Below are positions 1 to 64,000 of a DNA stretch of 64,000 nt, piece after piece. Numbering within the stretch: position 1 is the first letter of the stretch; each line of letters begins with the position of its first letter. The notes under the pieces were generated by a model. The model ran no database searches, was not told the origin of the DNA, and saw nothing but the letters and a program-made list of their open reading frames with translations. The translations under genes were made by a program, and so were the position numbers. Origin of the DNA: Acanthococcus lagerstroemiae (Eukaryota > Arthropoda > Insecta > Hemiptera > Eriococcidae). The stretch spans positions 5,563,683-5,627,682 of the forward strand of contig CM063108.1 of assembly GCA_031841125.1 (NCBI GenBank), written 5' to 3'.

Positions 1-700
1 TGAAGATGGGTATAATATTGTGCGCAGCGGTTGATATGCGCACTGCTGTTTGGCTGCATATTGCTACATTCACGGGCAAAGAAATGTAGCAACGTGTTGT
101 TTATAAAGAGTAATTAGTGGGCTGACAGGAAGAAAAGGACCTCAGGGCAAAAAACCTTCTTTGTGATAACAACTGTTTCTGACTAATTTTTGGCCGCTCT
201 TTCGCGTGGTGTCGTCGAAAAAATTCTAAAAATTTTTCCCAAATGGCTGTTAAGTCTCTAAAGTTGAGTGTCTCCGTAACGTGTAAACGTTATCAATTTT
301 GTTTACCCGCTCTCCTGTAAAATTTACATTTTTGGCGCTGAAGTCCCTTTTTTCCTGTCAGCTCACGCATCACATGTTGAGTTGGTGACTGTGTTTCAAA
401 TCGGCTGAGTTCATTCTTTTATCAATTAAGGAACAAAAGTTATTTTGCGGCAAAAAATTTGCAAATAGGTTTTTGGGAAGAACTGAAATCCTCAAAAAGC
501 AAATGTTGTTTGAAGAAAACTGCCATATACAAAACAAAGTGAGTACATTTTCGTGTAATTTAAGACTTGATACATCAAATTTAATCCACAGTTATGGAGG
601 TTACAAGATACAAATATGACCTTTGAAGATGTCAACATGCGGGTAATTGTAACTTGTAAGCATTAGAAGTTCAAAGTTTCAAAGTCAAAATGTGCTGATC
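1..700. other. AT-rich non-coding DNA, no gene seen
   Basis: No convincing coding frame or known repeat is visible. A GCGGGTAATTGTAAC stretch near 641 is the inverted partner of GCACAATTACCCGC near 976. These may be sub-terminal repeats of the decayed transposon whose tail is called next. Confidence 0.4.
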
Positions 701-718
701 GGAACTCGGAAGCAATTT

Positions 719-925
719 TGCGATGAATCATCATCGGATTATGAAGATGTAGATCTAAGCGTGAATGATATGTGTGATGACAGCGAAGGTTATGATGAAT
801 CCTTTGACAAAATTCGGGGGAAATGAGACTTGGTTTCGGTACCACATTAGAGGGGAATGGGCTCACAAGACACATGCTTTTGGATTGAGAAGGCGGAAGA
901 TTTTGTCTGTGATTATTATTATTAT
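719..925 (+). pseudogene. Decayed DDE-type (pogo/Tigger-like?) transposase C-terminus
   Basis: Frame 719 reads an acidic segment (DESSSDYEDVDLSVNDMCDD, then a stop). A second frame from about 815 reads NETWFRYHIRGEWAHKTHA, and a third reads EKAEDFVCD. Read across two frameshifts this matches the usual tail of many insect DDE transposases: an acidic linker, then a zinc-knuckle of the type WFRCxxCxxWAHxxC...FVCDxC. Three of the expected cysteines are replaced (Y, R/I and H), and the frame is broken at least twice, so it is dead. The family assignment rests on recalled motif architecture only. A PHD-like host domain fragment is the alternative. Confidence 0.4.
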
Positions 926-1229
926 CATCATCTATCTATTATCTAAACACGTAAAATTAAAAGTTTTTCTAGTGCGCACAATTACCCGCCAACTTTTGGT
1001 GAAGTGGAATTTGACTTTTTTCCCTCGACTTTTGTCTACTATTCAACAAGTAGTTGAGAACTTGAGATGTATACCTTACAGTGCAGACAGGGGTGGTACA
1101 AGGTAAGGCTTGAGGATGACTTTTGCTAAGATGCGCACAATTACTCATCTTTCCCCAAGTGGTATGCGCTTAGAAATAACCCCCGTCACTAACATATTTG
1201 CACTACACGCCACCGTTGTGTGTTGCTAC

Positions 1230-1525
1230 ATGATAACTAAGCCTAATAGTAACGTGTATTGTCCGTAAAAGCGAATGACGAATACTTACACGATTACAGT
1301 AGATATACATTATGTATACAGATACTGTATGTATTTATGACTTCTTACTGCAGTTACTATTTGTATTCATTTACGTTACATTCTCGGTGAATGTCGAGTA
1401 CAGTATTCCTCTCCCAATGAATACTCTTGTATTTACACGAATACGTGCAGTATTCATCTCCAAACGAATACTATTCTTAGTTACGAATAATTGTATTCGA
1501 ATAGTGCCCAACTCTGGTTTATGGT
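1230..1525. mobile_element. AT-rich MITE remnant with a GAATA-rich body
   Basis: The segment is rich in GAATAC/GAATA motifs and ends in GAATAGTGCCCAACTCTGG at about 1,499-1,517. The reverse complement (CCAGAGTTGGGCACTATTC) resembles the hAT-like ends at 7,253-7,283 and 7,696-7,725, which carry GGGCAxxATTxGAATAAT. No matching left terminus or target-site duplication was found, so this is probably a truncated copy. Confidence 0.3.
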
Positions 1526-3860
1526 GTGGCATTCAGCGTTTTAGGGGAGGGGGTGACTTTAATGCACGGAGTTGTCCCCGCCACCTCCACAGCTTTCAGT
1601 TGCTCTCTGCACCGCACTTTCTATAGACGTGGCAGTTGTTGGATGAAAATGAGTGTTTAATTTATTACTTTTCGTCTGCATGGAATCCCTCTTCTGTCCT
1701 GTTACTAGCCATTAAAAAAAAATGAGTTTTTGGGTTTTGAGGAAATAAATCTGTCGTTTCATTCGCCATATCACGTGACAATATCAGAGGAAGGGATTTG
1801 AGCAATGTTAAGAAGTTTTTACATGTAAGTATAAAAAAATTCCTCTAGAAATAAAGAAAAAATGTTTACTCGCTCGTAAATGAGACGTTTCTGTCATGTT
1901 TTGAAGGTCGTCGACATAAAATCTATCTCATCTACTTTTACATTAAAGAAATCCTCGCTATCCTGAGTAAGCTGAGCTATGATTTTTTTTTATTGTTTGA
2001 AATTAGAATCTTGAAATTTTTATCGCCTTCCTGGAAGTGATCATACTACAGGGCTGTTACAAGCTTATTCAGATTATCAGTTGAAGGTCCGTTGCTGCTG
2101 GTACGCTGTGGTATACTACCGGTAACCATTGTATTAGGGATGGAGACAAATTAAATTTTTGAAGAGATAAATTTCAGCAAAAGGATGTGATGACATTGAA
2201 GTTTCCAGGAAAACTTGGAACAGTAATCAATTTCCTCTTTGACTTGGGAGTGGGCAATATTCCCTTTTGCAACCCCTCCCCGTCCCATCTTAACTATAGC
2301 CCAGTCAGACATGTTTGATTGAAGTATCAATGTTCCAATTTTGATACATTAAGTAATCTCCATTTCCAACTGATCAAATTATAACCTGCAGTATGAATAT
2401 AGAATTAAGTATTCAAATTATTAACCCCTTGTGCTCATTTGCTGATTCACACTATTTAGTAGTTCGGTCATTGGTGGGTACATACAAATACTTTTATAAT
2501 GTTCTTTAATTTTTTTTTAACTTTTTTTTTTTTAGGAAATTTATTTGGCCAAACATGCATAATATGATTTATTTGCGGATGCGTGGTCACGTTTAAACTT
2601 CTTAATATTGCACGATCTCTTCCTCCCAAACGGTATAGAACTCTGTGATGTGAATTCTAGTCAACATTTGCCGCTTTATTTTGGGTTCTATTTGGTGTAG
2701 AGTCCAGACTGCTGCCTCTAGGCGGTTTGCCAAAATAGATAAGTAGCTACAGAGAGAGATAGAAACATTCGTACACCTGTAGAAGAAAGATGTGGAAGCT
2801 AGAAAAAGGGACTAGAGAGGGAGAGAAAAAATTGAAAAAATTAGAGGGTGTAGCACACGTCAGCCTCTTAACAAGTCTCCGAAGAAATGCCTCCGACGCA
2901 AGCACGGACGTAGAAAATTGCAACAAAACATATAAGTACGGAACAAAAATATTTGAAGGACAAAATTATTCGGACACTGCAATAATCACCATCGTAATAG
3001 TGTGTATTTTTCCCAGAAGGAATCTGACTTGTCTACGTTTTCCTGAAAAAGATTCGCTCAAATGTTCCTTTAATGATCGAAGATTGATATCTGAATAATT
3101 GATGAATTACAGAATATAATGAGTCATATTGATCGTAGCATGACTGAATGTGGAGTTAGGTACATATGGGTTGAAAAAATTTGAAACATAAAATTTCCTG
3201 CGTCCATTGCAATTTTAGCATTAGCGTGCAACCAAAAAAGAAGCACTGTAGTTGTGACCCGTTTCAGTTACCAGTACATAGAGTTACATAAACCAACTTG
3301 TGATCATTAGAGGAATATTTTCGCAATTTTTGTTAAAATGTAAGATCAAGTTGGATTTCTATAGAAAAATACGCAATGTGATGTACATGTTTAGTTTTTT
3401 TTATTTTTTCTGCACTTATTTTTCGGTCTGTCATCTCCGAAAAAGTGGTGCTCTATGACTCCCTACTTTGTCTCTTGTCACATACAATTTTTTCAAATTT
3501 TTTCTGCTCATTTTCTCATTGAATAGGCATTGCGAAAAAAACATCACGATTAAAACAGTTCCGGATCACTTTATGAGTCACTGTGGGTAGTGGGTACTAG
3601 GTAGTATGTACGCTGCACATTCTATAGCGACGTGTGCCTTTGTGTTATCCTTATCTCTACCTGACTCATCTTCATGTTTTTACCAGCACTCAACTATCGC
3701 TGGCGATTATAGGGCATTGTTCCGTGTATGTTTGGCTGCAATTTTTTGTGTGTGTGCTTACGTGCATTTCTTCAGTGACCTGTTAGAGGTTGACCTGTTC
3801 TACCCTTTTCTAATTTTTAACATTTTTCCCCCTGCTCAGTCCCTTCTGGTTCCTGCATAT
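1526..3860. other. Unassigned non-coding DNA
   Basis: Short open frames occur (for example around 2,790-3,098 and 3,606-3,971) but show no domain, no splice-site pattern and no recognisable family. I see no gene or clear repeat boundary in this stretch. Confidence 0.4.
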
Positions 3861-3869
3861 TTTTTCACA

Positions 3870-4370
3870 GATGTCCGAACGTTTCTGTCTCTCGCTGTAC
3901 AAGAGAACAAGCATGTAGGTTGTGTTCTGCGCTCTGGTTTCCGTCGTCGTCGTCTCCTTTTTCCACGGTAGGCCTATTGGCCTGTCGGTGTGTTCGAAGC
4001 TGAATCGGAGCAAGATGTGTCCAGTGTCCACCAGTTTTCTTCTCGGTCTTCCTCTTGTCCGCTTTGACGTCGGAGTGTACTCCTTCATCTCTTTCCCGGC
4101 ATAGCCTCTGATGTTGAGCGTACCTATTTTTATATTTTCGGTGGTGGGGTTTCCGTACGCGTGCGTTTTGTTTTTAACCAGGGGTTCGCCTCCGCCTGGA
4201 TTCCCGTTGCGTCCATCCTGTCCGAGGCTCCTTTTTCTGTTTTGGGTATAACGTTTTCATCCCAAGTGGATACCAGTCACGAGGGGTATATCTGGATGAC
4301 AGGGCTGCTGTCTTCGCTGTCCAGCCAACGGATTTGTGGTGTTTTCTCACTGTTAGGATAGGTTATATTG
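3870..4370 (-). pseudogene. Decayed non-LTR retrotransposon, ORF2 5' part
   Basis: On the minus strand, 4,150 down to about 4,075 reads NIKIGTLNIRGYAGKEMKEY. This resembles the first strand of the APE-type endonuclease domain that opens ORF2 of many LINEs (IKIGTxNVRG...KE). Upstream (4,370-4,160) a long open frame in a different phase reads through a proline- and charge-rich segment containing EKTPQIRWLDSEDSSP, with one internal stop. This is compatible with a retroelement leader. Downstream the frame degrades quickly. Several frames are involved, so the element is dead. Clade not determined. Confidence 0.4.
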
Positions 4371-4744
4371 GATATTTTGGACAATGTAAGTAAAGGAAAG
4401 GGAGAGAGAAAAGGAAAAGGAAAGGAAAAGGTCTCAGGCAGTGGGAATTTCTGCCAGCCCCCTGCTAGCTCAGTTCCCTCCGGATTATATCCCTTGGTAT
4501 GCAGCCCTTCCCACGTGCAGGTGCTAGCTCGGAGTTGAGGTTCATGGTATGAGATGCGCTGGTGCTTCTTCTTTGCCTGGGATTGGCAGTTTCCCCACGG
4601 TGATCCTCCTTAAGGGCCGCTTTGGTTTTCAGTGTTCATATTTCATATATAGAGCTCGGATTTTTATGATTTGTCATGTTTTCCTACATTGGAGAAGATC
4701 GCGCATATCGTGTAGATCTTTGCGAATCATAACATTCTGAGTAA

Positions 4745-5190
4745 AATGAGCCCAATTTGATGGTGCATATTTTGGGTATAAATGCATATTTTTGCATATT
4801 TTAGACGTTTTAAGCGCATATTTGTCATATTTTGATTTTTTTCCCATTTTTTCAGTCATATTTTGAAAATTTTGGCTAATCCTGAAAAAACTAGAAAATT
4901 CTGAGAAAAAAATTTTTTCGTACTGATACATTGAAAGTACTACAATTTAAATCTGAAAATCAATACGAAAGTGACTGATTCCAGAACGCATTCTACTTTC
5001 TGCCTACGGCTGCACTGTCTTTCTTTTCATTTGTTTAATTTTCTGCACACTTCTGTTTTAAAATATGACCTTCCAATTAAAAAATCCTTTCAAAGGATAC
5101 CCATATCGATGTTGCATAAAAGTGCATTTTTGCTAGATAAGTGCATATTTTGTCATATTTTGACGACAATAAATGCATGTTTTAGCAGTT
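4745..5190. repeat. GCATATTTT-rich AT repeat
   Basis: Variants of GCATATTTTGNCATATTTTG recur at 4,764-4,865 and 5,125-5,180. Related sequence in the opposite orientation lies at 30,296-30,440. No terminal inverted repeats or coding potential are apparent. It is probably a degenerate repeat family. Confidence 0.4.
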
Positions 5191-5372
5191 AGGTTGCTAT
5201 CTGGTGGCGAAGTCGGAATTTCAAAATGGACTAATGTTTTCACCGGCAGGTCTTCAATTATTCATCAATCATTATTCAGTAAAATGAGGATGTGAATAAT
5301 ATTCGTCGATCATCGTTACCTATTCGTTATTCATTGCGGACGCAGTAACAAAACAAAAAATTTAACGAGGAT

Positions 5373-5398
5373 CAGTGGCGTAGCCAGGATTTCTCCAA
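5373..5398. mobile_element. hAT-like element end (CAGTGGCGTAGCCAG)
   Basis: CAGTGGCGTAGCCAGG at 5,373 is the same terminal motif that bounds the complete small hAT MITE at 52,627-52,752. The partner end is not certain. The weak candidate is TTTGGCTAGGAGTCTG near 7,053-7,070, which has no matching 8-bp duplication, so only this terminus is called. Confidence 0.35.
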
Positions 5399-5509
5399 AG
5401 AGGGTCGGGGACAAAATAAGATTTTCAAGGGAGAAAAAGTCGACAATTGAAGTATATTTTTAAATCGCCAATATTAGAGGACTATGTAAAAATATTGGAA
5501 GGGATATTT

Positions 5510-5745
5510 TGTGTGTGTGGGGGAGGGGGTAAAATTTTTCTTGGGGATGGGGTACTTTTTCTTGAGGGACTTTTCTTGGGGAGGGGGGAAAATATTTTTG
5601 TTTGGGGGGGGGGGGGTACAAATATTTTTTGGCGGATTTCTGTTTGGAGGGTGATATATTTTTCGTTGGGAGCAGAGTGTAAAAAATATTTTTTTGGAAT
5701 TTTTTTTTTGGGGGGGGGGGAATATTTTTAGTTGTGAGCAGAGCA
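5510..5745 (+). repeat. G-run / AATATTTTT degenerate tandem repeat
   Basis: Roughly 40-55-bp units alternate G-runs of 4-12 bases with T-rich AATATTTTT blocks. A short second copy is at 6,890-6,945. The several long G-runs on the + strand are potential G-quadruplex sites. Open frames across this segment are compositional. Confidence 0.6.
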
Positions 5746-5746
5746 T

Positions 5747-5912
5747 TGCAGCCAGCCGAAAGCCGAAAACTAAAGCCGAAAGCCAGCCATATTTTTCATG
5801 AAAAAGTCGAAAGCTTAAGCCGATACATGGGCAGCTGTATTTTTGGAAAAGTCGTAAAAAGCCGTATTTTTTTGGCTAGCTTTCGGCTTACAGAAAAAAA
5901 ATTCGCCAAGAA
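5747..5912 (+). repeat. GCCGAAAGC-type short-motif repeat
   Basis: Degenerate iterations of GCCGAAAGCY / GAAAGCC, interspersed with GTATTTTT. Further blocks of the same family occur at 6,740-6,875 and 7,290-7,690. A block in reverse orientation occurs at about 32,745-32,880. Confidence 0.55.
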
Positions 5913-6028
5913 TACAGAAAAATTCGATGAAAATGATGGAATTTGCAGTTCTTTTACATTGGGAAGCTGACTGGCTAACGCCTGACGCGCTGTTTCTAAG
6001 TTCTGAATTTCATTCTGATGCTTGTTTG

Positions 6029-6592
6029 CAGAGATGGGCGTTGATCACTATTTAATAAATTTGCTCTTGCTCTTGTTCTTTTCTATTTTTAGTGAACTTG
6101 TTCTTGCTCTTGTTCACTTGGTCTTCCAAGTTCCAACTGATCTAGTTCATCGTTTGTTCATTAAAAAGAACCTTTGCTCTTGTTCTTGCTCATTTAAAAG
6201 TAGGGGTTTTGTACAAAAAAATTGCGAGCAAAAATTTTTTCTGTGTAATGCCTACAATTGAAAACTAGGCTATTACCCAAACAATTATCGAATTCCTATG
6301 AGATTGTTGATTAAAATTTAATCAAATAAAAATTCAATAATGTTATAATTCGTAAATTGTAGCTCTGAAACCATTATGAAAGTTGAAACTAAAGTCTGGA
6401 AAGTGGAAATATACAAGAAAAAGCCAAAAAAAAAATTACAAAAAAATAAATGAACAAAGAATGAACAAGTTGATCAGGTTCAAAATTCTTGTTCTTTTTT
6501 GGGGGGAGATGAACTAGTTCAGAACTAAGTTCACCAAGTAGTGAACAAGAGCAAGTGAACAACTTGCTCTTCAAGAGCAACGCCCATCTCTG
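6029..6592. mobile_element. hAT-type MITE, 564 bp
   Basis: The ends are CAGAGATGGGCG at 6,029 and CGCCCATCTCTG ending at 6,592, a perfect 12-bp terminal inverted repeat. They are flanked by the 8-bp duplications CTTGTTTG (6,021-6,028) and CTTGTTTT (6,593-6,600), identical at 7 of 8 positions. Sub-terminal GAACAAGAGCAAG repeats are also inverted between the two halves. There is no transposase frame, so it is non-autonomous. The end sequence and 8-bp duplication are those of the hAT superfamily. Confidence 0.8.
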
Positions 6593-6739
6593 CTTGTTTT
6601 GCTAAATTACGAAAACTCAACTTCCAGACTGGAATGAAGACTCTAGAGGGAAATAGACTGGTTTGGGTCAAGAACATCATCTCAGGAACAAAGTAAATCA
6701 GTTGTGGGCCAAAATAATGGCTCCAGAGCAGAAAATGAA

Positions 6740-6875
6740 GAAAATTGAAAAAGCTGAAAGCTAGCCATAAAAAAGCCGAAAGCTAGCTTTATTCCCACGA
6801 AAGCCGAAAGCTGAAGCTGTATTTTCGAAGGTCGCAAGTTTAAGCCAAAAGCCAAAGCCGTATAATACGGCTGTA
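6740..6875 (+). repeat. GCCGAAAGC-type repeat, second block
   Basis: Same degenerate motif as 5,747-5,912 (AAGCCGAAAGCTAGC, AAAGCCGAAAGCTGAAGC). It is followed by a short G-run block at 6,890-6,945. Confidence 0.5.
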
Positions 6876-7089
6876 ATGGTCTGGTTGGGAGGAGAGTGTA
6901 AATTTTTTTTTTTGGGGGGGGGGATATTTTTGGTGGGGAATATTTTTCTCCCTAATCTTACTGGGGTAATTAGAAAGTAAATAAAGTTTTTCCTATTTTC
7001 TCGGAGGGGGAAGGGGCAAATGACTGCGCTAGGGGAGGGCAACGCCCCCTAGCCCCACTTTGGCTAGGAGTCTGATTTCATTATTTGCG

Positions 7090-7283
7090 TGATTGATGTT
7101 ACTGAATACTAATTACTGAATAATGAATGACTATTCGTTATTCATACTTACAACTAACGAATAAACTATTTGTTATTCGTTATTTATGCCCTTATGAATA
7201 ACGAATAAATTATTCGGATTATTCATGAATAACGAATAAAGGTTGCGTTATTCATTATTCAAATATTATTCTGCCCATCTCTG
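7090..7283. mobile_element. ATTCGTTATTC-rich hAT-like MITE end
   Basis: Many ATTCGTTATTC/GAATAACGAATAA iterations end in CTGCCCATCTCTGG at about 7,270-7,283. That is the same terminal motif (CAGAGATGGGC) as the complete element at 6,029-6,592. Similar body sequence at 5,262-5,335 suggests the 5.37-7.08 kb material inserted inside this element, splitting it. The left terminus is not clear. Confidence 0.4.
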
Positions 7284-7289
7284 GTATGA

Positions 7290-7690
7290 GCAGGGCTTGA
7301 AAGCTTGCTGAAAATTGAATACCAGGGTTCAAACGCTAGCTGAAAGTTGAAAGCCAGTACTAGTCGGCTTTTTCCTCCTTGAAAATTCTCTGCCTTGATT
7401 TTCTGTTTTGTGACATTAGTGACCTATGGCGGGATTGTAGTGTTGGCAAATATTCACTTCGAGATGTCCAGGAATCAAGACCTAAAACCAGGGCTTGAAA
7501 GTTAGCCGAAAGCTGAAAGCCAAAAAGCTGTATTTTTTGTGGGTTCTGAAAACCGAAGCTGAAAGTAGAATGTGTTCAGGGCGTGGAAGCTGAAAGCTGA
7601 ATCCGAAAGTTTAAAAAATACGGTTTTAAAAGCCACAGCCGAAGGCTGAAAAAATTTTTTCGGCTTTCAAGCCCTGAGTAGGAGTAGGTT
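7290..7690 (+). repeat. GCCGAAAGC-type repeat, main block
   Basis: Repeated variants of GCTGAAAGCCGAAAGC run between a CAGGGCTTGAAAGC motif near 7,301 and a TTTCAAGCCCTGAG motif near 7,664. The two boundary motifs are inverted relative to each other, so the block may be a small foldback element. No target-site duplication is evident. Confidence 0.45.
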
Positions 7691-7799
7691 TAAGCCGGAG
7701 TTGGGCATTATTCGAATAATATTCGCAAATAAAAAGTTATTCGTTAGTCATTATTTGTCACTATAAGCGTGTAAGAAATATATGTATCTACTGGGCTTT

Positions 7800-9165
7800 G
7801 CCCAGGATCGTACGGGTTTTGTTCCATCATGGGAACCTTCTCATTCATACTTAAGCGCCTTTGTATTCAGTCATCGAATCATCGTACCTATATTCCTGAA
7901 TAATCGAAGTCGCTCTTTTTTCCTCTTCATTGTTACCTGTCAAAACGTGACTAACAACTGCTTTGGTAAACAATCTATACTTGTTTTTCAAGCAGTCCGG
8001 TTTTCACAAAGGGACAAGTATAGGTAGGTTAATCGCTGGGATTTTCCAGTTTACTAGCTATATCTGGTTTTATGGTCAGTAGTATTGGTGCTGGGTAGAC
8101 AGGGCTGGTATTTTGTTGCAGTCTAGGTTCAGTTCATCCAGAGGCAACATCTCTCACGTGCTCTCATGTAAAATTACAGTGGTCACTGGTTCTGTGTATG
8201 GCAGGGGAAGAAACCTGTGATGTGTATGTAACTCTAATGATCGGATCAAGTTTATTCAACCAGCGGCGTAAAAAAACGTAAGTAGGCTACCATTTTTTGA
8301 TCCACTAATGTGCTGTGGAATTTATTTAGTCTTCGAATTCTTAAACAACTTACATGGTTTTTATTTCTGATTTAACGATTACTGTTTTAATTTCTAATTC
8401 GCATGAGATGAGCAGTGCAGCAGCAGGGCCAGTAAATGATGACGCGAAGAATGAACTGCTAAAAAAGAAATTATTTGAGGTATGCACGCATTTTATTCTC
8501 CTATTGCGATCATGGCTACTGCTTTTACGTATTTATTTATTTATCATTATTATTATTACTTATGATTTGGTAACATATGTTTTGCTCCGGATTGCTTAAG
8601 CTTCGATATAAGTATACAAGGTTAAGAAAGGAAACGGGTTATGATAAAGCTGTGTGGTAGTTGGTAGTAGGGGATAAGGTCATCAATATATTGCTAAATC
8701 TTGTGATATTTATTTTATATTTTTAAAATTTTCTTTGAAATTCTTTGTGAAAAAATGTTTGCATTTTAAATGTCAAGTTTATTTGCCTAATTAACGGCAA
8801 TCGATCAACAATTAACGTTGAACAATTTTATAAATTGGCTTTGCTTATATTTTTATCAGTTATCAGCTTATCACCGTAGAAATTGCGAATAATTTACAAA
8901 ATTTTATCTTGAAATTCATCCTTGTAAAACATTTTACGGTAAATTGCATTTCATGAAATATTTCAATGTGAACGTTTTCATCGAGTTGAATGAAATTTTG
9001 GGTCTAGTGTGAAGGTAAACCACCCCGTCCTGAATTTTTGAAGTCAAAATTTTTTGGTAAATTTGACCATTTAGTCGGCATTTAGGATCAGTAGTCAGCA
9101 GATCAACATATTTGTTATTTCATCAATTTAAAAAAAAAATTAATACTATATTTATTAGGAACTGA
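7800..9165 (+). repeat. Outer left arm of the large inverted duplication
   Basis: This segment aligns in order, on the opposite strand, with about 31,600 down to 29,560. Anchors: ATTGTTACCTGTCAAAAC (7,930 and the complement of about 31,557); TGTATGGCAG followed by GGAAGAA (about 8,196; complement of about 31,289); AACTCTAATGAT (about 8,230; complement of about 31,252); ATTTGAGGTATG (8,473; complement of about 31,044); AATTAACGGCAAT (about 8,790; complement of about 30,024); and a 230-bp block ending in GTTATTTCATCAATTT. By eye roughly two thirds of bases match, far less than the inner arms, so this duplication is old. Confidence 0.75.
8408..8479 (+). other. Exon-like open segment, unknown
   Basis: An ATG opens 24 codons (MSSAAAGPVNDDAKNELL, then KKKLFE) that stop exactly at a GTATGC donor-like site. 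The mirrored copy near 31,100-31,040 (-) has MSNAATEP at its start and keeps the donor, but it contains a stop codon. No matching upstream acceptor, downstream exon or known family was recognised. It may be a relic of a duplicated first exon, or chance. Confidence 0.2.
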
Positions 9166-9364
9166 ATAAGACAATAACCTATAATAATGGACAACACTTG
9201 GCATTGAGAAAGAAAAATAGGTAGTGCAGCAGTCTGTACTGCGACTAAGGATGTAAGAGTAAAGTTAATTAGATATAGAGAATTGAGATCACCTTAGTAT
9301 AGATAACATATGCATACATATAGGTAACTAGTGTATTCTATTACATATCGGTAAAAGTTTTACG

Positions 9365-10045
9365 TTCAAGTCTGCTGCGCACTGGTGGGTCCTCAAGCAG
9401 CAGCGAGATCGTCTCTGGGTTAGGATGTTCATGTAGTCTTTACTCGTACTTTCTGGTTAAGCGTTCTGATTACGTTAGTAACTAGGTCGATATTTAGTTC
9501 ATGATGTAGTTGCTCGCTATGGAAGGACCACGACGCGCCTACCGTCTTCCGGAGGATGAGGTTTTGTGGACTTGGAGTATTTCAATGTTTGAGTTGGCGG
9601 AACATCCACATATGGGGGCAGCATACAACCATATAGGTCTTATCCCAGTAATATGTGCAGAATTCTTCTATTCGCAAAGGGAAACTCCATTTCTTGGCCG
9701 GAACAGCCAATATAAGGATCGAAAGGCGGATTTAACAGGTTTTTTTCCTTATTTTTTTTTTTAAATATGAGCACGCCAGTTGAGTTTGGAGTCCAAGTGG
9801 ACACCCATATACACTTAGCCTTATTGACGAGGGGGGCTGGAGAGCCGTCAATTATGGTTGGAGTATAGTTGTGGGGTCTCAGCGCAAAATCAGCCATAGC
9901 TGACTTTGCCTCGTTGATTTTGATTTTCCAGTTGCTTGCCCCAGACATACTGCATCGGGGGCTGTTGGGAGATTGGAAACTGATTATTGCAGTATGGTCT
10001 GCAAAAGAAGCGATGGTCGAGTTTGCCGGTGCTGTTATACGAGTA
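9365..10045 (-). pseudogene. Jockey-clade reverse transcriptase remnant
   Basis: The minus-strand translation from 10,045 reads NSTIASFADHTAIIS, where the catalytic FADD box has become FADH. Then NWKIKINEAKS, DGSPAPLVNKAKCIWV (equivalent of the PxSxxVKYLGV block), and after a frame break SLYWLFRP...PIWLYAAPICGCSANS, NIEILQ and NLILRKTVGASW. These follow the order of the RT palm, thumb and C-terminal blocks of Jockey-type LINEs. At least two frameshifts, an in-frame stop and the lost catalytic Asp make it a pseudogene. It interrupts the left half of the large inverted duplication and has no counterpart in the right half, so it was probably inserted after that duplication. Confidence 0.75.
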
Positions 10046-10049
10046 TCTA

Positions 10050-11850
10050 CTGTAAGTAGATATAAATTAATTTTTTATATTGTGAGTCAGCGTTTTCGAC
10101 GTTAGCCGGCAAAACGTGACAATAACTCAATTTTTTTTTTTTGTATTCTTTAGATAGAAAATTTTTGAATTAGTCGGTATTTTCAATTTTGAATGTCTGT
10201 TGGAAAAATGTAAATATGAATAGCAAAGCTTTTATTTCTGAAAATTTTTGCACCGATCCGATTTGGCAGGTTTTAATCTATTTCCACAAGTCCACAAATC
10301 GTCGACTTTTTCTTTTATGAAATTTTTTTTTTTGTGCTGGATGGAAAATTCTCGTGCTCGATATTATTGAGTCAGAATTTTTAACATTAGGTGGCAGAAC
10401 GGGAAAATAACTCAGTTTTTTCATATTGTTTGGATAAGAAATTTTGTATGAGTCGGAATTTTCAATTTTCAACGTCATTTGGCAAATTGTAAAAATGGCA
10501 AAGATTTTTTTTCTTTTTGAATGTTTTGCACTAATCTGATTAGGCATTTAACCTATTATATAATTTATTCGATTCCGCTCAAAATTTTATCTAGAAATTT
10601 ATCCTTATGGAATATTTTACGATAAATTTATTGCATTTCATGAAATATTTCACTGTGAAGGTTTTCATCCTGTTGAATGAAGTTTTGTCTAGTGCAGTGG
10701 TAAACCACACCTGTTCCATTCTGAATTTTCGGAGTCGAAATTTTTTGGTAAATTTGACCATTTCGTCAGCATTTGGCTCAGTCAGCAGATCAAGATAATC
10801 GTTATTTCATCAATTTTTATTTAATTAAAAATATTTTTCTGCAATCATTGAGTAGCATTTTCAACATTAGCCGACATTTTTTTTTTTTTTTGTATTTTTT
10901 GGCTATTAATTTTAATTTTACCTATCGTATATATCCAACCAATCTCTCTGTCTTGGACATGGTACTCCTCACTTTCGCTCTGTCACCAGTGGCAGGATGG
11001 AGAATTTTTGAATTAGTCGGCATTTTTAATCTTAAATGTCAGTTGATAACATGTAACGATGGCAAGGGTTTTTTTTCTGGTCAATTTTTATTTTATGAAA
11101 ATTTTATTGTGCTGGATTTAAAATTTTCGTACTCAGTATTATTGAATAAAAATTTTGAACATTAGCCGGCAAAATGTGAAAATAACTCAGTTTTTTTGTA
11201 TTGTTTGGATAAAACATTTTATATAAATGAGTCAGAATTTTCAATCTTCGTCATTTGGCAAAATGTTAATGTTAAATTGGCAAAGGTTTTCTTCTTTTGG
11301 AATTTTTTGCACCAATCTGATTTGGTATTCATTGTTATATACATACATTTTTCAATTTTTTGCATCGATCCGATGTGGCTAAAAATTTTGTCTTGAAATT
11401 TACTCTTATGAAATATTTTACGATAAGTTTCATTTCATGAAATATTTCAATGAGAACGTTTTCATCGAGTTGAATGAAATTTTGTGTTGAGTGCAGTGGT
11501 AAAAACCACCCTTCCTACATCCTGAGTTTTCCAGAGTCGAAATTTTTTAGAAAATTTGACCGTTTAGTCGACATTTTGTATCAGTAGTTAGCAGATCAAG
11601 ATAATCGTTATTTCATCAATTTTTTTAATTTAAATTTTTTTGTCCTGAATTTTCAACGTTAGCTTTTTTGGATGGACATTTTTTGAATTAAGAGTCGGCA
11701 TTTTCAGTTTTGAACGTCAGTTGGTAAAATGTAAAAATGGTAACGCTGTTCCTATGGAACTTTTTACATCAGTCTGATGTGGCATCTGAACTATTTTTAT
11801 ACATATACATAATTTTTCAATGTTTTGCATCGATCCGATTTGCAATTTTT
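10050..11850 (+). repeat. Array of 240-400-bp degenerate repeats
   Basis: A unit beginning AAATTTTATCTTGAAATT and ending GTTATTTCATCAATTT occurs at 8,905-9,130, 10,575-10,820 and 11,387-11,630. A reverse-strand copy lies at about 29,570-29,860. Between copies another degenerate unit recurs (GTCRGCATTTTCAAT..., TTAGCCGGCAAAATGTGA, TTTTTGCACCGATCCGAT), with a relative at 12,980-13,125. There is no coding potential. The expansion is confined to the left side. Confidence 0.65.
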
Positions 11851-11859
11851 ACTTCTGTT

Positions 11860-12785
11860 TCTACACGCCCCCCCCCACACACACCATCAGGGCTGGGCCC
11901 GTCCTTGGTCTGGAGGTTTCGGGAGCGGATGAGATTATCAAGCACTTTTCTCTTTATTTTCTACAAAAAATTTCAGTTTGTTATAGCAACTACTCGTAGA
12001 AAGAAAATCAGAAATTGTTTGATCAAAGAAGAAAGAAACTCGTATGGGCCGGAGTTATTATTGGAAAAAATCAAAAAGAAAGGGAATGGTCTAAGAAATA
12101 GGGTGTGGCCTAAAACATCCCCCTAGTTTTTATTTATTTATTACCAAGTGTTACCGACAAAACAATACCTCATTGAATCTTTAAAATTGACGACCTAAGA
12201 AAATTGTATTCTGTACGTTCTTCAAATTTTTCATTGGATGTTCGGGCTAAAATCAAAGTCAAATCGGAAATGTAATTGAATTTTTGAAATCTGAGTCCCC
12301 TCCCAAGAAAACCTATGCGAATATCATGTTCAATTTTTTAACTGGATTAACTTTTTCGGCAAAGTTCATTCGGCCCTTTTAAGGGGACCAAATTTGAAGT
12401 TTTGAGCCGAAATCTGGGTCGGATCGAAACTCTGATCAGATTATTGAAATCATGGACCCGATACCTTGCTCAATTTGTGTGGTACAATTAATTTGACCGT
12501 CCAGAGGGAGAAAAACCCAAGTCTGGGTTAAATCGAAAATCTGATTGCATTTTCCGAATCCGCGATCCAAAGAAGAAAATTTCGAAGGTGGTGCAATGTT
12601 CTAGCCCCCTTTCTGAGGAGAGACAATGTTTTCACCAGGAAAGAAACTAGACCTTAGCACTATAAGATCACCCTTCCTCCAACCTCGGATCTTTAGCCAA
12701 CATCAATGAATTCATTTTATTTATTCGTTAAAGTATACTTCATTGTCATATCAATATTCATTTAGAGTTCTAATACTCCGTTCTT
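11860..12785. other. Non-coding DNA between repeat arrays
   Basis: Contains a C-run/CA stretch near 11,868-11,883 and loosely repeated phrases such as AATCTGGGTCGGATCGAAA. No gene is supported. Confidence 0.35.
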
Positions 12786-13928
12786 ATTTGGTTATTTACA
12801 GTTAATCCGGTGACTGTGTTTGGTGTTCCCGAGAGTTTCCAAGTTATAGCAAGCACATCGCACTTATTTAGAATTATGGTGCTTGTTATTATCAGAGACT
12901 CAGCGTTGGGGCGTGTGTATGATATGGAGGGAGGGAGCCCCTCCCCACTGTTTCATCTAGTTTTCATTCGGTTCAAGCCACTAAGTCAGCGCATTTTCAA
13001 GATCAGCCGGCAGAATGTAGAAATGGCCCTCTCCCCTCTCATTTTTGCATCTGGTCGGCACTTTTTGGAAAATTTCCTTTCGGTTTCAGCCATTTAATCG
13101 GCATTTGGGACATCGTGTCAGCAATATATGAAAAAGTCCGTTCACGTGTTTTTTGTTTACTTGCCTACAAATTCTTTCGTCGAGTTGGCATTTTTGACCA
13201 ATTTATCTTCCTCCCCTCCACCTATCCAAGGGCTTGTGACGCTACTGGTCATCATTTGCTTCAGAAATAGGTACATGCCAGTAATTAAAATTTTTGACAC
13301 TTCATTTTTTTGACAGTTTCATCGATTGTAAAACCTTGAGTATAATACGCCTCGGCTTTTGTAATCTAAAATTGGGAAAAACTTCATCTAAAATTGAGGA
13401 GAAATGGCGCGTACACGCCTATGCAGGCGCGTACACGCCTATGCATTATGCTCGAGATTTTTTACGTACTAATGCAGTGTAAATAAAATAGCGATGTTTA
13501 ACCGAAAGGCTATAAAGTCGATGGTTTCTTTTTATTATTCTTATTTTCGGATCCGCCGATTACAGTAAATACATCGCATTTATTTGGAATCTTTGATGTG
13601 TTGTTAATATAATTTTTTTAAATTTGTTTACAGATACAACCATGATTGTGTTCAGTGTTCCGGATGGCGATTGCTTGAGTAATGGACTCACAAACTGCCC
13701 TTAGTCCAAAGTATGAACTTGTAGAAAATCGAATAAAACATTTCTTAATGTAGGCAGTACAACGAAACATTGAGCTTCACTAAAAACTCGAGTTTATATT
13801 GCCTTGAGAATAGGCGGTTACTTCTCGCGTAGCTTTCGACTTCCTCTAACAGTTAGCATTAATAATTCGTTTTCGATTCCCCCCTCCTACTAACAGCAGT
13901 TTGTGAATTTACTCCTCATTTGCTACTA

Positions 13929-14392
13929 ACTGTGAAATCTCGAGTGTAATAAATAGTTGCACACCCCGGGTTGGCATGCTTTAAAACAATGAAAAAACAC
14001 AATCGTTGTTTTAAAACAAATATGTGTTCTAAAACTTTTTTTTTGCTTAAAACGAGTTTTTTAACCATGTTTTTCTTGCTTTTTTTGTTTTTTTTCTTCT
14101 TTTTTTTGAGATTTTCTCACTCAGAACCTACAGAGACCAAAATAATTTGTCAAGTACAAATAAATTTCAGAATTTTACGCAAAAATTTTCAGAATGATTT
14201 GATATTAGTGATAGTTATCAATACGTTTATTTAAAAAAAAAAACACGTTTTAAAAGAACGAAAAAGAAACAACATTGATAACATGTTTTAAAACAAAAGA
14301 ACGTTTTAAAAGAAAACAAAACAGTGGTTTTGTTCTTTTCCAACCCTTCAGACAAATTGTGCGTACCTATGCTCGAGATTTTACTGTAGTTC
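13929..14392. mobile_element. pogo/mariner-like MITE split by a second element
   Basis: The ends are ACTGTGAAATCTCGAGTG (about 13,930) and GCTCGAGATTTTACTGTAG (to about 14,391), which are inverted relative to each other. They resemble the CAGTAAAACCTCGA ends of pogo/Tigger elements. About 13,969-14,347 is an insertion bounded by GGGTTGG and CCAACCC, full of TTTTAAAACA motifs. No duplication around the insertion could be confirmed. Confidence 0.4.
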
Positions 14393-14414
14393 TTCTTGCT
14401 ACTAAGTATGAATA

Positions 14415-15860
14415 AGTGAGAGATGCTTTACCAAAATGCAGTAAGTCCATTTTTTTTTCATGTTTGGATCTGCAAATTATAGTAGTTCCATCACATTTAT
14501 TTGGAATTTTGAATGGAATTTTTTGTTATTGTTTACAGGTACCCAAGTGATTGTGTTCAGGGTCCTGGATGGTGACTTTTTCAGGAGTGGACTCAGAAAC
14601 TGCCCTTAGTCCTAAACATGACTCGCTGAAAATAATTAAAATAAAATCATAATACAACTCGAGTTTATATTGCTTTAAGAATAGGCAGGCTACCTCTCGC
14701 GTAGCTTTCGACTTTCATTTTTATTTATTTGTTTATTATAACTAAGGGCAGTTTGTGAATTCACTCTTTATTTGCTGCTAATTGTGAAATTTCGAGTGTA
14801 ACAGTTGCACACCTCGTATTTTGTAATCCAAAATTGGGAGGAAAAGGATCTAAAATCGAGACAAATTACGCGTACACGCGTGCTAATTATGCTCGAGATT
14901 TTACTGTAGTTCTTCTTGCTGCTATTAAGCAGGTATGAATAATTGAGAAATGCTTCACCAAAAATGCAGTAAGTCCATGGTTTCTTCGATTTTTTTTTTA
15001 AATTATCATGTTCGGATTCCAGAGATAAAAAGAGCCCAAATCTTATTATAAATAATACCTTCCGATGAGGCTAGCTAGCTATTCACAAAAAAAGCAATAA
15101 GAGTCAAAACTGAAATCTGTCCCAGAAATGTGGACTTATTGTATTTTCGGGCCATTTCAATGAAGAAGAACACTTCAGAGAGGTATTTTAACGATATTGG
15201 CTAGTGAAAAGTTCAAATCTAGTCTTAAGAATAATAAAATCTATTGAGAATTCAGAGGCAGGGACTTGCGGTGTGTTTTCAAAAAGCTGCGCTGAAGTGT
15301 TCTTTCGTTATTGAAATCCGGTTTTACACGTCCTCTTTCTCCTATTCTGTTCATTTCTTTTCCTTTCCTCTCTCTCTCTCCTATTTTTTCGCCTTCCTGC
15401 TTTCTCTTCCTTCTCCCCAATACTTTCCTTAACTCTTCTTTCCCTCTATACTGCCCTTCCAATTTATTTGTATCTCCTCCTTCTCTTTTAATCTCTCCTT
15501 CTTTCCTCTCCATTCCTTCTCCTCTAACCCTACTTTCTTGTCCTTTCTTCACCCGTTTCTTCTACTTCTCTACCACATCATTCTTCTCTAAACTGCTTTC
15601 CTTATTTTCCTTTCTCCTTCTCCTTTTCCTCTCTCCTTTCTCCTCTGCCTTCCTCGTACCTCTTCCGTCTTATATCCCCTCTTATTTTTGTCCTTTCCCG
15701 CCATCTTCCTCCTTCTCTCCATCTCCCGCCTTTGCTCCCCTCCTTCTATAGTCTTCTTGCCTTTCTTAACGCCCTCCTTTCACCTCCTCACTCTTCTTTC
15801 TACCGCTTATTTCTTGGTATCCTTTGTGGTCCCTCTGTCCTCCTTTCCGCCTCTCCTTTT
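14415..15860 (+). repeat. Inner left arm of the giant palindrome
   Basis: About 1.45 kb of complex sequence is the reverse complement of about 27,418-28,880. It starts at AAGTGAGAGATGCTTTACC (mirrored just before 28,880) and runs through GGGACTTGCGGTGTGTTTTC (15,262; mirrored near 28,010) to TTGGTATCCTTTGTGGTCC (about 15,813; mirrored near 27,450). By eye only a few percent of bases differ, plus small indels such as an extra 20-odd bp in the right arm near 28,152. This makes the arms much younger, or better homogenised, than the outer arms at 7.8-9.2 and 29.5-31.6 kb. Confidence 0.85.
14771..14910. mobile_element. pogo/mariner-like MITE, intact size
   Basis: Same terminal pair as the element at 13,929-14,392, without the inner insertion: GTGAAATTTCGAGTGTAAC on the left, TGCTCGAGATTTTACTGTAG on the right, about 140 bp. 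It is part of the repeating unit, so it is duplicated passively. The mirror copy is at about 28,385-28,520. Confidence 0.45.
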
Positions 15861-18800
15861 CTTTTCCTTTTCCCCTCTTCCTTTTCTCTTTACTTTTTCC
15901 CATTTTCCCCTTTCCCTTTTCCCCTTTCCCTGTTCCCTTTTCCCTTTCCACCTTTTCCATTTTCCTTTCCCCTTTTTTCCTTTACCATTTTCCCTTTGCC
16001 CTTTTAATTTTTCCATTTTCCCACTTCCCACTTCCCTTTTCCTTTCCCTTTTCCATTTTCTCTTTTCTATTTTCTCTTTTCTCGTTTTCACTTTTCCTTT
16101 TTTCTTTTTCACTTTTCCCATTTCCCTTTTCCCTCCTGTCTCTTTTTCCTTTTCTCTTTTCCTTTTTCCCTTTTCCCTTTTCCCTCTTTCCTTTTCTCTT
16201 TTCCCTTTTCTCTTTGCTTCTTTTCTCTTTTCCTCTTTTCCTTTTTTCCTTTTCCCTTTTCTATTTTCTATTTTTTCCTATTTCCTTTTCCTCTTTCTCT
16301 CTTTTCCCTTTCATCATTTTCTCTTTTCTCTTCGCTCCTTTTCTCTTTTCCCTTTTTTGTCTCCTTTCTCCTTTTCCTTTTCCTCTTTTTCTCTTTTCCC
16401 TTTTCCTTCTTTCCTTTTCCATTTTCCCACTTCCCACTTTCCTTTTCCTTTCCCTTTTCCATTTTCTCTTTTCTCTTTTCTCGTTTTCACTTTTCCCTTT
16501 TTCCTTTTCCCTTTTTCTTCTTTCCTTTTCTCTTTTCCTTTTTTCCTTTTCCCTTTCTTCTATTTTCCATTTTTTCCTTTTTCCTTTTCCTCTTTTTCTC
16601 TTTTCTCTTCTCCCCTATTATCTTTTCCTTTTTCCTTTTCCTTTTCCTTTTCCATTTTCTCTTCTCTCGTTTTCACTTTCAACTTTTTCTCTCTTTCACT
16701 TTTCCCATTTCCCTTTTGTTTCTTTTCCTTTTGCCCTTTTCCCTTTTTCTTTGTTCCTTTTCTCTTTTCCCTTCTCTCTTTGCCTCTTTTCTCTTTTCCT
16801 CTTGTCTCTTTTCCTTTTGCCCTTTCCATTTTTCTTCTTTCCTTTTCTCTTTTCCTTTTTCTCTTTGCCTCTTATCTCTTTTCCTCTTTTCTCTTTTCCT
16901 TTTTCCCTTTTCCCTTTTCTATTTTCTATATTTTCCTTTTTCCTTTCCTCTTTTTCTCTTTTCCCTTTTATCTTATCTTTTTCTTCTCCCCTTCTCTCCT
17001 TTTCATTTTCCTCTTTTTCTCTTTTCCCTTTTCCTTCTATCCTTTTCCATTTTCCCACTGCCCTTTTCCTTTTCCATTTTCTCTTTTCTCTTTTCTCGTT
17101 TTCACTTTTCCCTTTTCTCTTTTTCACTTTTCCCATTTCCCTTTTCCCTCTTGTCTCTTTCCGTTTGCCCTTTTCCCTTTTCCTTCTTTCCTTTTCTCTT
17201 TTCTCTTTGCCTCTTTTCTGTTTTCCTCTTCTCTTTTCGTTTTTCCCTTTTCCCTTTTCTATTTTCTATTTTTTCCTTTACTTTTCCTCTTTTTTTTTAT
17301 CTTTTTCTCTTTTTTCTTCACCCCTATTCTCTTTTCCCATTTTTGTCTCTTTTGTCCTTTTCTTTTTCTTTTTTCCTTTTCCATTTTCTGTCTTCTATTT
17401 TCCCTTTTCCACTTTCCATTTTCCATTTCCCATTTTCCCATTTCCATTTTCCTTTTCCCCTTTTCTCTTTTCTCATTTCCCATTTCTTTTTCCTTCTTAC
17501 TTTTCTTTCTTTTTCCATTTTATTGTTTCCCTTTTCTCCTTTCTCTTTTCCTCTTTTTCTCTTTTCCCTTTTCCTCTTTTTCTCTTTTCTCTTTTCCTCC
17601 TTTTCTCTTTCCCTTTCTCCTTTTTCTTTTTTCCCTTTTCCTCTTTTTCTGTTTTTCCTTCTCTCCTTTTTCTTTTTTCCCTTTTCCTTTTCCATTTTCC
17701 CATTTCCCTTTTCCCTCTTTCCTTTTTCCCTTTTCTCCTTTTCTCCATTCCCTTTCTCTTTTTCCTTCTTCCCTTTTCCTATTTTTTCTCTTTTTCCCTT
17801 TCCCTATTTTTCTCTTTTCCTTTTTCTATTTTTCCCTTTTTCCTTTTCCTCTTTTCCTCTTTTCTCATTTCCCCTTTCCCTTTTCCTCTTTTTCGGTTTC
17901 TCTTTTCCCTCTTCTCTTTTCCCATTTTTGTCTCTTTTCTCCTTTTCTTTTAAATCGTTTTCTCTTTTCTCTTTTCCATTTTCCTTCAAGTTCCTTTTCC
18001 ATTTTCACTTTTCCTTTTTCCCTTTTCTCATTTTCCATTTCCCTTTCCTTTTTCCTTCTTTCCTTTTCATTTTCTTGTTTCCCCTTTCTCTTTTCCCTTT
18101 TACTCTGTTTATCTTTTTCCTTTTCTCTTTCCCCTTTTCCTCTTTCTCTCTTCCCCTCTTTTCCTTCTCATTTTTTCCTCTTTTACTTTTTCTCTGTTAT
18201 TTTTTTCTCTTTTCCCTTTTCCTCTTTTCCCTTTTCCCCTTTTTCTTTTTTCCCTATTTCCTTTTCCGTTTTCCCATTTCTCATTTCCATTTTCCTTCTT
18301 TCCTTTTCCATTTTCCATTTTCCCTTTTCTTCTTTTCCTTTTTCTATTTTTCCTTTTCTCTGTTCCCCTTTCTCTCTTTTCTCTTTTCCCTTTTCTATTT
18401 TTCCTTTTTTCCTTTTCCTCTTTTCTCATTTCCCCTTACCCTTTTCCTCTTTTTTCTGTTTCTCTTTTCCCTTTTCCTTTTTCTCTCTTCTCTTTTTTGT
18501 CTCTTTTCTCCTTTTCTTATAACTCTTTTTCTCTTTCTCTTTTCCTTCTTTCCTTTTCCATTTTCACTTTTCCCTTTTCCCTTTTCTTTTTTCCCTCTTC
18601 TCATTTTCCATTTCGTTTTCCTTCTCCATTTTCCCATTTCTCATTTCCCTTTTCCTTCTTTATTTTCCCTTTACCATTTTCCCTTTTCTCTTTTCTTTTC
18701 CCGTCTCAATTTTCCTCTTTCCCTTTTCCTTCATTCATTGTCCCTTTTCCCTCTTTCCTTTTCCCCTTTCCTTATCTCCTTTTACCATTCCCTTTTCCTT

Positions 18801-20835
18801 ACCTCCTTTAGCCTTTTCCTTCATTCCTTTCCCATTTTCCTTATTTCTTTTTCCTTTTTCCATTTTCTCGTTTCAAATTTCCAATTTCCCTTTTCTATTT
18901 TCCACTTTACCTTTTCCACTTTCCATTTTCTGTTTTCCATTTTCCCTTTTCCATCTTTCCTTTTCCATTTTCTGTTTTCCCTTTTCCCTCTTTCCTTTTC
19001 CCTTTTCCATTTTCTCTTTTCCCTTCCTTCTTCTCCCTTTTCCTCCATCCTTTTTCTTTTTCCTTCTTTCCTTTTCCACTTCCATTTTCCCTTTTCTCTT
19101 TTCTTCTCCTCCTCTTTTCCCTTTTCCTCTTTTTCTTGTTTTCCTTTTCTCTGTATCTTTTTCTGTTTTCCCTTTTCCTCTTTTTCTCTTTCCCCTTTTT
19201 CTCTTTTCCCTTTTCCCTTTTCCTCCTTTTCTCTTTTCCCTTTTCCTCTTTTTCTCTTTTCCCTTTTCCCTCTTTCCTTTTCCATTTTCTGTCATCCCTT
19301 TTCCCTTTTCCATATTCCATTTTCCCATTTCCATTTTCCCTTTCCCACTTTCCATTTTCTCATTTTCCCTTTTCCATATTCCTTTTCCCCCTTTTCTCAT
19401 TTCCCATTTCTTTTTCCTTCTTTCCTTTTCCATTTTATTGTTTCCCTTTTCCCCTTTCTCTTTTCTTTTTCTCCTTTCTTTTTTCCCTTTTCCCATTTCT
19501 CAATCCCCTTTTCCTTCTTTCTTTCCCTTTTCTATTTTCTCTTTTCTCCTTTTCTCTATCCCTTTCTCTTTTTCCCATTTTCCTCTTTTCCCCCTTCCTA
19601 GTTTTTCTCTGTTTCCCTGTCACTCTTTTCTGTTTTCTCATGTCCCCTTTAAGCCCTTTTCCTCTTTTCTCTTTCTCTTCCCTTTTTTCATTTTCTATTA
19701 TCTTTTTTACATTTTCCCTTTTCCCTTGCCCCATTTTCCTTTTCCTTCTTTCCTTTTCTCTTCTCCCTTTTCCTCTTTTCCCTTTTCTTTCTTCTCTTTT
19801 TGCTTTTCCTCTTTTCCCCTTTTTCTTTTTTTCCATTTTCCTCTTTCTCTCTTCTCCTTTTCCCTGTTCCCTTTTTTCTCTTCTCCCTTTTCCCTTTTCC
19901 TCTTCTTCTCTTTTCCCATTTCTCTTTTTCTTTTTTATCTTTTCCTCTTTTTTTCTTCTCTTTTCCCTTTTATCTGTTTCTCTTTTCTCTTCTCCCCTTT
20001 TCTCTTTTCCCTTTATTTTGTCTCTTTTCCCCTTTTCTTTTTCCTCTTTTTCCTTTTCCTCTTTTTCTTGTTTTCCTTTTCTCTGTATCTTTTTCTGTTT
20101 TCCCTTTTCCTCTTTTTCTCTTTTCCCTTTTCCTTCTTTCCTTTTCCATTTTCCATTTTCTGTCATCCCTTTTCCCTTTTCCATATTCCCTTTTCCCATT
20201 TCCATTCCCTTTCCCAATTTCCATTTTCTCATTTTCCCTTTTCCATATTCCTTTTTCCCCTTTTCTCATTTCCCATTTCTTTTTCCTTCTTTCCTTTTCC
20301 ATTTCTTGTTTCCCCTCTCTCTTTTCCCTTTTACACTGTTTCTCTTTTTCCTTTTTCCTTTTCCTCCTTTTCTCTTTTCTCATTTTCCTCTTTTGCTTTT
20401 TCTCTTTTCCTCTTTTTCTCTTTTTCCTTTTCCATTTTCCCTTTTCTCTTTTCCACTATTCCCTTTCACTTTTTCCCTTTTTCCTTTTCCTATTTTCCCC
20501 CCTTTTCTTTAACTTCTTTTTCTCTTTTCCCTTTTTTCTTTCCCTTTTTCCTATTCCTATTTTCTCCTTTCCCTTTTTCCTCTCTTTCTCATTTCTCTTT
20601 TCTCTTTTTCTCTTTTCTCTTTACCTCTTTTCCATATTCTCTTTTCTTTTTCTATTTTTCCCTTTTCCTTTTTTCTCTTTTCTCTTTTTTCTTTCCCTTT
20701 TCCTTCTTTCATTTTCTCTTTTTGCTTCTCATCTTTTTCCCTTTTGCCTTTCCGTTTTTCCATTTCTCTTTTCTTTTTCTTTCTTTCCTTTTCCCTTTTC
20801 TGTTGTTCTCTTTTCTCTTTTCCCTTAACGCTTTT
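15861..20835 (+). repeat. 5-kb almost pure polypyrimidine tract
   Basis: The + strand is nearly all C and T, built from degenerate CCCTTTT, CTCTTTT and CCATTTT words with rare A or G. Stop codons need a purine, so the strand is open in all frames over hundreds of codons. The resulting 'proteins' consist of Phe, Ser, Leu and Pro and are not genes. Segmental copies exist inside: CTTGTTTTCCTTTTCTCTGT starts near 19,135 and again near 20,067, and TTTCTGTCATCCC is near 19,287 and 20,158, so a block of about 0.9 kb was duplicated. Confidence 0.9.
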
Positions 20836-23800
20836 CCCGGAAGCAAAAAGAGAAAAAGGGAAAAGGGAAAAGTAGAAAAAAGAAAAGGGAAAATGGAAAA
20901 AGGGAAAGAGAAAAAGAGCAAAAGGAAAAGAGAAGAATGGGAAAGGGAAAAGAGAAAAAGAGAAAAGGGAAAAAGAGAAAAGTGAAAAAAGAAAAGAGAA
21001 AAAGAGGAAAGGGAAAAGAGAAAAAGAGAAAAAAGAAAAAGAGAAAAAGAGAAAAGAGAAAAGAGGGAAAAGAGAAAAGGGAAACGAGAACAAGAGGAAA
21101 AGGGAAAGGAAAAAGAGAAACAGAGAAGAAAAAAGGGAACAGAGAAGAAAATAGAGAAAAAGGGAAAAGGGAAAAGAGAAAAGGGAAACAGCTATGAAAA
21201 AAGAAAAAAGAGAAAAATAAAAAAATGGAAAAAAGAAAATGAAAAGGGAAAATGGAAATGGGAAAATGGAAATGAGAATTGGGAAATGTGAAAGGGAAAA
21301 ATAATTGGGAAATGGTAAAGGGATGGAAAAAAGAGAAAACGGAAAAGAGAAAAAGAGAAAAGTAAAGAGGAAAAGGAAAAAGAGAAAAAGAGAAGAGGAA
21401 CAAATAGAAACAAAGAAAAGGAAAACTAGAAAATGGAAATGGGGAATAGGGAAAATTGAAAAGGGAAAATGGAAAAGGAAAGACAAAAAAGGAAAAAGGA
21501 TAAGAAAAAAGAGAAAAAAAGGAAAAGAAAAAAGGGGAAAAAGAGAAAAGAGGAAAGAGAAAAGGGAAAAAGGAAAATGAGAAGGGAAAATCAAACAGGG
21601 AAAAGAGAAAAGGGGGAAAGAGGAAAAAGAATAAGTGGAAAGAAGAGGTGAAAAGAATAGGGAAAAGAGAAAAATAGAAAATAGAGAAGGGGAACGAGAA
21701 ATTGGAAAAAAGGAAAAGGGAAAATAGGAAATTGACAGAGAAAATGGAAAAGGGAAAATGGTAATGGGGAAAAGGGGAAAAAAGAGAAGAGAAGAAGAGA
21801 AAAGGGAAAATAGAAAATAGCAACAGGAAAATGGAAACAGGGAAAACGGAAATAGAGAAAAGGGAAAATGGAAAAAATAAAATAAAAAACGAAAAGGGGA
21901 AAATTGGAAATGGAAAAATGGAAATGAGAATTGGGAAACGTGAAAGGGAAAAAAGAGAAAACTGAAAAGAGAAAAAGAGGGAAAGTGAAAGGGGAAAAGA
22001 GAAACGAGCAAAAGAGGAAAAGGAAAAAGAGAAAAAGCGGAAAAGAGAAGAGGGAAAAATAGAAAAAAGGAAAGGAAAACGAGAAAATGGAAATAGGGAA
22101 AAGGGAAAAGGGGAAAATGGGAAAAGGTTAAAGGAAAATGGGAAAAGAGAAAACAGGAAAAGGGGAAAATGAAAAAGAGAAAAGAGAAAAGGAAAAAAGG
22201 AAAAGGGAAAATGAAAAAGGGAAAAGAGAAAAGGGAAAAGGGAAGACGGAAAATGGAAAATGGAAAAGGGAAGAGGAATATGGAAAAGGAGAAATGGAAA
22301 TGGGAAAAGAGAAAATGGAAAAGTAAAAAGAGAAAGGAAAGAAGGAAACGGAAAAATTGAAAAGGGAAATGGAGGGAAAAAAAAGAAAATGGAAAAGAAA
22401 AGAGGAAAACAGGGAAAGGGAAAATAGAAAAGGGTAAAGGGAGGAGGAAAAAGGTAAAGGGAAAATGAAAAAGGGAAAAGGAAAGAAAGAAAATGAAAAG
22501 TGGAAAGGGGAAAGGAAAGAAGGAAAAGGATGAAGGGAAAATAAAAAATGTAAAATGAAAAAGAGAAAAGGGAAAATGAACAAGGAAAAATGGAAAAAAG
22601 AAAAGGGAAAATAAAAAAATGGAAAACGGAAAATGGAAAAGTTAAAAGGGAAAATGATAGAAGGAAAAAGAATAAGGGAAATTGGAAAAGGGAAAAGGGA
22701 AAAAAGAAAAGAGGAAAAAGAGAAGGGAAAATAAAAAAATGGAAAACGGAAAATGGAAAAGGTAAAAGGGAAAATGATAGAAGGAAAAAGAATAAGAGAA
22801 ATTGGAAAAGGGAAAAGGGAAAAAAGAAAAGAGGAAAAAGAGAAAAGGGAAAAGAGAAAAAGAGGAAAGGGGAAAAGGGAAAAATAATAAATAGGAAAGG
22901 GAAAGGGCTAAATGGAAGTAGGGAAAATGGAAAAGAGAAGAGGGCAAACGGGAAAATGGAAATGGAAAAGGAAAATGGGAAATGTAAAAGGGAAATGGGA
23001 AAGGGAAAATGGCAAAAAGGGAATAGAGAAAAGGAAAAAGAGAAAAAGAGTGAAAGAGAAATGGGAAAAGCGAAAAGAGAAAAAAGAAAAGGAAAAATTG
23101 AAAATAAAAAAGGGAAACAGAAAACGGGAAAATGGAAATAGGGAAACGGGAAAATGGAAATAGGGAAAATGGAAAAGGGAAAATGAGAAATGGAAAAGGG
23201 AAAATGAGAAATGGAAAAGGAAACATGAGAAATGGAAAAGGAAAAATGAGAAATGGAAATGGGAAAATGAAAGGGGAAATGGAAAGGGGGAACTGAAAAG
23301 GAAAAATGGTAATAGAAAAAGGGAAAATGGAAAGGTAAAAGAGAAATGGGAAAAGGGAAACTGGAAAAAAGAGAAAGAGAAGAGAAAAAAGAGAAAAAGG
23401 AAAGGAGAAAAAGAGGAAAAGGGAAAAGAGAAAATGTAGAAAAGGGTAAGAGGAAAATAGAAAAGGGAAAAGTGAAATTGGGAACAGGATAATAGGAAAG
23501 GGAAAAAGAGGAAAAGAGAAAAAGAGGAAAGGGAAATAGAGGAAAAGGGAAGTGGAAAGGAAATAAGGAAAAAGAAAAAGGAAGGAGGGAAAGGGAAAAT
23601 TGAAAATGAAAGATGGAAAAGGGAAAATGGAAAACAGAAAGTGGAAAATGGAAAGTGGAAAAGGGAAAGTGGAAAATAAAAAAGGGAAAAGGGAAATGGA
23701 AAAATTGAAAGGGAAAATGGAAAATGGAAAAGGGAAAATGGAAAAGGGAGAATGGTAATGGGGGAAAGAGGAAAAGGGAAAATGGAAAAAAGAGAAAATG

Positions 23801-26800
23801 GAAAAGAGAAACGAGCATAAGAGGAAAAGGAAAAAGAGAAGAGGAAAAAAAGAAAAAAGAAAAGGAAAACGGGAAAATGGAAAAGGGGAAAGGGAAAAGT
23901 AAAAAGAGGAAAGAGAAAAGGTTAAATGGAGAAGGGAAGTGGAAAAGGAAAGACGGAAAAGGAAAAAGAAAAAGGAAGGAAGGAAAGGGAGACGAGGGAA
24001 GGGAAAAGGGGAAATAGAAAATAACAACGGGAAAATGGAAATAAGGAAAAGGGAAACTGGGAAAGGGAAAATGGAAATAGAGAAAAGGGAAATGGAAAAG
24101 GAAAAATGGAAAAAATAAAATAAAAAGGGGAAAAGGAAAAGGAAAATTGGAAATGGAAATGAGAATTGGGAAACGGGAAAGGGAAAAGTAAATAGGAAAT
24201 GGTAAAGGAAAAATGGAAAAAAGAGGAAACGGAAAAGAGAAAAAGAGGAAAAGGAAAAAGAGAAGAAGCAGAAAAGAGAAGATGGAAAAAGAGAAAAAAG
24301 AAAAGGAAAACGAGAAAATGAAAATAGGGAAAAGGGAAAATGGAAAAGTGAAAATGGGAAAAGGTAAAGGTAAAAGGAAAATGGGAAAGGGGAAAAGAGA
24401 ACAAGGGAAGAGAAAAGAAAAAACGGAAAAGAAAAAAAGGAAAAGAAAAAAAAGGAAAGGAAAAAGAGAACAGAGAAAAGGGAAAAGTTTAAAAGGGAAA
24501 ACGGAAATTGGAAAGGGAAAATGGGAAGGGAAAATCAAACAGGCAAAAAAGGAAATAGAAAAGAGGAAAAAAGAAGCAGGGTGGAAGAGGTGAAAGGAAA
24601 AGGGAAAAGAGAAAAGGGAAAGAGAAAAAGAGGAAAAGAGAAAAGTGAACATGAAAAAGGGAAAAGAGAAAACGAAAAAAGGAATAGGGAAAATGAAAAA
24701 GGGAAAATGGAAAAGGGAAGAGGGAAAATGGGGAAAGGGAAAGGAAAGAAGGAAAAGGAAAAATTGAAAAGAGAAACGGAAAGAGAGAAAAGGGAAAATG
24801 GAAAATGGAAAAGAAAAGAGGAAATAAGGGAATGGGATAATGGAAATGGGAAAAGGGAGGCGGAAAAAGGTAGAGGGAGGAGGCGGAAAAAGGTAGAGGG
24901 AAAATGGGAAACGGACAAGGAAAGAAGGAAAATGAAAAGGGGAAGTGGAAAGGGGAAAGGAAAGAAGGAAAAGGGAAATAAAAAATGTAAAATGAAAAAG
25001 AGAAAAGGAAGAATGAAAATGGAAAAGCGGAAAATGGGAAATGGATAAGGTGAAAGGGAAAATCATAGAAGGAAAAAGAATAAGGGAAATTGGAAATGGG
25101 AAAAGGGAAAAACAGAAAAGAGGAACAAGAGAAAAGGGAAAAGGGGAAAAAAGAAAAGAGGAACAAGAGAAAAGGGAAAAGAGAAAAAGGGGAAAAGGGA
25201 AAAAGGGAAAATAGGAAATAGAAAAGGGAAATGGCTAAATGGAAGTAGGGAAAATGGAAAAGAGAAGAAGGGAAACGGGAAAACAGAAATGGAAAAGGAA
25301 AATGGGAAATGTAAAAGGGAAATGGGAAAAGGGAAAATGGTAAAAAGAGAATAGAGAAAAGGAAAAAGAGAAAAAGAGTGAAAGTAAAATGGGAAAAGGA
25401 AAAAGAGAAAAGAGAAAAGGGAAAATTGAAAATAAAAAAGGGAAACGGGAAAAATGGAAATAGGGAAAATGGAAAAGAGAAAATGGAAGGGGAAATGGGA
25501 AATGGGAAAGGTAAAAGGGAAAATGGAAAGGTAAAAGAGAAATGGGAAAAGGGAAACTGGAAAAAAGAGAATGAGGAGAGGGAAAAGAGAAAAAGGAAAG
25601 GAGAAAAAAGAGGAACAGGGAAAAGAGAATAAGTAGAAAAGTGTAAGAGGAAAAGAGAAAAGGGAAAAGAGAAATTGGAAACAGGGTAATAGGAAAGGGA
25701 AAAAGAGGAAAAGAGAAAAAGAGAAAAGGGAAATAGAGGAAAAGGGAAAGAGGAAAAACAAAACTGGGAATCGGGAAAATAGAAATAGGGAAAAGGAAAA
25801 AGGAAAGAGGGAAAAAGGAAAAAGAGAAAAGGGAAAATGGAAAAGTGAAAAGAGGAAAAGAGAAAAGGGAAAATGGAAGAGGGAAGAGGGAAGTGGAAAA
25901 GGAAAGAAGGAAAAAGAAAAAGGATGGAGGAAAAGGGAGAAGAGGAAAGAGAAAACAGAAAATGGAAAAGGGAAAAGGGAAAAGGAAAGAGGAAAAATGG
26001 AAAATGGAAAATAGAAAAGGGGAAATGGAAAACAGAAAATGGAAAGTGGAAAAGGGAAAGTGGAAAATAGAAAAGGGAAAATGGAAAAGGGAAGTGGAAA
26101 AGGAAAGAAGGAAAAAGAAAAAGGATGGAGGAAAAGGGAGAAGAGGGAAGGGAAAAGAGAAAATGGAAAAGGGAAGAGGAAAGAGGAAAATGGAAAATAG
26201 AAAATGGAAAAGGAAAGATGGAAAATGGAAAACAGAAAACGGAAAATGGAAAGTGGAAAATAGAAAAGGGAAAATGGAAATTGGAAACGAGAAAAAGGAA
26301 AAGGAAATAAGGAAAATGGGAAAGGAATGAAGGAAAAGGGAAAAGGAGGTAAGGAAAAGGGAAAGGGAAAAGGAGATAAGGAAAAGGGAAAAGGAAAGAG
26401 AGAAAAGGGAAAATGAAAGAAAGAAAAGGGAAAATGAAAGAAGGAAAAGGGAAAGAGGAAAAAACAAGAGGGAAAAGGAAAAACAAAAGAGGGGAAAGGG
26501 AAAATTGAAAGGGGAAAGGGAAAAGGAAATATGGAAAATGGAAAAGAGAAAAGGAAAGATGGATATGGGAAAAGGGAAAAGGGAAAATGGAAGAGGGAAG
26601 GGGAAGAAGGAAGAGGGAAAGAAAAAGGGACAGGGGAAGGGGAAGGGGAAAGGGAAGAAGGAAAAGAGAAAATGAAATAGTGACGAGGGAAAAGGGAAAA
26701 AGAACAGGGAAGAGGAGTGAACAGGGAAGATGGAAATGGGAAATGGGAAAAGGGAAATAGGGAGGATTGAGGAGAAGGTAAGGGAAGAGGGGGGATTACT

Positions 26801-26990
26801 GTGGAAATGAAAGATGAAAGAAGAGGAGAATGTGAAGAGGGAGGAGTGAAAGGGAAGAGTCGAGAGGATAAAGGCGTGTAGCGGAGAGAGGAGAGGAGAA
26901 AGGGGAGAAGAGGAGAAAGGGGAGAAGAGGAGAAATGAGTGACGCTGATTAGAGGGGAGGAGAAATTAGGAAAGAGGTGATGAGAGAAGG
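20836..26990 (+). repeat. 6-kb almost pure polypurine tract
   Basis: After the switch at about 20,826-20,845 the + strand becomes almost all A and G (GGGAAAAG, GGAAAATGG, GAGAAAAAG words). It is the compositional complement of 15,861-20,835. Internal amplification is visible: an exact or near-exact 120-bp tandem pair at 22,611-22,850, related blocks near 25,055, repeated GAGAATTGGGAAA phrases near 21,272, 21,932 and 24,163, and repeated AAAAAGGATGGAGGAAAAGG near 25,915 and 26,118. The long minus-strand frames here are compositional artefacts. Confidence 0.9.
22611..22850 (+). repeat. 120-bp tandem duplication in the polypurine tract
   Basis: Two adjacent 120-bp units begin ATAAAAAAATGGAAAACGG at 22,611 and 22,731 and agree almost base for base. 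They contain the distinctive TGATAGAAGGAAAAAGAAT phrase. Confidence 0.75.
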
Positions 26991-27417
26991 GGTTGAGGAA
27001 CAAAGAAGAGGAGAGAAGTTCAGAGGTGAAGATTGAAAGGACAGGAGAGAAGAGAGAGATCAAGGAAGGAGACAGTGATTAGGAGGAGAGGAAACAGATG
27101 AGTAGTGAGAGGACAGGGAGGGTAGACAATGGTTCTCTCCTCTCTGCTCCTCTCACAACCCCTTCTCTCCTCCTGGAGGAGGAGGAGGATCAAGGAGAGA
27201 TAACAAGGAGGGAAGAGAGCATGAGGAGGCCACGGAGGTGGAGAGATAGGACAAGGAGTGCTCTCGCTCTGTCTCTCTCCCCTCTTCTTACTCCTTTCCA
27301 CTCTCTCTTCCTCCTCTTCTCCTCTCTCCTTAGAGAAAGGAGGAATGAGGATAAATAGGGGAAGGTAGAGGAGAAAGGAGGGAAATGAAAAGGAGGATGG
27401 AAGAGAAGGAAGTGAGG
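26600..27417 (+). repeat. Right-arm-only GA-rich segment with a pyrimidine island
   Basis: GA-rich sequence with more G than the core. It includes a CT-rich island (about 27,130-27,180 and 27,255-27,335) and small local hairpins such as TCCTCCTGGAGGAGGA. I find no counterpart at the matching place in the left arm (about 15.86 kb), so this is a right-arm insertion or a left-arm deletion. Confidence 0.5.
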
Positions 27418-28880
27418 AAGGGCGGAAAGGAGGACAGGAGGACCACAAAGGATACCAAGAAATAAGCGGTAGAAAGAAGAGTGAGGAGGAGAAAGGAGAG
27501 TGTTAAGAAAGGCAAGAAGACTAGAGAAGGAGGGGGAGCAAAGGAGGGAGATGGAGAAAAGGAGGAAGATGGCGGGAAAGGACAAAAATAAGAGGGGATA
27601 TAAGACGGAAGAGGTGCGAGGAAGGCAGAGGAGAAAGGAGAGAGGAAAAGGAGAAGGAGAAAGGAAAGTAAGGAAAGCAGGTTGGAGAAGAATGATGTGG
27701 TAGAGAAGTAGAAGAAACGGGTGAAGAAAGGACAAGAAAGTAGGGTTAGAGGAGAAGGAATGGAGAGGAAAGAAGGAGAGATTAAAAGAGAAAGAGGAGA
27801 TACAAATAAATTGGAAGTGCAGTATAGAGGGAAAGAAGAGTTAAGGAAAGTATTGGGGAGAAGGAAGAGAAGAAAGCAGGAAGGCGAAAAAATAGGAGAA
27901 AGAGAGGAAAGAAAAAGAAATGAACAGAATAGGAGAAAGAGGACGTGTAAAACCGGATTTCAATAACGAAAGAACACTTCAGCGCAGCTTTTTGAAAACA
28001 CACCGCAAGTCCCTGCCTTTGAATTCTCAATAGATTTTATTATTCTTAAGACTGGATTTGAACTTTTCACTAGCCAATATCGTTAAAATGCCTCTCTGAA
28101 GTGTTCTTCATCATTGAAATGGCCCGAAAATACAATAAGTCCACATTTCTTGGAAATAGGAAAAACTGCCTACAGATTTCAGTTTTGACTCTTATTGCTT
28201 TTTTTGTGAATAGCTAGCTAGCCTCATCGGAAGTTATTATGTATATAAGATTTGGGCTCTTTTTATCTCTGGAATCCGAACATGATAATTTAAAAAAAAA
28301 ATAAAAGAAACCATGGACTTACTGCATTTTTGGTGAAGCATATCTCAATTATTCATACCTGCCTAATAGCAGCAAGAAGAACTACAGTAAAATCTCGAGC
28401 ATAATTAGCACGCGTGTACGCGTAATTTGTCTTAATTTTAGATCCTTTTCCTCCCAATTTTGGATTACAAAATACGAGGTGTGCAACTGTTACACTCGAA
28501 ATTTCACAATTAGCAGCAAATAAAGAGTGAATTCACAAACTGCCCTTAGTTATAATAAACAAATAAATAAAAATGAAAGTCGAAAGCTACGCGAGAGGTA
28601 GCCTGCCTATTCTTAAAGCAATATAAACTCGAGTTGTATTATGATTTTCTTTTAATTATTTTCAGCGAGTCATATTTAGGACTAAGGGCAGTTTCTGAGT
28701 CCACTCCTGAAAAAGTCACCATCCAGGACCCTGAACACAATCACTTGGGTACCTGTAAACAATAACAAAAAATTCCATTCAAAATTCCAAATAAGTGTGA
28801 TGTAACTACTGTACTCTGCGGATCCGAACATGAAAATAGAAAAACAACTGCATTTTGGTAAAGCATCTCTCACTTATAGT
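27418..28880 (-). repeat. Inner right arm of the giant palindrome
   Basis: Reverse complement of 14,415-15,860. It includes the mirror of the third exon-like unit (acceptor and GTQVIVFRVLDGDFF...NCP-stop on the minus strand near 28,680-28,755) and the mirror pogo-like MITE near 28,385-28,520. Identity ends abruptly near 28,880, after CTCTCACTTATA. Confidence 0.85.
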
Positions 28881-28910
28881 TGCGCAGCTCTATCGTTTTA
28901 AACACGGATC

Positions 28911-29470
28911 CACTCTGCAATCAATTCAATGATGCAATACTGAAGATGGTTAAGAGAAATGAAAATCTCCTGGAAAGTACCTATATCAACACAAACGCAC
29001 TCTGCTATCAATTCAATGAAACAATACTGAATAGTGATGGGTGAAAATTGAAAAATACTCCAACAGTCAATACTCGGTACTCGGTAGTTCCATACTCGCT
29101 TGTAAATATCCGAACTTATAAGCTTGTATTATAATATTGTTAGCCTTTTATTACAATATTGTGAACTTTTATCTGGCATGTCTACAACAAGTACATGCTT
29201 CTACCAAAATAATTTCGAATTTGATTTATTTTTAGGTACCTTCTATGGTAGGTAATCAAAGTAATCAAGTAATGAATATAAAGTAACGATTACTTTTCGG
29301 TAGTAATCATTTGGTACCCAATATCTGAAAGTAACGAAACTTCCCATCACTAATACTGATGATGGTTAGAAGAAATTTAAAAAAAAAACGCGGAATGTTT
29401 ATCAACACGGACGTACTTTGTAGTGAATTCAATGAAATAATACTGAAGAGATGGTTGAAAGAAATAATGA
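28911..29470 (+). repeat. 87-bp tandem repeat, about 2.6 units
   Basis: Units start CACTCTGCAATCAATTCAAT (28,911), CACTCTGCTATCAATTCAAT (28,998) and TACTTTGTAGTGAATTCAAT (29,414). Unit 1 is exactly 87 bp. Unit 2 is 416 bp, but becomes exactly 87 bp when the 321-bp MITE at 29,032-29,352 and one 8-bp target duplication are removed. Confidence 0.8.
29032..29352. mobile_element. hAT-type MITE, 321 bp, nested in a tandem repeat
   Basis: The ends TAGTGATGGG and CCCATCACTA form a perfect 10-bp terminal inverted repeat. The flanks are ATACTGAA (29,024-29,031) and ATACTGAT (29,353-29,360), an 8-bp duplication with one difference. The body holds CAATACTCGGTACTCGGTAG and AGTAATCAAGTAATGA motifs with no coding frame. 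Removing the element restores the 87-bp repeat period, which independently confirms the boundaries. Confidence 0.85.
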
Positions 29471-29559
29471 ATGAAAAAAAAAGTGACTGCAAAAGGCTCG
29501 TTATTGATCCCAAAAACTGGGTTATTTTCACAATATTCTGGCTAATGTTGAAAATGCTG

Positions 29560-31600
29560 AATCAATGATACAAGAATTTTCCATCCAACACAAAAATAAT
29601 TGCAATAAAAAAATGGACGAAAAAGATTTTCTTGATTTGCTGACTACTGGTCCAAAATGCCGACTGAATGGTAAAATTTGCTACAAAACTAACTCCAAAA
29701 ATTCGGGATGAGGGAAGTGGGCTACCACTGCAATTGACACAAAATTTCATTCAACTTAAAAATTTTCAGATTAAAATATTTTCATGATCATAGAACAAAA
29801 TTTATCGTGTAATATTTCATAAGGATGAATTTCAAGAGAAGATTTTGAAAATTATCCATAATTTTTAATGGTAATAACGACATTGCCTTTTATCTCTCTT
29901 CTCTCTATATTATACTAAAGTAGTAAAGTCCGCCGCCGCCACTTCCGGGAGCCCACTGCGGGTTGCCTACCCTGCCCCTTAGTTGCTCATTTCCCCAGGG
30001 ATAATAACGTTATTGCCGTTAATTGGTAAACAAATTTCATATTTGTAATTTATTTTAAAATTTTTCAGAAAGTATTTCAAAGAAAGTTTTGAAAAATAAA
30101 TTTCATAAAATTTAACGGTGGCCCTATCCTTCACTACCAGCTTTACAATATTTGGGTAGTTTCTGTGGAGTTTAGTGAATATCCCAATTGAAAATTTTCC
30201 ATAGAATGAAATTTATCGTGAGCATAAAATAAAACGTATCGTGAACTTCAGGGTAAAATTTTAAAATTTATTCATAATTCTTACGGAGATAATTAGAGTG
30301 CAGCATAATATGAAAAAAAAAATGACAAGTGTGCATAAAATATGACTTTTTTTTACCCCAAATACTGCCCAAATATGCGCTTTCCTAGAAATATGTATCA
30401 TTATATGGGTATCATTTTACAGCTTTTTAAAAAAACCCATTTCATAATTGTTGTTCAAATTTTATTCTAAACTGAAACGCCTGAGAAAACTGAATAAAAA
30501 TAAAATATTTCAAACCACAAAAAAAAAATGATTTGCCCAAAAAAATTTTCAACTTGTTTTCTTTTTCTACCTAAGTTTGTTTTTGTTTTACACGGATGAA
30601 ACGCAAAATAGCCGTATTTTGGACAATTTTTGTGCAATTTTTGTGAATTTAGCAAAATATGGGGGGGGGGGGAAGAGAGTAAAAGATACGAAATTCGCAT
30701 TATTACTCAAATATGTGAAAAAAATGTTTAATTTATTTAAACATTTTTCACGAAGTATTTCAATAAAAATGTTGTAAAATAAATTTCACAAAATTTAACA
30801 ACAGTGGCCTTCACTATATAGGTATTTGAAAAAATAGTTTTTCATATAAATAAGTGGAACACTAGGCAACCTTACCCTGCTAACGAGGGGGAGAAAGAAG
30901 TAGAAATAGAAATAGGCCAAAAATGCTAAATTAGAAAATTTTAAATGCTGACTCAAACTCAAAAACTATTAAACGTAAAAAAAAAGTAAAAGCCGTCGCC
31001 GAGTGCTCGCAATACAAGAATAAAATGTGCACATACCTCAAATATTTGTTGTTTCAGCAGTTAATTTTTCACTCCTTTACTTCTTGGTTCTGTTGCTGCA
31101 TTGCTCATCTCCTCCTCGGCATTGATGTCCCGTCCATTAAACGAATATCTGCGATTTAGAAACTTATTAATAGTAGGTAAGCGGCAAGGCGAAAATGAAA
31201 ACTGCGTAACTTGACCACTGATTGAATAAACTTGATTCGATAATCATTAGAGTTAAATAATACACCATAGGCTTCTTCCTCTGCCATACAGGTAATCCAA
31301 ACTAGTGACCCATGTACTTACATGAATGCACACGAGAGGACGGTGTGGCTTCCGGACGAGTTAGTTAAAACTAAACTGCGTCAAAATACCAACCGTGCCG
31401 ACCCACAGATAAAACACTATTGACCGTAAAATCCGAAAGTAAAGAATCTGGAAAACCCAAACGATGATATACCTGTTTCTTAGTGAGAATTCGAGAACAA
31501 CAGCTATAAGTTGCCAACCAACTAGAGGTTGTTAGTGATGTTTTGACAGGTAACAATAAGAAGGTTCCGTCATAGGAACAAAACAACGCCGAAATACAAA
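29560..31600 (-). repeat. Outer right arm of the large inverted duplication
   Basis: Opposite-strand counterpart of 7,800-9,165 (anchors listed there). The order is conserved, but the sub-block holding AAATTTTGTGAAATTTATTTT is present twice (about 30,730-30,810 and 30,050-30,120). A GCATATTTT-type segment (30,296-30,440) and a G12 run (about 30,661) lie between the copies. In the exon-like part the minus strand from 31,286 reads MAEEEAYGVLFNSNDYRIKF; the left copy is frameshifted relative to this. Confidence 0.7.
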
Positions 31601-33180
31601 GGAGGCGGTTCGAAGATTCTTAACAGCTACGGACAATTTGTCACTCGTGAATAGTGAGATTGCTCAATACAAAATGTTTCACCTTGGCAGTGCTAAGCCC
31701 TATTACGAGGATCGTTTAAAAAGTAAGATAACGAGTCCAAATAAAGAAAAACTAGAAGAAATCAGAAAAAATTATTCTACTGAAATATGTTTAGACAGAT
31801 CCATGTATCACTTCTCGATTTAATTTCCGAGTCGATTTAAACATTTGTCCGACCGGTGCTTAGTGTATCTGTAGGGGAGAAGGTGGACCACGGGACCAAA
31901 ATTTTGTTTTTTATACTACAGGAAGAATGTACGTTTGACTAAGAAAAAACTCGATAAAATTAATTAGGGCATTTCTAGATCGGAGAAATTAGTTATTGAA
32001 AAAAAAACGTGTTTGCTCCTATGGTACAACATGAGTATTCTACCATGGGAATGGAGGTGTTTTATCATGAAACCATGTAAAAATCCCATAAGAAAAATGA
32101 AAAAAGTTGGAATAAGATTTCGGAAATTTATATTATTGAAGTTACATTCCAACAGTCCAACCAGTGTCAAAAATATGCAGGTTGAAGAATAAAAAATTAT
32201 TCACGACACCGCTTATGGCCTTCTCCATCTTTTCATAATTAACTTTTGGTTTTTTCACACCAACTGTACTTCGAGACCATCCTAGAAACCTAACTTCTTA
32301 TGTGCAAATGCTTGCATAAGCGTTCGTCAGTCGCCAGTATACTCATTTTCCCCATTTAAAATACACAGTGAATTTCACATGGACTCGCCAGCGTTCAAAT
32401 AAATAAAAAAATCTGTGGGAAGGGGGAAATCTGGAAGGATCTGCGGGGGAGTGGGCAGCAAAAAATTTCCGGCTCTTTTCCTTCTGCCATTTCCCTCCTC
32501 AAAAAGATTGTCTGGATCCGCGTCTGTACTCTGTAGTAGGTATATTGTTTTTCTTACATTTTCCTGTTTTCAAGATATGAATGAATGGTCTGCCAAATTC
32601 TCAGATCGTTTTACCCAGCTAAAATGTATAATCAGCACGATTTAAAAATGACCCATTTTCCATTTCAAATGCATTGGAGCCGATTTTCTATACCGCGGTG
32701 TATTTCTATTTCTTCTATTTCCTTTTTGATTTAAAAATAAAAATAAAGCTTCGGCCCTCAACTTTCAGCTTTTCAAATTCTTTGTTCACTTTCAACTTTT
32801 GAATTAATTCTCTAGAAATCGTTTTGTTTCGGTTTAGAACTTTCAACTTTCAAATAACTTTCAAACCCTGCTTTCACGTCTATTACAAAACTTTCATCAC
32901 GATATTCCACTCGCTACATTAGCGCTTCTGGCGAACACACTGAAACTTCGAATTCAACAGTGTTGCACATTTAGAGAAACGAAATACCAAATTGAGACAC
33001 AGACGGAACACCGCATAGGCAACACGCATATTCATCGATATCAAAAATCAGTCGGCGTGAAAAGTGATAATAATCATCATTCCTAGGTTCTTCGTTCCTG
33101 CTGCATGTTCGGAATTGAATGAAAATATTACTGTGCGCCAGAACTCGAGTAATCATGATTCAACAGTGAAAAACGTCAGC
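31601..33180. other. Intergenic DNA with a reverse GCCGAAAGC-type block
   Basis: A 61-codon open frame at 31,638-31,823 has no recognised family and no splice signals. 32,745-32,880 holds CTTTCAACTTTC-type repeats ending CTTTCAAACCCTG, the reverse complement of the family at 5.7-7.7 kb. Nothing else is supported. Confidence 0.35.
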
Positions 33181-33289
33181 CAGAACCAGAAATGCGCAGG
33201 TAGCAGGGCCACCTTCATATTTGCTGTTTATTAGTTCGTTAATTATAGATTTAGTGATGGAAGTATCCTAGCGGAATTCACCCGGTACG

Positions 33290-34179
33290 ATGGCGGCAGC
33301 AGAGAGTACATTTTCTGCGTGGTTGCTTACCAAGCTAAATGCGATGAAAGTGGATGAGAACGTACTTTTGAACTACATACTGTCGATAGTTGAAGGCGAT
33401 GAACCTCGAGACGAGAAGCTGGAGATCCTGCAGTCGGTGTTGATCGATACTGGATCGTCGGTAAGTGAATTGAGCCGGTCACGAACTTACTTTCATTTCA
33501 CATTGTTTGTACAACGCGAGCGAATGTTTCAGGAGGATGAAGTAAACGAGCACTGCGTAGAGATACTCGATAAATGGCAGCAAGCGTTATCGAGCACTTC
33601 GCAGCAAAAAAGCCCCGAGAAGGTGATCGAAAATGTTGATCAGAAGTTAGCTCGGTTACTGGTTTCAAACGTACGATTGGATGAATCTACGGCTCAAGCG
33701 TGCAAGTACACGGACGAAGAGTTAAAGATACGGGAAGCCATTTTGTCGAAATATAGTCACGTGAGTTACATCGGTATTAATGAGTCTGTACTTCAGGAAT
33801 CTCCTGTAAGACTAGTTTCGAGAAAATTAATGTTCGCGCTTTCAGGCAGACGAACCCGAAGACGATGACTGCGTCGAAGACGAGACGGATAAACTTCACG
33901 ACTTAGAAAAGAACACGAACGCGTCAACTATCCATCAAGCTGAGAAAGAGAAACGAGAAAAGGCTAAACTGGAAAATCAAAAGAAGAAAGAACGCGATAA
34001 GATGGAAAGGTGAGTTCAGTTACTGGCTGGTAATTTGCAGGTGAATTAATTTGATCGGTCCGGGTTTCACTGAAACGCTTGTATTCACGTGTTCAAGGGA
34101 GAAGCAGAAACTAACGCAGCAAGAAAAGAAAGAGGCAAGAAGAAAGCGAGCACAGAAAGTCGAGCATCATCGTAAATAG
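33290..34179 (+). CDS. CCDC43: CCDC43, four exons, complete
   Basis: Coding exons 33,290-33,460, 33,533-33,760, 33,846-34,009 and 34,098-34,179 join in frame to 214 residues and a TAG stop. The introns are 72, 85 and 88 bp, with GTAAGT, GTGAGT and GTGAGT donors and CAG, CAG and AAG acceptors. The start MAAAESTFSAWLLTKL is followed by a compact helical N-terminal region (to about residue 75) ending in EDEVNEHCVEILDKW, which matches the PWI-like domain of CCDC43 proteins. The middle TDEELKIREAILSKY and the Lys/Glu/Arg-rich C-terminal coiled coil (about residues 155-214, ending VEHHRK) follow the family layout. The length is close to the roughly 220 residues I recall for vertebrate CCDC43. The biochemical role is poorly defined in general; no neighbour clarifies it. 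The ATG sits in a fair context (GGTACGATGG), and an in-frame upstream extension is not needed. Confidence 0.92.
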
Positions 34180-34620
34180 CAGACTGTTAATTCCTATATA
34201 AATTTACCAATTTTCCTTTTTCAAGTTACTAATCGTACATACCTTTTCGCATATAATTGAAAGGCCGGATCAAGAAGTCGAGGAACACTTTCGGTTAGCA
34301 TAGTCTGCTCCTGCTTCTTGTATTGACGTTTGATGACAGTAGCGATGGACTATGCTCATCAAGAACGTCACTCGACTTGTTGACCTGAGCCCTCAGTTTA
34401 ATATTTTTAACGTGCTGAGTGTTGACGAAGACCTTTATGAACTCGCGCATTCTCAAATGGTCCAGAAGTATTGAAAGTAGAATATACGCCATTGTGGTTA
34501 CTCATTTTGCATTTACGCGGCGCATTAATAAATCTCCTTCTCATTCATGAATCAGTAATTAATTCGTGGTTATTGCTAATGTTCACTTTTTTAGCGTGTA
34601 AATAAATTATTAACGTATCT
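34180..34620 (+). other. CCDC43 3' untranslated region (inferred)
   Basis: AATAAA hexamers at 34,527-34,532 and 34,601-34,606 are plausible poly(A) signals 350-430 bp after the stop. A 40-codon ATG frame at about 34,352-34,474 (+) and an overlapping 65-codon minus frame (34,295-34,492) are open but unrecognised. Confidence 0.5.
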
Positions 34621-35088
34621 TAGATGTATTTTGGTGTACCCGCTGGTGGCAAAGAGAGGAGTGTAAAATGAGAAACCACCCACTCAACCATCCCTGAGCA
34701 ACAGGAAATGATGGAAAAAAAATTTATTAAATAAACACAAATACAATGCAACGGGGAATAAAAGTTTTACAATTCATTTCAATACCACTAACACATCATC
34801 AAGACTATATGGACGGCGGAATCAACGGGATCTTCGTGGGAAACGTAAGTTACACAGTTCGCGAACAGTTCAACAGTGCCGCGATTTTCACGTTTGAAAA
34901 AGGAAATTGTAAAATCCAGCTGATAAGATTATTACACTTCCGACATCAAGTAATTTACAAGCCTAGGTACGTGCAGAATTGAGCCAGGCACCAAAATTAT
35001 AATCGAAATCGTCGAATGTCAAGATTCGTTTTAGATTGTTTGCACTTTTGCAATGAATATTCATAAATATGTTCAAAGTTTCAACAAA

Positions 35089-35173
35089 ATATGAGGAGTT
35101 ATCTGTCAAAAGGTCCCCTGACGAATAGGAATCCCATTTGTCAAGGGCCCTTTTGACAGATAACTCCTCATAT
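35089..35173. repeat. Short foldback, 34-bp arms
   Basis: The left arm 35,089-35,122 (ATATGAGGAGTTATCTGTCA...) is the reverse complement of 35,140-35,173 apart from two or so differences near the loop. The spacer is about 17 bases (GAATAGGAATCCCATTT). Confidence 0.8.
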
Positions 35174-37120
35174 GAAGAATATGATCAAAGAATTTGCGGA
35201 TCAGACGAAGAGAGGAGGAGGAGGGCGCTTCTCCACTTTTTAGCAGGTAAGATTACCGTCAGTTTAGAAAAATGGAAAAAAATTATTCATGGCTTTCCGA
35301 TTCTCGAAACTGCAATCAGCTGACAAAATCGAATTCTCCTATTGGCAAAAGCAAATTCTCGTATTCTCCAACGGTAGAATTTTGACACGTGAGAACTTTC
35401 TAGCCTGATCTCCAACTTTCCAGCTAATGAAATTAACATTTTGTGGAGGAACGAATTAAAAACCTCGCCCTACTAAATCGCTTTGACACTTCCCCGACCG
35501 AACCTTGAAAACAGATCCGGATTTCGGATTACGAATTGCTAAATCCTGATTGTTTCTCAATTCGGATATACTTATCCACCCCATCTTCCCTCCCTAGGTG
35601 CTTACAAGCTGTAATGAAATACTTCATTTTCCCCCTTCGAACTGGTAATCGGATCGACTTGCGACAAAAATGGATCTTCAAGTAGTAATGTCTCGCTCTT
35701 CTTCGAGGTCGAGAAAATACCTCCTCCCCCTACGCCGCAAAGGAGTTCGAACTTTTCAACAATTTTCAAATTAGAAGTTAAAGCATACCTTGGTGCATAT
35801 CGATAGAAATAGGACCGGCATAATGGGGATGTAATCCCCCCCCCCCTCTTCCATCATAACAATCTAAATCAGGAGAAATTTTCAGCAATATTCGACAAGC
35901 AATCGACAAAATTGGGAACGTGAGGTTTCTTTCATTTTCTGCTAGTCAAATTTTTAGGAATTTTGGAATTTTAAGCAGCACTTTTGCCTTTTAATAGCCT
36001 TCCCACCACATTTTTTTCGCGCCAGCCCTGGATGAAAAGTCAAGATCGCCAATGCTGAATACGATGGTGTTAACCATTTTCCTCGAGAACCTCTAGTTTT
36101 CCAATAATTAGAATTTTACCAACTTTTCTACTTCTTATGCCTTTTTGCAGTCTTAAGAATAGTCTACACTGATACTGATAACAATACTGAACAGCACAGA
36201 GGTCTATGCTGAACAATCAACAACGTAACACACGCACATAGTTGGACGCCGTTAAGCAAAACCTAACCAGAGGCGACAAATCAGTTTTTTTAAAGAAAAC
36301 GTAATATTAACAACCGATGAAGAAGCTTTTTCCAACGTGGATACACCAGTTTAAAAAATTCTACTTCTAACGCTCTTATTCGCATTTAAGATAGTAAGAT
36401 AGGAGATCGGGGAAAGAAATGAATTACAATCAAAACATTAACATCGACCTTAAATTTCCTGTTGAAAATACATACATTATCATATATTCTCAAGTTACTG
36501 TTTTTTCTTTAACAAAATCTCAAATTGCTGTGTAGTGTTAAGAGTAATGTACATATATCGCTCAAACTGATATTGTGTCTCTTATATTACTGACGGCCGG
36601 ACTTGAAAATAACATCGTTATAAGAAGCATATCATTATGTAGGGCAGTACACGCTTAGCTCCAGAAAACTAATGGGATCGTGCTGATTCTTTTATGGATT
36701 AAGCCCCCCATACTCCCTTGACAAACACAAATAAAATGGTCAGTGGATCGATAAAATACGAGTATAATAACAATTATGTAGGTACTTACATATACCATTA
36801 GCTTCTGGCCCTGGGCTTAGCGCGCTACCGACGTCTCTTCTTGATTTTCTATATACGAGTCTCCAAATCGAAAAATAGAGAAAAATTTTGCTTTCAACTC
36901 GAAACTGATCACACGACTTTACAGAAAATTATGGGAAACTACATAAATTATATCCTCAAGGGTGGAACGGCAACACCTATGCCGCATGCCGCATCCAACA
37001 CAAGACAACGTAATGACGTTTGGAAAAACCTACACGCATTCATCACAGGCTTACCCCCAGATGACCAGTATCAAAGGCAGCGATCAGCAGTGCAACCAGT
37101 TTGCCAACGCTTGACTAGCG

Positions 37121-37432
37121 GCCAGAGGTGCCGACTGAATAGACATGAACGCCTTTACTTCTCTCTTATCACGTTATCAGTTCACAATGATGTCATATGA
37201 ATATGAACGACCGCTTGAACGAATGACAGGAATAAGAATGAATAAATGTGTGTGTGTATGTTAGTACAATGATAGCGTCACAAGCAAAGGTCACAAGAGT
37301 GTGAAACCCTTCTGCCTCTGCCCGCTATACACTGACTGAACGTAGCGAACACGTTCATTTCTGTTCGCTCAATGTTCAACGAACGGCCGACGTTCATTTG
37401 CGTGAACGAGCTGACTTTCGTTCCGCACCTCT
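37121..37432. mobile_element. Possible hAT-like MITE
   Basis: CAGAGGTGCCGACTGAA near 37,122 and GTTCCGCACCTCTG ending near 37,432 are inverted relative to each other (CAGAGGTGC in common). The interior is rich in GAACG/CGTTC motifs. No 8-bp target duplication was found, so the limits are tentative. Confidence 0.4.
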
Positions 37433-38329
37433 GTTGACCACAGTTTAAAATTTCAGGTTTTCGCATGTCACGATACATTGAAAATGTATCTTCAGAGACA
37501 CTGAAATTGAATTTTGGAGGATAGCCTCTCCCTTCCTTCAACCTAATAACCCCAGTCCGTTTATGGGGACGGTTCCACTAGACGTTCACAGCAAAGAGAT
37601 CGTGGAAAACTTTCATACATAGTACTTCCTCCAAACGGCGCTACAATAAGTTTCAACATGTAACGCAATTTTACTCCACATCGGAAGAAAAAACATAATA
37701 AATAAATAAAATGAGAATTCCAGAGACGGTAAATTTATCTAATTGGCCCTGAGCTAACAAAATCAGATCGGTGTAGCAAAATTTTTGCTATAGTCAATTT
37801 AAATAATTTTAGCTAGCAAAATCATCTCAGTTGGCAACATTTAAATTTTCAGTTAACAAAATTAGATCCCCCTTCCCCAAGAGGTAAGAAAGAATCGCTT
37901 TAGTACATCCCTATGGATCATGTTTTCAGTTTAGATCATGTTTCTAAAAATTTTTCCTTCAATTGAAAGTCTGCTTTTCTAAATTGGATTCACCCATCGG
38001 TGCGAAAAAGTGAGGATCCGAATTTTGATCATGATGTAGAATATTAAAATGAAATAGTGGTCAGTTTCGTGCTGTAATTCATTGCACTCAACGGTCCCAG
38101 TACGGCTGGATCAGTGATCAAGAAAATAATAATCTGTTTACTTTTCCCACGTGAATTCAATTTTGATCAACTGGAGTTATTATTTGGCCTACTGGGCGAT
38201 CGCGGTGGCGGGGGGGGGGGGACATACCGCTTGACCAACGTTTTCAATAATGAGCGTGAAAATATCTTCGAATGTTGGAATTGAAAAATTACAAGAAAAG
38301 CACTTTTCATGATGGAATTGTGATTTCGA

Positions 38330-38965
38330 AAATCGAGGAGTGAACTCATGAACTGTCCTTAGGTTCAAAACACAAACTTGTGTGAACTAAAAGAAATCCA
38401 ACTTGTAAACTACTATAGGTAGCACTTATTTTCTAGTACGAATGGAAAGTTGAAATATTCCGGCAACAGTAACCTGAGTTTGAAAAAAAAAATTAAAGCG
38501 TTCAGTCCTGAGCTACGGAGGTGCAAAGTGGGTCAAGTTGTGGGCTTGGAGAACTTTGTGAGCCCACGGTACTCTTAAAAACGGAGAAGATTTCACAATT
38601 TCGATGAGAAACGGCAATGAGACAAAAAGTTATTACTTGCCGATGACCTTACAAGACTGAAAATTGCATGTCAGCCATCGTCATTCTCCCTCCTTCTCTT
38701 CACCACCCCATCCAACTCACAATTTCGTTCTTAACCTTATTGAGATCGCAGAAAACCGTGTTCTAACATTCAAAAATTTACAAAACCAGAAAACCCATTA
38801 TCGTTGTGATAACGTCAACGAAACATGGAACACCAATACTCGCGTGCGTAGCTTTCGACTTCCGCCGTCAAATGGCACTAATAACTCAATTTTGTTTCTT
38901 TCCCCCTTTTTTCCCTTCTTACTTCACTAAAGGCAGTTCGTGAATCCACTCCTCAATTCAAATCG
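38330..38965 (+). repeat. Diverged copy of the exon-like repeat unit
   Basis: GTGAACTCATGAACTGTCCTTAG at about 38,341, then GCGTAGCTTTCGACTTCCG (about 38,848), ending AAAGGCAGTTCGTGAATCCA near 38,930. This matches the order and sequence of the units at 13.6-13.9 and 14.5-14.8 kb. About 400 bp of unrelated DNA separates the two parts. It shows the family also exists outside the palindrome. (The first quoted stretch runs over positions 38,341-38,363; key part AACTGTCCTTAG.). Confidence 0.55.
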
Positions 38966-40320
38966 AACGTTGAATCACAAATGGAAAGTAATATTCGAAA
39001 TAAACGACTCAATAAAATCACTTACAATTCCTCTCACCACATATTTTTCTAATATAGTTTGTTTTTCTGTATCAAAGTCATCTTTTGATCCACCCTCTAC
39101 GGTGAAGGGAGGGGAATTTTAGAACGGATTTAAACCGTGAGCAACCATTCGACTTTCTAATGAAGTGATCCTTTCCATTCGGAATTCAAAAGTTGAGGCA
39201 CATTCAGGTTTTTCTCCAAAAGGCGGGAAAAGGAGGGGGAATTGATCTGAGAAGAAAGTGGACCTTCGATTCTCTGTGGTAAACTGATGTTCTGACTTAC
39301 CAGTCGGAAAGAAATGAGAGGGAAACTAATTTATTCTACACCCTAAAGTAAAATGTTTCGAATCGTTGGGACTCTTTTTTTCTCTTCTTTCTTTATTTTT
39401 CGACTCAGGAAATTGGAAAACTAAGTCCTTAACCCCTGCTAGGTCTCGGGAGTCTCAAATCCTATATCCGGTCCTGCTTTCGGTCTAACTCATCAACAAG
39501 ACCGGAATATGGTAATAAATATCCCATCTAGTTTTCAAAACAGTCCCTGTTGTTCATTTATCCACAGGGCTCAGCTGTCTGAATTCAAAATTTCCTATTA
39601 CAAAAAGGCTTTCTCATAAATGAACCCATATTAAACTAGATGATGCACATCAATTAAAACCATTTTCTGCACTTCAGTTTTACAATAATCCGAAATGTTC
39701 AACATAGGGGTTTCCAACTTCCAAGATTCCTCATTCCGCCGCCCCAACGGTTACACATAAATAATATACACGCGAGAATATTTACAATATTCAACTTACA
39801 AATACACTTAAATATAGTCATTAAAAAAAACTGCCATCACAAATTCTCAGGATTAAAACACGCCATCTCCAAGGTCGTAGTATTAATTCGGCTTTGCCAT
39901 TGCCATACGCTCTCGAACTGACAATGAGTTAAGAATTTTAATTTAAAAGCGTGTACGGAGCGCGTTAAGTAGAAATACATTATATTATTCATTATACTAC
40001 AACCATAAACAGGAATAAAAGTAGGTAACAAAAGCACCGCATTTGAGTAGGTAAGTCATTATCGTTTCTTTGCCTTGATATGCCGCCGTATAAAAAGCCC
40101 TTGATTTCAAAATCTGGTAAGTACATGAAACGTTATCCTTACTTCTCTCCAGCCAATTTTGACCCTGTCGAGTTTCGGTAAAATGCTAAAGAAATTCTGA
40201 TTAGCTACAAAAAAGAGAGAAAAAAACGAGGGGAAAAATACATGAAAATTCAGATAATTAAATAAATAAAAAAATGGTAATATCGACTGATTTACAGTGG
40301 TACATCCAATATGGATACGA

Positions 40321-40510
40321 CTAATAGACCGGCGTCAAATCTAAAGTCAGACTGTGGAGTATATTATTCCGGTTGTTGATTCTGGAAGATTTGATGATCT
40401 GAATAACCATCGTTTTACAGTCCATACACACTATCATCTCCATGCCTTTTAGTTTTTCAGCTTTGGAGATCCGCATTGGCGATGACTGGTTCGAATGAGC
40501 GAGTTTACTT
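40321..40510 (-). CDS. spir: spire last coding exon
   Basis: The acceptor TTTGGTTTGCAG precedes 40,510. The exon completes a split AGA codon (2+1) from the previous exon and reads [20 protein letters not shown], then the conserved C-terminal VCMDC...IIKSSR segment, ending with TAG at 40,321-40,323. Vertebrate Spire ends with the comparable VCVDCKKFISEIISSSR block (from memory). Confidence 0.88.
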
Positions 40511-43500
40511 CTGCAAACCAAACAAGGATGTTAGGAATCAAGGAAAAATAATGCTCACCCTAAGGAATACCAGCGGGGTGCAATATAAAATGCTTTTTCT
40601 CTTATTTTCTAAACGGGCGGTCGTCTCGTGCGACGAAAAAGAATCTTCAAATGAAAAGGTATACCTCTAACACCTTGATGTATGTCATTCGAAAGCGTAG
40701 GTCAAAAAAAGACTTGAAGTGCATAACTGACACCAAGATACTTAGAAGGCATAAAAAAGCAAGTCTTAACAAAGCATTAACGATTGAACCTACTTTTGGT
40801 CTAAAATTCCAAATAGGAGGGATCATGTCCTTCCTCTAGGTCGTTTTTTAGGAGAAAGATAAGCGCAATTCTAACTAAAATTTGAAATGGTACCCAACAT
40901 GTCCTCAACCCTACTCAGCAGATTCTTGAGGGAGGGAGCACTAACGAAACAAAACGGCGTGCACTCACGAGCAGAACAAAGCGTTAAAGATTGAGCCCGA
41001 TTTTAATTCAAAAATTCCAAATAGGAGAGGGCTATTATGTCCCTAATCGCTCAAATAGCTAACGAAACAGATGAATACACTCACATGCACTACTCGTACA
41101 GGAGCATTAACCACTGTTTTCGACTTAAAATTCAAAACTTCCTTTTGTAGGGTGTGCCAATTCACTTTCCCTTCTTCTGTATTTCAGAGCGCTTTCGGCT
41201 GTTATGCCATCATCAGTGGAGGTCATCATCAGTGGAGTACCTCCACTGATGATGGCATAACAGCCGAAAGCGCTCTGGAATACAGAAGAAGGAAAAGTGA
41301 ATTGGCACACCCTACAAAAGGAATATTACCAAGTTCACTCACACTCCAAAATGGACACTAAAATTCAAAACATTTCACGTTTGAAGGGAAATTCTGCGTC
41401 ATCACGTCATCAGCTCTCGAGGAAGGGGGTGAGCACTAACAACTGATTTATAGTTTTGAAAAAAATATACCTATACATAAATAAAGGCAGCAACACAGAC
41501 ATTTTTTCCCCTTTTTTTTTTGGTTAGCAATGAAAATTTAGATAACACGAGAGCTAAACTTTTCTTCCATAGATTGAGAATAATGGAGAAAATCGAGAGA
41601 GTTGAACTTGGGAGTAAACTGCACAGTGTTAGAAAAAAATTTTAGCTTGCAAAAAAACAAACTTTTTTGCCATCTTTTTTACTCTAGGGCAAAAAAATTA
41701 ATTTACATACTTTTCATGCACTGATAATAGAAAGTAGAATTCTCACCTAGTACATTAAGTACGCGATTATTGCCTCGTGTAAGTTTGCTTCATTCGCTAT
41801 CGCTCTTTCACAGACTCCCACACTCGTCAAAAATAGCGTACCTCTTGCATGAAATGAAAAATCTACTATTCTATTACTGGTCAATCAATCTGGAGTACGA
41901 TTTAAAGCAAATTTTCAGTAACTTTCTCAATCAAGCCTCAGTACTCTACGTTTTCTCATTTGAAATTCACAAGTAATTGATACATTTGATTCCCCCTGAT
42001 AGATGAGGTATTCTCCTACGCCCTGATGAAACTAGACCTTGCATCTATAACATATTTTTCAGCATTCGGAAAATAGGAACAGGGGTATTATACTCTACCC
42101 CTACACAAAATTAATTATAAAGACGGCTGAACTTGAACAAGCGTTCCCAAATTTCGCTGTTCTCAACAATCCTTTCTGATATTCGATTTTAAATACGAAT
42201 CGAAGACTAATTTCAAGTGTCACCTTCGAACTGCGACATTTAACCACATACCGCGAGCTTTCTCAACGGCTTACCTTTTTTCCGAAGTACTGTGAGCAGG
42301 ACTGACGTTCTGCAGCGACTGCGGCTCGGAAGATGAGCCATCGTGGTAGCTAGACGACATCAGTTTAGCACCAGGTAACGGTGACAATGACATTCGGGAT
42401 AACTTCGGACTAGTAGGAGCACTGCCAACGCTGCCACGACGGTCGCTATCCATTCCGTTCAGCCTGGACAGGATAGCGCTGGCCATCGAGTACTCGGGCT
42501 CGATCGGGGACACCATCGTTGGACTTAGTGCCACCACAGGAACGTGTGAGAAGTGTTCGGTAGGGATTCGCATCTGAAATATCCGTAAAGGTGTTCGCAT
42601 ACAGTATGTGGTTTACAAGTAACCTAGTTTTGTAGTTCATATGAGAATTGAAACCCACTTTCCCTTTCTGTCAGGACGAACCAAACGAATGCGATACAAA
42701 AGCACTGGTTGCAAGCTACTGCTCGAAGGAAAGTATTTGAGCGAGCGCCGGGTCTAACACAAATTTCACTTCTCTGTACAGCAAATACTAGCAAACCAGA
42801 AGCGAAGATTTACGTAAGGCCGGCTTTTTCTGTCTACAGTATGCGAACGTTTTTTACCCGCTCGATATTATGTAGGTCTACCATCGCCTTCAATTGCGCT
42901 CGGTAGTAACGTTGACAGCGCTATCGTACCGATTTCAGCAGGTAACTCTTGCGGAAAGGGAAAGTGGGTTTTAATTCGGATGGGGACTATACATGACCGT
43001 GCGGGGTATTTGTATACCTTCGAGTAACATTTTCCGCAAACGGTTCTTTTACATAGTTTGCAAATCTGCCCCCAAGGTCCGAATATACTGAATCGCGTCT
43101 TCAGGCACAGAAAACACACCTGTAAAAAAAAACTGAAGTGAATAAACCGTACTGAGAAGTTGTACTGAATTTAGCTTTCAGCAATTACTTTAGTAATCAA
43201 CTACAGAACATTAGCAGTATTCAAATAGCGACTCAGACAGTTTGTCACTGCTGACTAGTGACGAATTACTGCTCGTTTTGTATATGGAACTACAACAGCG
43301 CACTACTGCTCGTTAGTAATGAACTATTGCACAGAGGTTGTGAGAGTTACTGCTAATGATCTTGTATACACTAGTGAGTAGTAGTGAACTATGGGAGTGG
43401 ATTAAAAGTCGCAACTGCAGTTAAACATTCATTCGTAGATAGCTACTGTTCATGATTCGGAAGATAGGTACTAGCAATAGTGAATTGCGGGAGTGTATTG

Positions 43501-46500
43501 AAGACCAATTTCTGCTATGTAGGTAGTTAATTTGTAGATGGTTAGTGCTAATGATTCGGTACATACTAGCGAGCAGTAGTGAATTATAGGACTGTATTAC
43601 AGTCCAATTACTGTCAAGCAGTTATTTTGAAGATGATCACATTCTATGGATAGTACAGATTGATAAGTGTACTAGCTCTGCACAGGTAAGCTTAAGAGCT
43701 TCTTGACAAGTTTCGCTTTTAATTTACACATACTACTTACACGCTATTATAGCTAACTGTAAAACTGACACACTAAATACAAGACAGAGATCAAAAAGTT
43801 CAAACGATCACAAATGGAGATCCAGTTCATAGTTCATACAATCAGTAATGTAACTATATTAACAACTGTATCAAGCAACAGTTTACAGGTGAAACAACAA
43901 GAAACTATACTTCAAGTAGTTACTGTTGGAAACCACTGGTCAACAGTTTTCAATAGTAATTGAAACGGGCCCGTTTCACACGTGTCCGACATAAAATTGA
44001 TACACTCAAGGAAATAAGAGCTTTCACACGAAGTTGGACAGTCGGATTGATGTTGAGGAATGTCGGCTCTTGCCTCAACACGTATCAGCCAAAATGACGA
44101 CTAGATGGCGCGGACTGACGTGTCGGACACGTGTGAAACGGGCCTAATGTGAAAACAACCAAAGTTAGTTTTAATTTTTGTGACTTAAATCACATAATGA
44201 GCTATATCCGCAGTCGTTATGCAAAAACATTACAGCTTATTTCATCGAGTCAACATCTGAGAATGAAAACAAGGAGGTAGTTCATCCATCTGAGCAATAG
44301 ATATAGCTCAATCTGTCAATCAAATCAAAAAATCAAAACTGACTATGGTTTTTCATTCACCATTAGGGTTTCAATTTTAACCAGTAGTAGCTCAGTAGTT
44401 GCTACTGGAAACTATCACTCAACAGTTTTCAGTATAATTTCAACAAGTAGTAGCTCAGTAGTAGCTACTGGAAACTATCACTCAACAGTTTTCAGTATAA
44501 TTTCAACAAGTAGTAGCCTCAGTTGTTGCGATTAGAAACTACAGACCAGTACCTAGTTTCAAGTAATACTCATAATTTCGACAAGTAGTATTTAGTATTT
44601 ACTTCTGGTTAGCTGCGTTCAGCGGTGTAGAAAATACTACCTACAGCACTACCAACGAGTATAATTTTTTGTTGGGTAATTTTTTAGCAGTGTTTTTTCA
44701 CGTGAGAAGCAAAAAAGAAAACCTCCAGTTTATAATTTTGGTTACATATCGACTTAACAAGCAGAAAAAGTCTCGGATGTAAAATGTTAGTTAACAAGCT
44801 CTAAATTTCACTTTTATCAGGGTTGCCACTTTTTTTCAGGATTGGTTTTCCCTGACTTTTCCCGGTTTTCCAGGCCAACTTTTCCAATTTTCCCTGACCT
44901 TTTTTACAGGATTCCGAGAAAGCCCAGAGGGAGGAGAGTCACAGAAATTTTTTACAATACAAATTAAAAAAGTTTACTCTGATAAAATACGAACTCGTTT
45001 GTTATTTTCAGAAAATTTCCCTGACTTAAATGAAAATTCCCTGACTTTTCCCTGACTGACCAAATTCCCTGACTTTTCCCGGTTTTCCAGAAAGTGGCAA
45101 CCCTGTTTATTCAGGGCTCTAAAGGGGGGGGGGGGTGTATATAAATCACCCTTTCACAGTCTGGTCCAGTTAAGAAACATAACTGGCTACCCGCAATACA
45201 CATCGATATATGGGTATTTTGAAGTTGGTGGGGAAGGACGAGTTCAAGAACACGTCAACAGCGCCGTGAAAAAATTGTTTCTTAACTGGACCAGACTTTA
45301 GACGCAACTATAGTAACTTCGTACAGGAGAAGTTAGGGTGCTATAATAAACGATGAGTAGAATCGATAGTCGCCATTTTGGTTTTTTTGTTTACCCCTTG
45401 CGAGTAGTTGGGTCATTCTCTGAATAATATGAAAATTCGCGTGGGCACCTACATCTCGGGAACCGCCTGAGCTAGAGGGATAATTTTCTAATAGTCTCCC
45501 CTCTATGATCCACAACATCAACTTTCCAAATTTAGTGAAATAAAAATTTTGAAAAACCAATTGAAGTTCCAAAATGTCATTCGTCGTGGGTGTGAGTAAA
45601 ACAACTTCGATCGCAATAATCGAAAATAACTTTTATATTTACAAGTATTGGTACTACTGGATAGCATGGTTGTGATGGAGTGCATTGAGATGATGGATCG
45701 GTAACAGTATGGAAGCATAGTTTCCTGGCTCTAATAGACACAGTAGCTGGGATCGAGATCCGTGAGCAAAAAAAAGGTCATCCGTCATGGGCTGTATTCA
45801 ACCAATCAGTGAATCGTGTTACTCGATATTTTGTAACCGGAAAAGTGGCTGGACTGATTCAATACTTTGATAAGAAGACGGTCAAATGTTTCTCTCCATC
45901 TTCCTAAGAAAAACCGAGAATTATCAAAATGTCGACAAAATAGCAAGTGTCTGATATTTTTTCTGTCATCAGTAATGAACACTTGTGCGCGGTCACGTAC
46001 GATAATGAAAACTTGAACAATACTCGTTTCAGGTAAGCAATAGATCGCAGATGAAACTTATCTACTTCATGTTTCTGTAACTTAAAAACCTGGGTTCAGA
46101 CTCACCATTTTCCTGAAATCGTCATCCGTCATGGGCAATCATTTTTGTCAATCGTCATGGAAAGTCGTGTATTGGATTTTCACGACGAATGACTCGACTG
46201 AGATTTTAGAAGGTCGAGTGTTGTAAGAATGTTCTATTATGCATTCCCAAGGAGTTACCATAAAAAAATTTCATTATTCAACAGTTCAAATTTTGTAAAA
46301 ATGAAGAGCGAATTTTCATGTTATTCAGAGAATGACCCAGTTATCAGTGTACAATATTATCTTCGGTTAAATGGTTAAAGTACGTATAATCTACACTGGG
46401 GTATACTCGCAAGAGGTAAACAAAAAAACCAAAATGGCGGCCATTGATTCTACCCATCGTTTATTATAATACCATAGGGCAGTTGCAATATCTACATACC

Positions 46501-49500
46501 TTTCGTTTTTCGACGTCTTCTTTAACTTGCCCTTCAACCGGAAGACTCTCCAGCTCGGCTTTGGTTAGAACGCTACGAATGTGCACGATTTCTTCTAGTG
46601 TTAATGAAAGACATTCATCTCGCCACTGTTTCTGCAAAGAAAAAAACATTAAAATTAATAGCTTTACTAGAGGGGGTGGGGGGAGGATGAAACATTAAAC
46701 AACTCATGGGAAAAGAAAACACGAAGAATCTAGTAATATAGAAGCGCCATTACGGTATTACGAAATCAGATACCAAGACTGCGAATACAACACAATATCA
46801 TTAAAAGTGAACGACTGCAATAACCACGATTAATAGGAACGTCAAGATTTTGCGTGGTTTCCGTCAAGTCAAAATCGAAGTTCTCATGTACAATATTAAT
46901 CAACGTTTGTCGCTTCCGAATAAAAAACCAGTTAGGTTCAAAAAATTTCCGTAAAATTCTAGCCATCCTTGTTCGGCAATTTAATCGGTTGCATTGTTGA
47001 ACTCTGCGTGTTGTCCTCGCCTACCTCAACGTGTGGCAGTCGCACCACATTCCAACCCCACTGAACATTTCTGGAAAGTTCTGCTTCCAAGTTACAGAGA
47101 ACAATGGGTACGCACCGATTCGAAGAGTTCATCTTGTAGCGAGTTCCTGGACCACGACATTTCCGGCAGCGTGCAACTGAGCGAGTCTTCGCCGGCGCCA
47201 GGTGGAGTGGACGAGTTCCGCGAAACCGGTCTGGACTGCGGCGTGGAGATGCTGCCATGAGTGCTCGGTAGCGTGCAGACCATCGTGTGTCGCCGCATCG
47301 ACTTTCTACTTGGACACTGCGTAGCCAAATCGTAAGCTGCAAAGCACAAAAAGAAAACCATTCTTTTTCTGTCGTTTAACCGCAGCCACGCGCACAATGT
47401 TAAATGGTTTCACAATCGCAAGCATGGACGACGGTCTATATCTATATTATATGCTACTACGCTAATGCGAGTTAGCTCATTAGTTCCATAATCCCGAGTC
47501 GCGAGAAGAGCATTACGTAAATCGGGAAAGGAAAAACCACTCCGTACACCCGAAAGTGAAGAAAAGAGGAGCGTGACAGCGAGATTATATAGGTAGGTAG
47601 GAAACAATTTGACACCTCGTTTACAAATAACGTTAGCAGTACCTGGGACGACTTCATTTTTCGGACCTAATGAGCTAACGTAGAATAAATGACATCGGCG
47701 GATGAGGAAGAAAAAGAAAAATGAAAAATAAAGCGTACGCGCGCGTTTCTAAGAACAGTAATATATGTACGTGCAGAATTGCGAATGCCTAAAGCCATTC
47801 ATGCATACAGTTTACAATGTTCGATTCGACCATGACGAGTTCGTTCGGATTCGGAGAAGCTTGCAGCGAGACGAAGACAGAGTTGACGTGTGGTGTATAC
47901 CTTCGTTAATTCGTTCCTCGATTCCGATGTTCTCGCCGTGCTCCTGCTGGTTTCTGATACTCACGGTCAGCGCACTCATATCTGTGAGTGACGGATAAGT
48001 GAGCGCAACCATAACGGTACGACAGAAGGATATCCTATTCTTCAGCGAAATTCAATGATCTGCTGGTTGGGTTCGTTGAGGTTACTATGACTCGTCTGGG
48101 CGAACACGACATTCGACACGCGAGACTAAACTTTATTCTGGTACATGCAGAACATAATGACATTGCCACAATTCAATATGGCATTCATAAGATTCCAGTG
48201 ATTACAGATGTGTTAGTTCAATTTTTGGGGCCGGCATAACAGATATGATCAGGAAGGTACATGCATATGTAAGTATACACCAACTGCTGAATGCTATATA
48301 TAGCACGGGTAGACGTGAGACTATAGTTTTCACCAATCGTAGACTCCTATATCAGTAATCACCACAGCTGCCGTAACTGTAAGAATCTGGTTCAGGGTTA
48401 CTGTTATTGCTACGTTATTTGATTTGTATGGTTCAAGTTATGTTATTTGGTTCATACTGTTGAACGTTACGGTTATTTTGTTAACTAAAGGAAGTTTTTG
48501 CACGTCTTGTGTCAAGTAGATAACTTCTGAACTAACGAGAACTCCCTATTGACCCTATTTGACAAATAGCGGAATACGGTATTCGTTATTGAGGCAGCGC
48601 ACAAACTCCCTAATTTCCTTTGGTTTATGATTATTTAACCATTGCTATACTCACTACACATAAAAAACTATATAAGTAAGGGTAATGGCCATTGTTATTA
48701 TTTGATTCATATAATTAACAGTTATATGTTACCTATATCTATATCAACTTTCTTCAGTTCACGTTCATTTTAGCTGTTATTACGGTTATTATACGGTTAC
48801 AGTTCTTAGTTTGACAGCTCTGGAATGATTACTAATCACTATACCAGTCGTATGGTATCTCTCACGTGCCGACAATACTGTTCATTGCAATATTTTTCAA
48901 CAACCAGTTACAACAATATTCAATAAACAAAGTATTCCAATTCCTGGACGACGAACATGAAAGTAGGACATCGTAAAAATAATCCTTATCATGTTGTCAT
49001 GGCGGCAGTCCGGCAGTCATGCAGCAGTCTCCAGAAACTGCGGGCCATAGCATTCACTTTAGTTTTAGTATCAAGCTATATCACTCCAGCCATTTAATGG
49101 ATTATTTGGTGGAGATACTGACACTACTGCCAACATATACTTGATAACGATTACATCAATTCTCACTGCAGTCAAGTTACTATCGTTTACCGGTTTACCG
49201 TCCACGTAATGTTTAGAGATCGGAATGGTAATGGGGCACAGGACAGGGGAGGGAATATTGGAAAAGAAGGAAGTTAGTTATAGGCAAAGCTAGGCTATTT
49301 GGGAGCATACACAATACACTCTGAAAAATGTAGTAAGCACACTACTGATTGTAATGACAGCTGTAAGAAGTATTCTCAAGATGCTGTACTTTCATACATC
49401 AATTCTAATCAAGAATCTCGAGGGTCGTACTTCGTACAGCAGACTTCATAAATATATAATGCAGTACTGCTTAACGCCCTCTGTTTTTGGTAACGTAAGG

Positions 49501-52500
49501 AATACCTCGATGGACATTTTAGTGGCATCTAGAGTGGATCGTTATCAACATCTAAAGAGAAATGATGATTGCTGAGCGTTTATACGAACGTACATCCATC
49601 TCTATTTAATCAGTAACATGTACGGACTCCATCCAACAGGAATGAAATAACTGGTATTCCTCGATTCATACGAGACTTCATAGCAGTTCAACACATCATG
49701 ATGCTTAGGTTAGATTTTACGACCAAAGTATTCCACAAGGAGATTAAACCAGAAAAGTAAACAATCGCCCTGCTTTTCGGCTCACAAAACATGTTGATTC
49801 GAGTGCATGTTTTGGATTTAGGGCGAAATCAAGCAGCTTGGAAGTACTTTAAATCCAATTAAACGATGGTACTAGACCAGACATACGCTGGTTTTTGTAG
49901 CTAACTGAAAGTGTTCGAATTCACCCGGGACAAAGGGTTTTAGACATTAGACATATGGACAAGTAATACTGGAGACAGGTTATTCATGCCTGTATTTCCG
50001 TTATGTGCTCGGACTGTTTTCGCTTCGGCCTCGTCTAAAGCGCCGGCAAAAACATATACAAATCTCATTCCAACGAACCAAACACTCGGGAACGCAAGAT
50101 TTTAAGGCATGCGTATCGAAAAATGCCTGGGCCAAGAGACTTGAAAATCAATCGCAATCGTATCCGTTTCATGATAGACCTACCATTGGCAATTAATTCA
50201 CAATTCAGTTCAATTATCAAACACGAAACACGCCACCCAGCAATGAAATTTGTTCGCAACTAGATCCTAGTGACTGATTTCCTACATTCTAAATGAAAGT
50301 GGGCGTGCTCATACGTTACTCGAGTGTGCGGTTTGGTTGAACAAGTCACATCTTCGAAATCGGCTTATACAACTAGAGCCCTGTAAACGCGAGTATGCTG
50401 GGCCGCCATTTTCATCCTCACCTTTTTCCGTTGACAAGCGAACGCGTCGCGGGCGGCGATTAAGGCTCCCGCGATTAAGATCGAGGTTGCACGGGAAATG
50501 AAAATATGAAAATGTCACCCAGCATACTTTCGAATTTCCATCGCTCTAGTACAACTGGACCATGATGTCCGTCCATCAAATCACGTCTATTCCCTTTCAC
50601 AACCCAAGTTCTAACAATTTAGAATGCCTTTCGATTTAACACGTCACGTGCAAACTTCAAAGAACAGATCAACTATAACCCACACTATTGTTCGATTTTC
50701 TATGCGGCGTCTACGAGCACCATGCGGTCAATCGCAAATTACACCGAATAAACTACACGTACCTAGGATAGACTACTACATACAATACACAGAATACTAC
50801 TACTGACAACATGCAAATCATGCACGCCCGCCTTCGAATCCACATTTAGATAATATGCACGACGCGTCGGCGAAAGAAAAACATACATGCGATACAGCAA
50901 AAGAAAATCAGAAAAAAATTACAATTCATCGAAAAACGCTTTTTCGTTTAATTCTTCTTCACTTTTTTCTTTTTAATAAACAAAGAGAAGAAACGAGAGA
51001 GGAAGGATAAAAAAAGTTAATCGTGCGAGACAACCTATACAAACAATAAGTATAAAATTACAATATCGTACCACGGGTTCGGTTTGTGTTCGAAAAATTA
51101 GAAATAATTAAAAAATTACGAATAGTAGTTAAGCTAATCAGAAATTCGATTTAGGAATACACTAAAGTACCCTCGAAACAAGCACACGCCAAATCTGTCA
51201 CTTTTTGACGCGATATTCTGATCGAATTTTATACAGTTCGAGTTACCATCGACGTCGACTTTGGGATCGAATTGTGCATCGATTTCGACATTCTATCCAA
51301 AAATTAATATCAATTTGGTAACTCGACTTTTGTATAAAATTCTGTATCAGATTCGACCATAATGTACGTTGGAAATGTAAAGAATTTGAATGTCGACAAA
51401 AGAGTCGATTTTTATATCAACTGTGTTGCAAGGGTAGTTTTGATGCAAAATCTCGGAAACTTAAACATAACTTAAGTTCGTATTTGATCAATATTCACTG
51501 AATTAGAACGTTGCATAATAATCCCAACGAAAACGATTAATAAAGATGGGGGAAAATTAAACTTTCCACCACCATGATGAGCGGGTACTACGTATCTATT
51601 TACTCATTTATTTCCGCTGGGGAGACAATACAAGACTTTTCAATTTTTTAGTATGTTTCAACATTTTTATAATTTTTTTAGATTTCTTATTATACTTAGT
51701 AAAAGTTGGAACATTACTTTTTGAAAACTTAATCGGTATGATTCTCTCTACAACCATACAGTCATTTCTCAAAGTACACAGTCAACTGGAGTGACAATGC
51801 AAAGTTCCGGTCATTGTTTTTCAGAGCGCTCTATTGTAGAACTAAATTGACGTACATGAGTTTTGAGGCCATCATCGAATAGAGGAAGTTCAAATGTTCA
51901 TCAAATCTCCAAGGAAGTATAACTGAACGTACTTCAAGCATACCTGCCCAATAAGCATTCTAGAGCTCGTATACTTGATGGTCTTTTGAACCCTAAATAT
52001 CCCAAGCTGTTTATTGGGTACAAAAGTCAAAAGGGGCCGAGATATTCAATTTCCTATCCCCTGAGATGACTTTAAAACGCTCTTGGTGATGTTACGAAAT
52101 CACTGTTCGGCTGCACTGGAATTTCTGAATTACACTTTTGACTCTTTTGATCAGCAAAAATGGTGATCCCAAGGAAAAATTTTCAAATTTGCATCATGCT
52201 ACGTAATTTTGAGAATTTACACCAAATATGAACGAGTTCTCTGACACGCGAAATTCCGAGAGATATGGGGGACACTTCATGGTTTTAAAGACAGCAATAC
52301 TCAGTTTATTATCTGGTAGTAATTTACATTATCATTTATCAACTAGGTATCTTATATCATGTCTAGATTTTTATTACTTCTCGTACAAATTCAGCTGTAG
52401 TATCTACTGTTGAAAACAAAATCGCAATGCCTACGTAAGGTACAGATGTCTGTAACCGAATAATGCAGCAGAGATTTTTCAGGAGAGAGGGGTGACTTTT

Positions 52501-53587
52501 CCAAAAGAGAAAAAATACTTGCGAACGGAGCAACCGACATTGCTTTCAATTTTTGAAGGAAAATCTATTTTAAAAATAAAATTTATCCGTTATGGAAGTA
52601 TGGTTTAGTGGATCATTGGCAACCCACAGGGGCGTAGCCACGAGGGGCCAGACCCCCCTGGCATTAGCCGAAAATGTGAGAACATTAAAATAAATTTATT
52701 CTGGTATCCCCCCCCCCTTCATACCAAGTCTGGAAGTCTGGCTACGCTACTGGCAATCCATCTCCCTTGGCGATGCCACAACTGTAACCTGAGTTCAGCA
52801 AACTGTTTACCTTAACAACTGAACATGTTTTAGCGAAAGTTTTTCGAATGAATCTATAAATTTGATTAGCAATGAACAGGAACTAGAAACCGACATCAAT
52901 ACCGGGTCCAAAGCAAATTTGGATTAAGCTAGTTCCAGCTCCGGCTAAAATTCCTGAAACTGGCCCCAGCTCTGATAAGATTTTTTCAGGCTCTATCAAA
53001 TCGTTTTTATCCTGCTCCAGCTCGAGCAAAAAGTTTTTTATGGTTCCCGCTGTACCAAAAACGTAATTTTTGCTCCGGCTCGAAATATTTTTAAGGACAA
53101 GGGAAAGGGTAAAAGGGTGCGGGAGGATGTCAAGGAGAAAAGTAGGGGCAAAGAGAAAAGTTGACGAGACGGAGCCAAGGCTGCAGCGGCTCCGGTCCCA
53201 GCGAATAATTTTGTCGGGCTCCGGCTCTCCTGAAAAATGGTCAGCTACGTGTCCCTGGTACAGAGGAACAAGGTGCACTCAGATGGCTCAGTGTGAAAGC
53301 GGTCAAGTCAGTTTTTTGAAGTGACCGACTGTACTAACCGCGATTACGTCGGGTGTTGGGTAACATAGTCTGTCACTGCAAACAAATCGACTACACAACT
53401 TCTTGCACTGCGCCCTCCGTATTCCCTCGTATTTTTCGGAATACCTTTTGTAATCATAAACCGATTTGACGGAAATTTTGTACAATGCAAGGTGAGATGA
53501 TAGATGATACAGACTCGACTGACATAAGAATTCAAGGCGTTAAAGTCAGTTTCAAATCAGTTCGACTGGAAAGGCTCTTCCAGCTTC

Positions 53588-53618
<31 letters not shown>

Positions 53619-56600
53619 TTGATGGAGCACAAAAAGTAGTTCGAAAACTTGACAATCATAAGAAACGCTGGGATTTAACGGTAAACTCTGAATATATAAC
53701 AAGGTGGGCTACGCAAAGAAGTGCAGCAATCTCCGTTCAAAGTCACCTCAGAAGACGGTTGAAAACATGAAAACCCTACTTTTTCCCCTTTTCTTTTGGC
53801 CTTTTTTAAACGAAATATCAAACCGTATCAATTCTAAATGAACTTCGAATGCCTAGAATAAACTGAAAGGAAATGTTCTGAACATTTCATCTCTAAATGT
53901 TTTATCAATGTTGAATTTCAGTAAATTTTCAGGTTGTATTGTTTTAGAGGCAGTTTGTAGGATTACTATGAAACATTTAATTGGTTGCGCTTCTTCGTTC
54001 ATGACGTACTACGTCAATAAATAAAACTGAAAGCTCAATAACACCATTTACATAAACATAAACACTGCCTTCATAACAGTTTAATTACCCTCCCCCGTTC
54101 GTTCATTCATCCATCCAATTATCACGAAAAAAACTCACAATTCAAAAAATCTGACTAATAATTTGGTCCCATAAAACGTAAAAATTCCACATAACGTAAA
54201 CATGACCATGTCCTCGAGCAAAGGTGTACCGAAGCAACATTTCTAAAGCGATAGAGAAAGAGTGGAGCAGAAGGGGTTGATCGTAATGTTTTCAAATTTC
54301 CAATCTTCCAACTGGAAAATCGTTAACAAGCCAACAAACAGAAATAGATTTCAACTTATTTAAGCTTCTTCGCTGCGGATTCACATCAAGAAGCGATTTC
54401 AGAACTCTGGAACAAGAACTTCCGGATAGTGGCGTACCGAAAAGGGGAAGTCTTCCCCGAAAGTTAAACAGTTTTCTTCAGTTGGAAAATTCAAGACATG
54501 TCTGCTTGTTTTCAGCACTCAAATTAGTGAACAATCTCAAAACAATGTCAGTCGAATTTCTCCCTCAAGAAACCTCGCTTCGATACGCCCTTGCCCACTG
54601 TAGCAGAGTCCGGCCCTGATTTCTACTTTTTAGACTAAAATATCAGCATCATTGTCCCTCGCAATATCAACGAGACTAATTAGAAAATTTTCTATCCACT
54701 GCAAAACTGTACAACAACCATAACTTAACCCTGAGCAAAATCTCAAATAGTTCTGAGACAAAATAGTAGAACATGTCAAAAATCACTGTACGGAAAACAA
54801 AAATAATCCTTACTGACGAAGAAACTATAGGGTAAGGTTGCCGATATATTGAACCACCCCACTGTTATCGGAAAATCGGTAAGTTAGTACTTTAGTAGCT
54901 CTTCCTGGTGAGGTCTGGTTGGCCGAGTGGATAGCGTGTTGGTCTCAGAATACGGAGGTCCCGGGTTCGAGCCCACGCAGCAACTCGCCAGAATATTGCG
55001 ACCTAAGCCGGTTTTTCGGCCAGAAGGGAAGAGGGCTAAGACAGCCCTAACAGCCTCCCCGACGTCTCTGAAGTAATGCTCGGAAGGGCGGATTCCAGGA
55101 CTCGGGTGGAGAGCAAATTAGAAAACGAGCTCTTCCTGGTGATAAAATCGGAAACTACAGGTAAACTAGTTTCCAGTTAAACTAGCAGGAAGCGATACCA
55201 ACTTTCAAATTTGCTGCAAATAGTGGGCTGGTCCGATTTAGACAGTGGCGCGACATCGGCAACTGTACCCGGCGTAATACTTAAATTCACTGTGTCACGG
55301 ACCCCCTCCCCTCCTCTTTAGACGTAGATTACCAACAAAAATATCTATGTTAGCATTCGAATTATCGTCGAATTTTCGTCGAGAAACAAATTAGGTATAC
55401 ATTGTAAAATGTAAATAAGAATAAATTAACTTATAATTTAAAATCCTTGTTCTTCTCTGTTTTGATTATCGAGCGACCTCTCATATACGAGATTATGCTC
55501 GCGAGAATGAAACGCGAGCTGTTGGTAAGTGTTACGTAAAGACTTCTTAATTGAAAAACTAAAATTTAATACTTATTTTTCAATCCGTTACTTACACTAA
55601 CCTGACGATTTTCGAGTTCGCTAACACCGATACGAGAGAGTGCATTCTAAACGATAAATTTTGTACACGTTGCATTAGACGCCTATAGTAATCGTATAAA
55701 TTTGCGAGAAAAGTACACAAAAATTTGGGTTAATTGTCGACGAATGAACAGGATACGGCTGGCGCCTGAAAATCTGTTAAATCCAAAACAGGTTGCAAAC
55801 CATAATGGGTCAAGGTTTGTTAATGATCGATAAGACTCTCCGGCGAGATATCGTGATTCTCTCACCGAAATGAAGCTCGGACGACTTCTCATTTTTTAAA
55901 AACGAACGTTTTGAAGTACACCTCGCCCCCTTTTCATTCCTCGACCTGTTTTTCGATCTTATTGAATAAAAATTTCTCGCAATAACGTTCAACTTTGATC
56001 GACGTTACATAATACGTCTTCGTATGTAACACATATTGACTCTTATTTTTAAAAAAAAATCCTATCTATAAAACATACATATAAATTATGCGATAAAACT
56101 ATGGTAACAAAATAGCTCACGCAAAAAAAAAAAATACACGCAATAATAATAAAGGCAAGAATAAATCGGAGAAGAGGAACTACAAAACACACAAAGAAAA
56201 AAAGTTATACTTATTCGAAATTTCGAAAAAGATAAATTATATAAAAACTACACGAGGCATGCGATCAAAAGAATCATAAACGAATAATTTCTACACAACG
56301 AAAATAAACGAGAAGCCTCAAATAATGGAACACGAGGATGACGATGATTTTAAAGCTGGTAAAGACTGAGAAAGAGGAGTAGAAAAGTGTTTACGTTCGA
56401 GTGTCTTCTCGAAACAGCGAGGGTATTTGTCTTGTACGATCATGGAGGACGAATTGGTACCTGTCCTGTACATGGCGTTCTGGTTCATGATCTTGCTCGG
56501 TGCATTACCGTTGGCCTTTGGTTTGCTTTCGATGTAATCCTTTTCGTCGTCGTCGTCGTCGTCATCATCGTTCATATTCTGCAAACAAAAAACAATAATA

Positions 56601-59600
56601 CTTCCGGTATAATTACAACGCAAACAAAGAAATTCGAGACACTTATAAAGGAGCAATTCCATAATTCTGCGGTCAATACGCAAAATTTTAGGTCACTCAG
56701 TGACAGCAACTAGGCCACAGCACATATCATTACTATAGGGAGGAAAAACGAAGTAACCAGCTCCTATGAGCCCCCTCAGCTATAAGCCTGCATGTGACTA
56801 ACGAGCGTCTTCAAATACAGAGACGTGCTGCTTTTAGGAGATTGCGCGAAACATATCAAAGAGGCCCTACCACTGAAAGAAAAAGGCCCTCATGTTCCGC
56901 TAGTCTACCGCCAAACATTCACGTCCAGAGCCATAGCAAAGCAAATTTATCAAGGTAGAGAAAATCAGCCCGAGAGTGTAGCTCCGTGACTCGATAATAA
57001 CAAAAATAAAATCATTTTTCCAACTGTGAAAAAAAAGAAGAAGTAAATGGATGAATTTGCTAACTGAGCACCTGACACTGCTAATCTACCAACGTTGACA
57101 AATGACGGGGGAGCAAGCCCATCCATAGCTGCAGCTCTGTCTTCCCCCAGCATTCCCTCATAGAAGATCAGATCAAGAAATCAACCGCTATACTCAACCA
57201 TCTTAGCAACAAAACTAAAATCGCCCTGGTTGTTTTGGTATCTAATAATTGCATTTTCCTCATTTTTTGCTTTTTAACCAAACTTTTGTCATTGACGTTT
57301 ATAAAAAGCAGCACTTGACGACTTTTTAAAATTCTGCTTGTCCCATTAGAACTAAACTGTCGATAGTGAAAATCGAATCGACAATGTTTCTAAAATAAAC
57401 GATGCTTGGTTAAAATTTTTAAGCATGGATGCGATGTGAATTGTTTGAAATCAGTTTTCCGAGTCATATTCAGACTTGACTCAAGAAATTGATGTATGAC
57501 ACCTGTTCTCTGTTCAACTCCGCGAAGTTCAGTTTTTGGGTTTATTAATTACTTTCCGCGGCTATACTCAGAGACGAAACTATAGGGAGGTGTGGGGGTT
57601 GAAACATCCCCCAATAATTTGGAAGTCGGCAAATTTTGAAACTGTTCATTTGAATTTTTTATTTCTTATGAATGTTTGTTTGCTTGTTTATTTATTTATT
57701 TATTTTTTTCAATTAAAAAATATTTTCATTAAAAATTCGGCTAATTTTTAATTTAAAAAAAAATTTTCCAAAAAATATTTGTCGGCAAATTTTTCTTCGC
57801 CGCCTTCCCAAATTGAAAGTCAAATTTCGTTTCTGAAAATGAAGTACCCTGGACTTCTGTCAGAGACTAGTCAGTCAAAAACCGAAAGTTTCAAGAGGTT
57901 AAAACAAAGCTGAAATATGGAAGACATTTCAAAAATCTGAAAGTCGGTAGCAAACGTTGAATTTCGAATTTCAATGACTATTCTGTTTTTACTAGATTCT
58001 CTATTTGACCTGAACCTGAATTTTGAGAAAGTTGAACTTTTACTAAAATCTAAACGTTGAAAGCAAAAGACTTCTTTTTCTATGTCACAAGGTGAATCCG
58101 ATAGCAAATGTTCTATTATTTGATTTACGGGCTTTGATCCTGGTGAATATAGGAGGGAAATTTAGTCTGGAACAAAAGTCAAAACTTCATGTGTTTTCCC
58201 CATAAGAACGAAAGGGAGCTTGTGGCACGGATTCCCCTAATCCAATCGACCTAAAACTTTGTGTTTTTTTGTTTTTCAAGTTTTCTATTTTATTGGAACT
58301 AATTTAGAAGACGAATCAGAGGAAATTCAGAAAAAAATACCACCAAGAGTAAATAACGACCACCTCCTTCCAGTTCACTCGCCCAGACTAGGGTATGCTC
58401 ATGTGCGCAAATGTGCATGCATACTTGGGGGATCAGGTTCCAATCTGCATTTTCAGGGACGAAACTACAGAGGGGGAGGGGGCGATGTAAAAAAAAAAAA
58501 ACAATAATTTGGCATGCGGCAAATTTTGAAACTGCTAATTTAAATTTTTCATTTCCTAAGAAAATTTGTTCAAAATTTTCAAAGTTTGAAAAAATGTTGT
58601 CGGCGAATTTGTAGATTTTAAAAAACATTTATCGGCAAATTTTCCTTCTCCACCCCCTGCCCCCTCAATTGAAAATCAAGTTTCGCCTCTCTTTCACAAT
58701 AAAGTGGTGAATCCAACATTTCAAGGCGAAATTCAAAATCAGCGCGAAATTATCTTTTGGATACACGATTTTTTCCCCATTTTCAAAATTGTAAAATAGA
58801 TCTCAGCGAGTATTTCAAAGCCTTTCGAGCAAAAGAAAAAGATTCGTATCTAAATTATGAAGACCTCAGTCACAAAGTGTCCTTAATTCAAAATTACCGA
58901 AGTCGGTTTTTAGCGCTATCTGGTGTACAGGGGCATTACTCATTACGTATCTTTTAGATGTTACAGATTATTTTTTTCGCACGTGGAGAAGGATAAAACC
59001 CGAATTTATGAACGTTCTAAGGAGAACTGATAAAAGTGTTTCCGGAGGAACTAGCGTTCCTAGCGACATTTGATTCGTTTTCGTTTACTACCATAGGCAA
59101 CTTCTTTCTTTTCTTTCTTCCATCCCTCTTTTTTAAATGGACGCTATTAGGCGAGACAGACCAAGCGAAAAAATCTGTTTTTTGAGAACACACGTAGGGG
59201 CGGATAGGAATGGTGGGCCGGAAAAGGGTAAAAAGGGCCGGTCAGCCAGCGGCATTCAGTAATAATTAACACAAAAATGTATGCATGTGAGCCGTTTTCA
59301 CCTTCCTTTCCCAGGCCACTACAAAAGCCCTATTCGCTCCTGAACACACGATTCGAAGTTCAAGAGCCATGTATATGATATAGCCTTGATTCTAATTTAG
59401 TTCACAGTTCAGTTCAGTAGTGCGTATTGTGTGAAGCCAATCAGTATGATTTTGCTTTTCATGGTCACAATTCAGTTCAGTGGTCCACATTTCCATGGAA
59501 ATTATTTTCCCTTCTAGCCATGAGCTCACTGATCTTAATCTTTACTGCGCGGCTGCAGTCTGCACCGATTAATTGCTATGAGACAAATCCATGTACCAAT

Positions 59601-62223
59601 GTATCTGCATGCAGTGTATATGTATATTCGTCATCAGTTTACTGACGATTTTGGCTCCTTCCCACCAGGGCGTGCGAAATAAGCGTGTTCTGATGACGTA
59701 CGTGAGCGCGTGGGGAACGTGTTGTCATGATGTGAGCTGGTAAGAAATGTAGAGGGGTGATTCTCCGAAAAATGGACAATTCACCGTGGACAAAAGCAAA
59801 AAAAAAGAGGTTCCCTTTTCAATTTTTTTCGTTGAAATCGATACTAGGGGTATTGAGAAACCATATTCCTTAAATTTGATTTGGGGAGGGGGGGGGGGTT
59901 GTAAAAAAATTGTTGTTCACGTTGAAAGATAAATTTTTAGGGTGTTTGCCCGCACGCAGCGCTGCAAGCACCCTAATGCAATCGAATTTCCATCCTCCTC
60001 ATCATTTCTCTAAATACGACTGAATTGTTTACAGCTCATAGTTCAGTTTTGGCTCAGTTGCGTTTAGATCGTTAGATCGGTCTTAAGGCGGAGGCGTGTG
60101 GAACATGAGAGGTGCTAACCTCAACAGATTCTCATTCTGGCGTATATTTGTTTTATCGCATAGACGTTGGTACTGTGTCTGAATATTAGCTTCAAAGCTT
60201 TAACATTTCAAATTTGGTTTTATTTTATCAGTACCAGTGTAAGAAGTTGGCCCAACAACACCAGAATACGGAGAAGCCAGAAGTTTTTGCAGTTTTAGGA
60301 TAATTTTGAGAAGCCAGAAATTGGAAGCTGAAAGTTTTTCAACTTAAGCAAACACCCTCTTAGTCTCTTACTACCTCGCTATCTGCGAGATAGCTTGTTT
60401 ACGTTTACATAGTGTGATAAGATGAGGCTGTATGATCACACAGCGGCACCGTGGGTTACAATCTCACGGATCACGGTTTTATGAAGTACCGAAAATTCAT
60501 CTGGGAAAGTAGTCTCTGCACGAAGAAGATTTAAAGGCTGTTTCCACAGACTGCTTCTAAGTGTCGAAAGATTCGCGTCCTTCAACGTGGATACAAGAAG
60601 TACGTGAGTATCCACGTTGAATAATATTTTATGTCCACGTTTAAGGACAAAATCGCCTTTTTCCTCTTTCCATTGGGTAAATATGCGGAGAATATTTTTT
60701 GATACATGTTGCTGAATGTAATGTGGCCAACATTAGATATATTATTACGTTTTTACAAATTCCGAGCTGTAAATTCAATATGGCTGTTGATGTCCACGAT
60801 GAAGGACACTTTCTTTTTTTTAGAAACCAAGATCTCAGCAATAAATGAGTATATTAGCATACAAATTATCATTATTTTACAGAAGTTCTTACACAGCCTT
60901 CTAGAGGAAGTTATATGAGCATTTGAGAGAAGTTTATGCTTATAGTGGAACCCTACAGAGAGGTTTGAAAATTATCCACGTTGAAGGACATTTATCTCTT
61001 CCTAGACACAACTTTGAGACATTCTAAAGGTTACGTAACTTGGTTAGAAAAAGATTGTAAGACCTATACCGTGTTGCCTCAACTTACTTCTTCAACAATG
61101 GGAGACAGTAGTTCCTGAAAATTATGTATTAAACCCTTCCAGCGAGCAAAAAAAAAACAAACACTACTTAACTAGACCAGGTTGACGCCCACGTTGATGG
61201 ACATTTCAGGTGCATTTTCGATTTTCTAAGGATGTTCTGCTGAACTAGGGAGAGCTTTTACCACTGTCTCCATCAGAAGAGTTCAGTTCCTCAATTTTGA
61301 CATACTGCGCATAGCATTCTGATAATAAGCGGCAGAGTTACAGCCCATTTACATGTATTTTCCATTTTTCGGAGAATTACCCAGAGACATGAGTGAGCTG
61401 GTTAGGGCGAGAGGACTTGCGTAAGAGGAAGTGAGCGTGTGAGATGTAGGCGCGTGGTGAGGACATGGGCGCATCAACCCATTTAGGCGGGCGTGAGCGT
61501 TTCAGGATGTGAGCAACGTCTGAGTTTTTCATATTTTTGCTTTCGGGCGTGAAATTAGCAACTTGCTCTCAAGTTGTTCCTCCTGATAAAAGTGGTCTGG
61601 TTTTACACCGTACCACGAAAAGTGACAGCAGCCGAACGAGAAATGCCAAGGTAAGTTCGCGTCTCCGTGGACGGCGTAACATCACGATGTCACCGTATTC
61701 TCCCCCTCTCTCCTGCAGGATTCGCAACTCTTACACAACCACTTTTACGCCGATTTTCCTCGGCACGGCAGCCTGCTCGTTTCTTCGCGGTTTACGGCTC
61801 CGAACTCACCGATCACGTTAGACGTTAATCAACAGGCTCGGGACATAAAATGGCGACGACGTAAATAAATAATCTTTTACGAGCGTTTACTTTCGTTTAC
61901 GGGCGACCGTTGATTCTCTCATTCTCGCCAATTACGACCCGCAATTAACGTGATACCTTAAGTACAATTTACGGCGTTATTTTGACGTTAATTGTAGCGA
62001 GTGCTAAAAAGTAAATTTTTCTGTAAGTTTGTTACACCCCCTCGTGCTTCATTCGGCTGTCACGTGATAACTTTACCGCCCCATAAGCAGTTTGCTTCGC
62101 TTACCTGTATAACCGAATAGTCGACTTTGATTAGTCTTCTGGTAGATCCCTGCCTCTGCTGGAACCGATTGTTCTCGCCGTTATTATTATTGTTGTTGGC
62201 GTTCTTAACGGTGTCGTATGGCA
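40321..62223 (-). CDS. spir: spire actin nucleator, C-terminal exons (5' part outside window)
   Basis: Eight coding exons on the minus strand: 62,105-62,223; 56,509-56,578 or 56,461-56,578; 47,901-47,981; 47,116-47,336; 46,500-46,631; 43,018-43,119; 42,275-42,573; 40,321-40,510. Reading phases agree at every junction and give about 404 (or 420) residues ending LTLDLTPVY. Order of parts: [12 protein letters not shown] (the block after the WH2 repeats; Drosophila Spire has a very similar RLIKVDF segment, from memory), Asp-rich linker, [17 protein letters not shown], Spir-box ([16 protein letters not shown]), FYVE-related Cys-rich domain ([10 protein letters not shown]...[12 protein letters not shown]), [13 protein letters not shown], Ser-rich linker and C-terminal [19 protein letters not shown]. 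Spire nucleates actin with formins on membranes; the Spir-box and FYVE-like parts target vesicles. The KIND and WH2 domains must lie beyond 64,000. Introns of 0.44-8.5 kb are transposon-rich. Confidence 0.9.
41140..41323. repeat. Near-perfect 84-bp-arm foldback in a spire intron
   Basis: The left arm 41,140-41,223 and right arm 41,239-41,323 are reverse complements with only two or three differences. The 15-base loop (CATCATCAGTGGAGT) is itself a copy of a stem segment, so the centre is a partial duplication. No target duplication is visible. Reads as an open frame on both strands because it is symmetric, not because it is coding. Confidence 0.85.
42275..42573 (-). CDS. spir: spire exon after the FYVE-like domain
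   Basis: Starts in phase 0 after ATATTTCAG with [18 protein letters not shown], the conserved strand that follows the zinc-binding cysteines in Spire. Continues as a Ser/Pro-rich linker and ends GAA AAA AG before a GTAAGC donor (99 codons + 2 nt). Confidence 0.9.
43018..43119 (-). CDS. spir: spire FYVE-related domain exon
   Basis: 34 codons, phase 0 at both ends, acceptor TTTTACAG, donor GTATAC. Carries six cysteines in the pattern VCFLC - CKLC - VCGKC. As in other Spire proteins it lacks the basic RRHHCR motif of PI3P-binding FYVE fingers, so lipid binding should be less specific. Confidence 0.9.
43260..43650 (+). repeat. About 97-bp tandem repeat, diverged
   Basis: Units begin ATGATCTTGTATACACTAG (43,356), ATGATTCGGAAGATAGGT (43,452) and ATGATTCGGTACATACTAG (43,551). 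They share GAATTRYRGGAGTGTATT and CCAATTACTG segments. Inside the 3.4-kb spire intron. Confidence 0.65.
43968..44144. mobile_element. 177-bp MITE with perfect 24-bp terminal inverted repeats
   Basis: 43,968-43,991 is the exact reverse complement of 44,121-44,144 (begins GGCCCGTTTCACACG). A target-site duplication could not be assigned. Superfamily unknown. Confidence 0.75.
44383..44570 (+). repeat. 63-bp tandem repeat, nearly three units
   Basis: Units begin AGTAGTAGCTCAGTAG at 44,383, 44,446 and AGTAGTAGCCTCAG at 44,509; the first two are almost identical. Related wording occurs at 43,915-43,965. Confidence 0.75.
44818..45105. mobile_element. CAGGGTTGCC hAT-like MITE, 288 bp
   Basis: CAGGGTTGCCACTTT at 44,818 and AAAGTGGCAACCCTG ending 45,105 are perfect inverted ends. 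The body repeats TTCCCTGACTTTTCCC. A related fragment (CCTGGCTTTTCTC, AGGTGGC) is at about 63,850-63,875. The 8-bp flanks do not match cleanly, so the hAT assignment rests on the end motif. Confidence 0.65.
45158..45297. mobile_element. 140-bp element with perfect 21-bp inverted ends
   Basis: 45,158-45,178 (AGTCTGGTCCAGTTAAGAAA...) is the exact reverse complement of 45,277-45,297. No target duplication or coding frame. Confidence 0.7.
45342..46468. mobile_element. TA-flanked MITE (about 194 bp) split by a 929-bp element
   Basis: The outer inverted ends of about 64 bp (TATAATAAACGATG... to ...CTTGCGAGTA) lie at 45,342-45,405 and about 46,404-46,468. Removing 45,410-46,338 plus one AGTT leaves a single 190-odd-bp element with continuous sequence. 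Terminal TA on both sides suggests a Tc1/mariner-type relative. Its right end is about 31 bp from the spire Spir-box exon donor. Confidence 0.75.
45410..46338. mobile_element. GGGTCATTCTC element, 929 bp, 4-bp TSD (AGTT)
   Basis: The inverted ends GGGTCATTCTCTGAATAA (45,410) and TTATTCAGAGAATGACCC (to 46,338) continue with one change into ATGAAAATTCGC. Exact AGTT duplications lie at 45,406-45,409 and 46,339-46,342. The interior repeats GTCATCCGTCATGGG and variants at about 45,573, 45,777, 46,122 and 46,150. No transposase frame. Same family as 59,755-61,382. Confidence 0.8.
46500..46631 (-). CDS. spir: spire Spir-box exon
   Basis: 44 codons, phase 0 at both ends, acceptor TTCTTTGCAG, donor GTATGT. 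Begins KQWRDECLS and contains [16 protein letters not shown] (the Spir-box, which resembles a rabphilin Rab-binding helix), ending VKEDVEKRK directly before VCFLC. The donor lies only about 31 bp from the end of a MITE. Confidence 0.9.
47116..47336 (-). CDS. spir: spire linker exon (AYDLATQC)
   Basis: Phase 1 in, phase 0 out (2 + 73 codons). Starts by completing GCT (Ala) and reads [17 protein letters not shown], then a Ser/Thr/Pro-rich stretch to LQDELFES before a GTGCGT donor. Joining to KQWRDE gives a continuous Spire-like sequence. Confidence 0.85.
47901..47981 (-). CDS. spir: spire small linker exon (putative)
   Basis: 26 full codons, phase 1 in and phase 1 out, acceptor CACTCACAG, donor GTATAC. 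Reads [19 protein letters not shown], then IEERINE, and supplies the G that completes Ala of AYDLATQC. Phase agreement on both sides supports it; I do not recall its residues from the family. Confidence 0.6.
48013..52600. other. spire intron, left part
   Basis: Part of the 8.5-kb intron between 47,981 and 56,461. Holds degenerate TCGAATTTTATA/TCGACTTT phrases at 51,200-51,430 and otherwise no recognisable exon, RNA gene or element. Confidence 0.4.
52627..52752. mobile_element. 126-bp hAT MITE with 8-bp TSD
   Basis: The ends are CAGGGGCGTAGCCA (52,627) and TGGCTACGCTACTG (to 52,752). The flanks are GCAACCCA (52,619-52,626) and GCAATCCA (52,753-52,760), 7 of 8 identical. Only 126 bp, with a C9-10 run inside. 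Same end motif as 5,373. Confidence 0.8.
52895..53270. repeat. CTCCGGCTC-type repeat-rich segment
   Basis: Repeated GCTCCAGCTC / GCTCCGGCTC phrases end in TACGTGTCCCTGG near 53,263. Resembles the body of small hAT-like elements, but no complete termini were identified. The 131-codon minus frame here is a by-product of the repeat. Confidence 0.4.
53590..53619 (+). repeat. (ATT)n microsatellite
   Basis: About ten uninterrupted ATT units in a spire intron. Confidence 0.9.
54912..55127 (+). mobile_element. tRNA-derived SINE with 15-bp target duplication
   Basis: The head reads as a tRNA gene: box A TGGCCGAGTGG (54,920-54,930) and box B GGTTCGAGCCC (54,964-54,974), then an unrelated body of about 150 bp. 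The exact 15-bp duplication AGCTCTTCCTGGTGA flanks it (54,897-54,911 and 55,128-55,142), as expected for LINE-mediated retroposition. There is no poly(A) tail; it ends GCAAATTAGAAAACG. The GGCCGAGTGG head suggests a Leu- or Ser-type parent. Antisense to spire within its intron. Confidence 0.9.
55143..56317. other. spire intron, no feature seen
   Basis: AT-rich intron sequence (A-runs near 56,048 and 56,125). If the Asp-rich exon is used as a terminal exon this would be its 3' UTR and downstream region; no clear minus-strand AATAAA was found close by. Confidence 0.35.
56318..56578 (-). CDS. spir: spire Asp-rich exon, internal and/or alternative terminal
   Basis: The acceptor TTTTGTTTGCAG leads in phase 0 into [19 protein letters not shown]. 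Two phase-1 donors (after 56,509: GTAATG; after 56,461: GTACCA) would splice to the exon at 47,981. Without splicing the frame stays open to a TGA at 56,318-56,320, giving 85 residues ending SSSSSCSII. Both donors are weak at +5, so a shorter Spire isoform lacking the Spir-box and FYVE-like region is plausible. Eight consecutive Asp come from a GAC/GAT triplet run. Confidence 0.55.
   Translation of the reverse strand, partial: NMNDDDDDDDDEKDYIESKPKANGNAPSKIMNQNAMYRTGTNSSSMIVQDKYPRCFEKTLERKHFSTPLSQSLPALKSSSSSCSII
57568..57840. mobile_element. CAGAGACGAAACT MITE, copy 1
   Basis: CAGAGACGAAACTATAG at about 57,570 and AAATTTCGTTTCTG near 57,836 are loosely inverted ends. The body contains CGGCAAATTTTGAAACTG and GTCGGCAAATTTTTC. 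Copy 2 is at 58,455-58,690. No matching target duplication. Confidence 0.5.
58455..58690. mobile_element. CAGGGACGAAACT MITE, copy 2
   Basis: CAGGGACGAAACTACAG at about 58,455, then AACAATAATTTGGCATGCGG and CGGCAAATTTTGAAACTG, ending near AAGTTTCGCCTCT. Parallels copy 1 in order. Confidence 0.5.
59755..61382. mobile_element. GGGTGATTCTC element, 1,628 bp, 4-bp TSD (AGAG)
   Basis: GGGTGATTCTCCGAAAAATG at 59,755 is the reverse complement, with one change, of the right end finishing GGAGAATTACCC at 61,382. Exact AGAG duplications lie at 59,751-59,754 and 61,383-61,386. The interior holds about six copies, in both orientations, of TATCCACGTTGAAGGACA (about 60,577, 60,610, 60,631, 60,790, 60,973, 61,190). 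No transposase frame. The insertion splits a GTGAGCG-rich local sequence. Confidence 0.8.
62105..62223 (-). CDS. spir: spire exon after the WH2 repeats
   Basis: Phase 1 in, phase 0 out (2 + 39 codons), acceptor TTGTTACAG, donor GTAAGC. Reads PYDTVKNA, six Asn, [12 protein letters not shown] and [12 protein letters not shown]. The last block is the conserved segment C-terminal to the fourth WH2 motif. It is the most upstream exon in the window; the preceding exon must end one base into a codon. Confidence 0.8.
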
Positions 62224-64000
62224 CTGTAACAAGACAAAGAGAAAACGATCGTAATTAATTTTACAGCTTCGAGACAGACTAATATTTATAATGATTACAG
62301 ATAACGTAGAGAGGTGGAAAAATACGCGTACGCGAGCAGTGTGCAAGCAGTATGTACCGTATGTGCACGTACTCGTACACTCGTTATTCATCCGTAACGA
62401 ACGCTCGTCGGATGAGACAAAATTGAGGGCATAATACGCGCATTACAAGATCCACGGGGTTCCGCAAGCAGAATTCGTGTGGATAACGTCGAGCCGTCGG
62501 CTCGGGGTTAACGAACGACCCACCGAGTTCCAGAGAAGAAAATGATCAGGGAGTTCCGAAACGGTAAATCGAGTTCTGATAGCAAAGATCTACCAAGTGG
62601 GGGCGAGTGGGGAGTCCGCACTCCATCGGTCCTCTTCGGAGACATACCGGTGGAAGCCTTCCCGAAACATATTCCAAAGTCGGAGAATTCAGTAAATTCA
62701 ACCCCCATCGAGTCCAAAGCAGGCAAAATTTCAAAAGTATTGATGTTTGTTAGTAACAAAAATGAGTTACTTGGCCTCTTTTGTTGTTGCTCGTAGATTT
62801 CAAAAATGTTTGTCATTCAAGAAAATTTACTTTTCCAAGTGGCAAAATCTAATCCCCCTACTCCACACACAAATGCACTAACATATAAAAAAAGTTACTT
62901 CGGTACATCCCTGGTTCTCTTGAACAGCCCGGAGAGAGAAAAAGAGGACCTGAGAGGAATTTCTACGGACCCCCTTCTCCTTTCAGTTCATTTTATTCTT
63001 TTGTCAGATGGGCAAAAATTATAAGCGATGGGATAAGAGGTCTCTTTCATGATGTACGGAGTTTTGCTGATTTGATGTACAGTATGATGTAGCCGTAAGC
63101 GTTGAAATTCAGGGCTTCTAAAATATCGGGACCCTTGAAAGTCCGGGCCCGAGATATTTCCCTCTTTCTCCCACTCTCTCGTCAGGGTTACTTTTGAATG
63201 AGCTCAACTCGGGTAAAAGCTGATATCGGCCGGTAAATATCAATGTCAGTTGGCAAAACAAGGTTCCTAATGTTTTCTAAAATCGAGTCGATGGACAAAC
63301 GAAAGTTACTTACTCACGATTTTTATCTGTTCTATGTGTGTGTTAGCTAAATTTATATTATAGAAATAAATCTGAGGAGTGTTTTTCCAAAACGCACTCC
63401 AACTATTGACATGGATATGCCTTATCACTAGCCGTCAATGAAAATTGCGCGTTACGATTCACCGGCCAAGACCGGAAATTCCGACCGACACCGAGAATGA
63501 ACGACTAACGCCGAGAATGTCACTCAGATGACGTCATTATGGAAATCGTTGCTTCATGATACTCGCTATCCTTCTCAGATGATGTATCTGCATGCAGTTG
63601 ATACTTGTCATCAGTTTACAGAGATAATTTAGACATAAGAAAGGTGTTTCAGGCCGGAAGAGGGGGGGGGGCAATGAAAATTATAAAATCAGATTCGGAA
63701 TCATCATAGAAAATAGTTCCATCAGAAGTGAAAAATGGGACTAACTGAGTGTTTAAAGGCCATTTCAGCAAGAAAATTTCATCTCAATTGAAGTTTTCAG
63801 GTTTTTATTAAAAAAAGAAACAGAGTGCCCAGTTTTTTTCTGAAATGAAATTCCCTGGCTTTTCTCTAAAAGGTGGCTAAATAAAGTTACAGGGCGTGCA
63901 TCGTGCAAACAGACGTGCGCAATACTCAAATTTTTTCAATTTCATTACGAAGGATAAAAACATGAAAACAAAACCAGGATATAACCCGATGCGCAATCAG
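62224..64000. other. spire upstream intron, no exon seen
   Basis: No minus-strand segment with WH2 or KIND character and no phase-compatible exon was found. A CCCTGGCTTTTCTC-type MITE fragment lies near 63,838-63,895, and GATGTATCTGCATGCAGTTG (63,581) echoes 59,595. Confidence 0.4.

Follow-up and report, generated by a model that had tools for sequence, protein, structure and literature searches.

The window, a 64,000-nucleotide stretch of the Acanthococcus lagerstroemiae genome, holds at 14,415-28,880 a 14.5-kb palindrome whose core runs from pyrimidine into purine, and it raises the question of whether such a structure is peculiar to this locus or recurs elsewhere in the genome. In our reading, held with moderate confidence, the locus belongs to a family of giant foldback-like palindromes with strand-polarised cores that is dispersed in the genome. 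No published description of this family was recognised in the open-access literature searched, by titles and abstract openings.

The palindrome is real, and the coordinates given for it in the initial annotation were accurate to about 3 bases. BLAST aligned the near-identical inner arms reported there (14,412-15,886 with 28,877-27,387) at 94.5% identity over 1,499 columns, gaps included, and the three gapless blocks listed reached 97, 98 and 96%. The core of about 11 kb, with a strand change at its centre, was recovered as two arrays of degenerate heptamers, but it is not all pyrimidine on one side and all purine on the other as had been described: the pyrimidine array is 93.9% pyrimidine (longest pure run, 125 nt) and the purine array 91.9% purine (longest pure run, 101 nt). 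Array and arm touch on the left side, and about 620 bp intervene on the right. Outside the element, none of the 263 bins of the window (150 bp each) had a purine fraction below 0.25 or above 0.75, so the core is not a product of chance. Core-to-core matches were 70-80% identical and lay mostly off the palindrome axis (25 longest of 376). The k-mer profiles of the core halves had words in common, and their order was not collinear; on this ground, and with no base-for-base mirror found between them, the idea that the halves are mirrored copies was rejected. The core halves pair poorly, so the window copy could form only in part the one enormous hairpin that had been proposed. The proposed triplex potential was borne out at the level of sequence, with 290 and 271 near-mirror centres counted against 60-112 and 55-111 in resampled sequences (six resamples each), which supports a triplex-prone core.

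The 14.5-kb palindrome forms the enlarged middle of an inverted repeat that is both longer and older. In a BLAST self-comparison of the window (32 of the 62 matches shown, core-to-core pairs excluded), inverted matches continued in order outward of the inner arms at 69-76% identity, pairing 8,868-9,106 with 29,877-29,632, 8,405-8,537 with 31,111-30,977, and 7,924-8,266 with 31,561-31,215. Other family loci matched the window, with gaps, at about 7.8-15.7 kb and 27.5-31.8 kb. Since both the inverted matches and the matches to other loci extend outward, the element spans about 7.8-31.6 kb, i.e. about 24 kb. Of the two arms the left is the longer; it has additional repeated units and unmatched stretches, and its part at about 9.2-10.0 kb was matched by few other loci. 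The features of the window copy are listed below, alpha and beta being the two arm lineages described further on.

7,816-8,262, + strand: left arm outer end, alpha, approximate element start; homology to other alpha ends begins at about 7,816-7,917
8,408-8,479, + strand: exon-like block, ATG ... GAG then GTATG; reading frame not conserved among copies
8,868-11,842, + strand: left-arm units repeated internally, matching one another directly and 29,512-29,877 in inverted orientation
13,530-13,968, + strand: diverged extra arm unit in direct orientation, 68-69% identical to both 14,452-14,816 and the right arm
14,412-15,886, + strand: left inner arm, alpha, containing a repeated unit at about 14,530-15,000 and a pyrimidine tract of the family type that starts near 15,346
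15,861-20,838, + strand: pyrimidine-rich heptamer array, unit CTTTTCC, 697 copies, 66% matches
20,839-20,853, no strand: central strand switch between the two arrays
20,854-26,763, + strand: purine-rich heptamer array, unit AAAAGGG, 834 copies, 66% matches
26,764-27,386, no strand: about 620 bp of purine-rich sequence found in the right half but not in the left
27,387-28,877, - strand: right inner arm, of alpha type; groups as sister with the left inner arm, which probably overwrote it
29,512-29,877, - strand: part of the right arm that matches the left-arm repeated units in inverted orientation at 70-75%, an older pairing
30,977-31,619, - strand: right arm outer end, beta, carrying a degenerate copy of the exon-like block
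31,627-32,275, - strand: outer flank common to several beta-type ends elsewhere, matching the L012, L014, L017 and L011 ends; possibly a separate repeat

Some 1 kb outside the right outer flank is a CCDC43-like open frame (33,272-33,868, + strand), whose protein had a top match of 63% and matched those of the scale insects Parthenolecanium corni and Planococcus citri at 57% and 56%, as would fit a hemipteran host. Farther out, the window contains two self-complementary stretches, perhaps small inverted-repeat elements (35,089-35,173, 89% over 85 bp; 41,139-41,323, 93% over 185 bp), and a tandem repeat of 2.7 copies of a 63-bp unit (44,373-44,541).

The initial annotation had suggested a genome search for other loci with the arm, and such loci were found. 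Three arm pieces were used as queries against 658 Mb in 438 contigs (the window lies on C3), yielding at least 44 hit clusters on 8 contigs. Each search scored no more than 40 candidates, which makes these counts lower bounds; neighbouring hits were thinned before clustering. Both strands were present in 27 of the at least 44 clusters, and the arms pointed inward in 27/27. Four of the clusters matched a query in its outer flank only, possibly a separate repeat (C2:55.4 Mb, C3:16.0, C5:49.7 and C6:63.3). Contig C5, of about 70 Mb, carries 21 of the at least 44.

We mapped 21 loci, namely the window copy and 20 others, and the arm-pyrimidine-purine-arm layout was clear at 15. At L012, L017 and L019 purine adjoins the right arm with no clear pyrimidine tract, and at L015 and L018 pyrimidine adjoins the left arm with no clear purine tract. 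The remaining locus, L022 (G000:C5:44,025,000-44,034,900), had no core, arm units in a single orientation and three matches to the outer exon-like block, and may represent a tandem relative of the arms that lacks the palindrome. For nine further places the tract strand was predicted before their sequences were read; an extreme tract was present at 8/9 and on the predicted strand at seven, L046 having its tract on the opposite strand and L051 no extreme tract. The cores of L015 (3613-6292) and L046 were nearly pyrimidine only, with the usual strand switch missing. Family copies measured about 13-24 kb where both outer ends were matched, and their long inverted blocks were 67 to 98% alike. Between L024 and L027, about 1.7 Mb apart on C5, the central 10 kb were 88-93% alike and the outer parts about 79% alike and rearranged, with sharp, symmetric borders; this sharp-bordered central likeness hints at transfer between loci.

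The recurrence also bears on whether the palindrome is an artefact of a chimeric or collapsed contig, which we consider very improbable. Such cores assemble poorly, and runs of N occur in or near the core at L018, L019 and L023 (counted as pyrimidine in the layout map and as purine in the core comparison). The window, however, contains zero N bases, its arms differ by substitutions and indels, the flanking arms are of different lineages, and the layout is repeated on several contigs.

The change from pyrimidine to purine at the centre is a consequence of the inversion of the second arm. Where the arms of a copy are very similar, their match takes in the pyrimidine tract: the inverted arms of L009 match over 2.85 kb at 98.2%, those of L027x match at 97.4% and leave no more than about 1 kb between them, and those of L024x match over 13.4 kb at 97.7%, with the loop absent. 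The window arm ends in a tract resembling the family's tract, and the heptamer array looks like an addition to this family-type core. C content on the pyrimidine side was 0.36 overall in the window array versus 0.44-0.56 at other loci. An exact 20-mer from the heptamer array had 12 copies genome-wide, 11 of them at the window locus (the sole exact copy elsewhere is at G000:C3:45,632,183); judged by this one exact 20-mer, the 11-kb array looks almost private to the window locus.

The age of the palindrome was addressed through arm phylogenies, built on short alignments of 200-560 bases. The outer-end tree held 20 sequences, each arm being represented by its first forward match of 200 bases or more, and separated an alpha clade (the window left end, L010L, L013L and L020L; support 1.0) from a beta clade of 12 ends including the window right end (support 0.776). 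L013 and L020 each carried one alpha and one beta outer end. The inner-unit tree, with 34 sequences kept after matches below 400 query bases were left out, gave the same alpha/beta split at L011, L013, L016 and L020, and the reverse at L015 (clade support: alpha, 0.929; beta, 0.996). Inner-unit type agreed with outer type wherever both were scored at L011, L013, L015, L016 and L020. Several copies combine an alpha arm with a beta arm, so the palindrome predates the spread of the family. A beta-like unit within the alpha-side arm of L012 and a third inner-unit group (L010 right, L019, L023 and L025) leave room for some mixing of arm lineage with unit position.

The window copy departs from this agreement. 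Its inner arms are alpha sisters (support 1.0), at a distance of 0.04 from each other versus 0.25 to the next sequence, although its outer right end is beta. The inner arms are thus each other's closest relatives and the outer arms are not; with outer arms of two lineages, the sister inner arms are more alike than the age of the palindrome allows. At L009, too, the inner arms are alpha sisters and the outer left end, the one outer end compared there, is beta. The likeliest cause of the mismatch between inner and outer ancestry in the window, as far as the trees can tell, is gene conversion inside an old palindrome, and the simplest course is that the right inner arm was probably overwritten by the left. 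A unique recent palindrome, produced by break repair or by template switching at a replication fork as the initial annotation had entertained, would account for inner arms at 96-98% in gapless blocks. This origin does not fit, because the outer arms fall in two lineages shared with other loci; the outer left and right arms are nearer to different loci than to each other, and the identical architecture occurs at many loci. We regard it as extremely unlikely.

The arms are internally repetitive, with direct self-matches, and one arm block (block B) gave 61 matches in 21 loci. In 14 hand-picked unit copies, the repeated arm units carried splice-like signals, and the outer ATG block precedes GTATG. 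A frame, YPSDCVQCSG.RLLEEWTHKLPLV, looked promising as evidence of coding arms, with a third-position excess over about 61 alignments (rows above 92% excluded), and is possibly ancestrally coding; indels, stops and shifts among copies speak against coding arms. Windows of equal periodicity contain stops, noncoding windows reach similar third-position ratios, and only 9/106 indels in a second block (block A) were multiples of three. No kept reading frame or intact gene was found in the arm blocks examined. Among 10 hand-picked open reading frames, Pfam returned a single domain above the cut-off, a reverse transcriptase carried by an insert that only one of the two L027x arms contains, and no transposase or host-gene domain. 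The arms are apparently non-coding. Rfam and tRNA scans (the latter with the bacterial code) of the window returned no matches.

At the outer ends, many alpha and beta ends have a common boundary. Homology runs beyond it in several beta ends and between L013L and L020L, and the outer limits of homology differ between loci. No target-site duplication or fixed termini were identified at the outer ends compared.

These observations bear on the main rival explanation, which holds that a decayed multi-exon locus formed a convergent inverted pair and was copied genome-wide by segmental duplication, not by transposition. The splice-like signals and ATG block in the arms, the exon-like frame with its third-position excess, the variable outer borders with extra flank common to some loci, and the gathering of 21 clusters on C5 are all consistent with it. 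Against it stand the broken frames and the low proportion of block A indels in multiples of three, the stops in windows of equal periodicity, and the occurrence on 8 contigs with unrelated flanks, a pattern more usual for mobile repeats. We treat a decayed convergent locus spread by duplication as a possible but less probable account.

The same arms might instead belong to a functional hairpin or convergent double-stranded RNA locus for small-RNA silencing, with the palindrome under selection. Convergent arms with splice-like signals would yield complementary transcripts, and the architecture recurs; yet the arm profile (L027x itself and rows above 95% identity excluded) contained no strongly conserved block, and covariation in the unit was unfavourable (+1.17; double changes at 4/43 pairs). 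Such a function appears improbable. The covariation result also led us to reject an RNA structure of two stems for the repeated unit. Each repeated arm unit (window 14,530-15,000) holds two smaller inverted repeats, with stems of about 27 and 17 bp, that are retained in many copies.

The reading as a giant foldback-like family was then compared with known systems. Among the origins put forward in the initial annotation, a foldback-type element is the best fit: long inverted arms make up nearly the whole element, many dispersed copies exist (4 of the at least 44 clusters being recognised by outer flank only), and arms and pyrimidine-to-purine core recur, but neither a transposase nor a target duplication was found. 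In appearance and evolution the family resembles giant foldback elements; we do not claim that it is one of them. The Drosophila virilis foldback element Tetris has arms of up to 1,735 bp with 220-bp repeats that seeded satellite-like arrays (PMC4079207). The present family resembles it in its long inverted arms with internal repeats, lack of apparent coding capacity, dispersal, and expansion of repeats to satellite-like arrays; unlike Tetris, it has arms of several kb, a pyrimidine/purine simple-sequence core and undefined ends. Galileo, of the P superfamily, has arms of about 0.3-1.26 kb and a transposase encoded by some copies, and conversion between its long arms has been proposed (PMC3573991). 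Long arms, tandem-repeat growth and chimeric copies with two arm groups are common to both, whereas neither transposase nor target duplication was found here. The large palindromes of mammalian sex chromosomes (PMC8981503) hold genes and have arms above 99%, which arm-to-arm gene conversion keeps alike although the palindromes are old. The present palindromes are likewise old and have arms probably kept alike in this way; unlike them, the present family is apparently non-coding, lies on 8 contigs and has blocks from 67 to 98% alike.

Taken as a sequence of events, a palindrome with inward arms and a pyrimidine tract running into a purine tract would have formed before the family spread, and a foldback-type mode of transposition may then have dispersed the family. 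Arm-to-arm gene conversion would later have homogenised the inner arms in some copies, the window copy included, and the window centre may have expanded into its 11-kb heptamer array by slippage, to which triplex or hairpin structure may have contributed. More speculatively, these palindromes could represent a giant foldback class in whose life cycle the strand-polarised, triplex-prone core takes part: by stalling replication or opening into a hairpin it would make one arm overwrite the other again and again, so that old copies stay palindromic. We put this forward as a doubtful extension.

The copies form a natural palindrome series in one genome, with the same layout and inverted blocks from 67 to 98% alike. 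If our reading holds, whether a triplex-prone core promotes arm-to-arm conversion would become testable, as would the means by which palindromes persist in the long term on several chromosomes and by which satellite-like arrays arise from a foldback-like repeat.
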